Assembly (NCBI GenBank): GCA_902512305.1
Contig: CABXIU010000010.1
Span: 1 to 55,412 of the forward strand
Direction of reading: 5' to 3'
Length of the DNA stretch: 55,412 bases
Origin: an uncultured Gammaproteobacteria bacterium
GTDB lineage: Bacteria; Pseudomonadota; Gammaproteobacteria; PS1; Pseudothioglobaceae
Within the stretch, counting starts at the first letter, position 1; the number at the start of each line of letters is the position of its first letter. Under the pieces are notes generated by a model. That model was given only the letters and a program-made list of their open reading frames with translations. It ran no database searches and had not been told where the DNA came from. The position numbers and the translations under genes were made by a program. Shown here piece by piece: positions 1 to 55,412 of this stretch.

Positions 1-416
1 ATTAAGGTTAAAACCTCCATTAATTCATCTGCCGTTCCATACCCTCCAGGGAAATAAATGCATGCACTAGAGTACTTAACGAGCATCACCTTTCTCGTAA
101 AGAAGTAGTTGAAGGTAATATTTTCATCCAAATATGGATTGCTAGATTGTTCTTGAGGTAATTCAATATTCAGGCCAATACTTTTAGATTTGCCTTCATA
201 AGCCCCTTTATTTGCAGCACTCATAATTCCGGGGCCACCACCAGTAAATACGTTATAACCAGCATCAGATAAATCTTTACCTAGCTCATAAGCATCTTTA
301 TATAAAGGGTCTGAAGGCTCTATTCGAGCTGACCCAAAGACAGTTACATTATTTTTAAAACTTTGAAGTTTTTCTTTTGCTGATAATAATTCAGCACCGA
401 CGGTAACTAAACTCAT
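1..416 (-). CDS. LOG-family nucleotide phosphoribohydrolase, partial (3' end outside window)
   Basis: The first 138 codons of a Rossmann-fold LOG/TIGR00730-type protein are visible; the gene runs off the left edge. The translated product carries GGGPGIM at residues 59-65 and PGGYGTADE at 123-131. These are the nucleotide-binding and catalytic signatures of the family once misnamed lysine decarboxylases. Family members hydrolyse nucleoside 5'-monophosphates to a free base and ribose 5-phosphate (cytokinin-activating LOG in plants, PpnN/YgdH-like in bacteria). The ATG overlaps the hemL stop codon (ATGA, 413-416), so it is the last visible gene of the hemL operon and probably translationally coupled. 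The real substrate cannot be read from the sequence. Confidence 0.85.
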
Positions 417-1696
417 AGAGATGAAAAAACAGCAGACGCTGCTTCAATTGTTGTATTAATATCATCATCTGTATGCGCTGTTGATAAAAAACCCGCCTCA
501 TATGCTGAAGGTGCAAGATATATTCCTTTTTTAAGCATGGCATTAAAGAATTTTTTAAATAACTCAATATTACAGCCAGATGCCTGTGAGAAATTAGTCA
601 CTCTATCTTCAGAACTAAAAAATAAACCGAACATGCCGCCGACATAATTACTTGTCATTGGAATATCATGAGATTTAGCTTCAGCAACTACACCATCAAC
701 CAGCTGTGATGCTCGACGACTAAGATCTTGATAAAAAGATTTATCAGCTTCTAAAGCGCTTAACATAGCTATTCCAGAAGCCATTGAAAGTGGATTACCA
801 GAAAGAGTACCAGCCTGATAAACCGACCCAAGTGGAGCTATATGGTTCATAATTTCTCTCTTACCGCCAAACGCCGCGACGGGAAGTCCGCCACCAATAA
901 TTTTTCCTAAAGCGGTAAGATCAGGTACAACATCATAGATCTGCTGTGCCCCTCCTAAAGCAACTCTAAAACCTGTCATCACCTCATCAAAAATCAGAAC
1001 TGTTCCGTATTCATCACAAATCTTTCTTAGGCCCTGTAAAAAGCCATCTTTGGGTGGTATACAATTCATGTTGCCCGCAACTGGTTCAACAATGATGCAT
1101 CCAATTTCTTCGCCCACCTTAGAAAATAAATCCTCAACAAGCTCCAAATTATTGTACTCAAGAGTCAGGGTATGCTTGGCGAGGTCTGCAGGAACTCCTG
1201 GTGAAGTTGGAACACCTAAAGTGAGGGCTCCAGAACCAGCTTTAACCAGTAAAGAGTCTGAATGACCATGATAGCAGCCTTCAAATTTCAAAATTTTGTC
1301 ACGATTTGTGTATCCCCTTGCTAGCCTTATTGCGCTCATCGTTGCCTCTGTACCAGAGCTAACCATGCGAACAAGCTCTATTGATGGCATTATCTGACAA
1401 ACTTTTTTTGCAAGAGATGTTTCTATCTCTGTTGGCGCTCCAAAACCTAAGCCTTTATCTAAAACAGCCTTCACTGCATCAATGATGATAGGGTTAGAAT
1501 GGCCCAAAATCATTGGCCCCCAAGAGCCTACATAATCGATATAAGAATTTCCATCGACGTCAAAAAGATAAGCACCTTCTCCTCTCTCAAAAAAAACAGG
1601 ATCTCCGCCCACGCCATTAAAAGCTCTAACAGGAGAATTGACACCTCCAGGAATATACTCTTTGGCCTCTTTAAATAAAATTGAAGACTGTTTCAT
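413..1696 (-). CDS. hemL: glutamate-1-semialdehyde 2,1-aminomutase
   Basis: This 427-residue cytoplasmic PLP enzyme converts glutamate-1-semialdehyde to 5-aminolevulinate in the C5 route to haem. The length is normal for HemL. The N-terminal [10 protein letters not shown] motif (15-24), SGTEA (114-118), the FDEV segment around 236-239 and the PLP lysine K265 in GKIIGGGLP are all present. The start is the ATG at 1696, whose first base is also the last base of the holB TAA stop. The 3' end overlaps the downstream LOG-family gene. The gene thus sits in a tightly packed leftward operon with holB, tmk, mltG and pabC. It is relevant to the c-type cytochromes encoded elsewhere in the window, which need haem. 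Confidence 0.97.
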
Positions 1697-2736
1697 TAAT
1701 ACTCCTGAAAATGCGTTATAGCTGGGTACTTATTTAAATTAGTAATATGTGACCATACCACTAATACATTATCCAATAATAATTTCATATTAACAGTTGT
1801 TTGTGAAAGTGAAATTGCTCGATTGGTGTCATCTAGAAGCTTAAATAAATGATTAAAGGAAGCTTTTTCAATAACCTTATTCAGCTCAAGATTTGCCCCA
1901 TCATGATTTAATATTTTAATTTTTATGCCCTCACTAATAAGGTGCTGCAAACATTTCAATACATCCAGTTCGTTATCAGAAAAAATCTCAGTCTCTGAAA
2001 TTTTGGTTGGAGTAACTGCAATCTCCAGAAGTAAATTTTGCCAACCCTGGTATCTAAAAAAATAATCTCCTTGCAAATCTTCTAGTGCTTTATGAGGAAC
2101 ACCATGAGCACCTTCAAGTAACTGCATAACATCAAAATCCTGCCTTGAATTTTCATCAATTTGATTTCCAAGCCACTGGGCAGCTTCTTGGTCATATGAT
2201 GGGCTAATATGAATCGTTTGACATCTGGACAAAATAGTCATTGGTAGCCTATCAATGTTATGAGCAAGCAAAATAATAAGCGTATTTTTTCTCGGCTCTT
2301 CCAGGGTTTTTAAAAGACTATTAGCTGCATTATTATTCATTTGATCAGCATAAAAAATGACCCCGATCTGAAGAGTATCGGCAGTTTTTCCCAATGATTC
2401 ACAAAATGCTCGGATTTGATCGACTCTTATATCCTTAGACATTGAACCAGAGTCATTTAACTCTGTTCTGCAATAGATTAAATTAGGATAATGAGAGCGC
2501 CGTATTAATGCGCTATAATCGAGCTCAATCTTGGGATCATCATTATTTAAAGCTTTGCAAATTTCACACTCTCCGCAAGAAGAGTTGTTGCAAAGAAGCC
2601 TTTGAATTAAATTTTGAGTGAAATCAAATTTACCTATTTTTTCAACCCCGGTAATGAGTAATGCATGAGGTAAATGATTTTGTTCAATCATCTTATCCAG
2701 CTTTTCACTAGCTTTTTGATGCCAAGGTAATATCAT
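1696..2736 (-). CDS. holB: DNA polymerase III delta' subunit
   Basis: This is a 346-residue clamp-loader subunit of the DNA polymerase III holoenzyme. The N-terminal AAA+ fold has a degenerate P-loop (around GVEKIGKF, 30-37), as expected for the non-ATP-binding delta' wrench. It is followed by a four-cysteine zinc module (C49, C54, C57, C60). The central segment with SLLKTLEEP and the sensor-like LSRCQ are typical of HolB/DnaX proteins. It overlaps tmk by 4 bases and hemL by 1 base. The tmk-holB pairing is common in Gammaproteobacteria and supports the call. Confidence 0.93.
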
Positions 2737-3350
2737 AGTGAATCTATTAATGCTCGAATTTTAGAATGTATATCATCGACTGCTCCACTTGCATCAAGCA
2801 ATTTAATTCTCTCAGGAAAGGCTTCTGATCGACTAATAAAAACAGATCTTACACGTTCAAAAAATTCTCGCTCTTCAAGTTCAATTCTATCTTTGGCTGC
2901 GCGGGATTCAATTCTTGCCATTCCTACCTCAACACTCACATCTAGAAGAAGTGTTAAGTCAGGCTTAAAGTCACCTAAAACCCAATCCTCTAATTCAGCA
3001 ATACGATCTAAATTAAGCATTCTTCCGCCACCTTGATAGGCAAATGAAGCATCAGTAAAGCGATCACTGACAACCCAATAACCATCATTCAATGCAGGAA
3101 TAATTTTATTTTGTATTAATTCATTTCTGGAGCTAAACATCAACAATAACTCTGTATCGCTGTGCATCTCTTGGTTTTCTACATCAAGCAAAACAGATCG
3201 AATTTTCTCGCCAACTTCTGTACCTCCTGGTTCACGCGTTCTAACAACTTCGATACCTTTTCGATGCAAATAGCTACAAATAAGATCAATTTGCGTACTT
3301 TTACCAGCACCTTCAACACCATCAATTGTAATAAACTTTCCTTTACTCAT
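2733..3350 (-). CDS. tmk: thymidylate kinase
   Basis: This 205-residue cytoplasmic enzyme phosphorylates dTMP to dTDP. The P-loop GVEGAGKST is at residues 11-19, REPGGTEVG is near 39-47, and the DRFTDASFAYQGGGR substrate-binding segment follows. The lid region contains RAAKDRIE. Length is standard. The stop overlaps the holB start by 4 bases, and mltG lies 16 bases upstream. mltG-tmk-holB is a well-known gammaproteobacterial order. Together with the thymidine kinase gene near 34.5 kb, the cell has the last step of both de novo and salvage dTTP formation. Confidence 0.97.
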   Translation of the reverse strand: MSKGKFITIDGVEGAGKSTQIDLICSYLHRKGIEVVRTREPGGTEVGEKIRSVLLDVENQEMHSDTELLLMFSSRNELIQNKIIPALNDGYWVVSDRFTDASFAYQGGGRMLNLDRIAELEDWVLGDFKPDLTLLLDVSVEVGMARIESRAAKDRIELEEREFFERVRSVFISRSEAFPERIKLLDASGAVDDIHSKIRALIDSL

Positions 3351-3366
3351 AGCTATGAATTTTAAA

Positions 3367-4350
3367 CTAGTTAACCTTTAAGTACTTCTTGATATTCACT
3401 TTATGTTCGTCATAAGTCGAGGCAAAAGCATGACTACCATCTTTCTTTGCAACAAAGTATAAGTCATTTCCCTTTGCTGGATGAAGAGCAGCATATAGAG
3501 ATTGATAACCTACAGAAGATATAGCCCCAGGAGGCAGGCCCTTATTTCGATAGGTGTTATAAGGATGATCAAATTGCAAATCACTTCGAGTTAATGGTGG
3601 TGAGTAATTTTCTCCTAATGCATAAATAACAGTTGGGTCAGTTTGAAGTCGCATATTTAAATTCAATCTTCCAATGAATACACTTGATATTAATGGCTTT
3701 TCATAATCAAGTGCTGTTTCATTTTCTATCAATGATGCTAGAATTATTGCCTGATATGGAGAGTTAAGCGGGATACTTTTGTCCCTTTCCTCCCATAACT
3801 GAGACAATTTAGTCTTCATTGTTTCATGGGATTTCATTAAAACATTCTCAATACTTTCTCCATAATTAAAAATATATGTTTCTGGATAGAACCATCCATC
3901 AAAAGGTTTTTTGACTCCAATTGAATTCATGATCTGATCAAATGATGAGTTAGATGTTATAGAAGGGTCTTTACTTAATTGATCAAAATAATACTGAATC
4001 GTTTTTCCTTCAATTAATGTAATTTTTGTTTTAAGAGTATCGCCTCTTGAAATTTGATCTATAAAAGTTAGCACACTTGTATTCGGCTTTAACTCATAAT
4101 AGCCAGACTTTAATTTTTTATTAGCATTCATGAGCTTGCTTAATGTTGTAAAAAAACTCTTTGACTTTATTATCTTTTTTTCACTTAGTTCCTGAGCGAC
4201 TTCACCAATAGAGGAGCCAGCTTTAACCTGAAAAATTTGAGTTTGATTCACTAAGATATCCTTGGATGTGAATATCCATGCGATAAGCAATAGTAATAAG
4301 ACTGAGGCTATAGATCTAGATAGAATTTTTCCCTTGGGTCTTATAAACAT
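3367..4350 (-). CDS. mltG: endolytic murein transglycosylase MltG (YceG family)
   Basis: The protein is 327 residues from the ATG at 4350; an in-frame TTG two codons upstream is less likely. There is a single N-terminal membrane anchor (about residues 12-28), then a LysM-like region and the YceG catalytic domain. The conserved stretch SLIENETA contains the presumed catalytic glutamate (E209 from this ATG). MRLQTDPTVIYALG downstream is highly characteristic. MltG cleaves nascent glycan strands and is proposed to terminate peptidoglycan polymerisation at the inner membrane. It overlaps the end of pabC by 10 bases, the usual pabC-mltG-tmk-holB arrangement. Confidence 0.94.
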   Translation of the reverse strand: MFIRPKGKILSRSIASVLLLLLIAWIFTSKDILVNQTQIFQVKAGSSIGEVAQELSEKKIIKSKSFFTTLSKLMNANKKLKSGYYELKPNTSVLTFIDQISRGDTLKTKITLIEGKTIQYYFDQLSKDPSITSNSSFDQIMNSIGVKKPFDGWFYPETYIFNYGESIENVLMKSHETMKTKLSQLWEERDKSIPLNSPYQAIILASLIENETALDYEKPLISSVFIGRLNLNMRLQTDPTVIYALGENYSPPLTRSDLQFDHPYNTYRNKGLPPGAISSVGYQSLYAALHPAKGNDLYFVAKKDGSHAFASTYDEHKVNIKKYLKVN

Positions 4351-5174
4351 GTCCAAGATTTGATGTCCTGAGTGACAGATTCAAATGTTCTTTTAATTTT
4401 ATCTGTAATTGAGCTACTAGATAATTGACAATTCTCGATTGAGCTGACTGATTGGATACCAATTAAACTATTTGAAATAAATACTTCATCAGCTTTATTA
4501 GCCTGAATCATTGAAATCTCTTCCTCTTGAATATCAAGGCCGATTGATTTAGCAAGCTCTAAAATGAGAGATCTCCGACTGCCAACCACGCCACATCTAT
4601 CTAATTTTGGCGTCAATAATCTCTTCCCAAAGATAAAATATATATTTCCTTGAGTGACTGAGATGATATTTTTATTTTCATCAAGCATAATCGCCTCATC
4701 GCCTTTCATAGTCGCTCTAGCTAAAATCTGTTCAATTCTATTGCAATGCTTAATGCCCGCTAAATTAGGATTTGAATGATAGCCGCTTTGGGCATATTCA
4801 AGAGATAAAGATTGTTTTGATTGAGGTTTTATTAACTCCGAAACAATGACAACTCTGACTGGCAATATGTCATCAGGATAACTATAGCCCCTTTGGGAAT
4901 TCCCTCGAGAAAGAATTAATTTAATGATGCAGTTTTTTTTTGAAGAAAAGCTCAGAGCCTTTTTAATATCTTCTAGCCAAATGGATTCTTCTATTTTTTT
5001 TATTTTTAACTTATCGCATCCAATATTTAGCCGTAAGAGATGCTTATTCCAAAATAAAATTTGATTATCTTTGGCAACGCAGGTCTCAAATAACCCATCG
5101 CCATATTGCATATTGCGGTTAAAAATACTTAAATTAGACTGCTCTTTGCCATTAATGATTACAATTGAATCCAT
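4341..5174 (-). CDS. pabC: aminodeoxychorismate lyase
   Basis: This 277-residue fold-type IV PLP enzyme makes 4-aminobenzoate and pyruvate from 4-amino-4-deoxychorismate in folate synthesis. The N-terminal segment NRNMQYGDGLFETC and the PLP lysine K142 in AGIKHCNRIEQ match PabC. The late TQGNIYFIFG segment and the glycine-rich C-terminal half agree with the class IV aminotransferase fold. Branched-chain aminotransferase or D-amino acid transaminase are the alternatives, but the short length and the position directly before mltG favour PabC. A 34-base spacer separates it from pepA upstream; I see no clear promoter in it. Confidence 0.9.
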   Translation of the reverse strand: MDSIVIINGKEQSNLSIFNRNMQYGDGLFETCVAKDNQILFWNKHLLRLNIGCDKLKIKKIEESIWLEDIKKALSFSSKKNCIIKLILSRGNSQRGYSYPDDILPVRVVIVSELIKPQSKQSLSLEYAQSGYHSNPNLAGIKHCNRIEQILARATMKGDEAIMLDENKNIISVTQGNIYFIFGKRLLTPKLDRCGVVGSRRSLILELAKSIGLDIQEEEISMIQANKADEVFISNSLIGIQSVSSIENCQLSSSSITDKIKRTFESVTQDIKSWTCL

Positions 5175-5208
5175 ATCTAATTAGAGCATTGTTGAAATCA
5201 TTCGGCCC

Positions 5209-6636
5209 TTATGCTTGATCCATAATATACTGAGTTAGAAGAGGAACAGGCCTTCCAGTTGCTCCTTTTTTTGATCCTCGAAGCCATGCAGTTCCGGCAA
5301 TATCAATATGAGCCCAAGAATATTTCTTTGTATAACGAGCTAGAAAGCAGGCTGCTGTTACTGTCCCCGCCTCTCTTCCACCAATGTTTGCCATATCCGC
5401 AAAATTAGATTTGAGTAAATCATCATACTCTTCGTCAAGTGGGAGTTGCCATACAGTATCTTGAGCTGATTCACCTGAAATCTTTAGGGCATCAGCAAGA
5501 CCTTGGTCATTTGACATAACGCCAGAATGGTGATTGCCAAGTGCAATAATAACTGCTCCAGTAAGAGTTGCAATATCTATAACCACTTTAGGCTTATATT
5601 TCTCACAATAAGTTAAAGCATCACATAGAATAAGTCGGCCCTCTGCATCTGTATTAAGGATTTCAATAGTTTGTCCAGACATACTTTTAACTACGTCACC
5701 TGGCTTTGAAGCATTATGAGCAGGCATATTCTCTACCGTAGGAACAACCACCGTTAAATTCACTTTAAGATTCATTTCAGCAATCGCACTCATCGTCCCA
5801 AGTACCGAGGCTGCGCCACACATATCGTACTTCATCTCATCCATTCCTGCACCAGGTTTTAGAGAAATTCCACCACTATCGAAAGTGACTCCTTTACCCA
5901 CCAATACTATTGGGGCTTTTTTCCCAGCATTCATATAACTTAAACTGATTAGCTTTGCAGGCTCTAAAGATCCTTTAGAAACAGAGAGTAAAGAATTCAT
6001 TCCAAGTGATTCCATATCTGATTCTTCTAAAATTTCACATTCAAGATTATGAGTTTTCGCAAGAGATTTTGCTTTTTTAGCAATATAACTTGGAGTACAG
6101 ATATTTGAAGGTAGGTCACCTAGCTCTCTTGTGAGTGCCATACCATTTGCTATAGCCACACCTTTTTGAATTTCTGATGCGCCATTATTTTTTGAAAATA
6201 TATTAACTGCCTCTAAAACAATACCACTCTCTTCCTCCTTGATGCCAACTTTACTTACCTTATAACTCTCATTCTTAAGCACCCTTGCAGCTGTAGTTTG
6301 AATCCATGCTTCATCAACATTCTCAACCTCTACAGTTGGAATTACCACATTTTTCACCTTTGATGTACTCATCGCAGATGAGAGTGATTTAAGTGCTTTG
6401 ATGAAATTTTTTTGAGTTAGAGGCGTCTCTCCTAAACCAACAACCAAAACTCTTTTTGACTTATAGCCTTCAACCTTACCAAGCAGCAAAGTATTGCCTA
6501 ATTTTGGCTCAAAGCGATGTAAGTCTAAATAATTCTGAATAATTCTATTGTCATTTGATTTATCCTTTAAAGCAAATGCAACTGAGCAGTCTCCACTATA
6601 GTGGTCAACAGCTTGATGAGTAACGAAAAACTCCAT
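5209..6636 (-). CDS. pepA: leucyl aminopeptidase (M17)
   Basis: This is a 475-residue cytosolic M17 metallopeptidase. The two-metal site is marked by GKGVTFDSGGISLKP, then MKYDMCGAA, and by the family signature NTDAEGRLILCDAL. The C-terminal catalytic domain follows an N-terminal alpha/beta domain. I place the start at the ATG at 6636 (product MEFFVTHQ...). A GGA element lies about 8 bases upstream, whereas the longer in-frame TTG at 6648 has no better signal. It removes N-terminal residues from peptides. E. coli PepA also binds DNA, which cannot be judged here. It is divergent from dsbC across 78 bases. Confidence 0.95.
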   Translation of the reverse strand: MEFFVTHQAVDHYSGDCSVAFALKDKSNDNRIIQNYLDLHRFEPKLGNTLLLGKVEGYKSKRVLVVGLGETPLTQKNFIKALKSLSSAMSTSKVKNVVIPTVEVENVDEAWIQTTAARVLKNESYKVSKVGIKEEESGIVLEAVNIFSKNNGASEIQKGVAIANGMALTRELGDLPSNICTPSYIAKKAKSLAKTHNLECEILEESDMESLGMNSLLSVSKGSLEPAKLISLSYMNAGKKAPIVLVGKGVTFDSGGISLKPGAGMDEMKYDMCGAASVLGTMSAIAEMNLKVNLTVVVPTVENMPAHNASKPGDVVKSMSGQTIEILNTDAEGRLILCDALTYCEKYKPKVVIDIATLTGAVIIALGNHHSGVMSNDQGLADALKISGESAQDTVWQLPLDEEYDDLLKSNFADMANIGGREAGTVTAACFLARYTKKYSWAHIDIAGTAWLRGSKKGATGRPVPLLTQYIMDQA

Positions 6637-6650
6637 ATCTATTTCCAAAA

Positions 6651-6656
6651 ATTATA
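6651..6656 (-). promoter_or_regulatory. candidate -10 box for pepA
   Basis: On the minus strand these bases read TATAAT. They lie 14 bases upstream of the chosen pepA ATG, so the leader would be very short (about 8 bases). No convincing -35 hexamer is seen at 16-18 bases. The shared ATTATAAT core also reads TATAAT on the plus strand (6653-6658), which could serve dsbC with a leader of about 50 bases. Confidence 0.35.
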
Positions 6657-6714
6657 ATCTCGGTATTCTACCAAAAAACTGTAAAATTTACCTCTTTAAT
6701 CACGATTTTCTAAT

Positions 6715-7440
6715 ATGAAAAAGTTTCTTGCCATCACCATAATCTTTATAACTAATATTGTATTTGCAGATGTTGGCATGATTGTAAACAAACTAAAGCC
6801 ATACTTTCCAGAAATTAAGGTTGAGAATATTAATACTTCAGTGTTAGATGGTTACTACGAGGTAGTTCTAACTAATCCATGGATAGATGTGATGTACATA
6901 TCAATGGATGGCAAGTATGTCATTCAAGGCGCTGTAACCGACTTAGAATTAATGACTAATATTTCTACAAATCGGATTAATTCAATCAAACGAGAAATTC
7001 TAGAAAGTATTAGTGATGACGATAAAATCATTTTCAAGGCTGAAAATGAGCAATATGTTGTCCATATCTTTACTGATGTTGATTGCCCTTATTGCGCCAA
7101 GCTTCATGCAGATATGCAAGAATTGAATGCTCTAGGTATTACTGTTAAATACTTAGCCTCACCTCTAGAGCAGCTTCATCCTAACGCCCAAAGTGCTATG
7201 GAAAAAATATGGTGTGCTGAAGATAGAGCGCTTGCTATTCATAACTACAAAACTAGTAGAGGAAGAGACTTGCCAGATAATCCTGAATGTGTTAATCCGG
7301 TTGCAGAACAACTCGCAATTTCAAAACAATTAGGCGTCAATGGAACCCCTTCAATATTTTTTGAAAATGGTATAAATTTACCTGGCTACCTTCCTCCAAA
7401 TGATGTTTTAAATAGAATCTTAGAAACAATTGCCCAATAA
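6715..7440 (+). CDS. dsbC: thiol:disulfide interchange protein, DsbC family
   Basis: This is a 241-residue exported protein. A signal peptide covers residues 1-18 (lysine-rich start, hydrophobic core, VFA cleavage site). An N-terminal dimerisation-type domain follows, then a thioredoxin fold with active-site CPYC (C124, C127) and the cis-proline loop GTPSIFF (210-216). A second cysteine pair (C167, C192) matches the structural disulfide of DsbC. It isomerises wrong disulfides in periplasmic proteins. In this window the cytochromes c and the periplasmic ProX are exported proteins, though no direct link is shown. Its last 11 bases overlap rsmB. Confidence 0.93.
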   Translation: MKKFLAITIIFITNIVFADVGMIVNKLKPYFPEIKVENINTSVLDGYYEVVLTNPWIDVMYISMDGKYVIQGAVTDLELMTNISTNRINSIKREILESISDDDKIIFKAENEQYVVHIFTDVDCPYCAKLHADMQELNALGITVKYLASPLEQLHPNAQSAMEKIWCAEDRALAIHNYKTSRGRDLPDNPECVNPVAEQLAISKQLGVNGTPSIFFENGINLPGYLPPNDVLNRILETIAQ

Positions 7441-8695
7441 TAGCGCCAGACTAATTGCACACAATGCTATTTGTTCAATAGTTTTAGAGAAACAATCTTT
7501 ATCTGAATCACTTTTTCCAAATGATGAAGCTGAGATATCGTTTGCAAAATCCTTGGTATTTGGATCAATTCGGTTCTATCACCACCTTAACGACATAATT
7601 ACTCCTCGGCTAAAAAAACCTCTAGAAAAGAAAAACCTTGATCTCCATTGCTTATTAGTACTCGGCGCGTACCAAATTATCTATACAGACATTTCCAGAC
7701 ATGCAGCAATTAATGAAACAGTTGAAATAGCTAAGTTTATTGAAAAGCCATGGGCAAAAGGCTTTATTAATGCCATTTTGAGGAGTATTGATCGTGATCA
7801 AAAAGTGATTAATGAATCCACTCATTATTCTCACCCAAGCTGGCTAGTAAAAAATATAAAAAGAGACCATCCTGGCAGTTATGAAAATATTTTCTTAGAA
7901 AACAATAGAAAAGCCCCAATGTCCATTCGAATTCATCCATCAATCAATAGAGAGGAATTCCAAAAGAAACTTCAAAAACAAAATATTTCAAGCCAAGTAT
8001 CCGATATTGCTCCTCAAGCACTCATTATTTCTGAAGCAGTTAATGTTCTAGAATTACCAGACTTTAAAAATGGCTCATGCTATGTTCAAGACATTTCCGC
8101 ACAATTAGCAGCACAGTTAATTTCTCCTGAAAAAGGGGACTATATCCTCGATGCCTGCTGTGCACCTGGAGGAAAAACAACTCACCTTGCAGAACTTTGT
8201 CCAGAGGCAGATGTTATTGCGCTTGATAGTGATAAGGTACGAATCAAAAAGGTTTACGAAAATATTAGCCGACTTAAAATAAAAAATGTCACAGTTTTGG
8301 AGGGAGATGCTACCAGTAAGGATTGGTGGGATAAAAAGCTCTTTGATAAAATTTTAATTGATGCCCCTTGTACTGGCACTGGAGTGATTAGAAGGCATCC
8401 AGATATCAAACTTTTGAGAAAAATAAAAGATATTAGTCAAGTCACTAAAACTCAAACTAAAATTCTCGAAAACCTGTGGAGTTTGCTTAAGCCCGGAGGT
8501 TTAATGGTATATGCCACTTGCTCGATTCTAAAAGATGAAAATGAAAACCAAATTATTGAATTTCTAAGTAGATTTAAAGATGCAAGAAATGAAGAAATTG
8601 AGATTGCTTGGGGAGAAGGAACTATTGGAAAACAGCAGCTTCCAGAGCATAGCTATGATGGCTTTTATTATGCAAAACTCTCAAAAAAACAATAA
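7430..8695 (+). CDS. rsmB: 16S rRNA (cytosine(967)-C(5))-methyltransferase
   Basis: The protein has 421 residues: an N-terminal NusB-like RNA-binding domain (about 1-135), then a SAM-dependent methyltransferase domain. The SAM loop is DACCAPGGKTTHLA (241-254). The two catalytic cysteines are C314 (DAPCTGTG) and C364 (YATCS), both required in RsmB/NSUN enzymes. The C-terminal DGFFYAKL-like ending (DGFYYAKL) also fits. The only start that preserves the NusB domain is TTG at 7430, inside the dsbC 3' end, so translation is probably coupled to dsbC. In E. coli rsmB follows fmt; the dsbC neighbour here is different. Confidence 0.94.
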   Translation: MPNNSARLIAHNAICSIVLEKQSLSESLFPNDEAEISFAKSLVFGSIRFYHHLNDIITPRLKKPLEKKNLDLHCLLVLGAYQIIYTDISRHAAINETVEIAKFIEKPWAKGFINAILRSIDRDQKVINESTHYSHPSWLVKNIKRDHPGSYENIFLENNRKAPMSIRIHPSINREEFQKKLQKQNISSQVSDIAPQALIISEAVNVLELPDFKNGSCYVQDISAQLAAQLISPEKGDYILDACCAPGGKTTHLAELCPEADVIALDSDKVRIKKVYENISRLKIKNVTVLEGDATSKDWWDKKLFDKILIDAPCTGTGVIRRHPDIKLLRKIKDISQVTKTQTKILENLWSLLKPGGLMVYATCSILKDENENQIIEFLSRFKDARNEEIEIAWGEGTIGKQQLPEHSYDGFYYAKLSKKQ

Positions 8696-8716
8696 AAAAA
8701 TAGTTTGAATTTAAAA

Positions 8717-11056
8717 TTATTTTTTCTCAAGTGCTATATCTAAAACCTGATCAATCCATTTCACTTTAATAATCTCAAGCTTGCTTTTGATTTTTTCAGG
8801 TACTTCAGAAAGTTCTCGCTCATTATCTTCAGGAATAATCACTGTTTTGATTCCTCCTCTCATAGCAGCAAGAAGTTTTTCTTTGAGTCCTCCAATAGGA
8901 GTAATTTCACCTCGAAGAGTGATCTCTCCGGTCATTGCAACAGCAGCCTTAACCTTACGGCCAGTGAGAACTGAAACCAAAGCAGTACACATTGCAGCGC
9001 CAGCACTTGGACCATCTTTTGGAGTTGATCCGTCAGGAACATGAATATGAATATCAAGCTTTTCATGAAAATCATCAGGTATCCCTAAGTTCTCAGCTCG
9101 CAACCGAGTCACCGACATTGCAGCTTGAATTGACTCCTTCATGACATCTCCAAGCTGTCCGGTGTAGTTTAGCTTGCCTTTTCCCTTATATGAAGATGCC
9201 TCAATAGTTAGCAGGTCTCCACCAACCGATGTCCACGCTAACCCAGTAACCTCACCAATTTGATTATGCTCTTCAGCAAGTCCAAATCGAAACTTCTTCA
9301 TACCTAAAAACTTTGGAAGGCTTTTTGAGTTAATAATTGCTTTAGTTTTGCGTTTTTTAAGAGTTACATCTTTTATGACTTTTCTGCAAATACTGCCAAT
9401 CTCACGGTCAAGGTTTCTAACGCCCGCTTCTCTGGTGTAGTAGCGAATAATGTCCATGATAGCTGAATCTTTAAAGACTATTTCTGAGTTCTTAATCCCG
9501 TTATTTTTCATTTGCTTCGAGATTAAGTGTCTTTTAGCAATCTGAAGTTTCTCATCTTCGGTATAACCCGATAAATGAATGATTTCCATCCTGTCAACCA
9601 ATGCTTGTGGGAGATTTAATGAATTAGCTGTTGCAACAAACATTACTTGAGATAAATCATAGTCAACCTCTAAGTAGTGGTCATTGAATGTGTGATTTTG
9701 TTCTGGATCCAAAACTTCTAGCATTGCAGAGCTTGGGTCACCTCTATAATCTGAAGCCATTTTGTCTATCTCATCTAGCAAGAATAGTGGATTCTTTACT
9801 TTAACCTTTTGCATTTTTTGAACTATAGAGCCTGGCATCGCACCAATGTAGGTTCTTCTATGTCCTCGTATTTCTGCTTCATCTCTGATACCACCAAGCG
9901 CCATACGAACATATTTACGATTAACCGATTTTGCAATTGATTCTCCAAGAGAGGTTTTACCCACTCCAGGGGGGCCAACCAAACATAATATATTTGCCTT
10001 GTTATGTGTAACGCGACTCTGGACAGCAAGATGCTCCATGATTCTCTCTTTAACCTTGTCTAAACCATAATGATCTTCATCTAGAGTTTTTTGTGCCTTT
10101 GTCAAATCTTTATTGGTTTTAGTTTTTTTGCTCCAAGGGACAGAACATAAATTTTCAATATAGGTTCTAATAATTGATGCATCAGATGACTGAGAGGACA
10201 TTCTTTGAAGTTTATTCAACTCACTTTGTGCCTTGTTCTTTGCTTCCTTTGGCATCTTTGCCTTATTGATGCTATTTTGCAGTTCTTCAATTTCATTTTC
10301 ATCATCAAGAGTTCCAAGCTCTTTCTGAATGGATTTCATTTGCTCATTCAAATAATAATCCCTTTGATTGGACTCCATTTGCTTACGAACTCTATTTTGA
10401 ATTTTTTGTTCAGCACCTAATACATCTAACTCACCCTCAAGGATAGAAAGAATAGCCTCTAGCCTGTCTTTTGCCATTCCACTCTCAAGAAGACTCTGTT
10501 TTTCTTCAACCTTTAGACTTAAATTTGCAATGATTACATCACTAAAGCGCTCAATGTCAGTAATCTCTTTTAGGACCTTATAAACTTCTTCAGGAATTTT
10601 TTTACTCAGCTTAATATATTTTTCAAAATTTTCTAGAGCAAGTCGCATCATTGCTTTAATTTCTGTATCGTCATCAAAGCTCAAAGTGCAATCACTCAGG
10701 ACAACCTCTGTATGCTCACCTAAATCGATAAACTCCTCTATTTTTGCTCTTTTTACACCCTCAACTAAAACTTTGATTGTTCCATCGGGTAGCTTGAGAA
10801 GCTGAAGTATTGTTGCTAAAGTGCCAACCTTATGGAGCTCATCATTACTCGGTTCCTCTATAGTTTCATCCTTTTGTGCAGCCAAAAAGACATTTTTATC
10901 AGCCTCCATGGCAAGTGTGATTGCCTTTATTGAAGACTTTCTCCCTATAAATAAGGGGATAACGGTATGAGGAAAAACTACCACGTCTCTAAGTGGTAAA
11001 AGAGGTATTGACTGTTTATCTATGCCAGTTGACTCTGTTGAGGTTTCTGCTTCCAT
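8717..11056 (-). CDS. lon: ATP-dependent Lon protease
   Basis: This is a 779-residue cytoplasmic AAA+ serine protease. The N-terminal substrate-recognition domain begins with PLLPLRDVVVFPH. The Walker A GPPGVGKTS and Walker B LFLLDEIDK lie in the AAA module. The C-terminal protease domain has catalytic serine S684 (PKDGPSAGAA) and lysine K727 (GGLKEKLL). It degrades misfolded and regulatory proteins. The ATG at 11056 lies 37 bases inside hflX, so lon is probably co-transcribed and translationally coupled with hflX instead of using a stand-alone heat-shock promoter as in E. coli. Confidence 0.98.
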   Translation of the reverse strand: MEAETSTESTGIDKQSIPLLPLRDVVVFPHTVIPLFIGRKSSIKAITLAMEADKNVFLAAQKDETIEEPSNDELHKVGTLATILQLLKLPDGTIKVLVEGVKRAKIEEFIDLGEHTEVVLSDCTLSFDDDTEIKAMMRLALENFEKYIKLSKKIPEEVYKVLKEITDIERFSDVIIANLSLKVEEKQSLLESGMAKDRLEAILSILEGELDVLGAEQKIQNRVRKQMESNQRDYYLNEQMKSIQKELGTLDDENEIEELQNSINKAKMPKEAKNKAQSELNKLQRMSSQSSDASIIRTYIENLCSVPWSKKTKTNKDLTKAQKTLDEDHYGLDKVKERIMEHLAVQSRVTHNKANILCLVGPPGVGKTSLGESIAKSVNRKYVRMALGGIRDEAEIRGHRRTYIGAMPGSIVQKMQKVKVKNPLFLLDEIDKMASDYRGDPSSAMLEVLDPEQNHTFNDHYLEVDYDLSQVMFVATANSLNLPQALVDRMEIIHLSGYTEDEKLQIAKRHLISKQMKNNGIKNSEIVFKDSAIMDIIRYYTREAGVRNLDREIGSICRKVIKDVTLKKRKTKAIINSKSLPKFLGMKKFRFGLAEEHNQIGEVTGLAWTSVGGDLLTIEASSYKGKGKLNYTGQLGDVMKESIQAAMSVTRLRAENLGIPDDFHEKLDIHIHVPDGSTPKDGPSAGAAMCTALVSVLTGRKVKAAVAMTGEITLRGEITPIGGLKEKLLAAMRGGIKTVIIPEDNERELSEVPEKIKSKLEIIKVKWIDQVLDIALEKK

Positions 11057-12351
11057 AATAATGAAACACCTTGCTTATCTAATAATCTTTCTAGATAGTG
11101 ACTAGTAACGTTAATTTCAAGTAGCCATTGCCCAAATTCATTCATTATTTCTTTTTGAATAAATCCAACTTTATGAATTTCACTTCTAATGTAAGCCGAC
11201 TGAACATCAAGCTTAATACTAGCAAAGGTCATCATCCCACTGAGACTTTCAGAAAGTGCTTCATAGAGTAGCTCGATGCCATCGCCAGTATGCGCAGAAA
11301 GCCAAACGCGATAAATCTTTCCCTCATGATCCTTATCAATTCTTGGTTTAAAGTCATCTATCCCATCAATTTTATTCATGACTATAATTGTTGGAATTTC
11401 TTGAGCATCAATTTGTTCAATAATTTCTTCAACTTGCTCAATTTTATCCCTATTATTTGGGTCAGAAGCATCGACAACATGAAGCAGCACATTTGCTTGT
11501 CGTGTTTCCTCCAATGTTGATTTAAAAGCCTCGATTAATTCATGTGGCAAATCTTGTATAAAGCCTACTGTATCAGCAATTACTGCCTCCCCAGATGCTG
11601 GCAACATGACCCTACGAATAGTAGAATCTAGAGTCGCAAATAGCTTATCATCGGCGTAGACTTGTGACTGAGTTAATAAGTTAAAAAGAGTAGACTTACC
11701 AGCATTTGTATAACCTGCAAGAGAGATCATAGGAAGCTGATTTTTTACCCTAGATTTACGGCCTAAATCATGCTGCTTATGAACTTTTGAAAGACGCTTG
11801 TTAATATTTTTAATTCTTAATGAAATTAACCTTTTATCAGTTTCAAGCTGCGTTTCACCTGGCCCTCTGAGTCCAATACCTCCTTTTTGCCTCTCTAAGT
11901 GAGTCCACCCTCTAACCAGCCGCGTAGAAAGATGCTTCAATTGAGCTAGCTCAACCTGAAGTTTTCCCTCAAAAGAACTAGCTCTTAACGCAAATATATC
12001 TAGTATCAGGCCAGTTCTATCCATAACTTGACACTTTAATGCTTTTTCTAAGTTGCGCTCTTGAGATGGTGACAACTGTAATGAAAAAATAACAAGCTCT
12101 ATATCGTTCTCTTTAACGAGCGATGCGAGCTCTTCAACCTTGCCTGTCCCAATAAAATACTGTGCTTTAGTAAAACTTCTTTTTACCGTTAATGTTTTTA
12201 AAATATTTAACCCAGAAGACTCTGCAAGTAGTTTAAATTCATCAACATTGGCTGGCGACTGATTGCTTGAGGTAAGTTCAACATGCACAAGAATTGTTCG
12301 CTCACCTTGGCCAACGGCATCCTTTTGGCGATCAAACAACTCAATAGGCAT
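11020..12351 (-). CDS. hflX: ribosome-splitting GTPase HflX
   Basis: This 443-residue TRAFAC GTPase dissociates stalled or stressed ribosomes. An N-terminal HflX domain with the glycine-rich GGIGLRGPGETQLETD (157-172) precedes the G domain. G1 is GYTNAGKST (213-221), G3 is DTVGFIQDLP and G4 is NKID. A C-terminal domain completes it. In E. coli hflX follows hfq; here it lies between clpX and lon, which groups it with protein quality control. It overlaps the lon start by 37 bases and is 33 bases downstream of clpX. Confidence 0.96.
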   Translation of the reverse strand: MPIELFDRQKDAVGQGERTILVHVELTSSNQSPANVDEFKLLAESSGLNILKTLTVKRSFTKAQYFIGTGKVEELASLVKENDIELVIFSLQLSPSQERNLEKALKCQVMDRTGLILDIFALRASSFEGKLQVELAQLKHLSTRLVRGWTHLERQKGGIGLRGPGETQLETDKRLISLRIKNINKRLSKVHKQHDLGRKSRVKNQLPMISLAGYTNAGKSTLFNLLTQSQVYADDKLFATLDSTIRRVMLPASGEAVIADTVGFIQDLPHELIEAFKSTLEETRQANVLLHVVDASDPNNRDKIEQVEEIIEQIDAQEIPTIIVMNKIDGIDDFKPRIDKDHEGKIYRVWLSAHTGDGIELLYEALSESLSGMMTFASIKLDVQSAYIRSEIHKVGFIQKEIMNEFGQWLLEINVTSHYLERLLDKQGVSLLWKQKPQQSQLA

Positions 12352-12384
12352 ACTTAAATTTTTATCATAAATGCGCTAAAATCA

Positions 12385-13650
12385 TCAACTTGCTTTACGA
12401 ATATTATCTTTCTTGCTATCCGACTCATGAAGAATAACTGGCTGTTTTAAACCCTCTACAACTGCTTTATCAACAACAACCTCCTTCGTAGTTGGGTTAG
12501 ATGGTATTTGATACATTGTTTCTAGCAGTAGATCTTCCATGATTGCTCTTAGGCCTCTGGCGCCTGTCTTTCTCTTAAGGGCCAATTTGGCAATTGCAAC
12601 AAGAGCATTTTTTCTAATTGTCAGCTTTACGCCTTCAATTGCGAAAAATTGCTGGAACTGCTTAACTACAGAATTTTTTGGCTTTGTAAGAATTTGTATC
12701 AAAGCCTCTTCATCTAGCTCATCTAGTGAAGTATGAACAGCTAAACGACCAACTAATTCGGGAATGAGCCCAAATTTAATTAAATCATCTGGCTCCAAAA
12801 ATTTGTATAGCTCTGTCAAAGTCTTCTTTTTGCTCTCATCTTTTACATTTGCTGAAAAACCTATCCCGGTAGTTTTTTCGACACGCCTATCTATAACTTT
12901 TCCAAGTCCGTCAAAAGCGCCACCGCAAATAAATAATATTTTAGAGGTGTCTACATCAATGGTTTCCTGATTCGGGTGTTTTCTACCGCCTTGAGGTGGA
13001 ACAGAGGCAATTGTTCCTTCAATTAATTTCAACATTGCCTGTTGAACACCTTCTCCAGATACATCTCTTGTAATCGATGGAGAGTCTGAACGGCGAGAGA
13101 TTTTGTCAATTTCATCAATAAAAATGATGCCTTGTTCAGCTCTTTCTGGGTCAAAATCACATTTAGAAAGCAAGCTCTTTATAACATTTTCTACATCATC
13201 ACCAACATATCCAGCCTCTGTTAGAGTTGTAGCATCTGCTACAGCAAAAGGAACATCTAAGAATCTTGCTAGAGATTGTGCTAGGAGGGTTTTTCCACTT
13301 CCTGTAGGGCCAATCAGGAGAATATTTGACTTATCAAGTTCTACATCATTCGACACATAGTTAGATTTAAGTCTTTTATAGTGGTTATAGACTGCCACAG
13401 ATAGAACTTTTTTTGCATGCGACTGACCAATTACATACTCGTTGAGTGAGTTAAACAAATCTTTTGGCGTGTAGTTCCACTCCTGATGTTGATCTTTTTT
13501 ATCTTTAACAGTTTGCTCTTGAATTAGGTTGTAACAGGAATCAATGCATTCATCACATATATAAACGCCGGGCCCAGCTATAAGACGAGCAACCTCGTCC
13601 TTGTTTTTAGAACAAAATGAACAACTAAGATCTTCAGTATTTTGATCCAT
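12385..13650 (-). CDS. clpX: ClpXP protease ATPase subunit
   Basis: This 421-residue AAA+ unfoldase feeds substrates to ClpP. The N-terminal zinc-binding domain has C10, C13, C32 and C35. The Walker A is GPTGSGKT (114-121), Walker B is IIFIDEIDK, and the GYVGDD pore loop is intact. An IGF-type ClpP-docking loop appears as IGFSANV (TGIGFSANV). It lies 14 bases downstream of clpP, in the standard tig-clpP-clpX order. Confidence 0.98.
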
Positions 13651-13664
13651 TAGTAAGCTTTAAA

Positions 13665-14261
13665 TTAACGTTTATTAATGACTTTATCAATAAGTCCATA
13701 TTTTGCAGATTCAGTTGCAGACATAAAATTATCTCGGTCAGTGTCTTTTTGAATATTCTTTAGACTTTGACCAGTATGCTCTTTTAGAATTGAATTTAGA
13801 TTATCTCTCACCTTCAGAATTTCTTGAGCATGAATATCGATATCACTAGCCTGACCAGAGAAACCCCCTAATGGCTGATGTATCATGCACCTTGCATGAG
13901 GAAGTGCAAACCTTTTGCCCTTGGTTCCAGCAGTTAGAAGTAGGGCGCCCATACTAGCTGCCTGACCAATACATAGGGTAGAAATATCAGGCTTGATAAA
14001 TTGCATCGTATCGTAGATAGCCAAACCAGCGGTGACAGAACCACCTGGAGAATTAATATATAAATGGATATCCTTATCTGGGTTTTCAGATTCCAAAAAG
14101 AGTAGCTGCGCTACAACAACATTCGCAGTGTAGTCCTCAACTGGGCCAACTAAAAAAACTACGCGCTCTTTTAAAAGCCTTGAATAGATATCATAAGCCC
14201 TTTCACCCCTGCCTGAGCTCTCGATTACCATTGGAATTTGATTTAAGTTTTGAATTGTCAT
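13665..14261 (-). CDS. clpP: ATP-dependent Clp protease proteolytic subunit
   Basis: This 198-residue serine peptidase forms the barrel of ClpXP/ClpAP. The catalytic triad is visible: S103 ([10 protein letters not shown]), H128 ([11 protein letters not shown]) and D177 (TDRDNF), with the same spacing as E. coli ClpP. The oxyanion-hole glycine motif [10 protein letters not shown] is present. A short propeptide-like N-terminus precedes the mature-like start. The gene starts one base after the trigger-factor stop, so translation is probably coupled. Confidence 0.98.
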
Positions 14262-14262
14262 A

Positions 14263-15561
14263 TTAATTTTGCGTATTCATTATTTCTAAAAAAGTTTTGT
14301 TAGTCGAGGTTACTTTGGCCTTTTCTGCAATATGCTTAGCAACTAAATCTTCGACAACAATTGATTCAATGTTAGCCAATCTTGAAGGATCAGTATTGTA
14401 CCAATCAATCATTTGTTGAGCACTCTCACCATATTGAAGAGACATTTCATTAAGTTTAGCATCAACTAGGTCTTTTTCAGCTGTTATTTCGGAATCAGTT
14501 GCAATTTTATTAATCAGTAGGCCAAGCTTAACTCTTCTTGCAGCCTCCTCATTAAACATCTCAGCAGGTAGCTTGCCCTTCGAAGGCATTCCTTGCTGCT
14601 CCATACGTGACTCCATATCTTGCTGTAGTCTCAGTGCTTCTGAAGAAACGCTTCCTTCAGGGACCTCAAAGTCATTCGCCTCTAAAAGAGCTGAAAATGC
14701 AGTATCTTTATTCTGTTGAACTAAGCGTGAATCTAGCTCAAGTTTCATTTGACTAGACATTCTAGACTTCATATTTTCAAAATCTTTTTCACCAAACTTC
14801 TTCGCAAACTCATCATCTCTTTTAAGCTCGATTGGGGAGCCAACCTCGTTAATCTTGACTTTAAATAGAGCCTCTCTTCCAGCTAAATTTTCAACATGGT
14901 AGTCTTCAGGAAAAGTTGCATTCACTTCAACAGTTTTACCTGGTGCAACATCAATCAAACCTTTCTCAAAGCCTTCTATCATCGCACCTCTACCCAAGAT
15001 AATTTCAAAACCTTCGGCGGCACCACCCTCAAAAGATTCGCCATCCATTAAACCTTCAAAGTCAATGATTAAACGATCACCATCCTTTGATTTACGCTTA
15101 ACGCTTTTGTATTCAGTTGACCTGGCTTGAAGATCTTGCAATGCTCTCTCTTCGTCTTCTTCAGTAACCTTAGAGGCAACCTGATCAATTTTTAGACTGG
15201 ATAAAGAATTTAACTTAATCTCAGGATAGACTTCAAATTCTAAAGTGTAAATTAAATTCTGAGAGTTTTCAGTATCTATATTGGTTAATGAGGGCTGAGC
15301 AGCTGGGGATACATCTGCATCCTTTAATGCGTCTTCCAAGGTCTCACTAACCATCTCTGTTGCAGCATCTGATTTAGCGCTCGCACCAAATCTTTGACGC
15401 AATATGTTAGCAGGGACTTTGCCTTTTCTAAAGCCATCAACACGAACCTTAGCACCAAGGCTCTGAATTATTTTTTCTGTTTTTTGATTGAAAGTGTCAA
15501 CTGGCAATTCAACCGTTAGAGATCTCTTTAGTCCCTCTAGTGTAGTAAGCGATGTCTTCAT
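14263..15561 (-). CDS. tig: trigger factor, ribosome-associated chaperone/PPIase
   Basis: The protein has 432 residues with the three usual parts: a ribosome-binding N domain with the signature GFRKGKVP (43-50), a central FKBP-type prolyl isomerase domain (about 150-245, DRLIIDFEG to FKVKINEVG), and a helical C-terminal chaperone domain. It binds near the ribosome exit tunnel and helps nascent chains fold. It is first in the tig-clpP-clpX-hflX-lon run, with a likely promoter just upstream. Confidence 0.97.
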
Positions 15562-15597
15562 CTATTTCTAAATCCGTAACTTATTAAAAAAAGGGAA

Positions 15598-15603
15598 ATT
15601 ATA
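15598..15603 (-). promoter_or_regulatory. candidate -10 box of the tig-clpPX-hflX-lon operon
   Basis: On the minus strand this reads TATAAT, preceded directly by TG, 36 bases upstream of the tig ATG. The -35 region (TTTTCT/TTTCTT at 16-17 bases) is weak. No sigma-32-like element (CTTGAAA / CCCCAT) is recognisable, although the operon encodes proteases that are heat-shock genes in E. coli. Confidence 0.5.
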
Positions 15604-15664
15604 CAGTATTTTAAAACCTAAGAAAAAGTGCACTCTGATAACAAAAATGAGTCGAACGAGCGAT

Positions 15665-16774
15665 TTAAAAGCGAGAACCGGTATAGCTTACTTGGTGTTT
15701 AGCCAAAGATAACCATTCCTTGTTTATTTCAATCCCCCAGCCAGGCTTTTGAGACATCTCTAGGTTTCCGTTAACAATCTTAAAGTTTGGAGTGAAAATA
15801 TTGTCTTGCCAAGGATAGTAGTCGAGACCCTCAATGGAGAACTCTAAATACTTACCTGAATTATTGATTGAGCCCATTAAATGAGCAGAAAAAAGTGTCA
15901 CTAATGATAGGTTAGCCGCATGAAGCGTTACAGGGATATTGAATTTTTCAGCCATTCTAGCAACCTCAAGCGTCCTAGTAATGCCACCCAGGTAACAAAT
16001 GTCTGGCTGAATAATATCGACAACCTTAGTCTCAATCATATGCCTCCAAACCCTCATATCATTGTCCTGCTCTCCGCCACTTACATCAATCTCTAGTGCG
16101 TCTGTAACCTCACGTGTCCAGTCTGGCTGCCAATATGGGCAAGGCTCTTCAAAATGACTCACTCCATAATCCTGAAGCATATGTCCGACTTCGATTGCCT
16201 TTTTTGGGGTGTAAGCACTATTCGCATCAACCAGTAGAGAGACTTCATCGCCTAATACCTTTCTAACCTCTTTGATAATTGATTCGGTTCGACCGGGCCA
16301 CTGATCGATATCGTGGCCGCACTCTCTACCAATCCTGAATTTGAATGCAAAATAACCATCCTTTTCTTTTAACTGGAGTAGTCTCTCAGCTTCAGCCTCA
16401 GGAGAAATCTCGCGTTGCATACTTGAAGCGTAGACAGGGATTGAGCTTGGATTCCCACCAAGAAGCTGACAGACACTTTGATTAGCTCTTTTGGCCTTAA
16501 TGTCCCATAGTGCTGTATCAACCCCACATAAGGCCCTGTAAAGATAAGTCCCCGGAAACTTGTGCTCTCTTTCTAAGACCTCCCTGTTGACTTCAGTAAT
16601 ATCAAGTCCACTCATTCCCAAAACATGGGGAGCAACCTGAAGATGGACGACTTGTGCAGTTATTTCACTATTGTAAGTAGAAGTTTGACCCCAGCCTTCA
16701 TCCCCCTCATCGGTTCTAAGACGTACAAGTCCGACATACTCATTAGTGAAAGTTTCAACGCTAATTATCTTCAT
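15665..16774 (-). CDS. enolase-superfamily enzyme, mandelate racemase/sugar-acid dehydratase type
   Basis: The product is 369 residues with an N-terminal capping domain and a TIM barrel. Visible active-site residues are K145-x-R147 (FKFRIG) at the end of strand 2, metal ligands D183 (LVDANSAY), E209/E210 (HFEEPCPY) and E235 (SGGEQDN), the D258 segment (QPDICYLGG), and general base/acid H285 (LHAANLS). This pattern belongs to the mandelate racemase subgroup, which includes acid-sugar dehydratases and racemases. The second position of the K-x-K motif is Arg, so substrate transfer from known members is unsafe. It is 8 bases downstream of a GMC oxidoreductase, so the two likely act in one pathway. 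Substrate not recognised. Confidence 0.8.
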   Translation of the reverse strand: MKIISVETFTNEYVGLVRLRTDEGDEGWGQTSTYNSEITAQVVHLQVAPHVLGMSGLDITEVNREVLEREHKFPGTYLYRALCGVDTALWDIKAKRANQSVCQLLGGNPSSIPVYASSMQREISPEAEAERLLQLKEKDGYFAFKFRIGRECGHDIDQWPGRTESIIKEVRKVLGDEVSLLVDANSAYTPKKAIEVGHMLQDYGVSHFEEPCPYWQPDWTREVTDALEIDVSGGEQDNDMRVWRHMIETKVVDIIQPDICYLGGITRTLEVARMAEKFNIPVTLHAANLSLVTLFSAHLMGSINNSGKYLEFSIEGLDYYPWQDNIFTPNFKIVNGNLEMSQKPGWGIEINKEWLSLAKHQVSYTGSRF

Positions 16775-16782
16775 GATTGAAT

Positions 16783-18408
16783 CTATTTTCCATTTATTTG
16801 ATCCTGCAAAATTAGGTCTGAGGCTTTTTCACCGACCATAATCGTTGCAGCGTTAATATTACCACATACAAGTTGGGGAAATATCGATGCGTCAGCAACC
16901 CGAAGGCCTTCAATTCCATGAACTCTGAGACCGCTGTCAACAACATTACTATTTGGATCAGGACCCATTCTGCAGGTGCTAGATGGATGAAAAACAGTCC
17001 ACACCGTCTCTTTTATGTGCTGGATCATTTGTTCATCAGTTTGGCACTCAGACCCTGGACGAAATTCATCTCCAATGACTGAACTGAAACTATCAGTTTG
17101 AGCTAATTTTCTAAGAACCTTTACCCCCTCTAATAGATCTCTAACGTCCTCATCATGAGAAAGATAATTTGGCTCTATGATTGGATGGATCAATGGATTA
17201 CTACTTTTAATTCTCACCTGACCTCGTGAATGAGTCTTGCAATTTGAAACCCCTAGAAGCATTGCTGAAAAGGGATCAGGGCTCATCATCGCCCTCCTGT
17301 CTGGTGATTCAAGCGAATAGCTTACAGGTGAGAAATAAAGCTGGATGTTTGGCTTCTCAAGCCCTTCTCGAGTCCGAATAAATCCGCCAGACTGATTGAC
17401 ACTCAAACTCAGTGGGCCGCCTCTCGTTAATACATATCGAAGTCCTTGATAAATCTTACCCAGAAATGGCCTTAACTGGTCATTCAATGTTGGCACCTTA
17501 CTTTTATAAAAATAACTCACTCCCAGGTGGTCTTGAAGGTTTTTACCAACAGCAGGGCTGTCATGAATTAATTGCACTGAAGCTTCTTCCAAAACCTTCT
17601 TTGGACCAACGCCTGAGATCTGTAATAATTGAGGCGAGTTAATTGATCCAGCACTTATAATAACTTCACGATTAGCTGAAACTTGATGCAGCTTGCCAGA
17701 CTTTGAATACTCAACTCCATAGGCCTTTTTATTTTTAAATAAAATTCGAGTAGCCAAAGCATTTTTAAGAATAGTGAGATTACGACGACTCCTAATTGGC
17801 CACAAATAAGCTTTCGAAGAGGACATGCGCTGACCTTTGTGAGTTGTTATTTGATAGTTGCCAACACCCTCTTGGTCTTTCCCATTCATATCAGCATTTA
17901 AATGAATACCAATCTCCTGAGCTGCAGATAGAAAATTCTGGCACAAGGGATGTAAATGATTAGACACTTCTGAAACTTTTAATGGCCCATCTCCACCTCT
18001 ATAACTATCAGCCCCATTCTGCCATGATTCCATTTTTTTAAAGTAGGGAAGAACATCAGCATATGACCAACCTGGATTGCCTGCCTCAGACCATTGGTCA
18101 AAATCTTTAGGGTTGCCTCTCACATAGACCATCGCATTAATCGAGCTAGAACCTCCCAACACTTTTCCTCTTGGCCAATAGCTAGGCTTATTGTCGGCAT
18201 CTGGACTAGGCTCAGTCATATACATCCAGTTGACCGCTTTTTGATGGTAAGTTTTGCCATAACCAATTGGCATTTGAATAAAGAAACGGTGATCTGAACC
18301 ACCAGCCTCCAAAAGCAATACTTTGTTGCGAGGGTTCTTACTAAGTCTATTAGCTAGAACACAACCAGCAGAGCCTGCACCAACGACAATATAATCGAAA
18401 TCTTTCAT
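16783..18408 (-). CDS. GMC-family FAD oxidoreductase, choline dehydrogenase-like
   Basis: This 541-residue flavoprotein has the N-terminal dinucleotide-binding motif VVGAGSAGC (8-16), the GMC signatures around GKVLGGSSSINAMVYVRG and GSINSPQLLQISGVGP, and a C-terminal active site with H474 (HPSSTCRMG) and N519 (GNINAAT). GMC enzymes oxidise alcohols such as choline and polyethylene glycol. The length and motifs match BetA-type choline dehydrogenases, but no betaine-aldehyde dehydrogenase accompanies it. The symbol betA is therefore withheld. It heads a two-gene leftward operon with the enolase-superfamily enzyme and is divergent from a TSUP permease. The nearby proXWV locus makes a choline- or betaine-related substrate plausible, not proven. 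Confidence 0.85.
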   Translation of the reverse strand: MKDFDYIVVGAGSAGCVLANRLSKNPRNKVLLLEAGGSDHRFFIQMPIGYGKTYHQKAVNWMYMTEPSPDADNKPSYWPRGKVLGGSSSINAMVYVRGNPKDFDQWSEAGNPGWSYADVLPYFKKMESWQNGADSYRGGDGPLKVSEVSNHLHPLCQNFLSAAQEIGIHLNADMNGKDQEGVGNYQITTHKGQRMSSSKAYLWPIRSRRNLTILKNALATRILFKNKKAYGVEYSKSGKLHQVSANREVIISAGSINSPQLLQISGVGPKKVLEEASVQLIHDSPAVGKNLQDHLGVSYFYKSKVPTLNDQLRPFLGKIYQGLRYVLTRGGPLSLSVNQSGGFIRTREGLEKPNIQLYFSPVSYSLESPDRRAMMSPDPFSAMLLGVSNCKTHSRGQVRIKSSNPLIHPIIEPNYLSHDEDVRDLLEGVKVLRKLAQTDSFSSVIGDEFRPGSECQTDEQMIQHIKETVWTVFHPSSTCRMGPDPNSNVVDSGLRVHGIEGLRVADASIFPQLVCGNINAATIMVGEKASDLILQDQINGK

Positions 18409-18460
18409 AGATATTAATGAGAAATTATTTCACAAGATAAGAGGAATCCGTATATCCTTT

Positions 18461-18504
18461 AGTTTATAGAAATAAAAAAATAATACCTAAATAATCTATA
18501 AACT
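18461..18504. repeat. 10-bp perfect inverted repeat between divergent GMC and TSUP genes
   Basis: AGTTTATAGA (18461-18470) and TCTATAAACT (18495-18504) are exact reverse complements separated by 24 AT-rich bases. Each arm contains TATAAA read outward (minus 18468-18463, plus 18497-18502). The repeat may therefore simply be two mirror-image -10 boxes of divergent promoters with overlapping upstream regions, or an operator over both. Confidence 0.6.
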
Positions 18505-18531
18505 TTAAGCCTACTTCAGTACAAACTTTCT

Positions 18532-19269
18532 ATGTTGATTTCAGATCCATTTATTTACCAATTTATTTTACTGTTTGGAGCATTTGTTGCTGGAATAGTT
18601 CAAGGAGCAACTGGCTTCGGAAGTGGTCTAGTCTTAAACGCTTTTTGGCTGCATATACTTGAACCATCGATCGCCATTCCATTAAACATTATTTCGTGCC
18701 TCTTTATCTCCGGACTTCCAATTTATAAACTCCGTAAGTCACTTGATTTTTCAAAACTCAAATCATTCATTTTCCTTGGAGTGATTGGCATTCCAATTGG
18801 AATGCTTTTACTAACCATAACTAAGCCTTCAAGCTTTAAAGTTGCTATTGGTTTTTTACTGATTATCTATTCTATATGGATGATTACAAGTCGTGGCTTT
18901 TCGATTAAAGTCAATAAAAATAGATTGATTGATCAACTCATTGGACTAATTAGCGGCATTATGGGTGGTTTTGCTGCTCTTGGTGGGTTACTTCCAACGA
19001 TCTGGGTTAGCCTTCAAAAGCTTCCAAAAAATTCACAAAGAGGCACCTATGAGCCCTTTATATTTATTACAAGTATTGCCTCAATAATTAGTTTTTATTT
19101 TGCAGGACTGATTACTTTAAGCATTCTAGTTGACTTTATTAAAGTATTTCCAGCTTTAATTTTAGGCTCTTGGATAGGAATAAGAATTTATCCAAAAATT
19201 AATGAAGAGTTGTTTCGAAAAGTAATACTAGGACTAATTTTTGTTGCAGGATTAATTTTATTGGTTTAA
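18532..19269 (+). CDS. TSUP (TauE/SafE) family permease
   Basis: This 245-residue integral membrane protein has about eight hydrophobic segments and the two family repeats. The first begins FVAGIVQGATGFGSGLVLNA and the second GLISGIMGGFAALGGLLPT. TSUP proteins export or import sulfite, sulfoacetate, taurine-derived sulfonates or other small organosulfur anions; the substrate cannot be told. It is divergent from the GMC oxidoreductase operon, and the shared 123-base region carries a perfect inverted repeat. Transport of a product of that operon is one possibility. No clear ribosome-binding site precedes the ATG. Confidence 0.85.
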   Translation: MLISDPFIYQFILLFGAFVAGIVQGATGFGSGLVLNAFWLHILEPSIAIPLNIISCLFISGLPIYKLRKSLDFSKLKSFIFLGVIGIPIGMLLLTITKPSSFKVAIGFLLIIYSIWMITSRGFSIKVNKNRLIDQLIGLISGIMGGFAALGGLLPTIWVSLQKLPKNSQRGTYEPFIFITSIASIISFYFAGLITLSILVDFIKVFPALILGSWIGIRIYPKINEELFRKVILGLIFVAGLILLV

Positions 19270-19294
19270 AAATTTATATTTTTTGCAAATGCAC

Positions 19295-19300
19295 TATAAT
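19295..19300 (+). promoter_or_regulatory. candidate -10 box for proX operon
   Basis: A consensus TATAAT lies 78 bases upstream of the proX ATG, in the only sizeable gap before the operon. No good -35 is present at 16-18 bases, which would fit an activator-dependent promoter. A transcript starting near 19307 would include the hairpin at 19330-19352. Confidence 0.45.
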
Positions 19301-19329
19301 TCAAACATATTTTTTGTTAAACTTGACTC

Positions 19330-19352
19330 AATCCACTTTTTCTAAGTGGGTT
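19330..19352 (+). terminator. hairpin with following T-rich run in proX leader
   Basis: AATCCACTT (19330-19338) pairs with AAGTGGGTT (19344-19352, one G-T pair) around a 5-base loop. ATTTTTG follows. It can act as the terminator of the upstream TSUP gene. If transcription starts at the TATAAT at 19295, it instead sits in the proX 5' leader as a possible attenuator. Confidence 0.5.
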
Positions 19353-19366
19353 TATTTTTGAAAACT

Positions 19367-19372
19367 AAGGAG
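19367..19372 (+). promoter_or_regulatory. strong ribosome-binding site of proX
   Basis: AAGGAG ends 5 bases before the proX ATG at 19378. It is one of the strongest Shine-Dalgarno matches in the window. This agrees with high expression expected for a periplasmic binding protein. Confidence 0.8.
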
Positions 19373-19377
19373 AGAAA

Positions 19378-20394
19378 ATGAAACTAATAAATAAATTATT
19401 AGCTGTTACCGCTATTTCTCTCAGTATGGTGCCTGGTATCGCCAGCGCCGACTGTGGAAAAGCGAGATTAGCAGACTTCGACTGGAGTAGTGCGAATGTT
19501 CATACTGCCATTGTAGGCTTTATTCTAGAACATGGCTACGGCTGTGAAGTAGAAGTCACCAAAGGAAGTACAACTCCAATTATGGCTGCTCACTATGATG
19601 GTCAATTGGATATTGTAACTGAACTCTGGTATGACAATATTGTGGCTAACTATGACCCAGTTGAAGAAGCTGGAATAATTAGAAATCTTGGCATTAATAC
19701 GCCAGACTCACAACAAGCATTCTATGTTGATAAAACAACAGCAGACAAATACAACTTAAAAACTGTATTAGATATGCTAGATCCTGAAGTTGCAGCGTTA
19801 TTCACTGATCCTGAAGATCCTTCTAAAGGAAGAATGACAAGCTGTATCTCTGGATGGACTTGCTACACTGTGAACTATGTCAAACAAAAAGTATATGGTT
19901 TAGATAATTACTATACAAACTTTGATCCAGGTTCAGGTGGTGCTTTAGATGCAGCGATTGCTGGTGCTTTTGCTAAAAAGCAACCAATCTTTACATACTA
20001 TTGGGCACCAACAGGTCTCATGGGTAAGGTTGACCTAGTTAGATTAAAGGAGCCACCATACAATGATGCATGCTGGGGAGCAATGTCTACAGTTGTAGAA
20101 ACTATCAAGGCTGAAGGTAAAGACGCATATACCGCTACTTGTGCAACTGAATACAGAGACATGTCTTTAGATAAATCAGTTCTTACTTCTTGGGCGGATT
20201 CTCACCCAGAAGAAACTGCATTCCTAGAAGCATATAGCTTGCCAACTGATATGGTTAACAAGCTTCTCGCCTTCTATGAAGACGAGTCTGATGGAGATAT
20301 GGAGCTTACTGCACTTGAATTTCTAGAAAATTCAGATGACTGGAAAGCTTGGGTCTCAGCAGACGTTGCTGCTAAAGTTTCTGCAGCGCTGTAA
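19378..20394 (+). CDS. proX: periplasmic glycine betaine/quaternary amine-binding protein of an ABC transporter
   Basis: This 338-residue OpuAC/ProX-type protein has a clear Sec signal peptide (about 1-24, ending IASA). The body has the features of choline/betaine-binding proteins: STTPIMAAHYDGQLDIVTELW early, SGWTCYTVNY in the middle and TYYWAPTGLMGKVDLVRL later. Its aromatic residues would form the cation-pi box for the quaternary ammonium group. The exact ligand (glycine betaine, proline betaine, carnitine, choline) is not readable. Gene order here is X-W-V, reversed from E. coli proV-W-X. A terminator immediately after the stop likely raises proX mRNA over the membrane components. Confidence 0.9.
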   Translation: MKLINKLLAVTAISLSMVPGIASADCGKARLADFDWSSANVHTAIVGFILEHGYGCEVEVTKGSTTPIMAAHYDGQLDIVTELWYDNIVANYDPVEEAGIIRNLGINTPDSQQAFYVDKTTADKYNLKTVLDMLDPEVAALFTDPEDPSKGRMTSCISGWTCYTVNYVKQKVYGLDNYYTNFDPGSGGALDAAIAGAFAKKQPIFTYYWAPTGLMGKVDLVRLKEPPYNDACWGAMSTVVETIKAEGKDAYTATCATEYRDMSLDKSVLTSWADSHPEETAFLEAYSLPTDMVNKLLAFYEDESDGDMELTALEFLENSDDWKAWVSADVAAKVSAAL

Positions 20395-20410
20395 GTATGA
20401 TTTAACATAA

Positions 20411-20441
20411 AAAAAAGAGCTCACTCGTGAGCTCTTTTTTT
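20411..20441 (+). terminator. rho-independent terminator between proX and proW
   Basis: GAGCTCA (20417-20423) and TGAGCTC (20428-20434) form a 7-bp stem with loop CTCG, extended by an A-run on the left and T-run on the right (20435-20441). It lies 22 bases after the proX stop. The symmetric A/T flanks allow function in both directions. Because proW follows within 16 bases, this is best read as a partial terminator setting the proX:proWV ratio. Confidence 0.88.
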
Positions 20442-20456
20442 CATAACTGTCTATTT

Positions 20457-21458
20457 ATGATAAGAAAACTACTCACATATTTGACCTTCCCAATTATTTT
20501 TGTTTGGCTCTTGATAACGAGCTATAACTCATCAAAGAGAAAGCCAGACAGTGTCATGGAGCTCTTTACAGATCTAAGCTGGCTGAATGACTGGCCCAAG
20601 TGGCTTGATATTCCGCTGATGAAATGGATTAATGATGGATTTAAAGTCTTCAATGAAGAGTATGGAATTTATTTTGAAATAGTAAATAATTTTTTACTTG
20701 GAGCAATCCTCTCTTTAAAGAAGTTCTTAATCATGATGCCATGGCCTCTAGTTATTGCTCTTGTAGTCGCAATTGTATTTTTCTCTAGCGGAAGAAAGCT
20801 AGGGACAACAGTTTTTGTAGGTATTTGTACATTCTTTATAGGTTTTCTTCATCCAAAGTTTTGGGATAAAGCGATTGAAACAACTTCAATCATGATTATT
20901 GGAATTTTAATTTGTATTATTATTGGTATACCTTTAGGTATTACCATGTCTAGAAGTAATAGGGTCCGCAATGCAATACTACCGGTCCTGGATTTAATGC
21001 AGACAATCCCAAGTTTTTGTTATCTCATTCCAGGAATTATGCTCTTTGGCCTTGGCGCTGTTCCAGCAATTATTGCAACCGTTATTTATGCAGTTCCTCC
21101 TTTAGTTCGATTGACTGACTTAGGAATTACATTAGTAGATACTGAAGTCATTGAAGCGGCTGAAGCCTTTGGCGCAAGTAAAAAACAAAAACTACTGGGC
21201 GTGCAGCTTCCTCTTGCACTTCCAAATATTATGCAGGGTATTAACCAGTGCACCATGATGGCTTTAGCGATGGTCGTCATTGCCTCAATGATTGGTACTA
21301 GAGGTCTTGGTGACGAGGTATTACTCGGCCTTCAACAGCTTAATGTTGGAAAGGCTACTGAGGCAGGACTAGCAATTGTTCTCTTGGCAATTGTTCTAGA
21401 TAGAATTACTCAGGCTTATGGTAAAAAAATTCAAGACAGAAATAGCCCACCTAAATAA
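20457..21458 (+). CDS. proW: ABC transporter permease for glycine betaine-type substrates
   Basis: The protein is 333 residues from ATG 20457. A longer reading frame opens at GTG 20427, but that codon lies inside the terminator stem, so it is rejected. An N-terminal membrane segment (about 4-21) and a long hydrophilic stretch precede the permease core. The binding-protein-dependent transport domain has the EAA-like loop EAAEAFGASKKQKLLGVQLPLALPNI. The MSRSNRVRNAILPVLDLMQTIPSF region is typical of ProW/OpuAB. It pairs with ProV, which starts 9 bases downstream. Confidence 0.9.
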   Translation: MIRKLLTYLTFPIIFVWLLITSYNSSKRKPDSVMELFTDLSWLNDWPKWLDIPLMKWINDGFKVFNEEYGIYFEIVNNFLLGAILSLKKFLIMMPWPLVIALVVAIVFFSSGRKLGTTVFVGICTFFIGFLHPKFWDKAIETTSIMIIGILICIIIGIPLGITMSRSNRVRNAILPVLDLMQTIPSFCYLIPGIMLFGLGAVPAIIATVIYAVPPLVRLTDLGITLVDTEVIEAAEAFGASKKQKLLGVQLPLALPNIMQGINQCTMMALAMVVIASMIGTRGLGDEVLLGLQQLNVGKATEAGLAIVLLAIVLDRITQAYGKKIQDRNSPPK

Positions 21459-21467
21459 TTTCATACT

Positions 21468-22502
21468 ATGTCAAAAATCGAAGTAAATAATATTTATAAA
21501 ATATTTGGCCCTAAGCCTGAGCAAGTATTACCAATGGTCAAAGATGGTGCTAGTAAAGATCAAGTTCTGGAGGAGACGGGTCATACTGTAGGCCTTGATA
21601 ATGTCTCTCTATCCATTGAAGAAGGTGAAATTTTTGTTTGTATGGGTCTTTCCGGCTCCGGAAAATCAACATTAATCAGGCACATTAATAGATTGATCGA
21701 CCCGACCTCAGGTGAAGTCATTGTAAATAACGTTGATGTATGCAGTCTTGACGAAAAAGAAATTTTAGACTTTAGAAAAAAAACCATGAGCATGGTATTC
21801 CAGCGATTTGGTCTTTTCCCTCACAAAACCATTATTGAAAATGTCGCCTATGGTCTTGAGATTCAAGAAGTTCCAGAGGATCAAAGAGTTGAAATTGCTC
21901 AAGGACAAATTAATGCAGTTGGACTGGAAGGCTTTGAGCATCAGTATCCGGCCCAATTATCTGGAGGAATGCAGCAAAGAGTTGGACTAGCAAGAGCTCT
22001 AGCAACGGATCCTCAGATTCTTTTAATGGATGAGGCATTTAGTGCCTTAGACCCACTCATTAGAAGTGACATGCAAAATCAATTGGTTGACCTACAAGCC
22101 AAACTTAAGAAAACAATTGTATTTATAACCCATGACCTTGACGAATCCCTCAAACTGGGTGACCATATTGGAATACTGAATGGTGGAAGACTGGTTCAAG
22201 TTGGAAGACCAGAGGATATTATTCTTAATCCTGCAGATGATTACGTTAAAGCATTTGTAAAAGATGTTAACCGCTCTAAAGTTCTCAGAGCTAAAACTGT
22301 CATGACCAAACTCGATAAGTTTGATAAATCATCAATCAATCCATCCTCAACATATAAGTATGATGAGAATACCTATATCGAAGACTTACTTCCTAAAGTT
22401 TTAAAAGATCGGTCAACAATCGAGGTCATCAACAATAAGGGAACCACTACAGGCTTCATTACTTCTGATGAACTCTCATTAGCACTAACTAAAACAAAAT
22501 AA
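21468..22502 (+). CDS. proV: ABC transporter ATP-binding protein for glycine betaine-type substrates
   Basis: The protein has 344 residues with Walker A GLSGSGKST (60-68), signature LSGGMQQRVGLARA and Walker B ILLMDEAFSALDP, plus the switch histidine in VFITHDLDE. The N-terminal extension before the ATPase core and the GSGKSTLIRHINRLIDPTSGE context are ProV-specific. It is shorter than E. coli ProV (400). The C-terminal tail after residue about 270 holds at most one reduced CBS-like segment, so ionic-strength sensing by paired CBS domains may be altered. It energises uptake with ProW and ProX. Confidence 0.92.
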   Translation: MSKIEVNNIYKIFGPKPEQVLPMVKDGASKDQVLEETGHTVGLDNVSLSIEEGEIFVCMGLSGSGKSTLIRHINRLIDPTSGEVIVNNVDVCSLDEKEILDFRKKTMSMVFQRFGLFPHKTIIENVAYGLEIQEVPEDQRVEIAQGQINAVGLEGFEHQYPAQLSGGMQQRVGLARALATDPQILLMDEAFSALDPLIRSDMQNQLVDLQAKLKKTIVFITHDLDESLKLGDHIGILNGGRLVQVGRPEDIILNPADDYVKAFVKDVNRSKVLRAKTVMTKLDKFDKSSINPSSTYKYDENTYIEDLLPKVLKDRSTIEVINNKGTTTGFITSDELSLALTKTK

Positions 22503-22518
22503 CCCCTGATTGAATTCT

Positions 22519-23289
22519 GTGAGCAAAAATATAGTTATTTCAGCAGCGGCAGATGGAATTGGCTGGTGTATCGCTAGCTGTTTTTTAGATCAAGGGTATA
22601 CCGTTTATGCATCCGACATTAATCAGAATAAAATTGATCAACTGAATACGCATCCGCTGATTAATAAAAGATTATTTATTGACAATGTGAATGCTGGAGA
22701 TGCGGCCTCAGTAAAAAAATACTTTAAATCCCTGAAATTAAAAGTATCCAGTATTGATGCCTTAATCAACAATGTCGGTATCGCTGGTCCAACTGGGACA
22801 ATGGAAGATATCTCAGTCGAAGACTGGAAACAAACAATCGAGACTAATTTAAATAGTCATTTCTATTTTACAAAACATGCTATACCACTTTTAAAGAAAA
22901 ATAAAGGCGGCTCAATTGTTAATCTATCATCAACTGCGGGAATCTTTGGGTTTCCATTAAGAACTCCTTATGCCGCCTCTAAATGGGCAATAGTAGGACT
23001 CACTAAATCACTAGCTATGGAGCTGGGTAAATTCAATATCAGAGTGAATGCAATATGTCCAGGCTCAGTATCTGGAGATAGAATGGATCGAGTGATTGAA
23101 GCAAAAGCAAAATCTATTAACAAGAGTGAGAGAGAAATTAGAGAAAGTTTTGAGGGAATGGCCTCACTTAATACTTTCGTTGACAAAGAAGACATCGCCA
23201 ATATGGCTGTATTTCTCTTGTCTGAGAAAGCATATAGAATCTCAGGCCAAATAATGAGCGTAGATGGTAATACAGAGAGGATGGACTAA
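22519..23289 (+). CDS. short-chain dehydrogenase/reductase co-operonic with proXWV
   Basis: This is a 256-residue classical SDR from GTG 22519 (an in-frame TTG at 22510 is the alternative). The catalytic serine, tyrosine and lysine are S137 (NLSSTAG), Y151 and K155 (YAASK), with NNVGIAG as the structural motif. The cofactor loop reads SAAADGIG instead of TGxxxGIG, with alanine for the first glycine. I recall the same substitution in DHRS6/BDH2-type hydroxybutyrate dehydrogenases. The aspartate in YASDIN favours NAD(H). It starts 16 bases after proV, so it likely acts on the imported compound. A 3-hydroxy acid such as carnitine or its CoA ester is a reasonable but untested substrate. Confidence 0.82.
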   Translation: MSKNIVISAAADGIGWCIASCFLDQGYTVYASDINQNKIDQLNTHPLINKRLFIDNVNAGDAASVKKYFKSLKLKVSSIDALINNVGIAGPTGTMEDISVEDWKQTIETNLNSHFYFTKHAIPLLKKNKGGSIVNLSSTAGIFGFPLRTPYAASKWAIVGLTKSLAMELGKFNIRVNAICPGSVSGDRMDRVIEAKAKSINKSEREIRESFEGMASLNTFVDKEDIANMAVFLLSEKAYRISGQIMSVDGNTERMD

Positions 23290-23311
23290 ATAAATTTAGT
23301 TCTTTATAAGC

Positions 23312-23953
23312 TTAGTGAAGTCCTGCAATGTATTCAGATAATGCATCAATCTCTTCATTTGTTAAGCCCTTTGCCACATTATTCATCATCTCATTAACTC
23401 TTTGAACACCATCAGAGTCAGTCTGTTTATTGATAGAGTACTGTCGAAAAGCTTTCAATTGAGACGCTGTATATTCAGCATGTTGCGCGCTTAGAGCTGG
23501 GAAGCCTGCAGTTGGTATACCTTCACCTTTTGGTCCGTGACAAGCAATACACGCAGTAGTTTGCGTATCCATTTTACCGCCAACATAAATTTTTCTGCCA
23601 AGCTCAATTTTTTCTTCTGAACCCTTCGCAGAATTTTCACTTATAGTTTGGATTGAGTAGTAAGCGGCAATATCTTCAATATCTTGCTCAGAGAGCAATG
23701 AGGCCACACCTGCCATCATTGCATTATTTCTTTCACCCGATTTAAAATGTTGAAGTTGCTTAACTAGATAAGCCTGTCCCTGTCCAGCTAGCTTTGGAAA
23801 ATCAGGAATCGTACTATTTCCACCGAGACCATGGCAACCCATACAAGTTGCTGACTTTGCTTGGCCTGCCTCTGCATCACCTGCAGCAATAATAGGATTG
23901 CTTAAAGTGACTAGTAAAGAAGCTAAAATAATAACGATTTTTTTCATTCTCAA
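23312..23953 (-). CDS. cytochrome c4-type dihaem cytochrome
   Basis: This 213-residue exported protein has a signal peptide (about 1-24, ending IIAA) and two haem c sites: C37-x-x-C40-H41 and C135-x-x-C138-H139. Methionines suited as distal ligands occur after each (NAMMAGVA near 77-84; MNEMMNNVA near the end). The two-domain repeat and length match cytochrome c4, which feeds electrons to cbb3 or other terminal oxidases. It is the leftward neighbour of a monohaem cytochrome and converges on the SDR gene. It may serve general respiration or accept electrons from a dehydrogenase nearby. Confidence 0.9.
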   Translation of the reverse strand: MRMKKIVIILASLLVTLSNPIIAAGDAEAGQAKSATCMGCHGLGGNSTIPDFPKLAGQGQAYLVKQLQHFKSGERNNAMMAGVASLLSEQDIEDIAAYYSIQTISENSAKGSEEKIELGRKIYVGGKMDTQTTACIACHGPKGEGIPTAGFPALSAQHAEYTASQLKAFRQYSINKQTDSDGVQRVNEMMNNVAKGLTNEEIDALSEYIAGLH

Positions 23954-23972
23954 TCTCCAAAAATTCCAAGAA

Positions 23973-23978
23973 ATTATA
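23973..23978 (-). promoter_or_regulatory. candidate -10 box for cytochrome c4 gene
   Basis: The minus strand reads TATAAT 19 bases upstream of the cytochrome c4 start. A weak -35 (TTTCTT) sits 17 bases further up. The predicted leader is short (about 13 bases). Confidence 0.45.
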
Positions 23979-24034
23979 CGTGATATTTAAAGGTTAAGAA
24001 ACCCTCAAATCATTCATAATTTAAAAAGAAAAAA

Positions 24035-24346
24035 TTATCTTTGTGGGTCTTGAATCGAAAGGTACTCTGCAATCGATCTTTCAAAGCCTGCTGCCATAGG
24101 AGCCATAGCATTCATATAAGAGTTTTCACGCTCGCCCGATTGAAAATACTCAAGTTGCAGAATAATCCATTCAACATCTTTACCTGCAAGAGAGGGAATT
24201 GATTCGTCATTAGAGCGTCCATTTGCACCATGACAGCTAGCACAACCAAGAGCACTATACATTGCCTCACCTTCACTATTAGCAAAAGAACCTATAGAAA
24301 AAGTAGTTAAAACAAAAGCGATTAATATATAAAAAATCTTTTTCAT
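24035..24346 (-). CDS. small monohaem c-type cytochrome
   Basis: This 103-residue periplasmic cytochrome has a signal peptide (about 1-22, FANS cleavage region) and one haem site, C35-x-x-C38-H39 (CASCHG). A methionine-rich segment (MNAMAPMAAGF) near residue 80 can give the distal ligand. It resembles one half of cytochrome c4/c553 proteins. It lies 81 bases upstream of the cytochrome c4 gene and has its own likely promoter. It probably transfers electrons in the periplasm; the partner is not identifiable. Confidence 0.87.
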   Translation of the reverse strand: MKKIFYILIAFVLTTFSIGSFANSEGEAMYSALGCASCHGANGRSNDESIPSLAGKDVEWIILQLEYFQSGERENSYMNAMAPMAAGFERSIAEYLSIQDPQR

Positions 24347-24375
24347 AAATACGCGCCTTATTTGCGACTGATTAG

Positions 24376-24381
24376 ATTATA
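24376..24381 (-). promoter_or_regulatory. extended -10 promoter for the monohaem cytochrome gene
   Basis: The minus strand reads TGGTATAAT, a TGN-extended -10, 29 bases upstream of the cytochrome ATG. A TTGAGT lies 19 bases upstream of the box. The extended -10 would compensate for the long spacer. This separates cytochrome transcription from the caiD operon upstream. Confidence 0.6.
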
Positions 24382-24417
24382 CCAATTTCTAATATAGTAA
24401 ACTCAAGTTGCCAGAAG

Positions 24418-25203
24418 TTATTTTCCTTTCCATTTAGGGGGGCGTTTTTCAGAAAAAGCCAATGGCCCTTCTTTTGCATCCTCAGAATTAAGCATTTTTT
24501 GATAGGCTTCAATTTTTCCCGAACGCATCAATTGGTAAGCAGCCTCTATATCCATCATTTCTGTAGATCTAATAACTGACTTTATTGCCGCCAAAGAAAG
24601 TGGTGCAGACTTAGAAATTTGATGAGCCCACTCAAGCGCCTCATTAATTAAGTCTTTTTGATCACAGCTGTGGTTAACAAGACCATAATGTTTTGCCTCA
24701 TCTACACCCATTCTACGACCGGTCATTAGCATATCTATAGCCACTGATTTTGGTAATCGTCGTGGGAGTCTTAGAACGCCGCCACTGTCTGGAATAATTC
24801 CTAATGTTGCTTCAGGAACAAAAAATTCTGCATTGCTAGAGGCAATAATTAGGTCTGCAGCAAGCGCCAACTCAAATCCACCGCCAACTGCCAATCCATT
24901 GACAGCTGCTATAACGGGTTTGTCTAGGTCCCACAATTCTGTCAGACCTGCAAAACCACCAGGCCCAAAATCAGCGTCAACAGCCTCGCCTTCGGATGCC
25001 GCCTTTAAATCCCATCCGCCACAAAAAAAGCGGTCTCCAGCACCAGAAATGACAGCAACCTTTAAATCATTGTTATCCCTGAATTGAATAAATGCATCCC
25101 CAAGCGCATGACTCGTTTTTGCATCAATTGCATTCGCTTTAGGACGGTTCAAAGTGATTAAAACAACTTCACCGTGCACCTCAATATTTACTACATCATT
25201 CAT
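24418..25203 (-). CDS. caiD: carnitinyl-CoA dehydratase (crotonobetainyl-CoA hydratase)
   Basis: This crotonase of 261 residues has exactly the length I recall for E. coli CaiD. Near-identical blocks include RPKANAIDAKTS at the N-terminus, GWDLKAA, DADFGPGGFAGLTE, LDKPVIAAVNG, GGGFELALAAD, PDSGGVLRLP, MTGRRMG and EGPLAF.EKR.P.WKG at the end. This is far closer than general enoyl-CoA hydratases. CaiD reversibly hydrates crotonobetainyl-CoA to L-carnitinyl-CoA. The oxyanion-hole pieces (FFCGGW and NGLAVGGG) are intact. It is last in a leftward operon: thioesterase, acyl-CoA dehydrogenase, NDP-forming CoA ligase, caiD. The E. coli partners CaiB/CaiC are absent, so the CoA carrier chemistry must differ. 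Confidence 0.88.
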   Translation of the reverse strand: MNDVVNIEVHGEVVLITLNRPKANAIDAKTSHALGDAFIQFRDNNDLKVAVISGAGDRFFCGGWDLKAASEGEAVDADFGPGGFAGLTELWDLDKPVIAAVNGLAVGGGFELALAADLIIASSNAEFFVPEATLGIIPDSGGVLRLPRRLPKSVAIDMLMTGRRMGVDEAKHYGLVNHSCDQKDLINEALEWAHQISKSAPLSLAAIKSVIRSTEMMDIEAAYQLMRSGKIEAYQKMLNSEDAKEGPLAFSEKRPPKWKGK

Positions 25204-25220
25204 AATTCTCTCAATATATA

Positions 25221-27278
25221 TTAATTTGAGTTTAATCTGATAAGTGTATCAGCTGCAACAACTCCATTTTTCTCTTTTAACACTAATAATGGATTGATAT
25301 CCAACTCCTCTACATCATTAACTTTGATTAATTCAATTACAGACATCACTACATCTATCACAGCTTCAATGTCTCCTTTTAAGTCATCTCTATAACCTTG
25401 AAGCAATTGGTAGACTTTTAATTTTGATAAAGCCTGCTGAATATCCTCTCTACTAACCGGCAAAATCAGTACTGAGCTGTCTTTCAAAAGTTCAACAAAT
25501 ATACCGCCCGCACCAATAATAATATGCTTGCCAAAAGTAGGGTCATGATCAATACCAATAATAAGCTCACAAACAGAACCTTCAATCATTTTTTCAATAA
25601 GAAGTACAGAACTAATCTTAAATAAATCATTGCACGCCTCTTCCAACATTATTGAATTTTGGATATTTAATCTTACGCCGCCCAATTCTGTCTTGTGTGA
25701 CAATTTAGTAACTGAGACTTTGAGTGTGATTGGATAAGTAATGTCTTCAGCAGCCTTTAAAGCTTCAGTTAGATTCTTAACTAAGAACCCCTTTGGAATT
25801 GGAATGCCGTATTCCATTAGAAGTTGCTTGCCCTCAAATTCAGTTAATTGTTTATTAATTTTATTTTCTCTGTGGGTGTTTAGAATTTTTATTTCAGGCA
25901 TTGGTTTGCTTGCAAAAGCTTGCCCAATTTTGTAGGAGTGGTTGAGTGCTTTGAGACAAATATCTAGACCAATCATAGGAGCAATACCTAAATTCAAACA
26001 CTCTTCTATAATTCTTTTTGGCATGCAGTCATCCATAGATGCTAGCACTATTGCTTTTTCACTAGTTCCTGAGATGGCATCTGAGAGTGCTAAAAGAGTT
26101 GAATCCCAGTCTTTTTGTTCCGACTCTTGAGTTTTGGGCCAATCTAATAAAAGCATTGTTGCAGCAAATCGGTCACTAATCATTGCCTTGAAGCACTCAG
26201 ATGTTCTTTTTCGATCACCCCAAATAAAAGTATGATAATCAAGTGGATTATCAACCTCAACATATTCATTTAGTGTTTGCTTTACTCTGGCTTTGTGGGA
26301 TTTAGTAAGGCTTGGGAAGGTAATCTCCATACCGTCAATTAAATCGGCCATCATCCCTGCCTCTCCACCCGAACAACTCATTGAGGCAACACCGTTATGT
26401 TTAATGACACCCAAAACACTAATCAGTTTTAGAGTTTCTAGAAACTCTGGAACAGTATCTACTCTGGCAACTCCAAGTCGCTCAAAAAAGACACTATATA
26501 ATTCATCTGAACCAGTCAATGAACTGGTATGACTGAGAGCAATCTTGGCAGAGGCTTTTGTTTTCCCTGATTTGATTGCAATGATTGGAACTTTCATTTT
26601 TTGTGCTCTTCTTGCAGCAACATCAAATGACTCAACGTCAGAGATGCCCTCAATGTGCAAACCAATTGCGTTGACTCTTGAATCATCTAGCATCGCATGA
26701 ATAATATCTGCGATATTAGTGTTTGTTTGATTTCCAAGAGTGAACATATAAGCAATTTGAAGGCCAGAAGACTGCATAGTCATATTAAGACCTATGTTTC
26801 CACTTTGAGTAATGATTGCAACACCCTTAGCAACAGGCTCACATCCATGGACATCTGGCCAAAGAGCAATACCATCCAAGCTATTGATAAAGCCATAACA
26901 ATTTGGCCCAATAAGTGGCATTCCATCAGCAGCTTTTAGTAGTCTCTGATTCCGCTGAAACCCTTCTTCACCAACTTCTCCAAATCCAGAAGCATATAAA
27001 ACTGCCCCGCCACCACCCATTGACTTTAAATCAGATACAATATCAATAGCAGTTTCTGCATTAACAGCTATAAATGTCGCATCAGGAGCTTCAGGTAAAT
27101 CTTTAATATTTCTAAAACATTTGATACCTTCAAGCGAATCAAGAGAGGGGTGTATCGCCCATATTTGTTTTTTAAAACCTAACTTAATTGACTCTTTGAT
27201 CGCAAAATTTGCCCCTCGATTACCAACTACAGCAATTGACTTTGGTGAAATTAATCGACGCAAATTACCCTTGTTCAT
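25221..27278 (-). CDS. NDP-forming acyl-CoA synthetase (ACD family, fused alpha-beta)
   Basis: The protein is 685 residues. The alpha half has a CoA-binding Rossmann domain (1-125; SPKSIAVVGN, PLIGPNCYG) and two ligase domains with phosphohistidine H250 (ALSHTSSLTGSD). The beta half is an ATP-grasp domain (about 465-685; LMEYGIPIPKGF, HKTELGGVRL). Family members form an acyl-CoA from acid, CoA and ATP through a phospho-enzyme; the DMSP-CoA ligase DddX belongs here. Co-transcription with caiD makes a trimethylammonium acid (carnitine, crotonobetaine, gamma-butyrobetaine) the most likely substrate, with DMSP as alternative. It replaces the AMP-forming CaiC of E. coli in this setting. Substrate is inference. 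Confidence 0.85.
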   Translation of the reverse strand: MNKGNLRRLISPKSIAVVGNRGANFAIKESIKLGFKKQIWAIHPSLDSLEGIKCFRNIKDLPEAPDATFIAVNAETAIDIVSDLKSMGGGGAVLYASGFGEVGEEGFQRNQRLLKAADGMPLIGPNCYGFINSLDGIALWPDVHGCEPVAKGVAIITQSGNIGLNMTMQSSGLQIAYMFTLGNQTNTNIADIIHAMLDDSRVNAIGLHIEGISDVESFDVAARRAQKMKVPIIAIKSGKTKASAKIALSHTSSLTGSDELYSVFFERLGVARVDTVPEFLETLKLISVLGVIKHNGVASMSCSGGEAGMMADLIDGMEITFPSLTKSHKARVKQTLNEYVEVDNPLDYHTFIWGDRKRTSECFKAMISDRFAATMLLLDWPKTQESEQKDWDSTLLALSDAISGTSEKAIVLASMDDCMPKRIIEECLNLGIAPMIGLDICLKALNHSYKIGQAFASKPMPEIKILNTHRENKINKQLTEFEGKQLLMEYGIPIPKGFLVKNLTEALKAAEDITYPITLKVSVTKLSHKTELGGVRLNIQNSIMLEEACNDLFKISSVLLIEKMIEGSVCELIIGIDHDPTFGKHIIIGAGGIFVELLKDSSVLILPVSREDIQQALSKLKVYQLLQGYRDDLKGDIEAVIDVVMSVIELIKVNDVEELDINPLLVLKEKNGVVAADTLIRLNSN

Positions 27279-27284
27279 AAAGCG

Positions 27285-28442
27285 CTATTCAAATGGTCTG
27301 AGTAATGATCTAGAAATAATATGCCTTTGTATTTCGCTTGTTCCATCCCAAATTCTCTCAACTCGATGATCTCTCCATATTCTCTCTAAAGGGAGTTCAT
27401 CCATCAATCCCATGCCACCTAAAATTTGAATAGCTTCATCAGAAATCATTGCAAGCGTCTCGGTTGCTTTGAGTTTTGCCATAGCGGCGTCACTGTTTGA
27501 CATTTCGCCTTGAGTATCCTTCCATGCAGCCTTCAAGGTTAGAAGTTCAGCGGCATTAAGCTCCGTTGACATATCAGCAAGTTTAAAAGATACGCCTTGA
27601 AATTTTCCTATCGTTTGACCAAATTGTTCACGTGTTGCAGCCCATTCTGTAGCAATCTGTAAAGCCCTTTCAGATCTACCAAGGCACATTGCTGCAACAG
27701 ATAATCGAGTGGCACCTAGCCACTCATTGGCAACATCAAATCCATGATCGACCTCACCTAAAACCTTCGATTCATGAACTCGGCAATTATCAAAATTAAG
27801 AATAAAATTATGATAACCCCTATGTGAAACACTATTGTAGCCTGGCTCAACTGAAAACCCTGGAGTACCCATATCAACTAAAAAACTTGTTATCTTTTTC
27901 TTTTCACCTCTCGAAGTTTGTTCAACTCCAGAAGCAGCAAATAAAATAACATAATCAGCCATATCTGCATGACTAATAAAATGTTTAGAACCATTGATTA
28001 CAAAAAACTCGCCGTCTCTTTCAGCTTTACACTTCATAGAGCGAACATCAGAGCCCGCATTTGGCTCTGTCATAGCAAGACAGTCAACCTTATCTCCTCG
28101 TATTGTTGGGAGAAGATATTCATCAACCTGTGCCCCTTTGCAAGCCAATAAAATATTGCTTGGTCTGGCCACAATATACTGGAGACCAAAATTAGCTTTC
28201 CCCAATTCCTTTTCTAATAAACATAATGTAAGTGAATCTAATCCACCGCCACCATGAACCTCAGGCATATTACATGCATAAAGACCACTTTCAATTGCTT
28301 TTTGTTTTATTTGATCAACAACTGATTTCTCAATCTGATTAGTCTTCTCGACTTCATCTTCAAAAGGATAAAGCTCTTTTTCAACAAAACTTTTGACAGA
28401 GTCAATGATCATTTGTTGTTCATTTGAAAGACCAAAATTCAT
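27285..28442 (-). CDS. acyl-CoA dehydrogenase in the caiD operon
   Basis: The product is 385 residues from ATG 28442 (MNFGLSNEQQ), which has AGGA about 8 bases upstream. A longer frame begins far inside the thioesterase gene and is rejected. The FAD-binding and substrate segments MTEPNAGSDV, WAATREQFGQTIGKFQ and QILGGMGLM are typical. The position of the usual catalytic glutamate (YEGTSE in MCAD/SCAD) reads WDGTSE, giving aspartate D366. A likely reaction is gamma-butyrobetainyl-CoA to crotonobetainyl-CoA, the dehydrogenation that precedes CaiD. It is not close to E. coli CaiA by eye. It starts 22 bases after the thioesterase stop. Confidence 0.87.
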   Translation of the reverse strand: MNFGLSNEQQMIIDSVKSFVEKELYPFEDEVEKTNQIEKSVVDQIKQKAIESGLYACNMPEVHGGGGLDSLTLCLLEKELGKANFGLQYIVARPSNILLACKGAQVDEYLLPTIRGDKVDCLAMTEPNAGSDVRSMKCKAERDGEFFVINGSKHFISHADMADYVILFAASGVEQTSRGEKKKITSFLVDMGTPGFSVEPGYNSVSHRGYHNFILNFDNCRVHESKVLGEVDHGFDVANEWLGATRLSVAAMCLGRSERALQIATEWAATREQFGQTIGKFQGVSFKLADMSTELNAAELLTLKAAWKDTQGEMSNSDAAMAKLKATETLAMISDEAIQILGGMGLMDELPLERIWRDHRVERIWDGTSEIQRHIISRSLLRPFE

Positions 28443-28464
28443 TTCTATTCCTATAAGTAAATAA

Positions 28465-28989
28465 TTATTTGATTTGCATAACTCGACCTTTTTGCTTCGG
28501 TAAAGGTAATTTTTTATGACAACTCCAGATTTTTTGAAGTATTTTAAATACAGATTCATCAATCTCATTTGCCCTAGCTTTTTTCATATCAACGTGGACC
28601 AGCATTTGCTCAGTCGTCGCCAACAATTCACCACTATTGCCATGAAGCATTTGATGAAAAATGTGTAGTTTTTTTGAGTCAAGACCGAGTATTTGAGTGC
28701 TAAACTTTAATGGCTCGCCATGTGAAGCCTCTAAATAGTAATTAATGTGAGTTTCTACGGTATAGAAAGATTGTCCGGCCAATCTGTAATCATTATCAAT
28801 GCCAATATATTGAAATAATGCATCTGATGCATCGCCAAATGCATAGAGGTAAAATGATTCGCTCATATGGCCATTGTAGTCAATCCAATCTGAATGAACT
28901 TTGGCATTATAAAGAGCCAAAGGCTTATCTAAATTATCGTCTTGAGAATAATATTGATACTCTCTTGTTAGATATACTTCATTGTCCAT
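28465..28989 (-). CDS. hotdog-fold thioesterase, betainyl-CoA thioesterase-like
   Basis: The product is 174 residues from ATG 28989 (MDNEVYL); an in-frame TTG two codons upstream is less likely. The 4HBT-type hotdog core has VHSDWIDYNGHMSESFYLYA, GDASDALFQYIG and YTVETHINYYLEA, then LATTEQMLVHVD. From memory this segment order matches the betainyl-CoA thioesterases that accompany, or are fused to, L-carnitine dehydrogenase in Pseudomonas and rhizobia. Those release glycine betaine from betainyl-CoA. It is first in the leftward operon ending with caiD. Substrate identity by context is moderate; a general thioesterase cannot be excluded. Confidence 0.82.
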   Translation of the reverse strand: MDNEVYLTREYQYYSQDDNLDKPLALYNAKVHSDWIDYNGHMSESFYLYAFGDASDALFQYIGIDNDYRLAGQSFYTVETHINYYLEASHGEPLKFSTQILGLDSKKLHIFHQMLHGNSGELLATTEQMLVHVDMKKARANEIDESVFKILQKIWSCHKKLPLPKQKGRVMQIK

Positions 28990-29044
28990 ATTCAATTAAT
29001 AACAAATGTAGAAATAGAATGTTATGAGAACTCAATTAATTATG

Positions 29045-29054
29045 ATTATATAAT
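29045..29054. promoter_or_regulatory. shared palindromic -10 region of divergent thioesterase and engB genes
   Basis: ATTATATAAT reads TATAAT on both strands. On the minus strand TTTAGA lies 16 bases upstream of it (29067-29072), a fair sigma-70 promoter for the thioesterase-caiD operon. On the plus strand the box is 28 bases before engB, without a clear -35. Overlapping -10 boxes mean the two promoters may exclude each other. Confidence 0.5.
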
Positions 29055-29082
29055 GGAATGAAAGCCTCTAAACTCTTGAATT

Positions 29083-29688
29083 ATGCATAATTTTTATCGT
29101 CAAGCAAAATTTCTTTTATCCTGCCCCTCTCTGAAAGGCTGCCCAAATGATAGTGGCTATGAGGTGATATTTGCTGGTCGCTCTAATGCTGGGAAATCCA
29201 GCGCTATAAACACACTCACAGAGCAAAAAAAATTAGCCAAAGTTAGTAGAACTCCGGGAAGAACGCAACATCTTGTATTTTTTGATTTAGGCAATGATCG
29301 AAGACTTGTCGATCTTCCTGGCTATGGATATGCCAAAGTACCCGATGCAATCAAACAAGATTGGCATCAAAATATGAGTGAATACTTTGACAATCGGAAA
29401 TGTATTAAGGCTGCAATACTTGTCATGGATAGTCGCCATCCATTTAAACCTTTTGATCAAATGATGCTTGAATGGTGTATTAATAGTAAAGTGCCAATTA
29501 ATATCTTATTGACGAAATCTGACAAATTAAAAAAGGGAGCTGCTAGCTCAGCAAAACTTTCGGCTTTAAAAACAGTGCAAGATTTTCCATCTGTCAACGT
29601 TCAACTATTCTCTTCTTTAAAAAAAGAAGGAGTTTCTGAACTCTGCGTGTATTTAGATAAAGTATTTGAAATAAGTAATGAGAGTTAA
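29083..29688 (+). CDS. engB: ribosome biogenesis GTPase EngB (YihA/YsxC)
   Basis: This 201-residue TRAFAC GTPase is needed for large-subunit assembly. G1 is GRSNAGKSS (32-40 region), the G2 region has [13 protein letters not shown]3 is [12 protein letters not shown]4 is TKSD and G5 is FSSLKKEG. All are diagnostic of EngB. Length is normal. The gene is divergent from the thioesterase and overlaps the next gene by 11 bases, which suggests translational coupling with a DNA-repair nuclease, an uncommon pairing in my experience. Confidence 0.96.
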
Positions 29689-32176
29689 TCTAGACCTCTC
29701 AACGATACAAGCAACCGATACGATTATTGTTGCGAATAACCGACAAGCTCTTGCTATTAAGAAATCACTTAGTAAAACTTCTAAAATGCCTAAAGTATTT
29801 TCATATCAGTCTTGGCTTGAAAGATTTTGGATAAGCAACAATCTAAATCAAGACAATCGCTTTCTAACTCAGCTTGAATTTAGGTTTTTATTAAAAGAGT
29901 TTATTAAAGATGCGTCAGTTAAGAACCCTGAAACTTTTATTGAAGAACTCATTAAATGTTACAAGCTCTGTAAAAGCTACCGAATAGAAATTGACAAAAT
30001 CTCAATCCTGCCATCAATTCCAACTAAGCTATTTGTTGAATTAATCGGTAAATATGAAAAATTTAAAATTAATAATCAATGTATTGATCAAACTGACATC
30101 TTTCATTCATGTTTAAAACCTCTTCAACAAACCAACAATGAAATTGAGAATTTCTATATCTATGGTTTTAACGAACCAACAACTGAACAAAATAAACTTT
30201 TCAAAATACTAGAGTGCAAGCCTTTATTCGCTCAAAGAACTCATAATAGCTCACAAAATTTCTCTTTCGTTGATCAAGAGTCTGAATTAAAAGCCATTGC
30301 AAAATGGGCCAAAAAAATTAGCGAAAAGAACCCTAGCAAACAGATCGGTGTTGTCATACCTAATTTAAATGAATTGCAACATTTGGTTAAGTCGACCTTT
30401 GACCAGGAGTTCTCTTCAAGCCTAATTGAGACCCATAAAAAACCCTACAACATGTCTTTAGGGATATCACTTAGCGACTATCCATTAATTAAACATCTTA
30501 TTTCAATTATGAGATTATCCAATCAATTTTTGAATGGATATGTTGAATCTGAACTATTAAGACAGGTTGTTACATCACCTTACGTAAAAGATGCCAGTAA
30601 TGAACGAAACAATCGTGCACTTCTCGTTAATAAAATTTTACGATTGGCTGAAACTGAAATAAAAGCCAACAAAATCATTCATTTATGCAATGACTGTCCA
30701 GCTCTAAAAGAAATTTTAATTGCGCTGAGTAAGGCCAAATTTCAAAAAAAATTATCGCTTGAGAATTCTTTAGACCTAATCAACTCAATATTGGTTGATT
30801 GGGGTTTTACTTCAGATAGAAATCTTTCAAGTAGTGAATATCAGATCTTTGAAAAGTACCAAGCTGAAAGCTTAGTCCTAAACAAATTATCATTTTTTTA
30901 TAGAAAAACGAATCTTTCAGATGCGATTGAAATATTAATAAATCATATGAATGCTGTAATTTTTCAACCGCAAAGTGGCCCTGCAAATATCCATATATTG
31001 GGATCTTTAGAAGCAGAGGGTTTATTTTTTGATTTTGCTTGGGTCTCAAGTATGACAAGTAATTTTCTTCCAGGAAAAATAAAAATGCCTTTATTTATTC
31101 CTCCAAAAATTTCTATTGAATACTCTTTACCTGGAACAAGTTTCAAACTAATAGCTAAAGAAAGTGATATAACACTGAATAATTTAAAAAATTTAAGTAA
31201 TGATCTGACATTTAGCTTCTCAAAGACCTCTAATAACCGCGATGAACTTCCAACACCCTACTTAAAATTTCAAGATTATCACGCTACCACTAATGAACAG
31301 AAATTCCAAAGAGAAATGACTCTTATTGAGGACTTCAATGCGCCAAAGATCACTAAATTTGAAATCAAGAGAGGGGTCAAAACCCTACAAGATCAAATGA
31401 GCTGCGGATTTAAAGGCTTTCTGAATAGACTAGATATCCAAGAATTTAATGAATCTCATATCGGCATTAGTAGACTAGAGCAGGGCAATTTAGTTCATAC
31501 AATTTTAGAGATTTTTTTCAACGAAATTTCGTCCAGCTCTGAATTACAAAAATTGTCTGAAACAGATCTACAAACTCTAATAGACAAACATATAGAAACT
31601 GGATTAAAAGAAATAACTCAATCTAACTTCAAGTCAAATGAAAAAGATAGGCTCAAAAAAGTAATCAATAAATACATTGATCTTGAAAAGACTCGAGAAT
31701 ACTTTCAGGTCATAGAGACAGAATCAGAATCTCAAGTTGATATAAATGGCCTAAAGTTTTCTACCCGAATTGACCGAATGGATCAAATAAAGGATGGTTC
31801 AAAACTTATCATTGATTACAAAACAGGTAAAAATGTAAAGTTAAGTCAACTCATTAGTGAGCCGCTAGATCAAGCTCAGCTTCCAATATATGCAATTACA
31901 CATGAAGTCGATGGAGTTGCTTTTGCAGCCGTAAACTCCAATGACTGTCAATTTAAAGCAATAACAAAAAACAAATATGACTTGCCATTAAGTAGTCAGT
32001 CCGTTAACAGAATGCCGGAATGGAAAAACCAAGTTTCGCAATGGAAAATAGAGCTCACTTCAGCTAGCAAACAATTTCAAAATGGCAAGGCAGAAGTTCT
32101 TCCACAAGCTAATGCTTGTGACTTTTGTGATTATGATTTACTTTGTAGAGTCGATAAATCGGGCTATAACAGATAG
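29678..32176 (+). CDS. AddB-like PD-(D/E)XK nuclease with Fe-S cysteines (probable DNA repair protein)
   Basis: This 832-residue protein has a long N-terminal region resembling inactivated UvrD/AddB helicase folds (no Walker A seen) and a C-terminal RecB-type nuclease domain. Visible nuclease motifs are [12 protein letters not shown], the catalytic IIDYKTGK and QLPIYAI. Four cysteines (C576, C814, C817, C823) have the spacing of the AddB iron-sulfur staple that clamps the nuclease domain. It matches the TIGR03623-type 'probable DNA repair protein' family. No AddA/RecB-type partner is in the window. It overlaps engB by 11 bases and its 3' end overlaps the convergent cca gene by 39 bases. Confidence 0.85.
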
Positions 32177-33217
32177 TCTTTCTTCAGCTAATTCCTGGGC
32201 AATATTTAGATTCTTTAAATCTGTTATCTTGATTGAGTTCAGCTGAATTTTTAGCTGAACTATAGGTGAGGTATCTATTTTTAAATTCTCAAAAGTATTC
32301 AAAATTAATTCAAATCTTCTTTGCCTCCTCAATCCATCTGTTTTGAGAAAGAAACTTAGAATTTCTTGAGGCTTATGAGATAAAAAATCGGATGAGAAAC
32401 CATGCCAAATAGAGACAAGTTCAGCAATCTGTTGTATATCTTTTGGACACTTAAGGTGATCACAAAGCGACTGAATGTTGCTAGATTTTTGCTGGTAAAG
32501 CCACATTGCAAACTTTACTTCTCCAATCAGATCTGGTTGATCTAATAACTGAAATTCTATGTTTTGATTCATTTCCAACATTGGAAATAGTCTTTGATAA
32601 GCCCCAGATTCAATCAAAACTTCAAAAAAAATAGAGGGTGATTCTGTATTCATTGAAAGATAGATTTCTTTAAACACTCTCTCTGGAGTTAACACATCAA
32701 CCTCACCGGAGTCCACCATAATTTTCATTAAATCAAGTGTTTTTGGATTTATAGTAAAACCAAGATGATTAAAACGTGAAGCAAGTCTTGCTGTTCTTAA
32801 AATTCTCACTGGGTCTTCTGTAAATGCTTCAGATACATGACGAAGTTTTTTTTGTTTTAGATCATTTAAACCACCGAAAGGATCAATATATTCCCCACTA
32901 CCATTCTTGCTTTGTGCAATTGCATTAATTGTTAAATCTCTTCTAGAAAGATCCTGTTCTAATGTAACCGATTTTGATGTATCAAATTCAAAACCTTTAT
33001 ATCCTTTAGAAACCTTACGCTCCAGACGAGCAAGAGCATATTCTTCATTAGTTTGTGGATGAAGAAATACTGGAAACTCTTTTCCAACCTGACGAAAACC
33101 CAATGATTTCATTTCTTCAGGAGATGAGCCCACTACGACATAGTCCTTTTCTGTTTTTTCAGTAGCAACACCTAAAATCTTATCTCGGATTGCCCCACCT
33201 ACCAAAAATTCCTGCAT
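32138..33217 (-). CDS. cca: CCA-adding enzyme / tRNA nucleotidyltransferase
   Basis: The product is 359 residues from ATG 33217 (MQEFLVGGAIRD). The upstream extension in the same frame is AT-rich and lacks homology, so it is rejected. The class II nucleotidyltransferase head shows LVGGAIRDKILG and an EKDYVVVG catalytic acid region, then RRDLTINAIA and DPVRILRTARLASRF. It adds or repairs the tRNA 3'-CCA end. It is shorter than E. coli Cca (412), and I see no HD phosphohydrolase motif in the C-terminal part. The 3' end overlaps the AddB-like gene by 39 bases in opposite orientation. Confidence 0.92.
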   Translation of the reverse strand: MQEFLVGGAIRDKILGVATEKTEKDYVVVGSSPEEMKSLGFRQVGKEFPVFLHPQTNEEYALARLERKVSKGYKGFEFDTSKSVTLEQDLSRRDLTINAIAQSKNGSGEYIDPFGGLNDLKQKKLRHVSEAFTEDPVRILRTARLASRFNHLGFTINPKTLDLMKIMVDSGEVDVLTPERVFKEIYLSMNTESPSIFFEVLIESGAYQRLFPMLEMNQNIEFQLLDQPDLIGEVKFAMWLYQQKSSNIQSLCDHLKCPKDIQQIAELVSIWHGFSSDFLSHKPQEILSFFLKTDGLRRQRRFELILNTFENLKIDTSPIVQLKIQLNSIKITDLKNLNIAQELAEERLSVIARFIDSTK

Positions 33218-33234
33218 ATTAATAACTCTAGATA

Positions 33235-33264
33235 TTGATGTTGATATTAAATTTCTCTTATAAT
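33235..33264 (+). promoter_or_regulatory. msrB promoter with very short or no leader
   Basis: TTGATG (33235-33240), 18 bases, then consensus TATAAT (33259-33264). The msrB ATG begins only 6 bases after the -10. A start of transcription at the usual distance would fall on or next to the A of the ATG. There is no Shine-Dalgarno sequence between. Confidence 0.55.
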
Positions 33265-33270
33265 ACACGA

Positions 33271-33645
33271 ATGAATAAAAAGAAGAATTTATCACCCGAA
33301 GCTTATCATATCACTCAAGAATGCGGAACAGAGCCGCCTTTCTCTGGTGAGTACTATAACCATAGCGAAACTGGAAACTATAACTGCATCTGTTGCGATG
33401 CACTGCTGTTCGAATCCAGCACTAAATTTGATTCAGGAAGTGGCTGGCCAAGTTTTTATGAACTTGCAAATAATGATTGTGTCAGACAACTAGAAGATGA
33501 TTCCTTAGGTTATATGAGAATTGAGGTGAGATGTTCTTCATGTGATGCTCATTTAGGTCACGTTTTTCCGGATGGACCTCAACCAACTGGAAAACGTTAT
33601 TGCATCAACTCAGTTGCTTTAAGTTTTTCTGGAGATGAGTCATAA
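33271..33645 (+). CDS. msrB: peptide-methionine (R)-S-oxide reductase
   Basis: The product is 124 residues from ATG 33271 ([13 protein letters not shown]). A longer frame begins upstream inside the promoter and is rejected. The zinc cysteines are C39, C42, C88 and C91, and the catalytic cysteine is C111 in [18 protein letters not shown] and [11 protein letters not shown] are invariant MsrB segments. It repairs methionine-R-sulfoxide in oxidised proteins using thioredoxin. There is no signal peptide, so it acts in the cytoplasm. It is monocistronic, divergent from cca and convergent with a TSUP gene. Confidence 0.96.
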
Positions 33646-33667
33646 CTGGATTAAACGGAAGGCCTTA

Positions 33668-34453
33668 TTAAAATAAAAGAACCATTATGGCGAGAAAAGC
33701 CAAGAAAATTGAAAAGCCTTTTTTAAGTTTTTTGCTATCCAACTTATGTGTTACTTTAGCTCCTAATGGTGCAAAGAAAATACTTGCAGCAACTATTGCA
33801 ATCAATGCTTCAAAGTTTACAAAACCAATGCCGCCAGTCGGAAGATTCTGAGATGAGCCAGCCACCATAAAACCAATACTGCCAGCAATGGCAATTGGCA
33901 TTCCAACTGCTGCAGAAGTAGCAATAGCGTTTTTAATTTCAACATTGTTATAAACTAAAAATGGAGTGGTCATTGTTCCACCACCAATACCGACCATAGC
34001 TGAAATTAAACCAATTACATAACCTGCTATAGACCAAACCCATCTGGATAAATTATCTGCATGGCTTGAGGCGCTGATGCCAAACCACATAATCAATGCA
34101 ACCGTTATTTCAAATAAAGCAAAGAAAACTCGTAAAAAATCAAAGCTTAAATATTTAGCAAGAATAGCGCCACTATAAGAGCCCAAAAGAATTGTTGGTG
34201 TTAGCTTTAAAAAATTTCTCCAAATGATCGCCCCATGACGATGATGCGCATACAGACTAGAGATTGAAGTAAAAACAATAGCTGCCAAAGCAGTTCCTAT
34301 TGCAGTATGCATTAGAATTGATTGATCTATTGATGGTGCCAGGAGATATAGCAAGACTGGAACAATTATAAGACCACCGCCAACACCCAAAAGACCTGCA
34401 ACAAAGCCTGAAAAAGCTCCAAGAAGAAGTAAAAGGATTATAGCTTCACTCAT
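33668..34453 (-). CDS. TSUP (TauE/SafE) family permease, second copy
   Basis: This 261-residue polytopic membrane protein has about eight segments and the paired TSUP repeats: GFVAGLLGVGGGLIIVPVL at the N-terminus and GLISAMVGIGGGTMTTPFLV in the second half. The glycine-rich GVGGG/GIGGG loops are more classical than in the TSUP protein near 18.5 kb, so the two are distinct subfamilies. Proposed substrates are sulfite, sulfonates or similar anions. It is 27 bases downstream of tdk with no functional link evident. Confidence 0.87.
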   Translation of the reverse strand: MSEAIILLLLLGAFSGFVAGLLGVGGGLIIVPVLLYLLAPSIDQSILMHTAIGTALAAIVFTSISSLYAHHRHGAIIWRNFLKLTPTILLGSYSGAILAKYLSFDFLRVFFALFEITVALIMWFGISASSHADNLSRWVWSIAGYVIGLISAMVGIGGGTMTTPFLVYNNVEIKNAIATSAAVGMPIAIAGSIGFMVAGSSQNLPTGGIGFVNFEALIAIVAASIFFAPLGAKVTHKLDSKKLKKGFSIFLAFLAIMVLLF

Positions 34454-34480
34454 AGTTCATCGTAAATTTAGATATATAGA

Positions 34481-35062
34481 TCACTTCTTCCAAATATGTT
34501 CAGAAAAGTGCTTTCTGCACATAGATTGATAGCGATCATTACCTCCGATTACGACCTGTTCACCGTCCTCAATGACATTTCCCTCTTCATCAATCCGTAC
34601 CACCATGGTCGCCTTACTTCCGCAATGGCAAATGGTCTTTAGCTCTATTAGATTATCTGCCCATGCAAGAAGATGCTGACTGCCTGGAAAAAGCTCACCT
34701 CTAAAATCTGTTCTAATTCCATAACATAGTACCGGAATATCTAATTGATCAACAGATTGAGCAAGCTGCTTGACTTGCTCTCTACTTAGAAATTGACTTT
34801 CATCAATTAGGACGCAGTCGATAGTTTGCTTATTATTATGTTTTAAAAGAATTTCAAATAAGTCGTCATCTTGATGAAATAAATGAGCTTCAGCCTCCAA
34901 CCCAATCCTTGATGTCACCTTGCCAACACTATATCGATTGTCAATTGCAGCTGAAAGTATAAATGGAGTCATGCCCCTCTCTTTGTAGTTATAAGCAGAC
35001 TGAAGAAGAGAGGTTGATTTACCTGCGTTCATTGAAGAATAATAAAAGTAAAGTTTTGCCAC
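34481..35062 (-). CDS. tdk: thymidine kinase
   Basis: This 193-residue type II thymidine kinase salvages thymidine to dTMP. The P-loop is SSMNAGKST (8-16), the catalytic region has VLIDESQFL, and the lasso/zinc part includes [14 protein letters not shown]. Start is GTG at 35062 with AAGG 8 bases upstream. A perfect TTGACA is present further upstream, but no strong -10 matches it at the correct spacing. The enzyme provides substrate for tmk. Confidence 0.95.
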
Positions 35063-35126
35063 AACACAAGCCTTAAATTAATAATAATGTAATATTATAA
35101 CCCTTGGTGTCAACTAGAAATTTACA

Positions 35127-37073
35127 TCATTCTAGCTCTTTGAGATTATAGTATTCTTCCAAAATTTCAGGATTCTCTAATGCTGTTTTATTATCAATTG
35201 GTAAGTTATTTATTGCCTTTTGAACAGCTAGCTCGACAATCTTTCCACTCTTTGTTCTTGGGATATCTGAAACCTGAAGTATCATATCAGGTACATGCCT
35301 AGGAGTAGTATTGCTTCTAATTTGATTCACGATTTTTTCTTTTAATGTTACACTCAGTTGTTTATCTTTATCTAACTTTACAAATAGAATGATTCTAGAA
35401 TCATCGTCCAAATTTTGCTCTACAACAATAGACTCTATTACTTCATTTAGAAGCTCAACTTGTCTATAAATTTCAGCTGTACCTATTCTTACTCCATCTC
35501 GATTCAAAGTCGTATCTGAACGGCCGTAAAAAATCATGCCGTCATTATCCATGAGCTTTACATAGTCGCCATGGCACCATACATTAGGGTAACGTGAAAA
35601 ATAGGAATTTGCATATTTTCTCCTACCCTTGTCATCCCAAAACATTATTGGCTTGGATGGGAAAGTCTTGGTACAAACCAATTCACCTTTCTGCTCTTTA
35701 ACTGGCAAACCCGATTCATTCCAAACCTCAACTGACATCCCTAGCCCCCTAGTCTGAAGCTCTCCTCGGTATACTGGAAGTATATTTGAGCCCAAGACAA
35801 AACATGAAACTATGTCAGTGCCACCTGATATAGAGGAAAGACAGATATTGCTTTTAACCTTATCATAGACATAATCAAAACAATCTGAACTTAGCACAGA
35901 GCCGGTAGAAAGAATCATTCTGAGCGAATCTAGCCTGTGAGAATGGATTGGGCTTAGTTCTTTTTTCCGACAAGCATCAACAAATTTTGCAGATATTCCC
36001 ATGACATTGAATTTCTCTTTTTCTGCATAATCAAATAATATGCTTTCATTATTTTTTAGAATTGGTGACCCATCATAAAGCATTAATGTTGCACCAGATG
36101 CCAACCCACTAATAAGCCAATTCCACATCATCCAACCACATGTCGAAAAGTAAAAAACTCTTTCGCCTTCTCTTATATCACAATGAAGAATGTGTTCTTT
36201 TTTATGTTGAATTAATGTCCCTCCAACTCCGTGGACAATACACTTTGGTACCCCCGTTGTTCCAGAAGAAAACAAGATATAAAGAGGGTCATTAAACTGA
36301 ACACTTTCAAAAGTTATCTCTGAATCTCCAGCAGTATTGACAATTTCATCAAAGCTAGAGCAAAAATTTAAACTGTTAATTGATGCGTTAGTGTCAATAT
36401 AACGAACAAGTAAAGTTTTTTCTAATGTTGGCAATTTTGTAATAATACTTTGATTTTTTTTAAGACAATCAAAAACCTTGCCATTGTAAAGGTATGAATC
36501 TACACAAATAAAAACCTTTGGCTCGACTTGGCCAAAACGATCTAAAACTCCCTGAACACCAAAATCAGGCGAGCATGATGTCCATATTGCGCCAATACTT
36601 GAAGTGGCTAACATTGATACAACAGCTTCAGGCATATTTGGAAGAAAACCTGCAACACGATCACCTTTTTTCACACCCTTACTTCTTAACCACATCGATA
36701 AGTTTGCCACCTGAGTGAATAGTTCATTGTATGTGAGTGAGGTTTTATACTGGTCTTCACCCCAAAAAATAACCGCATCACTATCATCTCTTTTAGATAA
36801 GAGATTTTCAGCAAAATTTAACTTTGCATCTGGAAACCATTCTGACTCTAATAAATTAGCTCCATTTTTTAGAACATTGGAAGAGCCTCTATCTGCGATT
36901 ATTAAGGAGAATTCGAAGAAAAGCTCCCAGAAAGATTCTGAGGATTTACATGACCATTGATACAATTCATGAAAATTTGTTAGTTTTAATTTATATTTAT
37001 GATTCACCTCTTGCATGAATTTCCATGCCTGGCTAATTTCAACTTCTGAAGGACTCCAAAGTAATTTATTCAT
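35127..37073 (-). CDS. acetoacetyl-CoA synthetase (acetoacetate-CoA ligase)
   Basis: This 648-residue ANL-superfamily enzyme carries the adenylate signature LFSSGTTGVPKCIVHG and the acetoacetyl-CoA synthetase hallmarks FYFSTCGWMMWNWLISGL and SISGGTDIVSCFVLG. FYGRSDTTLNRDGVRIGTAEIYR and the PRTKSGK lysine loop also fit. Length matches AacS/AcsA2 enzymes. It activates acetoacetate to acetoacetyl-CoA in the cytoplasm; the thiolase encoded near 42 kb could then cleave it to two acetyl-CoA. The gene lies 4 bases after an M81-family gene. Acetoacetate is also a product of the known carnitine-to-betaine pathway, a possible functional tie to the caiD block. Confidence 0.92.
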   Translation of the reverse strand: MNKLLWSPSEVEISQAWKFMQEVNHKYKLKLTNFHELYQWSCKSSESFWELFFEFSLIIADRGSSNVLKNGANLLESEWFPDAKLNFAENLLSKRDDSDAVIFWGEDQYKTSLTYNELFTQVANLSMWLRSKGVKKGDRVAGFLPNMPEAVVSMLATSSIGAIWTSCSPDFGVQGVLDRFGQVEPKVFICVDSYLYNGKVFDCLKKNQSIITKLPTLEKTLLVRYIDTNASINSLNFCSSFDEIVNTAGDSEITFESVQFNDPLYILFSSGTTGVPKCIVHGVGGTLIQHKKEHILHCDIREGERVFYFSTCGWMMWNWLISGLASGATLMLYDGSPILKNNESILFDYAEKEKFNVMGISAKFVDACRKKELSPIHSHRLDSLRMILSTGSVLSSDCFDYVYDKVKSNICLSSISGGTDIVSCFVLGSNILPVYRGELQTRGLGMSVEVWNESGLPVKEQKGELVCTKTFPSKPIMFWDDKGRRKYANSYFSRYPNVWCHGDYVKLMDNDGMIFYGRSDTTLNRDGVRIGTAEIYRQVELLNEVIESIVVEQNLDDDSRIILFVKLDKDKQLSVTLKEKIVNQIRSNTTPRHVPDMILQVSDIPRTKSGKIVELAVQKAINNLPIDNKTALENPEILEEYYNLKELE

Positions 37074-37077
37074 TTAT

Positions 37078-38565
37078 TTATTTTAAACTCCGACGCACAT
37101 TGGATCTAAGATTCTGATATGTAATAGTTTCCAAACTGCAGTAGTTAGCTCCTGGAGATTGAGCATGCAAAATAAGATCGGCAATCTGCTCAAAGTCGCC
37201 ACGAAAGTGAACAGTACTTTTAACAACTATAATCTTCATCTGTTTAGGATCAATTCCGATGTGAGTGAATATTGCTTGATCAAGACATTGGCAACGCGTA
37301 CTTCCGACTATGACATAGACATTGGAATTGTCATCAAGTATTTCTAATAGTACCGTAGGTCCAATCTGTGCAACTGCTCCAGCATACATAGCGCCGCTAA
37401 AGGCAAATTTCCCGTCGCTCATCGCAATTACTCTGCACTTAGCATTATATGGGCCCATACTAGGAAGACCAGACTTGCCACCAAGTGATGCTTCAAAGAT
37501 AGCATCTATGCCAAGTTTATGTGCTTCAGCAGTGACCTCAGGGTCATTAAGCAACCCAAATATAGCATTTCTAGCTTTACCCTTTACTAGAGCGCTTAGA
37601 AGACCAGTAGTATCAGAAGTCGCACCGGCACCCGGATTATCCTGTACATCTGCAATGATAACGGGCTTGGCTCCGACATGAGATACTGCTATTTCTACTG
37701 CTAAAGCTGGGCTATGCAAAGCACTGTCAAATTCAACTTCGCTTTTTTCAAATTCCTTGATAATTCGATTAGCTTGATCATTGGCCTCTTCTTGTGATGA
37801 AGCATAAGTAACAACAGCTGGACCAGCATCATAAATATCGGAGGGTGGAAATCCCATCGCAATTTCACAGTGAACTTTTCCTGGACTGCTGGAATCAGGT
37901 AACAAACTATAGAGCTCACGACATGGAGATGCACCTGTGTATTGTGCAGATAATGGAACCAAAAAAGATGCTTGCCTCATTGCACAGTATAAAGTCTCCC
38001 CAGATAAGAGTCGACGCAGCATCGTATAGCAACGAGCGCCTGTTTTAGCCATGTCAATATGAGGATAGGTCCGAAAAATGCAAATTGCAGATACATGCCT
38101 CACCATAAGCTTTGTGAGATTCGCATGCAGATCAAGACTAACCACAATTGGAAGGCCATCTCCAGTAACTTTACGGATGCGATTAAGAAGCTCACCTTCA
38201 CCATCCTCATGGGACTCTGTCACCATTGCCCCGTGAAGATCAAGGTATATGCCATCCAAGGGTCCCGCCTTAGTAATACCATCGAGTAACATCTCTGTAA
38301 TTCGTTCAAAAGCATCGTCGGTCACATAAGAAGATGGCTCAGCTGATGCCCAAACAACCGGTAATAACTCAATATCTATCTCATTACTAGTAGCAGCAAC
38401 AAACCCTGCAATGGGAATATTAATACCCTCAGTACCGGTTATGATTTCTTGATCCTGCATCAAGCCTGGCCAACTGTCAGCCTGGAGAAAATCTTCGAAA
38501 TGTGCTTTTGTAGCACCAAAGGTGTTTGTCTCGTGCTGGAAGCCAGCAATCAAAATTCTGATCAA
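37078..38565 (-). CDS. M81 family (MlrC-like) metalloprotein
   Basis: This 495-residue protein opens with the family signature RILIAGFQHETNTFG and has the metal-site segments LDLHGAMVTESHEDGEGELL and VSLDLHANLT, then the C-terminal MlrC domain with DNPGAGATSDTT. The named prototype MlrC degrades linearised microcystin, but most homologues act on unknown small substrates. The start is TTG at 38565, with AGGAG 7 bases upstream. The Shine-Dalgarno is also followed by an ATG GCT TGA triplet set whose stop overlaps this TTG. It is probably co-transcribed with the acetoacetyl-CoA synthetase. Confidence 0.83.
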   Translation of the reverse strand: MIRILIAGFQHETNTFGATKAHFEDFLQADSWPGLMQDQEIITGTEGINIPIAGFVAATSNEIDIELLPVVWASAEPSSYVTDDAFERITEMLLDGITKAGPLDGIYLDLHGAMVTESHEDGEGELLNRIRKVTGDGLPIVVSLDLHANLTKLMVRHVSAICIFRTYPHIDMAKTGARCYTMLRRLLSGETLYCAMRQASFLVPLSAQYTGASPCRELYSLLPDSSSPGKVHCEIAMGFPPSDIYDAGPAVVTYASSQEEANDQANRIIKEFEKSEVEFDSALHSPALAVEIAVSHVGAKPVIIADVQDNPGAGATSDTTGLLSALVKGKARNAIFGLLNDPEVTAEAHKLGIDAIFEASLGGKSGLPSMGPYNAKCRVIAMSDGKFAFSGAMYAGAVAQIGPTVLLEILDDNSNVYVIVGSTRCQCLDQAIFTHIGIDPKQMKIIVVKSTVHFRGDFEQIADLILHAQSPGANYCSLETITYQNLRSNVRRSLK

Positions 38566-38643
38566 GCCATCTCTCCTGACAACCAGTTATTTAAAGACTT
38601 TTTTTGAGGGGCGAACGGAATACTAAATATTAACCTCTCTAGA

Positions 38644-40293
38644 CTAAGAATTTGTCTTCAGCTCTCTTCGTAAAACTTTTCCAACATTCGTTTTTGGAAT
38701 CTCTTTGATAAACTCGATATGCTTAGGTACCTTATAAGCTGTCAATTTTTCACGACAAAAGCCAATAATGTCATCCTCATTTGCACTTTGTCCCTCATGA
38801 AGAACAATAAAGACTTTAACAACTTCTTGTGATCCTTCTCCTTCAATTCCAACACAGCCGCATTCAAGAACAGCAGGATGCTCATTAACAACTGCCTCAA
38901 CCTCATTTGGAAAGACATTAAAGCCTGACACAATAATCATATCTTTCTTTCGATCAACAATAAAAATGTTTCCAGTTTCATCAATTCGAGCTATATCTCC
39001 AGTCATAAACCAGTTGTTTTCATCAAGGCCTGAGACCTCAGAATTCCAATATCCGCTCATGACTTGAGGACCTCTGACACAGAGCTCTCCAACTGCATTC
39101 GTTTCTGAAAGAGCATTTCCACTATCGTCTCGAATCTCAATCTCTGTATAAGCTGCGGGAAAGCCTACAGAACCTGTAAATTCTTTCTGCTTGTAATCAT
39201 TAACGCTTACCAATGGTGATGTCTCCGTTAGACCATAGGCCTGCCAAATTACTGATTTAGTTAACTCGGCCCATCTTTTTGCTGTTGTATCAAGTGCTGC
39301 CATGCCACCACTTAGGGACATCAGCAAGTTACTAAAATCTAACTCTTTAAACCCATCATAATTCAATAAAGCCTCATAAAGCGTGTTCACACCTGAAATC
39401 ATATGAAATTTATGTTTTTTCATGATTGAAACAAAAGTCTTCAAATCCCTAGGATTGGTAATCAAAACACTCCTACCACCAATATGGAATAGCATGAAGT
39501 TGTGAACAGTTAGAGCAAAAATATGATAGAGAGGTAGCGGGCAAATAGCGATTCTTTGCTCATTTCTCGATTCATCATACATCTTGGGATCAATTGTAAA
39601 AAAGGCTTGGATGATATTGGCAAGAATATTTCTGTGAGTCAGTATAGCCCCTTTTGAAACTCCAGTTGTGCCTCCCGTATATTGAAGAAAAGCTGTATTC
39701 TCAATTGGAATATCTAAAGATGCAGCCTTTGAGCCTTCATTCTCTTTTAAAACCTCAAGGAACATTCTTGCACCATCAATATGGTATTTTGGTACTAATT
39801 TTTTTACTTTTCTTGTGACTAAATTAATAATCTTGCCCTTAAAACCAAGAAGATCGCCAACAGTTGTGATTAATACTTTCTCTACTCTAGAGAGATCTGA
39901 TTTTGCGGCAACGTTTGCAACCCCCTCCCAAACCATCAATAATTTAGCTTCACTGTCTCTAAGAACATGCTCAAGCTCTCTTTGGGTATACAGCGGGTTA
40001 ATGTTTACTACTACGATACCTGCTTTTAATGCACCATAAACTATGACAGGATAAACTAACATGTTAGGCATCATAACCGCAACCCTATCACCGACCTTAA
40101 AGTTACTACTGAGCCATGCAGCAAAAGAATTAACTTGCTCAGATAGATCTTCGTAGGACATTTCAACTCCAAAACTTTCGAATGCTATCTTTCCTTGATG
40201 CTCCTTACAACAGTTATCAAAAAACTCAACTAAGTTTCCATGTTCTTTAAAAAAATCTGTATCTTCAAGTTTATTTGGTATTTTTAGTGCCAT
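38644..40293 (-). CDS. fadD: long-chain fatty acid-CoA ligase
   Basis: This 549-residue AMP-forming acyl-CoA synthetase has the signature YTGGTTGVSKGAILTHRN, then WQAYGLTETSP, TGDIARIDETGN, VDRKKDMIIVSGFNVFPNEVE and the catalytic lysine loop PKTNVGKVLRREL. This set matches FadD. It activates fatty acids at the inner membrane for beta-oxidation. A GAGGGA ribosome-binding site precedes the ATG. It is the last gene of the leftward fadE operon, 15 bases after the DUF2889 gene. Confidence 0.93.
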   Translation of the reverse strand: MALKIPNKLEDTDFFKEHGNLVEFFDNCCKEHQGKIAFESFGVEMSYEDLSEQVNSFAAWLSSNFKVGDRVAVMMPNMLVYPVIVYGALKAGIVVVNINPLYTQRELEHVLRDSEAKLLMVWEGVANVAAKSDLSRVEKVLITTVGDLLGFKGKIINLVTRKVKKLVPKYHIDGARMFLEVLKENEGSKAASLDIPIENTAFLQYTGGTTGVSKGAILTHRNILANIIQAFFTIDPKMYDESRNEQRIAICPLPLYHIFALTVHNFMLFHIGGRSVLITNPRDLKTFVSIMKKHKFHMISGVNTLYEALLNYDGFKELDFSNLLMSLSGGMAALDTTAKRWAELTKSVIWQAYGLTETSPLVSVNDYKQKEFTGSVGFPAAYTEIEIRDDSGNALSETNAVGELCVRGPQVMSGYWNSEVSGLDENNWFMTGDIARIDETGNIFIVDRKKDMIIVSGFNVFPNEVEAVVNEHPAVLECGCVGIEGEGSQEVVKVFIVLHEGQSANEDDIIGFCREKLTAYKVPKHIEFIKEIPKTNVGKVLRRELKTNS

Positions 40294-40308
40294 TGTATTC
40301 CCTCATTT

Positions 40309-40881
40309 TCAGTTAGTTTTTTTCATTTTGCCTATTAATATTTCCTTATATTGATTATAAACCTCTCCGTCCTTCTTTAAAGCAAAACATGAATTTGCAA
40401 ATTTTTTTTCTATTGATTTTGCCTCCTCTAGAGTAATAGTTCCATCTTTACCGCCAGTTTTCTCCTTCCAAAGCGTTTGATATGCAATGTTTCCTGCATA
40501 TGCCAAAAGGTCTGAAATGTGTCTACAACCCTTTTCTCCACCCAAAGTTTTAAGAACCTTCCTATTAAAACCTGCAATAACATATTCGCCCTTTAGTTTT
40601 TGGCAATTTTCAATTGCTTGTGGACAAATATTGTATGGGGATGCATTAATAATAGCCTCTATATCGATAATTTTTCTTTTATCATCTAAAGTCAATCTAA
40701 CGGCCATGTCATGGAGAGGCTCCCCAGCACTGATATATCCTCGATGCATATTATTAAATGAATAGGTTTTACTATCAACAAGAAAAACCTCTATATCCCA
40801 GAATCCATCTTCTCTTTTATAGCCCTTGCCTTCGATGGTTCTATTATGTTTTAAGTCTCTCTTTGCAGGCTTAGATAACAT
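40309..40881 (-). CDS. DUF2889 protein in a beta-oxidation operon
   Basis: This 190-residue protein of unknown function matches DUF2889 by its N-terminal basic block (RDLKHNRTIEGKGYKREDGFWDIE), then GEPLHDMAVRLTLDD, and GCRHISDLLAYAGNIAYQTL. Histidines and cysteines (C117-type GCRH, INASPYNICP) look conserved and could bind metal. There is no signal peptide or membrane segment. It lies between fadD and the flavoprotein gene with 10- and 15-base spacers, so a role tied to acyl-CoA metabolism is likely. The biochemical role is unknown; I do not assign one. Confidence 0.78.
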   Translation of the reverse strand: MLSKPAKRDLKHNRTIEGKGYKREDGFWDIEVFLVDSKTYSFNNMHRGYISAGEPLHDMAVRLTLDDKRKIIDIEAIINASPYNICPQAIENCQKLKGEYVIAGFNRKVLKTLGGEKGCRHISDLLAYAGNIAYQTLWKEKTGGKDGTITLEEAKSIEKKFANSCFALKKDGEVYNQYKEILIGKMKKTN

Positions 40882-40891
40882 TGATTAATCC

Positions 40892-41872
40892 TTAAATGAT
40901 TCTGCTTTTTGATTTAGCATATTGCTGCTCTAATTCTAACACCAAATCTTCAACACTTGGTACATTGGAAATAGATCCAACACCTTGGCCTGCGGAAAAA
41001 ATATCTCTCCATCTTTTAGCTGTCGCCTTACTTACATCAAAATCTACCTTAAGTTTTTGCTTGATAAGAGGCATAATCATTTTTTTAAAATCAGAGAGTG
41101 TTGATTGAATACCTCCTGTATTTGGAGAGATTCCAGCATTTTTAAGCGATTGCTCAAGCCAATTTCCATTAACACCTGTAATTTTATTGGACTTAATAAT
41201 ATCAGTCGCTGAAGCATCTAAAATCATTTGCTTGTATTCTTCAGTCGCATCACTCTCTTTGGTAGCAATAAAACGAGTTCCCATATAAGCCATATCTGCA
41301 CCCAAAGCTTTAATTGCTAAGACTGAATCACCAGAGCTTATACTCCCACCAACTATAATTGTTCCATCAAATATTTCTCTCACTTCAGACACAAAGGCAA
41401 ATGGGGACAAATCTCCCGTATGACCACCTGCACCATTGCAGACAAGAATTAGGCCATCTACTCCTGCACTAATTGCTTTTTTTGAGTGATACAAATTAAT
41501 AACATCTGAATATACTAGCCCACCATATTCATGAACTTTTTTAACAACCTCCGCAGGATTACCGAGAGATGTAATAACGATGGGTGGTTTGTGTTTGAGA
41601 ATTAGCTCAAGATCATCATTGCTTCTGGCATACATTTTACTAATAATAATATTTACAGCCCATGGAAGAGCCTCTTCTCCAGTCCCTAATGCTTGTGTTA
41701 TCTCAGTGAATGTTTGATCTAAAGCCTCTAAAGTACGAGAGTTTGCAGTGGGAAATGAGCCCACAATTCCTGCCTTTGATGATGCAATGACAAGCCTTGC
41801 ATTGGACACAATAAACATTGGTGACTGAATAATTGGAAGTCTAAGGTGGTTAATGTAGTTTTGATTTTTCAT
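40892..41872 (-). CDS. nitronate monooxygenase / NADH:quinone reductase-like FMN protein
   Basis: This 326-residue TIM-barrel flavoprotein of the 2-nitropropane dioxygenase family has LRLPIIQSPMFIVS at the N-terminus, the catalytic histidine H151 in GAGGHTGDLSPFAF, and FMN-phosphate loops GGSISSGDS and ADMAYMGTRFIAT. Homologues act as nitronate monooxygenases, as FabK-like enoyl reductases or as NADH:quinone reductases (PA1024). Its place between the thiolase and DUF2889 genes suggests work on acyl-CoA or redox balance in fatty-acid oxidation, not nitroalkane detoxification. Specific activity unknown. Confidence 0.85.
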   Translation of the reverse strand: MKNQNYINHLRLPIIQSPMFIVSNARLVIASSKAGIVGSFPTANSRTLEALDQTFTEITQALGTGEEALPWAVNIIISKMYARSNDDLELILKHKPPIVITSLGNPAEVVKKVHEYGGLVYSDVINLYHSKKAISAGVDGLILVCNGAGGHTGDLSPFAFVSEVREIFDGTIIVGGSISSGDSVLAIKALGADMAYMGTRFIATKESDATEEYKQMILDASATDIIKSNKITGVNGNWLEQSLKNAGISPNTGGIQSTLSDFKKMIMPLIKQKLKVDFDVSKATAKRWRDIFSAGQGVGSISNVPSVEDLVLELEQQYAKSKSRII

Positions 41873-41879
41873 TCGATAT

Positions 41880-43067
41880 CTAACATTTTTTAATTACTCC
41901 AGCAGCACCCATCCCAGTTCCAATACACATGGTTACCATTCCATAATCAATCTTTTCTCTTTGCATAGCTGAGATCAGTGTTGCTACCCTAATTGCACCA
42001 GTCGCTCCTAGAGGATGTCCAAGTGCTATAGCACCTCCTAGTGGGTTAACCTTTTCTATATCAAGTTTCAACTCTTTAATAACAGCTAAAGATTGAGCAG
42101 CAAAAGCCTCATTCAGCTCTATCCAGCCTATGTCATCAAGAGTCATACCTAAAGAATTTAAAACTTTGGGTACTGCCTTGACTGGCCCAATACCCATAAT
42201 TTCTGCCGGAACACCTGCAACAGAAAAGCCCATAAACTCAGCCTTAGGGGTTAGATTGTATTTCTCAACTGCTTCTTCACTGGCAACAAGAACGGCTGCA
42301 GCTGCATCCGACATTTGAGAACTATTTCCTGCTGTAACTGACCCATCTTGTGCAAACACGGTTCTTAATTTTGCTAAAACTTCTAAGCTTGTATCTTCTC
42401 TAGGACCTTCATCTTTAGAAACAAGATTAGAATTTTTTATATATTCATTGGATTCAACTGAATAACTATCCTCGACAGTTGATATTGGTACAATTTCATT
42501 TTCAAATAAACCATTATTGTTCGCTCGAATTGCCTTTTGGTGGCTTTCATAAGCAAACTGATCTTGCGCTTCTCTTGAAATATCATATTTCTGAACGACT
42601 TTCTCAGCTGTCAGTCCCATGCCATATGCAATAGAAATATTTTCATCTGACAAAATTTTTGGATTCATGGATGGCTTAAAGCCAGTCATTGGAACACTAC
42701 TCATACTCTCAACGCCAGCAGCAATAACTAACTCAGATGAGCCAGACTTAATTAGGTCAGCAGCATTAGAAACAGACTGAAGCCCTGAAGAGCAAAACCT
42801 ATTGAGCGTGTATGCAGGCGTTGAATCTGGCAAGCCTGCAAGCAAAGTTGCTATTCGAGCAATATTTAGCCCTTGAGGCCCTTCTGGCATTGCACAGCCA
42901 ACAATAATATCGTCGATACTATTATTTATTTTTTCACTGGAATCTGATGCCTTAAGCACACTCTGTATTGCATGAACCAATAAGTCATCAGCTCTTGTCT
43001 TTGAAAGGAGCCCTCTGGCTTTACCTACTGGAGTTCTTTTTGCATCAATAATATAAGCTTTTCTCAT
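41880..43067 (-). CDS. fadA: acetyl-CoA C-acyltransferase (thiolase)
   Basis: This 395-residue thiolase has the acylated cysteine C92 (NRFCSSGLQSVS), H351 (GGAIALGHPLGATGA) and C381 (CIGTGMGAAG), the complete catalytic triad. It cleaves 3-ketoacyl-CoA with CoA in the last step of beta-oxidation. It may also split acetoacetyl-CoA from the AacS reaction. A GGAG site precedes the ATG. It follows the FadN-like gene by 12 bases. The symbol reflects role in the operon; orthology to E. coli FadA versus FadI is not resolved. Confidence 0.92.
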   Translation of the reverse strand: MRKAYIIDAKRTPVGKARGLLSKTRADDLLVHAIQSVLKASDSSEKINNSIDDIIVGCAMPEGPQGLNIARIATLLAGLPDSTPAYTLNRFCSSGLQSVSNAADLIKSGSSELVIAAGVESMSSVPMTGFKPSMNPKILSDENISIAYGMGLTAEKVVQKYDISREAQDQFAYESHQKAIRANNNGLFENEIVPISTVEDSYSVESNEYIKNSNLVSKDEGPREDTSLEVLAKLRTVFAQDGSVTAGNSSQMSDAAAAVLVASEEAVEKYNLTPKAEFMGFSVAGVPAEIMGIGPVKAVPKVLNSLGMTLDDIGWIELNEAFAAQSLAVIKELKLDIEKVNPLGGAIALGHPLGATGAIRVATLISAMQREKIDYGMVTMCIGTGMGAAGVIKKC

Positions 43068-43079
43068 AATGTTCTCCAG

Positions 43080-45518
43080 TTAGTTGCGAAGGGGCTTGCT
43101 GTTTCTAAGCATAAACTCAATTCTATCTTGAGTTTTCTGAGTCCCCAATAGCTCAACAAAGTACTTTCTCTCTAGGTCTAGGATCATTTTTGAATTCACT
43201 ACTGTATTTTCCTCAACTAGCGATCCGGTCATCACTTTGGCTAATGAGGAGATACAATATTTATCATGCTCAGACATAAAATGCCCCTCAAAAAGATTTG
43301 CAACTTGCGCCATAATGTTGGCATACCCAGCTTTACCCACCACTTTAAAGGTATCATCTAATGGCGGCCTGTAGCCTGACTCAAGCATTGCTAAAGCCTG
43401 ATGTTTTGCAACATAGAGTAATTCATTCGGGTTCGCAATAATAACATCTTCACTCTTTAAGTAACCCATCTCTCTTGCCTCCAAGGCACTTACTGAGACT
43501 TTTGCCATTGCAATTTGCTCAAAATGTTTAGAGAGCAGAGGAAAAATATCGTCAGACTCTTTATTTAAATAAGCCCTAAGTGCCATCTCCTTACTACCAC
43601 ATCCAGCAGGAATTCCTCCAATACCGACTTCTACAAGACCAATATAAGAGTTCATTGAAGCAACAACTTTATTGCAATGGAGTAACAGCTCACAACCACC
43701 ACCAAGAGCTAGCCCATCAACCGCTGCAATCGTTAATATTTTGCCATGTTTAAGTCGCATTAATAAATCTTGTAGCATACGAACTGTATTTTTAATAGAG
43801 TACAGTTTTCCAAGTTTTGGAAGCTCAGGATGCATCACCTCAAAGGCTTTCTTCTTTGCTTTAGAGGTCACGCCAGGGTCCTTCTCAAGAAGACCCAACT
43901 TGATAGCTGAAATAACTTCATAAAGGTTTGCGCCGGCACAAAAATGTTCCTGTTCTTGTCTAAAGACTAGAGCATGAAAGTCATTACTTTCCAAATAATC
44001 AAGACATTCAGGTAGTTCAGTTAAAACACTAGCACTTAGGACATTCATTTTTGTTTTGAAAGAGACGCTGGCAATACCATTTCCTATATCAATTAATTTT
44101 GTAGACTCACCATCTATCAAAACCTCTAGTTGGTTTTGCTTCTCACCACTTAAGAGAGCCTTATTTAGTTGCCTTTCATAGACTGGATGTGCTGACCTTG
44201 GAATAAATTGACTCTTATTTGGATTAAAGGCTCCTTCATCTGAATAAACAAAGGGTTGATCCATCACCCAAGCTGGTAAAGGTTGAGTTGAAAGAGTCTT
44301 TCCTTCTTTTATATCCTTATTTAATAACTCTCTTACCTGCGACCAACCCGTAATTTGAACTTGTTCAAAGATGCCTTTTTTCCAGGCAAATCCTGACTTC
44401 AAAGCTAAATCCACACATCTTGCAGTTTCAGCAACATGCTCTAGATGAAAAGCTGTGTAATGAAAAACATCACGATGGACTGACCACAAAAATTGCGCTT
44501 GTGGATCATCAGATTTAGAAAGTTCTAACAGTGCATTTTCTATACTTCCACTGTCTTTTAAAATTTTCTTTACTTTTGAGCTAATCGCTTTATCAGAAAG
44601 TCTATACTCTCCATCTTTGGGGTCAAAGACATATATGTCCTTTCCAACTTTTTCATAGATTCCTTTTCTAGTTTTACTTCCTAATGACCCTTTTTCAATC
44701 AAGGCTTCAATCCAATCCGGAATTTTAAATAATTCAATCCATGGATCATCTTTAGCATTTTCATAAATATTTTTTACAACATTGGACATCACATCAAGAC
44801 CAACAACATCTAAAGTCCTAAACGTTGCACTTGCAGGCCTTCCAACCCTCTTTCCAGTTAACGCATCAACTGTATCAGCTGCAAGGTTAAAGTTTTCAGC
44901 ATGCTTTAAAACTGCCATAAAGGAGAAAACTCCAATCCTATTTGCAACAAAAGCTGGACTATCTTTTGCATAAACAACTTCTTTACCCAGAGCAGAAGTA
45001 ATAAAGCCCTCAGCTTTGTTTAAAAGGACCTCATCACTATATGAGGTTCTAATTAACTCAACTAGTGGCATATATCTGGGCGGATTAAAGAAATGCACGC
45101 CAAAAATTCGACTTCTTAATTTTTCTGGGGAAGACTCGGCTATTTTTTGTATCGACAATCCAGATGTATTTGTAACTAAAATGGCATTGTCATTGACATG
45201 GGACGAGATTTGTTTGAAAAGTTGTTTTTTGATATCTAGATTTTCTACTATAGACTCTATGATGAAATCACAACTTGATAGTGCTTCCAAATTGTCATAG
45301 GTTGAAGTTTTAATTAGTTTAGATATTGAAGCACTAGCAAAAGGAGTAGGATTTAATTTCTTCATCATTGTTATAGACTTGGATAGAGCTTCCTCGCTTG
45401 TATCAAACATCATAGTGTCGAAACCTAAATTGGCAAAATGGGCGGCAATTTGCCCTCCCATTGTTCCAGAACCCAATACAGCAATCTTAGTAAACGCTTT
45501 ATCAAAATATTCTTTCAT
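43080..45518 (-). CDS. multifunctional 3-hydroxyacyl-CoA dehydrogenase/enoyl-CoA hydratase, FadN type
   Basis: This 812-residue fusion has the dehydrogenase first (NAD loop VLGSGTMGGQIAAHFANLGF at about 14-33; HFFNPPRYMPLVELI; second 3HCDH domain with KVGRPASATFRTLD). The crotonase domain comes second (about 490-720; EHFCAGANLYEV, DGLALGGGCELLLHC). This order is opposite to FadB/FadJ and matches Bacillus FadN and its proteobacterial relatives. It hydrates and oxidises 2-enoyl-CoA. It lies 15 bases after fadE and before the thiolase, so the operon encodes a complete spiral without classical FadB. Confidence 0.9.
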   Translation of the reverse strand: MKEYFDKAFTKIAVLGSGTMGGQIAAHFANLGFDTMMFDTSEEALSKSITMMKKLNPTPFASASISKLIKTSTYDNLEALSSCDFIIESIVENLDIKKQLFKQISSHVNDNAILVTNTSGLSIQKIAESSPEKLRSRIFGVHFFNPPRYMPLVELIRTSYSDEVLLNKAEGFITSALGKEVVYAKDSPAFVANRIGVFSFMAVLKHAENFNLAADTVDALTGKRVGRPASATFRTLDVVGLDVMSNVVKNIYENAKDDPWIELFKIPDWIEALIEKGSLGSKTRKGIYEKVGKDIYVFDPKDGEYRLSDKAISSKVKKILKDSGSIENALLELSKSDDPQAQFLWSVHRDVFHYTAFHLEHVAETARCVDLALKSGFAWKKGIFEQVQITGWSQVRELLNKDIKEGKTLSTQPLPAWVMDQPFVYSDEGAFNPNKSQFIPRSAHPVYERQLNKALLSGEKQNQLEVLIDGESTKLIDIGNGIASVSFKTKMNVLSASVLTELPECLDYLESNDFHALVFRQEQEHFCAGANLYEVISAIKLGLLEKDPGVTSKAKKKAFEVMHPELPKLGKLYSIKNTVRMLQDLLMRLKHGKILTIAAVDGLALGGGCELLLHCNKVVASMNSYIGLVEVGIGGIPAGCGSKEMALRAYLNKESDDIFPLLSKHFEQIAMAKVSVSALEAREMGYLKSEDVIIANPNELLYVAKHQALAMLESGYRPPLDDTFKVVGKAGYANIMAQVANLFEGHFMSEHDKYCISSLAKVMTGSLVEENTVVNSKMILDLERKYFVELLGTQKTQDRIEFMLRNSKPLRN

Positions 45519-45533
45519 AGTTATCCTAAATCT

Positions 45534-47990
45534 TTATTTATCAAAATTCTCAAAATCATCAACTTTTAATGCTTCGAGAACTAAATCGTTCAACCTTATC
45601 CAATCTTCTTTGTCTTCTTTCGTTAAGGTTTTATTATCGACAAGCCCTTCAAGCCAAAATTCCAATGTGATGCTTGGCTGGTACTTATAACCTGCTTTTT
45701 TTACTTTATCTCTTAAAGCCTTTAACTCTTTTCCAGCCTCAAAACCTTGAAAAAGTATATGAAAAGGGTGATCAAGCTTGTTTTTTAGGTTAGAGCAAAT
45801 GCACGTTGATAAGTTATTTTCTATCCACTCAATATCAAGAACAGATTTTGAAGTATTGATAATTAGCTTGTCATTAATTTTAGATGATGTAACTGAAAAT
45901 GGAAAAAACAATAATCTCAATATCCATTTAGCGACTCTATTGATTGGCATGCTTTCAATATTTTGAAGCATAGAGGTATCTGCTTCTTGTATAAGAGTAA
46001 GAACTGAAAGTTTGAGAATATTCTTTGCATTATCATCATCCTGAAACTTTTCTTCATATAGCTTCAAGCAAGAACTAATTTCATACATTGCTGAAATCGA
46101 ATCTGCAAACCTTCCGGATATCATTTCTTTTCTCTTAAGCGACCCTCCAAGTAGCAATGAAGCAATATCAGTTAAACAAGCAAACTTTGCTGACAATACT
46201 GAAAGATTTCGATAATAAACTCTGGTAGTTTTGTCTCCATAAGGTTTAGCTAATCGTCCGCGTGTCCATGAAAACATGGTTGCTCTAGCAATATTTTTAA
46301 TAAAACTGCCGACATGAGTAACAAGCGCTTTATCGAATTTATTGATCGAATCTTTGCTTTCATCATGAAGAGCTCTGAGTTCATCAAGCATTGTTTTATG
46401 GCATCTAATTAAACCTTGGCCAAAAATCATCAAGCTTCTTGTTAATATGTTTGCCCCCTCTACAGTGATTGCAACCGGTGCACCTGAATAGACATTGGAA
46501 ACATAATTTCTCTTGCCCTCCATAACCGCTCTACCGCCATGAACATCCATCGCGTCGATTGATGAGTTTTGAAGGAGCTGAGTATTTCTGTACTTCACAA
46601 TCGCAGAAATAATCGAAGGCCTGTGTCCTGCATCGAGAGCCCATGTCGAAAGGTTAATATTTGCAGTAGCCCTGAATGCATTGCTAGCAAGATTTGAAAG
46701 TTTTTCCTGTATACCTTCCATTTTTGCAATAGGTATTCCAAATTGCTCACGCATTTGTGAATAAGTACTGGTTGTTAAAAGCATTGCTTGTGTTGCAGAA
46801 GCCCCTGTTACAGGAAGTGAGATGCCTCTTCCAACACTCAGACATTCCATAAGCATTCTCCATCCATGTCCAAGCATCTTGTCTCCACCAATGACCCAGT
46901 TCATCGGGATGAAAACACCCTTTCCAAAGATGGGGCCATTTTGAAATGGCTCACCAATTGGCTTATGTCTAGTCCCAATACTAAGGCCTTCAGTGTTTCG
47001 CGGTATTAATGCACAGGTAATTCCTAAATCATTTTTATTATGAAGAGGGTGGTCAGCTGATAGGAGATTATCTGGATCATAGGCCTTAAAAGCCAACCCA
47101 ATAACTGTAGCGATTGGAGCAAGAGTAATGTAACGTTTTTCCCAATTCAACCTTAAGCCTAAAACTTTTTTTCCTTCAAACTCACCATAACAAACTATTC
47201 CATTGTCAATCAAAGAGCCAGCATCTGAGCCAGCAACTGTAGAGGTAAGCCCAAAGCAAGGAATTTCTTTGCCTTTTGCAAGACGTGGAAGATAGTGTTG
47301 TTTTTGCTCATCGGTACCATATTTTAAAAGTAACTCTCCAGGACCAAGAGAGTTTGGAACCATAACTGCGATTCCTAAAAATTGTGATGCAGAGGAGAGT
47401 CTTCCAACAATAATTGCATGCGCGAAATGAGAGAAGCCTTTTCCCTTAAACTCTTTTGGAATAATCAGACCTAAAAATCCCTTATCAAAGATGTATTTCC
47501 AGACTGATTTTGGTAGATCATGGGTTGATTGAATTTCATGAGAGTCCACCATTGCACATAGCGTTTCAACCTCATTGTCGACAAAGCTTTGCTCTTCTTC
47601 AGTCAACTCTGTAGCCTCTAATTCAGTTAATTCCTTCCAATTTGGATCGCCCTGAAAAAGTTCAGCGTCCCACCATACACTCCCGGCCTCAAGAGCAATA
47701 CTCTCTGTCACTCCAATCGGAGGTAGAGATTTACGCATTATATTAAATAGTGGTTTAGTAAATACGAGCTGTCTAATAGTTGGAATCAAAAGAGCCCCTA
47801 TAGCAAAAAGGATAAGTAATAGAAATTGGGCTCCGAAGTGATTAGCAATGACTGCACCTGGATAGGTTAAACCGACAGCCAACAGCCACAATTGCCACAT
47901 CTTTATATTTGTCTTAACAAGCACCAATTTAAGTAATACTATTGATAAAAGAAAAGAGAGTAATGAATATTCAAATATTGTTTCAAGCAT
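45534..47990 (-). CDS. fadE: acyl-CoA dehydrogenase FadE
   Basis: The product is 818 residues from ATG 47990 (MLETIFEYS), close to E. coli FadE (814). AAGGAAG lies 4 bases before this ATG, whereas the longer frame starts at a GTG inside an inverted repeat. Three N-terminal hydrophobic segments (first 75 residues) anchor it at the membrane. The dehydrogenase core has FGLTSTVAGSDAGS, KRYITLAPIATVIGLAF, MREQFGIPIAKMEGIQ and GGRAVMEGKRNY, all FadE-specific. It performs the first beta-oxidation step. It heads the six-gene leftward operon to fadD. Confidence 0.95.
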   Translation of the reverse strand: MLETIFEYSLLSFLLSIVLLKLVLVKTNIKMWQLWLLAVGLTYPGAVIANHFGAQFLLLILFAIGALLIPTIRQLVFTKPLFNIMRKSLPPIGVTESIALEAGSVWWDAELFQGDPNWKELTELEATELTEEEQSFVDNEVETLCAMVDSHEIQSTHDLPKSVWKYIFDKGFLGLIIPKEFKGKGFSHFAHAIIVGRLSSASQFLGIAVMVPNSLGPGELLLKYGTDEQKQHYLPRLAKGKEIPCFGLTSTVAGSDAGSLIDNGIVCYGEFEGKKVLGLRLNWEKRYITLAPIATVIGLAFKAYDPDNLLSADHPLHNKNDLGITCALIPRNTEGLSIGTRHKPIGEPFQNGPIFGKGVFIPMNWVIGGDKMLGHGWRMLMECLSVGRGISLPVTGASATQAMLLTTSTYSQMREQFGIPIAKMEGIQEKLSNLASNAFRATANINLSTWALDAGHRPSIISAIVKYRNTQLLQNSSIDAMDVHGGRAVMEGKRNYVSNVYSGAPVAITVEGANILTRSLMIFGQGLIRCHKTMLDELRALHDESKDSINKFDKALVTHVGSFIKNIARATMFSWTRGRLAKPYGDKTTRVYYRNLSVLSAKFACLTDIASLLLGGSLKRKEMISGRFADSISAMYEISSCLKLYEEKFQDDDNAKNILKLSVLTLIQEADTSMLQNIESMPINRVAKWILRLLFFPFSVTSSKINDKLIINTSKSVLDIEWIENNLSTCICSNLKNKLDHPFHILFQGFEAGKELKALRDKVKKAGYKYQPSITLEFWLEGLVDNKTLTKEDKEDWIRLNDLVLEALKVDDFENFDK

Positions 47991-48014
47991 AAAACTTCCT
48001 TGTCGGTATTGATG

Positions 48015-48043
48015 CACTGACTAAGCCACTCCAATAGTCAGTG
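48015..48043. repeat. 9-bp perfect inverted repeat upstream of fadE (candidate operator)
   Basis: CACTGACTA (48015-48023) and TAGTCAGTG (48035-48043) are exact reverse complements with an 11-base spacer; arm centres are 20 bases apart, about two helical turns. It lies 25-53 bases upstream of the fadE ATG in the fadE/AraC divergent region. It does not match the FadR or PsrA consensus I know. It can be an operator or a leader hairpin. Confidence 0.7.
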
Positions 48044-48140
48044 AGATTATAAGTATAGTTATAAAAATCATATTATAGCTAACATATTATTATAAAATAT
48101 TAACACTTTATTATATTTAATGCTTAATTTTTGGAGCTCA

Positions 48141-48161
48141 ATGAATAATGAATACTTATAA
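48141..48161 (+). other. overlapping six-codon ORF at the AraC-type gene start
   Basis: GGAG (48133-48136 region) is about 5 bases from an ATG at 48141 that opens MNNEYL and stops at TAA 48159-48161. The regulator ATG at 48148 is in another frame and lies inside this mini-ORF. The Shine-Dalgarno spacing is better for the mini-ORF (about 5) than for the regulator (about 12). Confidence 0.4.
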
Positions 48162-49149
48162 TGGCGTCTGGAGATGCATCCAGAGATTGCATCAAATATA
48201 TCCCTTTGAAGTTAATGCAATTTTTCAAAGAGTTGGTATATCAAAAAATTTATTGGTGAATCAAAATGTTTCAATACCAGTAAAAATACTTCTAGATTTT
48301 GTCATTGATGCCCAGTCTGTTTTTAAAGATGAATTAATATCAATCAATTTCGGTCGGATAGCTCAAATCAGGCCCAATTATGGGGAGGCTTTTGGTTTAA
48401 TATTTGTATACTCAAAAAATCTTGAAGAAGGATTTAAGCTGCTTCAATCTTATATTTATACTGAATTAGAGGGTATAAACTTTCTAATCAGTGAAGATAA
48501 AAATCTGATTAAAATCCATTCTGTTGCTGATCCAAATATACAACACCCATCAATTTATGAAAATATCGGGCTATCTATTCTCGCTTCATTTATAAGATCA
48601 AAACGATTTCAAATTAAACAAATCAATACAAAAACATCGATTCAAGGAAATAGCGTAAGTAAAAAATCAATATTTAATTGCCCCATTAATACCTCTTGCG
48701 AAGAAACATCACTATCAATTAGCAAAAAAAATTATTTAAAAAAGAACAGTATTTCAAACCCAAATCTCGTCAATTATTTGAGCACTATTCTGGAAGAGAA
48801 AGCACAGAGAATTACCGCTAATATGAGCCTAATTGAAAAGATTGAAAAACTAATGAATAACTATGAAAGTCATTTCAACTTAATTAATCTTTTAGACATA
48901 TCAAATCAACTCGGATTAAGTACGAATTCACTTCGCAATCAATTATTAAAGGAAAATACAACTTTTCGTGAGATTTTTAATAGCTTTAAATTAAAAAAAT
49001 CAAAGCATATGATTAAGGATGGCTTTTCAGTTAAAGCTATCTCATATAATCTGGGATACTCAGAACCTTCGTCTTTTGTGAGATGGTTTGTTAGTCAAAC
49101 TAAGTTGACTCCTACCTCATATAAAATCAATTCCCGTTTAAAGAGCTAG
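48148..49149 (+). CDS. AraC-family transcriptional regulator
   Basis: This 333-residue protein has an N-terminal ligand-sensing domain of the arabinose-binding-like type found in OruR/ArgR-like AraC regulators (NFGRIAQIRPNYGEAFGLIF near 68-87). A C-terminal double helix-turn-helix (about 235-330) includes DISNQLGLSTNSLRNQL and VKAISYNLGYSEPSSFVRWF. It is divergent from fadE and convergent with putA (12-base 3' overlap). It may control the fadE operon through the inverted repeat at 48015-48043, or putA. Effector unknown. Codon content is even more AT-rich than neighbours by eye. Confidence 0.88.
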   Translation: MNTYNGVWRCIQRLHQIYPFEVNAIFQRVGISKNLLVNQNVSIPVKILLDFVIDAQSVFKDELISINFGRIAQIRPNYGEAFGLIFVYSKNLEEGFKLLQSYIYTELEGINFLISEDKNLIKIHSVADPNIQHPSIYENIGLSILASFIRSKRFQIKQINTKTSIQGNSVSKKSIFNCPINTSCEETSLSISKKNYLKKNSISNPNLVNYLSTILEEKAQRITANMSLIEKIEKLMNNYESHFNLINLLDISNQLGLSTNSLRNQLLKENTTFREIFNSFKLKKSKHMIKDGFSVKAISYNLGYSEPSSFVRWFVSQTKLTPTSYKINSRLKS

Positions 49150-52100
49150 AAGATTTGCGTTGCCACCTGAGGCAGTAGTATCTTCTGTAATCACTTGCTC
49201 CTTAACTAATTCCCATGACTCATAAATGGAGTCAATAACTGGAATGAGTTTTTTTCTAGAGTTTAGAATTAATTCTTGAACTGAACTTGTGTTTCCAAAA
49301 AATAAAACTACATCAAATGAATCGCTTGATAAAAGATTAGGACTTGGCTCTTGAACAAGTCTATGTATATTATCTTTAGCAAAACCAATAGCAATTAATG
49401 AGTCGTATTCAGATTTGGTAATTTGGCTGATGACACTATTAGCCAAAACCAGTGAAAGAAGTGTTTGCTTTATTAAGTCGCTTGAACTTGGGCCGATACA
49501 TAACGCAACTCCTTTGGGTTTATATCTAAGATGATTTGATTCTCCAGTTGGTCCTGGCAATGAAACCTCATGGTTATATTTTGATGCTTCTTGGTGTAAA
49601 AAGTCAAAGAATTCAGCTTCAATATTTATGAACTCTTTCTTTAATAATGATAAAAGGTCTTTATCTAATTTAAGGCTGGGTTTAACTAAACTCTGAACCT
49701 TAGTTTTTTCTTTAGAGAACTTAAAGGAACTATTGGATTTAATACTAGATGATATATTTTTACTATATCCATAAAGTGAATTGGGGCCACCTGCCTTTGG
49801 TCCAGTTCCAGATAAGCCTTCTCCTCCAAAGGGCTGAGAACCAACAACAGCGCCAATCTGATTTCTATTAATGTATACATTCCCTGCATTTACTCTGGAT
49901 GATATTTCTTTAACTCTCTTATCTATTCTAGAATGAATACCAAAGGTTAAGCCAAAACCTTTTTTATTTAACTCATCTATAACGTTTTCTAAATCTTCAC
50001 TCTTGTAGGAAATGACATGAAGAATTGGGCCAAAGAACTCCTCATTAATTTCCTCAATTGAATTGAGGTGAATCAAAGTTGGTGAAACAAAATATCCACT
50101 GTTTGATTTAAACTCTAACTCTTCTATTACCTGATTTCTTGCTCTTAACTGGTCAATATAGTTTTTAAGTTTAACCTGAGAATCAGAATTGATTACTGGA
50201 CCACAGTCAGTAGAGAGATATCTTGGATTTCCAATTTTCAATTCCCTCATTGCACCTTTTATCATACTGATAGCTTCATCGAAACAATCATTCTGAAGTA
50301 ACAGTATCCTTAGAGCTGAACAGCGCTGACCAGCACTTTTAAATGCACTATCAATTACATCTCTGGTTACTTGTTCATTTAACGCTGTAGAGTCAACTAC
50401 CATTGCATTTAATCCACCAGTTTCAGCAATCACTCTTGCCTCTGAATTTCCAGACTGAACTAGACTGTGTTTTATTTGTTTTGCAATCGCAGTTGATCCA
50501 GTAAAAGCAACTCCTGAAATAATTGAACTGCTTGAAAGATATGATCCAACTTTAGACCCCTTACCCAAGCATAGCTGGAATAAACCTATTGGAATTCCTG
50601 CCTCAATTAACAACTCACTTGCCCTATAAGCGATAAGAGAGGTACTTTCTGCTGGCTTAGCAATCACCGAATTTCCTGCAGCAAGAGCTGCAGCTATTTG
50701 CCCAGTAAAAATTGCTAGCGGAAAATTCCATGGACTAATACAAATAAACACACCACTAGGTTTCCTATCAGTAGGTATTAGTTCTCTTGATAAATTAGCA
50801 TAATATCGCAAAAAATCAACTGCTTCTCGAACCTCGTCAGTCGCATCTTGATAGGTTTTACCAGCCTCTCTCATTGCAAGAGTCATTAACTCGTATTGAT
50901 TCCTCTCGTAGAGATCTGCTGCTTTTTCCAAGCTTCGAAGAATTAACTCATGATCGATTTTTTTTGAATTAAATGCATCCTTTGCAGATTCGAGAGATAC
51001 TTCTAATTGACTCTCATTGGCATAAAGTGAATATCCAACAGTATCATTATTATCAGCAGGATTAATTATCTCCTGGTCAAAGAAGTCTTTATACTCAATT
51101 CCTTCAATAATCGATTTTGCTTCCCACTTATAATTGAGCCAGTCGTCTTGATTCTCAAACAAAATATCGACTTGATCCTGTTCAGTGAGAATAATGCTCC
51201 TTGAATTGCGATGAGTATTTTTATAAATATCTTCAGGCAATGGGATTTTGACATGGGACTTTACTGGATCCTCTTCAACAATGCTGAATACATCTAGTGC
51301 TAGATTTTTTGGTCTAATACTTTCATCGAATAAATGATTAATAAAAGAGCTATTAGCACCATTTTCTAATAAACGCCTCATCAAATAAGCCAACAATTCT
51401 TTGTGACTTCCAATTGGAGCATAGACTCTTGACTGAACACCATATTTATTTTTTATAGCATCATGTAAGGACTCTCCCATTCCATGAAGCCTCTGTATTT
51501 CATAGCCCTTATTATCTCCAGCAATTTCACAAACACTGACGAGTGAGTGAGCGTTATGGCTTGCAAATTGAGGAAAAATATTACCCCTCATTGTTAATAG
51601 CTTTTGGGAACAGACTAAGAAAGAGTAGTCAGTATTTATTTTTTTTGTGAAAACAGGATAATCAACCTCTCCTAATATCTGAGCTTTCTTAATTTCGCTA
51701 TCCCAGTAGGCCCCCTTCACCAATCTAATCATAATTTTCAGATTATGTTTCTTACAATTATGGTTTAACCAGTCAATAACAAAGGATGCACGCTTTTGGT
51801 AGGCCTGAACAACAACTCCAAAACCCTTCCATTTAGAATTCGCAATTGATTTCATTACACAATCAATAAGATCTAAAGAAATATCAAGACGATCAGCCTC
51901 TTCTGCATCTATATTAATACCAACATTGTAGGACTCAGCAATTTGAACTAACTCCAGCACTCTAGGAAGCAGCTCAGACAGCACTCTTTCTTTGTGCATA
52001 AAATCATACTTTGGATGTAATGCAGAAAGCTTTACTGAAATGCCATTTGTCTCATTTACTTCTTTAGATGTATTGCGTTTTCCAATTTTAATTAATGCAT

Positions 52101-52770
52101 TTTTATAGGCAGCAAAATATTTATCAGCATCCTTCATCGTCCAGGACGCCTCTCCAAGCATATCAAATGAATAAAATCCACCTTTTTGTTTGCTGGATTT
52201 AATTGCATAATCAATAGTTTCTGCAAAAACAAACTGCTTCGCAAAAAATTGCATCACATTATTAGCGCTAAAACGTATTCCTGGCCTTGAAAGAATTTCT
52301 ATAGCTTTTTTAATTCTAGTCTTTATTTCTTGATTACTTCCATGGGCAATCATCTTATCTGCAATATTTAGAGCAATGGTTGCTATATTAACCATAGATG
52401 ATTTACTAACACCAATATGCTTTGACCAGCCCTTTCTAGCGACTTTATCAATAAATAATTTGTCCCTAGTTTTATTATCAGGGACTCTTAAAAAAGCTTC
52501 AACCAAAGTCATTAATGACAGACCTTCGTCACTCGTAAGATTATATTCTGAGACGAATAAAGACAAAAGATCAGGCTGATTTAAGGATCTGAGCCTTTCA
52601 ATTAAATTGGTTGTCTTTGTTTGAAATTTTTTTCGCTGATCTAGACTTGTTTTCTCAGATAATTGAAGACACTTTAATACCTCCTCCTCACTCATAATTC
52701 GCGCCTCTCTGATATTGTTTCTTAAGAGCGAATAGTCGACTTCAAATTTTTGTTGTGTTTGATTTTCCAT
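49138..52770 (-). CDS. putA: bifunctional proline dehydrogenase/P5C dehydrogenase
   Basis: This 1210-residue enzyme oxidises proline to glutamate in two channelled steps. The FAD-dependent PRODH barrel occupies about 200-490 (RLVKGAYWDSEIKKAQ; YAPIGSHKELLAYLMRRLLENGANSSF). The NAD-dependent P5C dehydrogenase covers about 560-1060, with FICISPWNFPLAIFTGQ, catalytic glutamate in ETGGLNAMVVDS and cysteine in SAGQRCSALR. A C-terminal ALDH-superfamily-like tail follows. The N-terminus lacks the ribbon-helix-helix DNA-binding domain of E. coli PutA (1320 residues), so it cannot autoregulate. Regulation may use the dyad upstream. It yields NADH and reduced quinone. Confidence 0.96.
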   Translation of the reverse strand: MENQTQQKFEVDYSLLRNNIREARIMSEEEVLKCLQLSEKTSLDQRKKFQTKTTNLIERLRSLNQPDLLSLFVSEYNLTSDEGLSLMTLVEAFLRVPDNKTRDKLFIDKVARKGWSKHIGVSKSSMVNIATIALNIADKMIAHGSNQEIKTRIKKAIEILSRPGIRFSANNVMQFFAKQFVFAETIDYAIKSSKQKGGFYSFDMLGEASWTMKDADKYFAAYKNALIKIGKRNTSKEVNETNGISVKLSALHPKYDFMHKERVLSELLPRVLELVQIAESYNVGINIDAEEADRLDISLDLIDCVMKSIANSKWKGFGVVVQAYQKRASFVIDWLNHNCKKHNLKIMIRLVKGAYWDSEIKKAQILGEVDYPVFTKKINTDYSFLVCSQKLLTMRGNIFPQFASHNAHSLVSVCEIAGDNKGYEIQRLHGMGESLHDAIKNKYGVQSRVYAPIGSHKELLAYLMRRLLENGANSSFINHLFDESIRPKNLALDVFSIVEEDPVKSHVKIPLPEDIYKNTHRNSRSIILTEQDQVDILFENQDDWLNYKWEAKSIIEGIEYKDFFDQEIINPADNNDTVGYSLYANESQLEVSLESAKDAFNSKKIDHELILRSLEKAADLYERNQYELMTLAMREAGKTYQDATDEVREAVDFLRYYANLSRELIPTDRKPSGVFICISPWNFPLAIFTGQIAAALAAGNSVIAKPAESTSLIAYRASELLIEAGIPIGLFQLCLGKGSKVGSYLSSSSIISGVAFTGSTAIAKQIKHSLVQSGNSEARVIAETGGLNAMVVDSTALNEQVTRDVIDSAFKSAGQRCSALRILLLQNDCFDEAISMIKGAMRELKIGNPRYLSTDCGPVINSDSQVKLKNYIDQLRARNQVIEELEFKSNSGYFVSPTLIHLNSIEEINEEFFGPILHVISYKSEDLENVIDELNKKGFGLTFGIHSRIDKRVKEISSRVNAGNVYINRNQIGAVVGSQPFGGEGLSGTGPKAGGPNSLYGYSKNISSSIKSNSSFKFSKEKTKVQSLVKPSLKLDKDLLSLLKKEFINIEAEFFDFLHQEASKYNHEVSLPGPTGESNHLRYKPKGVALCIGPSSSDLIKQTLLSLVLANSVISQITKSEYDSLIAIGFAKDNIHRLVQEPSPNLLSSDSFDVVLFFGNTSSVQELILNSRKKLIPVIDSIYESWELVKEQVITEDTTASGGNANLLAL

Positions 52771-52809
52771 ATCCCAATCAAAAAACTACTAATAAGAATA
52801 TTTTATTTT

Positions 52810-52865
52810 ATTATTTATTTAAGATGGGAACTGTAAATATGGAGAAGGTAATTACCAGCCCATAT
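52810..52865 (-). promoter_or_regulatory. putA promoter candidate with nested dyad
   Basis: On the minus strand TTTACA (plus 52832-52837) is followed after 16 bases by AATAAT (plus 52810-52815). Just upstream lies a nested dyad: inner perfect palindrome GGTAATTACC (52847-52856) inside outer arms ATATGG (52837-52842) and CCATAT (52860-52865). The dyad is placed where an activator or overlapping repressor would bind. Confidence 0.5.
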
Positions 52866-52871
52866 ACTTAA

Positions 52872-53318
52872 TTAAGATAGCTTGGTTTTAATGATCTGTG
52901 ATACTTGACCCATATCTGCTTTGCCGTCTAGCTGACCTTTTAGAACACCCATGAGTTTACCCATATCTTTCATAGAGTCAGCGCCTTCATCAGTAATAAC
53001 TTTAACGACAGCAGCTTCAATTTCATCCTGGCTAAGTTGTTTAGGCATGTAATTGTTAATTATTGATAGCTCTGCTTCTTCAACCTCAACTAGGTCAGTT
53101 CTACCAGCATCTGAAAATTGAGAGATAGAGTCTTTGCGTTGCTTAACCATTTTTTGAATCACAGCCATGACTTGATTATCATCCAAATCAATTCGATCAT
53201 CTATTTCTTTTTGTTTGATTGACCCAAGAATCATGCGAATAGCTTTAAGAGCAGCTTTGTCCTGAGCCTTCAAAGCCAACTTCATATCCTCGGTAATGAG
53301 TTGTTTGAGCTTAGACAT
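52872..53318 (-). CDS. yqeY: GatB/YqeY domain protein
   Basis: This 148-residue helical protein matches stand-alone YqeY: KLKQLITEDMKLALKAQDK at the N-terminus, IRMILGSIKQKEID, then MVKQRKDSISQFSDAGR and the C-terminal GKLMGVLKGQLDGKADMGQV. The domain resembles the tRNA-binding tail of GatB, and a role in tRNA-dependent amidation or quality control has been suggested; function is not established. It follows rpsU by 30 bases, the common rpsU-yqeY pairing. Confidence 0.92.
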   Translation of the reverse strand: MSKLKQLITEDMKLALKAQDKAALKAIRMILGSIKQKEIDDRIDLDDNQVMAVIQKMVKQRKDSISQFSDAGRTDLVEVEEAELSIINNYMPKQLSQDEIEAAVVKVITDEGADSMKDMGKLMGVLKGQLDGKADMGQVSQIIKTKLS

Positions 53319-53348
53319 TGTATTATTTAATTAAGCACCAAAAGGACT

Positions 53349-53564
53349 TTAGTACATACGTTTACGGTGAATTCTATTTTTTGACATTTCCTTATGAGTT
53401 CTTTTAACAGCTGCAGCTTTTTTACGCTTATTAACCCATGTAGGCTTTTCAAAAAATTCTTTTTTTCTTACATCTGTAATAACGCCTGCTCTATCACATA
53501 GGCGTCTAAAACGACGAAGTGCAATATCAAATGGTTCGTTCTCTCTTACTTTGATTGATGGCAT
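53349..53564 (-). CDS. rpsU: 30S ribosomal protein S21
   Basis: This 71-residue basic protein matches S21 across its length: [21 protein letters not shown], then the [22 protein letters not shown] segment. It sits near the anti-Shine-Dalgarno end of 16S rRNA and aids initiation. It is placed 13 bases after the L17 gene, so it extends the alpha operon instead of heading rpsU-dnaG-rpoD as in E. coli. Confidence 0.97.
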
Positions 53565-53577
53565 ATACTAGTTTCCT

Positions 53578-54108
53578 TTAAGATTCTTTTTTTGCAGCTT
53601 TAGCTGCTTTTTTTGGTGTCGCAGCTTTAGCTTCTTTCTTTGGTGTCGAAGCTTTAGCTGCTTTTTTTGGTGTCGCAGCTTTAGCTTCTTTCTTTGGTGT
53701 CGCAGCTTTAGCTTCTTTCTTTGGTGCCTCTACCACAACCTCTTCCTGGCCTTCAAAATCAACCAACTGCACTAGAGCCATTGGAGCTTTATCTCCAGTA
53801 CGAAATCCTGCTTTGAGTATACGAATATAGCCGCCAGGGCGATTCTTATAAAAAGGACCTAATTGTGTAAATAATTTAGCAACCATTGCATCATCTCTCA
53901 ATTTTGAGAAGATATGACGACGGTTTGCAATACTATCAGCCTTAGCTCTTGTAATCAACGGCTCGATTACACGTCTTAGCTCTTTAGCTTTAGGTAAAGT
54001 AGTTTTAATTGTTTCATGCAAAATCAAAGAATTAGCCATGTTTTTAAACATAGCTTTCCTGTGTGATGAATTTCTATTAAGTTGTCTTCCTGACTTTCTG
54101 TGTCTCAT
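53578..54108 (-). CDS. rplQ: 50S ribosomal protein L17 with histone-like repetitive tail
   Basis: Residues 1-118 are a normal L17 ([59 protein letters not shown]). An extra 58-residue tail follows. After an acidic linker ([10 protein letters not shown]) come five 9-residue units, PKKEAKAAT or PKKAAKAST-like, at residues 129-173, then KES. E. coli L17 has about 127 residues and no such tail. The tail is strongly basic and resembles H1-like or Alba-like DNA-binding tails, though a ribosomal RNA contact is equally possible. It lies 9 bases after rpoA. Confidence 0.96.
53590..53724 (-). repeat. five tandem 27-bp units inside rplQ
   Basis: Five in-frame copies of a 27-base unit encode PKK(E/A)AKA(A/S)(T/K). 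The copies are nearly identical at DNA level; for example the plus strand repeats GGTGTCGCAGCTTTAGC. Near identity implies recent slippage or gene conversion, so copy number probably varies between strains. Confidence 0.9.
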
Positions 54109-54117
54109 TGTATATCC

Positions 54118-55098
54118 TTATTCACTCATTAAGTCAACTGGCGGCCAGTTTTCAATTTCAGTACCTAGCTCTAAGTTCTTTTCGGTTAAAACTTCTTTAA
54201 TTTCGTTAAGTGATTTACGTCCCAAGTTAGGAGTTCTTAATAAGTCCTGCTCAGATTTTTGGATTAAATCACCAATATAGTATATATGCTCTGCTTTTAA
54301 GCAATTCGCTGAACGTACTGTAAGCTCGAGTTCATCAACAGCAGAAAGATACATCGGAGGGAAATCATCTGAAGTTGGCTCAGGTGGTACCTCAATAACT
54401 GGCTCTAACTCAACAAATGATGATAACTGTTCTTGTAAAATGGTAGCGGCTCTTTTAACTGCATCTTCAGCATCTACTGAACCATTTGTCTCGATTACAA
54501 TATTTAACCTATCAAGATTAACTTTTTGCTCAACTCGAGCAGACTCTACGGTGAAGCTAACTCTTTTGATTGGTGAAAAACTAGCATCTAATTGGATGCT
54601 TCCAATAGTTTCAGAGTCACCAGGTCTTGCAACAGCAACGTCATAACCAACACCAGTACTAATCCCAAGTGTCATTCTAATTTTCCCACCCTCACTAATA
54701 CTAGCGATAACCTTTTCAGGGTTGAAAACAGAAACGTCAGTACCATTTGCCTCGATATCAGCTACAGTAAGTTCACATGGACCCTCTTTTTCAATAATAA
54801 CAGTTGCACTATCACTTGCATTGAGTCTAATTGAAGCTTCTTTGAGATTTAAAAGGATATCTAGCACATCTTCTTGGACGCCTTCAATAGTTGAAAATTC
54901 ATGCATCACTCCATCAATAGCTACTTCTGTAATAGCAGAACCAACCATTGAAGATAATAATGTTCTTCTTATTGAATTACCTAGAGTATGGCCAAATCCA
55001 CGTTCAAAAGGCTCAAGAACAACACGATATTCATTCTTAGATATTTCGACAGAATCTATTAGTTTTGGTTTTAAAAAATCTCTTGCACTTCCTTGCAT
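54118..55098 (-). CDS. rpoA: DNA-directed RNA polymerase alpha subunit
   Basis: This 326-residue subunit has the N-terminal dimerisation domain ([47 protein letters not shown]) and a C-terminal domain (about 245-310) with [22 protein letters not shown] and [13 protein letters not shown], which contacts UP elements and activators. The length is near the usual 329. It lies 9 bases before rplQ and 9 bases after rpsD, in the alpha operon. Confidence 0.98.
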
Positions 55099-55107
55099 AT
55101 TTAATTC

Positions 55108-55412
55108 CTATTTAGAATATAGTTCAACGATTAATTGCTCTGAAATATCAGAAGATAATTCATCACGAGCTGGAACGGTCTTAAAGACTCCTTTTAATGA
55201 CTTGTCATCAACATCGACCCAATCAGCTATTCCATTTTGGCCAGAAATCTCAACTGCAAGTTGAATTCGGCTTTGTTTTTTTGCTTTTTCTCTTACTGAA
55301 ATTTCATCATTTACACTGACCTGAAAAGAAGGGATATTTATCACCTTTCCATTCACTAAAATTGACTTGTGAGATACTAATTGTCTTGCTTCAGCACGCG
55401 TTGAAGAAAAAC
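55108..55412 (-). CDS. rpsD: 30S ribosomal protein S4, partial (5' end outside window)
   Basis: The last 101 codons or so are present; the gene continues beyond the right edge in the same frame, and the internal GTG at 55356 is not the start. The S4 RNA-binding domain is visible: [19 protein letters not shown], then the S4 tail [19 protein letters not shown] and the ending [26 protein letters not shown]4 nucleates 30S assembly and autoregulates the alpha operon in E. coli. Position directly upstream of rpoA confirms the identity. Confidence 0.96.

Follow-up and report, generated by a model that had tools for sequence, protein, structure and literature searches.

The 55,412-nucleotide stretch of DNA analysed here (the window) belongs to a relative of the SUP05 cluster (Pseudothioglobaceae; genome 89.6% complete). 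It very probably encodes, at an estimated probability of roughly 0.8, the upper half of a pathway leading from gamma-butyrobetaine (GBB) through L-carnitine to glycine betaine, the lower half being encoded elsewhere in the genome. An earlier note on this DNA had proposed a beta-oxidation-like route from GBB/carnitine to glycine betaine; the gene set, protein kinship, and conservation support it, and family and domain scans confirmed the named genes at their places.

In the predicted pathway, an NDP-forming ligase would convert GBB to GBB-CoA using ATP, an acyl-CoA dehydrogenase would form crotonobetainyl-CoA, CaiD would hydrate the latter to L-carnitinyl-CoA, and a stand-alone thioesterase of the window would release free L-carnitine. 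A fused L-carnitine dehydrogenase/thioesterase would then yield 3-dehydrocarnitine, which BKACE, with acetyl-CoA, would turn into betainyl-CoA and acetoacetate; the fused thioesterase domain would finally convert betainyl-CoA to glycine betaine. Acetoacetate released by BKACE may be recovered by an acetoacetate--CoA ligase of the window (35127-37073, minus strand; 905.8 bits, cut-off 639). Every substrate, the direction of each reaction, and the pairing of thioesterases with esters are predictions.

Enzymes of the window operon

The presence and order of the genes, like the kinship and co-occurrence described below, are direct observations. Four genes form a tight operon on the minus strand (24418-28995), with intergenic distances of 22, 6, and 17 bases. 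The first (28465-28995, ATG at 28989) encodes a hotdog (4HBT_2) acyl-CoA thioesterase; within NCBIfam it best matches the C-terminal portion of the carnitine 3-dehydrogenase PRK07531 (172 bits). In the thioesterase tree, from which matches shorter than 270 bases were left out and in which one row contains an internal stop shown as X, it groups with thioesterases linked to acyl-CoA dehydrogenases; such stand-alone proteins constitute two supported groups (two changes in the tree, 0% of bootstrap trees with one). The protein is likely an L-carnitinyl-CoA and/or betainyl-CoA thioesterase.

The acyl-CoA dehydrogenase, assigned by family and domain matches, is probably encoded at 27285-28442 because the family match begins at residue 43 of the listed open reading frame; moving the start accordingly removes the overlap with the thioesterase gene. 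Among solved structures it comes closest to short-chain acyl-CoA dehydrogenases, and an acidic residue (Asp) is kept at the presumed position of the catalytic base. The NDP-forming ligase (25221-27278) contains CoA-binding, Succ_CoA_lig, and ATP-grasp_5 domains and scores, like CaiD, under the curated NCBIfam cut-off; these matches and its operon relatives make it a likely GBB:CoA ligase.

Judged by its sequence, the crotonase encoded at 24418-25203 is a true CaiD, as had been proposed. It aligns with E. coli K-12 CaiD at 59.4% identity, without gaps, across 261 positions. Against the NCBIfam crotonobetainyl-CoA hydratase it scores 388.9 bits, the curated cut-off being 500 and the next family reaching 243. 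The window protein, E. coli CaiD, and the other operon CaiDs (matches above 200 bits) share a 98/95 branch in a tree with just three outside rows, the placement of the E. coli enzyme within the group being weak (88/54). Two glutamates, the presumed active-site residues, are present in each of 82 rows. In the CaiD tree, as in the thioesterase tree and the dehydrogenase base-position set, some genomes appear twice, and rows are not independent genomes.

Transporter, SDR, and the possibility of DMSP cleavage

Convergent with the operon, the plus strand carries genes for an OpuAC-type substrate-binding protein of a betaine/DMSP-type ABC transporter (19378-20394, family and domain matches), a ProW/ChoW-type permease (20427-21458, family match), a ProV-subfamily ATPase (21468-22502; 365.5 bits, cut-off 326.6), and an SDR (22510-23289). 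The two cytochrome c genes in between were matched in own-genus loci only, with none in G042, in G076, or in the alphaproteobacterial loci, and are therefore taken as unrelated to the pathway. The SDR forms one clade with 12 others that, in operons of alphaproteobacteria, are flanked by carnitine dehydrogenase and acyl-CoA dehydrogenase; it is possibly, at the level of a guess, a D-carnitine dehydrogenase. A close relative (L070) has the SDR and lacks a transporter match in the stretch examined; membership of the transporter in the pathway is a possibility. Farther along the minus strand, a GMC (choline dehydrogenase-like) oxidoreductase (16783-18408) and an enolase-superfamily protein of the mandelate racemase group (15665-16774) have counterparts downstream of the Kiloniella operon, 69% identical in the latter case; a link of either to the pathway is only possible. 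No regulator was recognised beside the window cluster.

We take the best solved relative of the binding protein to be the DMSP-specific RnDmpX, with 31% identity over 283 positions. Six of the eight DMSP-pocket residues given for RnDmpX in the available part of PMC10030565, where DmpX is reported in Candidatus Thioglobus, are kept, with E113 replaced by Q and A153 by T. This resemblance could suggest a DMSP cluster, in which the ligase would cleave DMSP at the expense of ATP, as DddX does, DmpXWV would be the transporter, and acryloyl-CoA would be processed by the acyl-CoA enzymes. The closest solved relative of the ligase is indeed DddX (252 bits), and the top NCBIfam match of the dehydrogenase is acryloyl-CoA reductase (270 bits, below the cut-off of 640); however, a 4-hydroxybutyrate ligase scores nearly as high as DddX (248 bits). 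The window ligase shares with DddX the NDP-forming superfamily and the phosphohistidine (His292 in DddX, His250 here, kept in 81 of 81 ligases), which is a feature of the whole superfamily (PMC8163506, excerpt). In contrast, the cleavage base of DddX, Glu432, corresponds to Gln388 and is Glu in none of the 81 ligases, although the likewise acidic Asp occupies the site in 22 of them; the cation-pi Trp391 corresponds to His349. The gene partners differ as well: those that recur are CaiD, BKACE, and carnitine dehydrogenase. None of the three is known to act in DMSP cleavage. Disfavoured by the missing base and by these partners, a DMSP lyase is an improbable identity for the ligase.

The probable lower half of the pathway

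As the earlier note had stated, the window encodes neither BKACE nor L-carnitine dehydrogenase: both BKACE matches of the genome sit on other contigs, and the window matches to carnitine dehydrogenase are the thioesterase and a FadB-type protein (26% identity). Contig C2 of the window genome carries genes for both enzymes as neighbours (G000:C2:71-2463), BKACE (318.6 bits) preceding a 492-residue carnitine 3-dehydrogenase with fused thioesterase (721 bits, cut-off 592). A second BKACE (contig C3, 147.6 bits) was seen by eye beside GST-like and FAD monooxygenase-like proteins. In two relatives the corresponding loci lie on a single contig, 0.24 Mb apart (G005) or at distant places (G028). The CaiB family was correctly described as absent from the window; a search of the genome, which is 89.6% complete, returned no class III CoA transferase, the E. 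coli control being positive.

Three TauD-family genes were found in the genome, two of which were scanned. The one on contig C4 passes both TIGR02409 (488, cut-off 414.75) and TmpA (424, cut-off 400); because of the TmpA match and the TmpB-like HD protein that follows it (260.5, cut-off 300), TmpAB appears likelier than a GBB dioxygenase. A more speculative and rather unlikely extension is that the dehydrogenase-linked thioesterases are dedicated to L-carnitinyl-CoA, that the upper half in the organisms concerned is a self-contained module producing L-carnitine from GBB free of O2-dependent hydroxylation, and that this marine SUP05 relative both makes GBB (through a trimethyllysine-dioxygenase-like gene) and consumes it.

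Conservation and co-occurrence

Conservation of the cluster among relatives was found, as expected by the earlier note, whereas its description of the gene set as unusual does not hold: the same genes constitute a widespread operon, which in many Rhizobiales, including Sinorhizobium meliloti, occupies a single locus with BKACE and carnitine dehydrogenase. Among 80 loci, the closest of at least 507 confirmed relatives and not a random sample, all 69 with enough flank have the acyl-CoA dehydrogenase gene upstream of that for the ligase, and CaiD adjoins the ligase in 73 of 75. Within the same 80, those with at least 5 kb upstream encode carnitine dehydrogenase (47/66) and BKACE (46/66) on the same strand; 13 of the 19 loci without carnitine dehydrogenase belong to the window's own lineage. 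G076, a distant gammaproteobacterium, has an unbroken series of genes for BKACE, dehydrogenase-thioesterase, acyl-CoA dehydrogenase, ligase, and CaiD, next to which lies a divergent AraC-type regulator (best model GbdR, 253 bits, below the cut-off of 480).

Across 398 Pseudomonadota genomes, all 37 that carry the ligase also encode carnitine dehydrogenase, compared with 31 of the 361 other genomes (raw counts, kinship ignored). The dehydrogenase lies within 6 kb of the ligase in 21 carriers, on another contig only in ten, the window genome included, and at more than 0.8 Mb in two more. Within the genus, six of 29 genomes lack a strong ligase match and five lack one to the dehydrogenase, with little overlap between the two sets: only the ligase was matched in G012, G014, G018, and G023 (57-77% complete), and only the dehydrogenase in G002, G004, G015, G020, and G026, two of them over 90% complete. 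To enter the 95-genome counts, a ligase match had to reach 500 bits and a dehydrogenase match 700 bits (388 in the case of G076); weaker matches, to other superfamily proteins, were dropped, and the ligase matches of G001 and G013 were counted though cut by contig ends.

The earlier note had assigned the 3-keto-CoA step to a thiolase or to an enzyme elsewhere; the second part proved right, while a thiolase is not needed because BKACE and L-carnitine dehydrogenase are present in the same genome. With a thiolase, carnitinyl-CoA would be oxidized to 3-dehydrocarnitinyl-CoA and cleaved to betainyl-CoA, which the window thioesterase would hydrolyse. The window does encode a thiolase and a FadB-type enzyme (41880-45518), as well as the SDR that falls in the pathway clade; however, the thiolase and FadB genes have FadE- and FadD-type neighbours, an arrangement resembling a common beta-oxidation block, and no thiolase was seen in the four operon loci inspected gene by gene. 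Given also the constant company of carnitine dehydrogenase and ligase, we assign such a route only a slim chance.

Comparison with known systems

The pathway from GBB through L-carnitine to glycine betaine in S. meliloti (Bazire et al. 2019, J Bacteriol 201:e00772-18) reportedly comprises five enzymes and seven steps. The S. meliloti Ak57 locus encodes, in one row, a GlxA-type regulator, BKACE, carnitine 3-dehydrogenase, acyl-CoA dehydrogenase, ligase pieces, and CaiD. Its enzymes are those of the window genome, with identities of 67% (BKACE), 50% (carnitine 3-dehydrogenase), 63% (acyl-CoA dehydrogenase), 42-43% (ligase), and 46% (CaiD): as expected of an S. meliloti-type pathway, the window genome has the NDP-forming ligase, acyl-CoA dehydrogenase, and CaiD together and also encodes BKACE and the carnitine dehydrogenase with its fused thioesterase. 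Unlike S. meliloti, the window genome has two unlinked loci on two contigs, a stand-alone second thioesterase before the acyl-CoA dehydrogenase, a pathway-type SDR behind the betaine/DMSP-type transporter, and no recognised regulator beside the cluster. The S. meliloti pathway is described in the available text of PMC12482172, and its GBB:CoA ligase BcoAB was used in PMC8364193 (excerpt); BcoAB would be the ligase of the Ak57-type locus. Among the open-access papers listed by the literature searches, none dealt with this cluster in Pseudothioglobaceae.

In the Lonza strains HK4/HK13, as excerpts of PMC3546705 and PMC2131755 describe, GBB is thioesterified, dehydrogenated, and hydrated to L-carnitine, followed by L-carnitine dehydrogenase, as proposed here; the likeness to this production strain, a soil relative of Rhizobium/Agrobacterium, is one of route description. 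The Arctic SAR11 island (PMC12421898, excerpt) likewise encodes marine GBB/carnitine use through carnitine dehydrogenase and BKACE, but with an O2-dependent GBB dioxygenase, whereas the window organism would use CoA-ester chemistry. The bbu pathway of Emergencia timonensis from GBB to trimethylamine has GBB-CoA, an acyl-CoA dehydrogenase family protein, and a thioesterase in common with the window; it is, however, anaerobic, releases trimethylamine, and needs two class III CoA transferases (PMC8364193, in the part available).

The E. coli cai operon shares the CaiD relative with the window but differs in its CaiB, in its dehydrogenase (30% identity between CaiA and the window enzyme), and in its ligase. 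CaiC is AMP-forming, while the window ligase is NDP-forming. The lack of a CaiB family member and the dissimilarity to CaiA, together with the acidic base-site residue, the short-chain acyl-CoA dehydrogenase kinship, and the linkage to BKACE and carnitine dehydrogenase, make it very unlikely that the substrate is some other trimethylammonium or short-chain acid, or that the enzymes work in reverse and form GBB from carnitine to dispose of electrons, even though enterobacteria do turn carnitine into GBB via crotonobetaine (PMC2131755, excerpt).

Implications

The assignment of the operon to GBB and carnitine use would place this metabolism, by CoA-ester chemistry and not by the dioxygenase of Arctic SAR11, in Pseudothioglobus, called a globally distributed marine lineage in the accessible part of PMC12421898. 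The cluster of the window appears incomplete because its counterpart lies on a second contig. Having two thioesterases, the system offers an easy way to find out whether carnitinyl-CoA and betainyl-CoA are hydrolysed by different enzymes, and the SDR, which recurs across operons, would be an enzyme of carnitine metabolism without an assigned role. The window genome seems to provide a further instance of a route already described in soil bacteria, supplemented by a single enzyme.

Pathway reconstruction

The minus-strand operon of the window comprises a thioesterase (28465-28995; family/domain match), an acyl-CoA dehydrogenase (27285-28442; family/domain match), an NDP-forming CoA ligase (25221-27278; domain match) and CaiD (24418-25203; family match), separated by intergenic gaps of 22, 6 and 17 bases. 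The ORF listed for the acyl-CoA dehydrogenase starts too early: its family match begins at residue 43, so the overlap with the thioesterase gene disappears. Two cytochrome c genes after CaiD lie between the operon and a convergent plus-strand set (19378-23289) encoding an OpuAC-type substrate-binding protein, a permease, an ATPase and an SDR. Domain matches agree with the names that the earlier note gave to the operon and transporter genes.

Further enzymes are encoded elsewhere in the genome (1.48 Mb, 34 contigs, 89.6% complete; the window is contig C10). At the extreme edge of contig C2 lie a gene for BKACE (71-982; 318.6 bits), which would cleave 3-dehydrocarnitine with acetyl-CoA to betainyl-CoA and acetoacetate, and a gene for a 492-aa L-carnitine dehydrogenase fused to a thioesterase (985-2463; NCBIfam carnitine 3-dehydrogenase, 721 bits, cut-off 592). 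The fused thioesterase domain is of the same kind as the window thioesterase, and is the second in the genome. The earlier note had left the 3-keto-CoA step to a thiolase or an enzyme elsewhere; the two genes on C2 bear out the latter and speak against the thiolase. No CaiB-family gene was found in the 89.6%-complete genome, which extends the absence reported for the window. With a probability of about 0.82, these genes constitute a pathway from gamma-butyrobetaine (GBB) via L-carnitine to glycine betaine. Two enzymes encoded in the window could recover the acetoacetate released by BKACE: a thiolase (41880-43067) and an acetoacetate--CoA ligase (35127-37073; 905.8 bits, cut-off 639). Convergent with the carnitine dehydrogenase gene is an MttB-family methyltransferase gene (C2:2460-4001, locus L054; Pfam MTTB, 708 bits), possibly encoding a glycine betaine demethylase that consumes the pathway product.

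Gene organization in other genomes

The distant gammaproteobacterium G076 encodes BKACE, dehydrogenase-thioesterase, acyl-CoA dehydrogenase, ligase and CaiD in this order on the minus strand, with a divergent AraC/GATase-type regulator (best model GbdR, 253 bits, cut-off 480). In Sinorhizobium meliloti Ak57, on a 3.7 Mb record with the label pSymB, a regulator, BKACE, carnitine 3-dehydrogenase, acyl-CoA dehydrogenase, ligase and caiD stand in a single row; the ligase was matched as two pieces and has no listed gene. Among the closest 80 of 507 confirmed loci, which are not a random sample, the same set occurs with varying order and strand in Mesorhizobium, Phyllobacterium, Aminobacter, Kiloniella, Aestuariispira, Novosphingobium and Rhizobium, as well as in betaproteobacteria and one of two Streptomyces, where the dehydrogenase is on the opposite strand; the second Streptomyces locus (L089) has neither a dehydrogenase nor a BKACE match. 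The set can thus hardly be called unusual, as had been proposed. In these best 80 of 507, the acyl-CoA dehydrogenase lies upstream of the ligase (69/69) and CaiD adjoins the ligase (73/75) where the flank suffices; given at least 5 kb upstream, BKACE is present in 46/66 loci and a same-strand carnitine dehydrogenase in 47/66, and 13 of the 19 loci without the latter belong to the window's own lineage. A GMC oxidoreductase and an enolase-superfamily protein encoded at window 15665-18408 have counterparts (61-63% and 69% identity, respectively) downstream of the carnitine operon in three other loci, two from Kiloniella and one from Rhodospirillales (L088, L107, L121), with an aldehyde dehydrogenase-like gene next in L107.

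A search of 398 Pseudomonadota genomes detected the ligase in 37 (E <= 1e-100, G076 sequence as query) and carnitine dehydrogenase in 68 (E <= 1e-40). The dehydrogenase is present in 37/37 ligase carriers vs 31/361 others (Fisher p 1e-33, kinship ignored). The two genes are within 6 kb in 21 of the 37 pairs and within 60 kb in 25; ten pairs are on different contigs and two are more than 0.8 Mb apart.

Among 95 genomes, strong ligase matches (at least 500 bits) occur in 26: 23/29 in the window's genus (counting its own genome), 2/2 in genus g5, 0/29 in other family genera and 1/35 in the wider class (G076). Strong carnitine dehydrogenase matches number 24/29, 2/2, 0/29 and 1/35 (again G076). 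Within the own genus, four genomes (57-77% complete) have the ligase without the dehydrogenase, and five the reverse; since two of these five (G002 and G026) are more than 90% complete, the ligase, acyl-CoA dehydrogenase, CaiD and thioesterase have likely been truly lost in places. The cluster is conserved among relatives, its order thioesterase-dehydrogenase-ligase-CaiD being retained in 26/26 ligase loci as far as the contigs extend (in G076, the end of the fused protein stands in for the thioesterase). Named loci place the lineage among Candidatus Thioglobus/SUP05-cluster genomes of the family Pseudothioglobaceae.

Identity of CaiD and the acyl-CoA dehydrogenase

The window crotonase aligns gap-free with E. 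coli K-12 CaiD across all 261 positions, at 59.4% identity. In an 84-row tree, E. coli CaiD and 80 operon-type CaiDs (matches above 200 bits) are on one 98/95 branch, outside of which are only three rows: PDB 3r0o (named carnitinyl-CoA dehydratase), PDB 3r9t and one further crotonase. The placement of E. coli CaiD within the operon group is weak (88/54). Two glutamates, which we take to be active-site residues, are kept in 82/82 rows. Judged by sequence, the crotonase is a true CaiD, as first proposed. The acyl-CoA dehydrogenase is not CaiA (29.8% identity). Its presumed catalytic base is Asp in 37 (window included) and Glu in 38 of 75 operon rows, a natural swap inside a single pathway.

Transporter and ligase specificity

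The window SDR forms a 100/100 clade with 13 own-lineage SDRs and 12 operon SDRs (14 others fall outside; some branches are long). The operon SDRs, present in 12 of the best 80 of 507 loci, are encoded between the genes for carnitine dehydrogenase and acyl-CoA dehydrogenase. As the SDR gene is last behind the transporter genes, the transporter may belong to the pathway by association; locus L070 has the SDR and no transporter match. Against this link, import of DMSP is possible: the nearest solved relative of the binding protein is 7yle (31% identity, 6/8 pocket residues of the DMSP-binding protein RnDmpX), and DmpX is reported in Candidatus Thioglobus (excerpt of PMC10030565). The PDB title does not name RnDmpX; 7yle is taken as such because its residue numbers match that excerpt. 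It is very improbable that the whole cluster serves DMSP, with the ligase as a DddX-type ATP-dependent DMSP lyase, the transporter as DmpXWV and the acyl-CoA enzymes acting on acryloyl-CoA, for although the best-scoring solved relative of the ligase is DddX (252 bits), a 4-hydroxybutyrate ligase matches nearly as well (248 bits) and Gln388 replaces the base that cleaves DMSP-CoA (Glu432; DddX residues from an excerpt of PMC8163506). At this position, Glu is found in 0/81 and Asp in 22/81 rows. The phosphohistidine (His250) is kept in 81/81; DddX Trp391 corresponds to His349 (His in 76/81), Phe435 to Trp391 and Tyr181 to Trp140 (both 81/81). On the GBB reading, the retained aromatic residues could hold the trimethylammonium group.

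The second thioesterase

One 97/95 branch divides a 64-row thioesterase tree (long branches flagged). One side contains seven stand-alone proteins adjoining carnitine dehydrogenase, PDB 2hlj (from P. putida, titled hypothetical protein) and eight others. On the other are the fused thioesterases together with 27 stand-alone rows linked to acyl-CoA dehydrogenase, these 27 forming two supported groups (95/96, 99/99). Seven loci (L087, L090, L092, L098, L099, L130, L138) have two thioesterases, one per enzyme, on opposite sides of the tree; in L114, both are on one side. The carnitine-oxidising protein of S. meliloti reportedly also hydrolyses carnitinyl-CoA. This single protein oxidises carnitine and converts betainyl-CoA to glycine betaine (excerpt of PMC12482172). 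Carnitine dehydrogenase acts on free carnitine (excerpt of PMC2131755), so carnitinyl-CoA hydrolysis must come first. In the simplest reading, the window thioesterase would perform this hydrolysis, before the dehydrogenase step, and carnitinyl-CoA is somewhat favored as its main substrate. In seven Phyllobacterium loci (L103, L106, L110, L117, L129, L137, L139), a divergent thioesterase lies past the regulator, and the stretch from carnitine dehydrogenase to acyl-CoA dehydrogenase gave no thioesterase match.

Other quaternary-amine genes

A trimethyllysine dioxygenase-like protein (contig C5:60010-61110; L145 1120-2223, L147; TIGR02410, 294 bits, cut-off 268.3) has close relatives (at least 475 bits) in 14 of the 29 own-genus genomes, this one counted, and in 0/66 others searched. 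GBB dioxygenases are the solved proteins closest to it, and it could catalyse the first step from trimethyllysine towards GBB. Contig C4 (108174-110818; L146 5175-7819) encodes in series a PhyH-type dioxygenase (by eye), a TmpA-like dioxygenase and a TmpB-like HD oxygenase, likely a further quaternary-amine route for 2-trimethylaminoethylphosphonate breakdown; homocysteine-methyltransferase-like and dimethylglycine-dehydrogenase-like genes (named by eye) are nearby.

Relation to known pathways

A pathway of S. meliloti in which five enzymes carry GBB through seven steps to glycine betaine was reportedly described by Bazire et al. in 2019; PMC12482172 cites that study. In strain HK4, GBB is converted via its CoA ester and the unsaturated ester to L-carnitine (excerpt of PMC3546705), and S. 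meliloti BcoAB was employed as an ATP-dependent GBB:CoA ligase (excerpt of PMC8364193). As the chemistry of strain HK4, BcoAB and the S. meliloti pathway has already been described, the window pathway is probably a further case of a known kind. A marine contrast is an Arctic SAR11 island combining GBB dioxygenase, carnitine dehydrogenase and BKACE (excerpt of PMC12421898). Its distinguishing features, as judged from the open-access literature, are the marine lineage, the split layout and the extra thioesterase. The finding chiefly extends and completes a known pathway.
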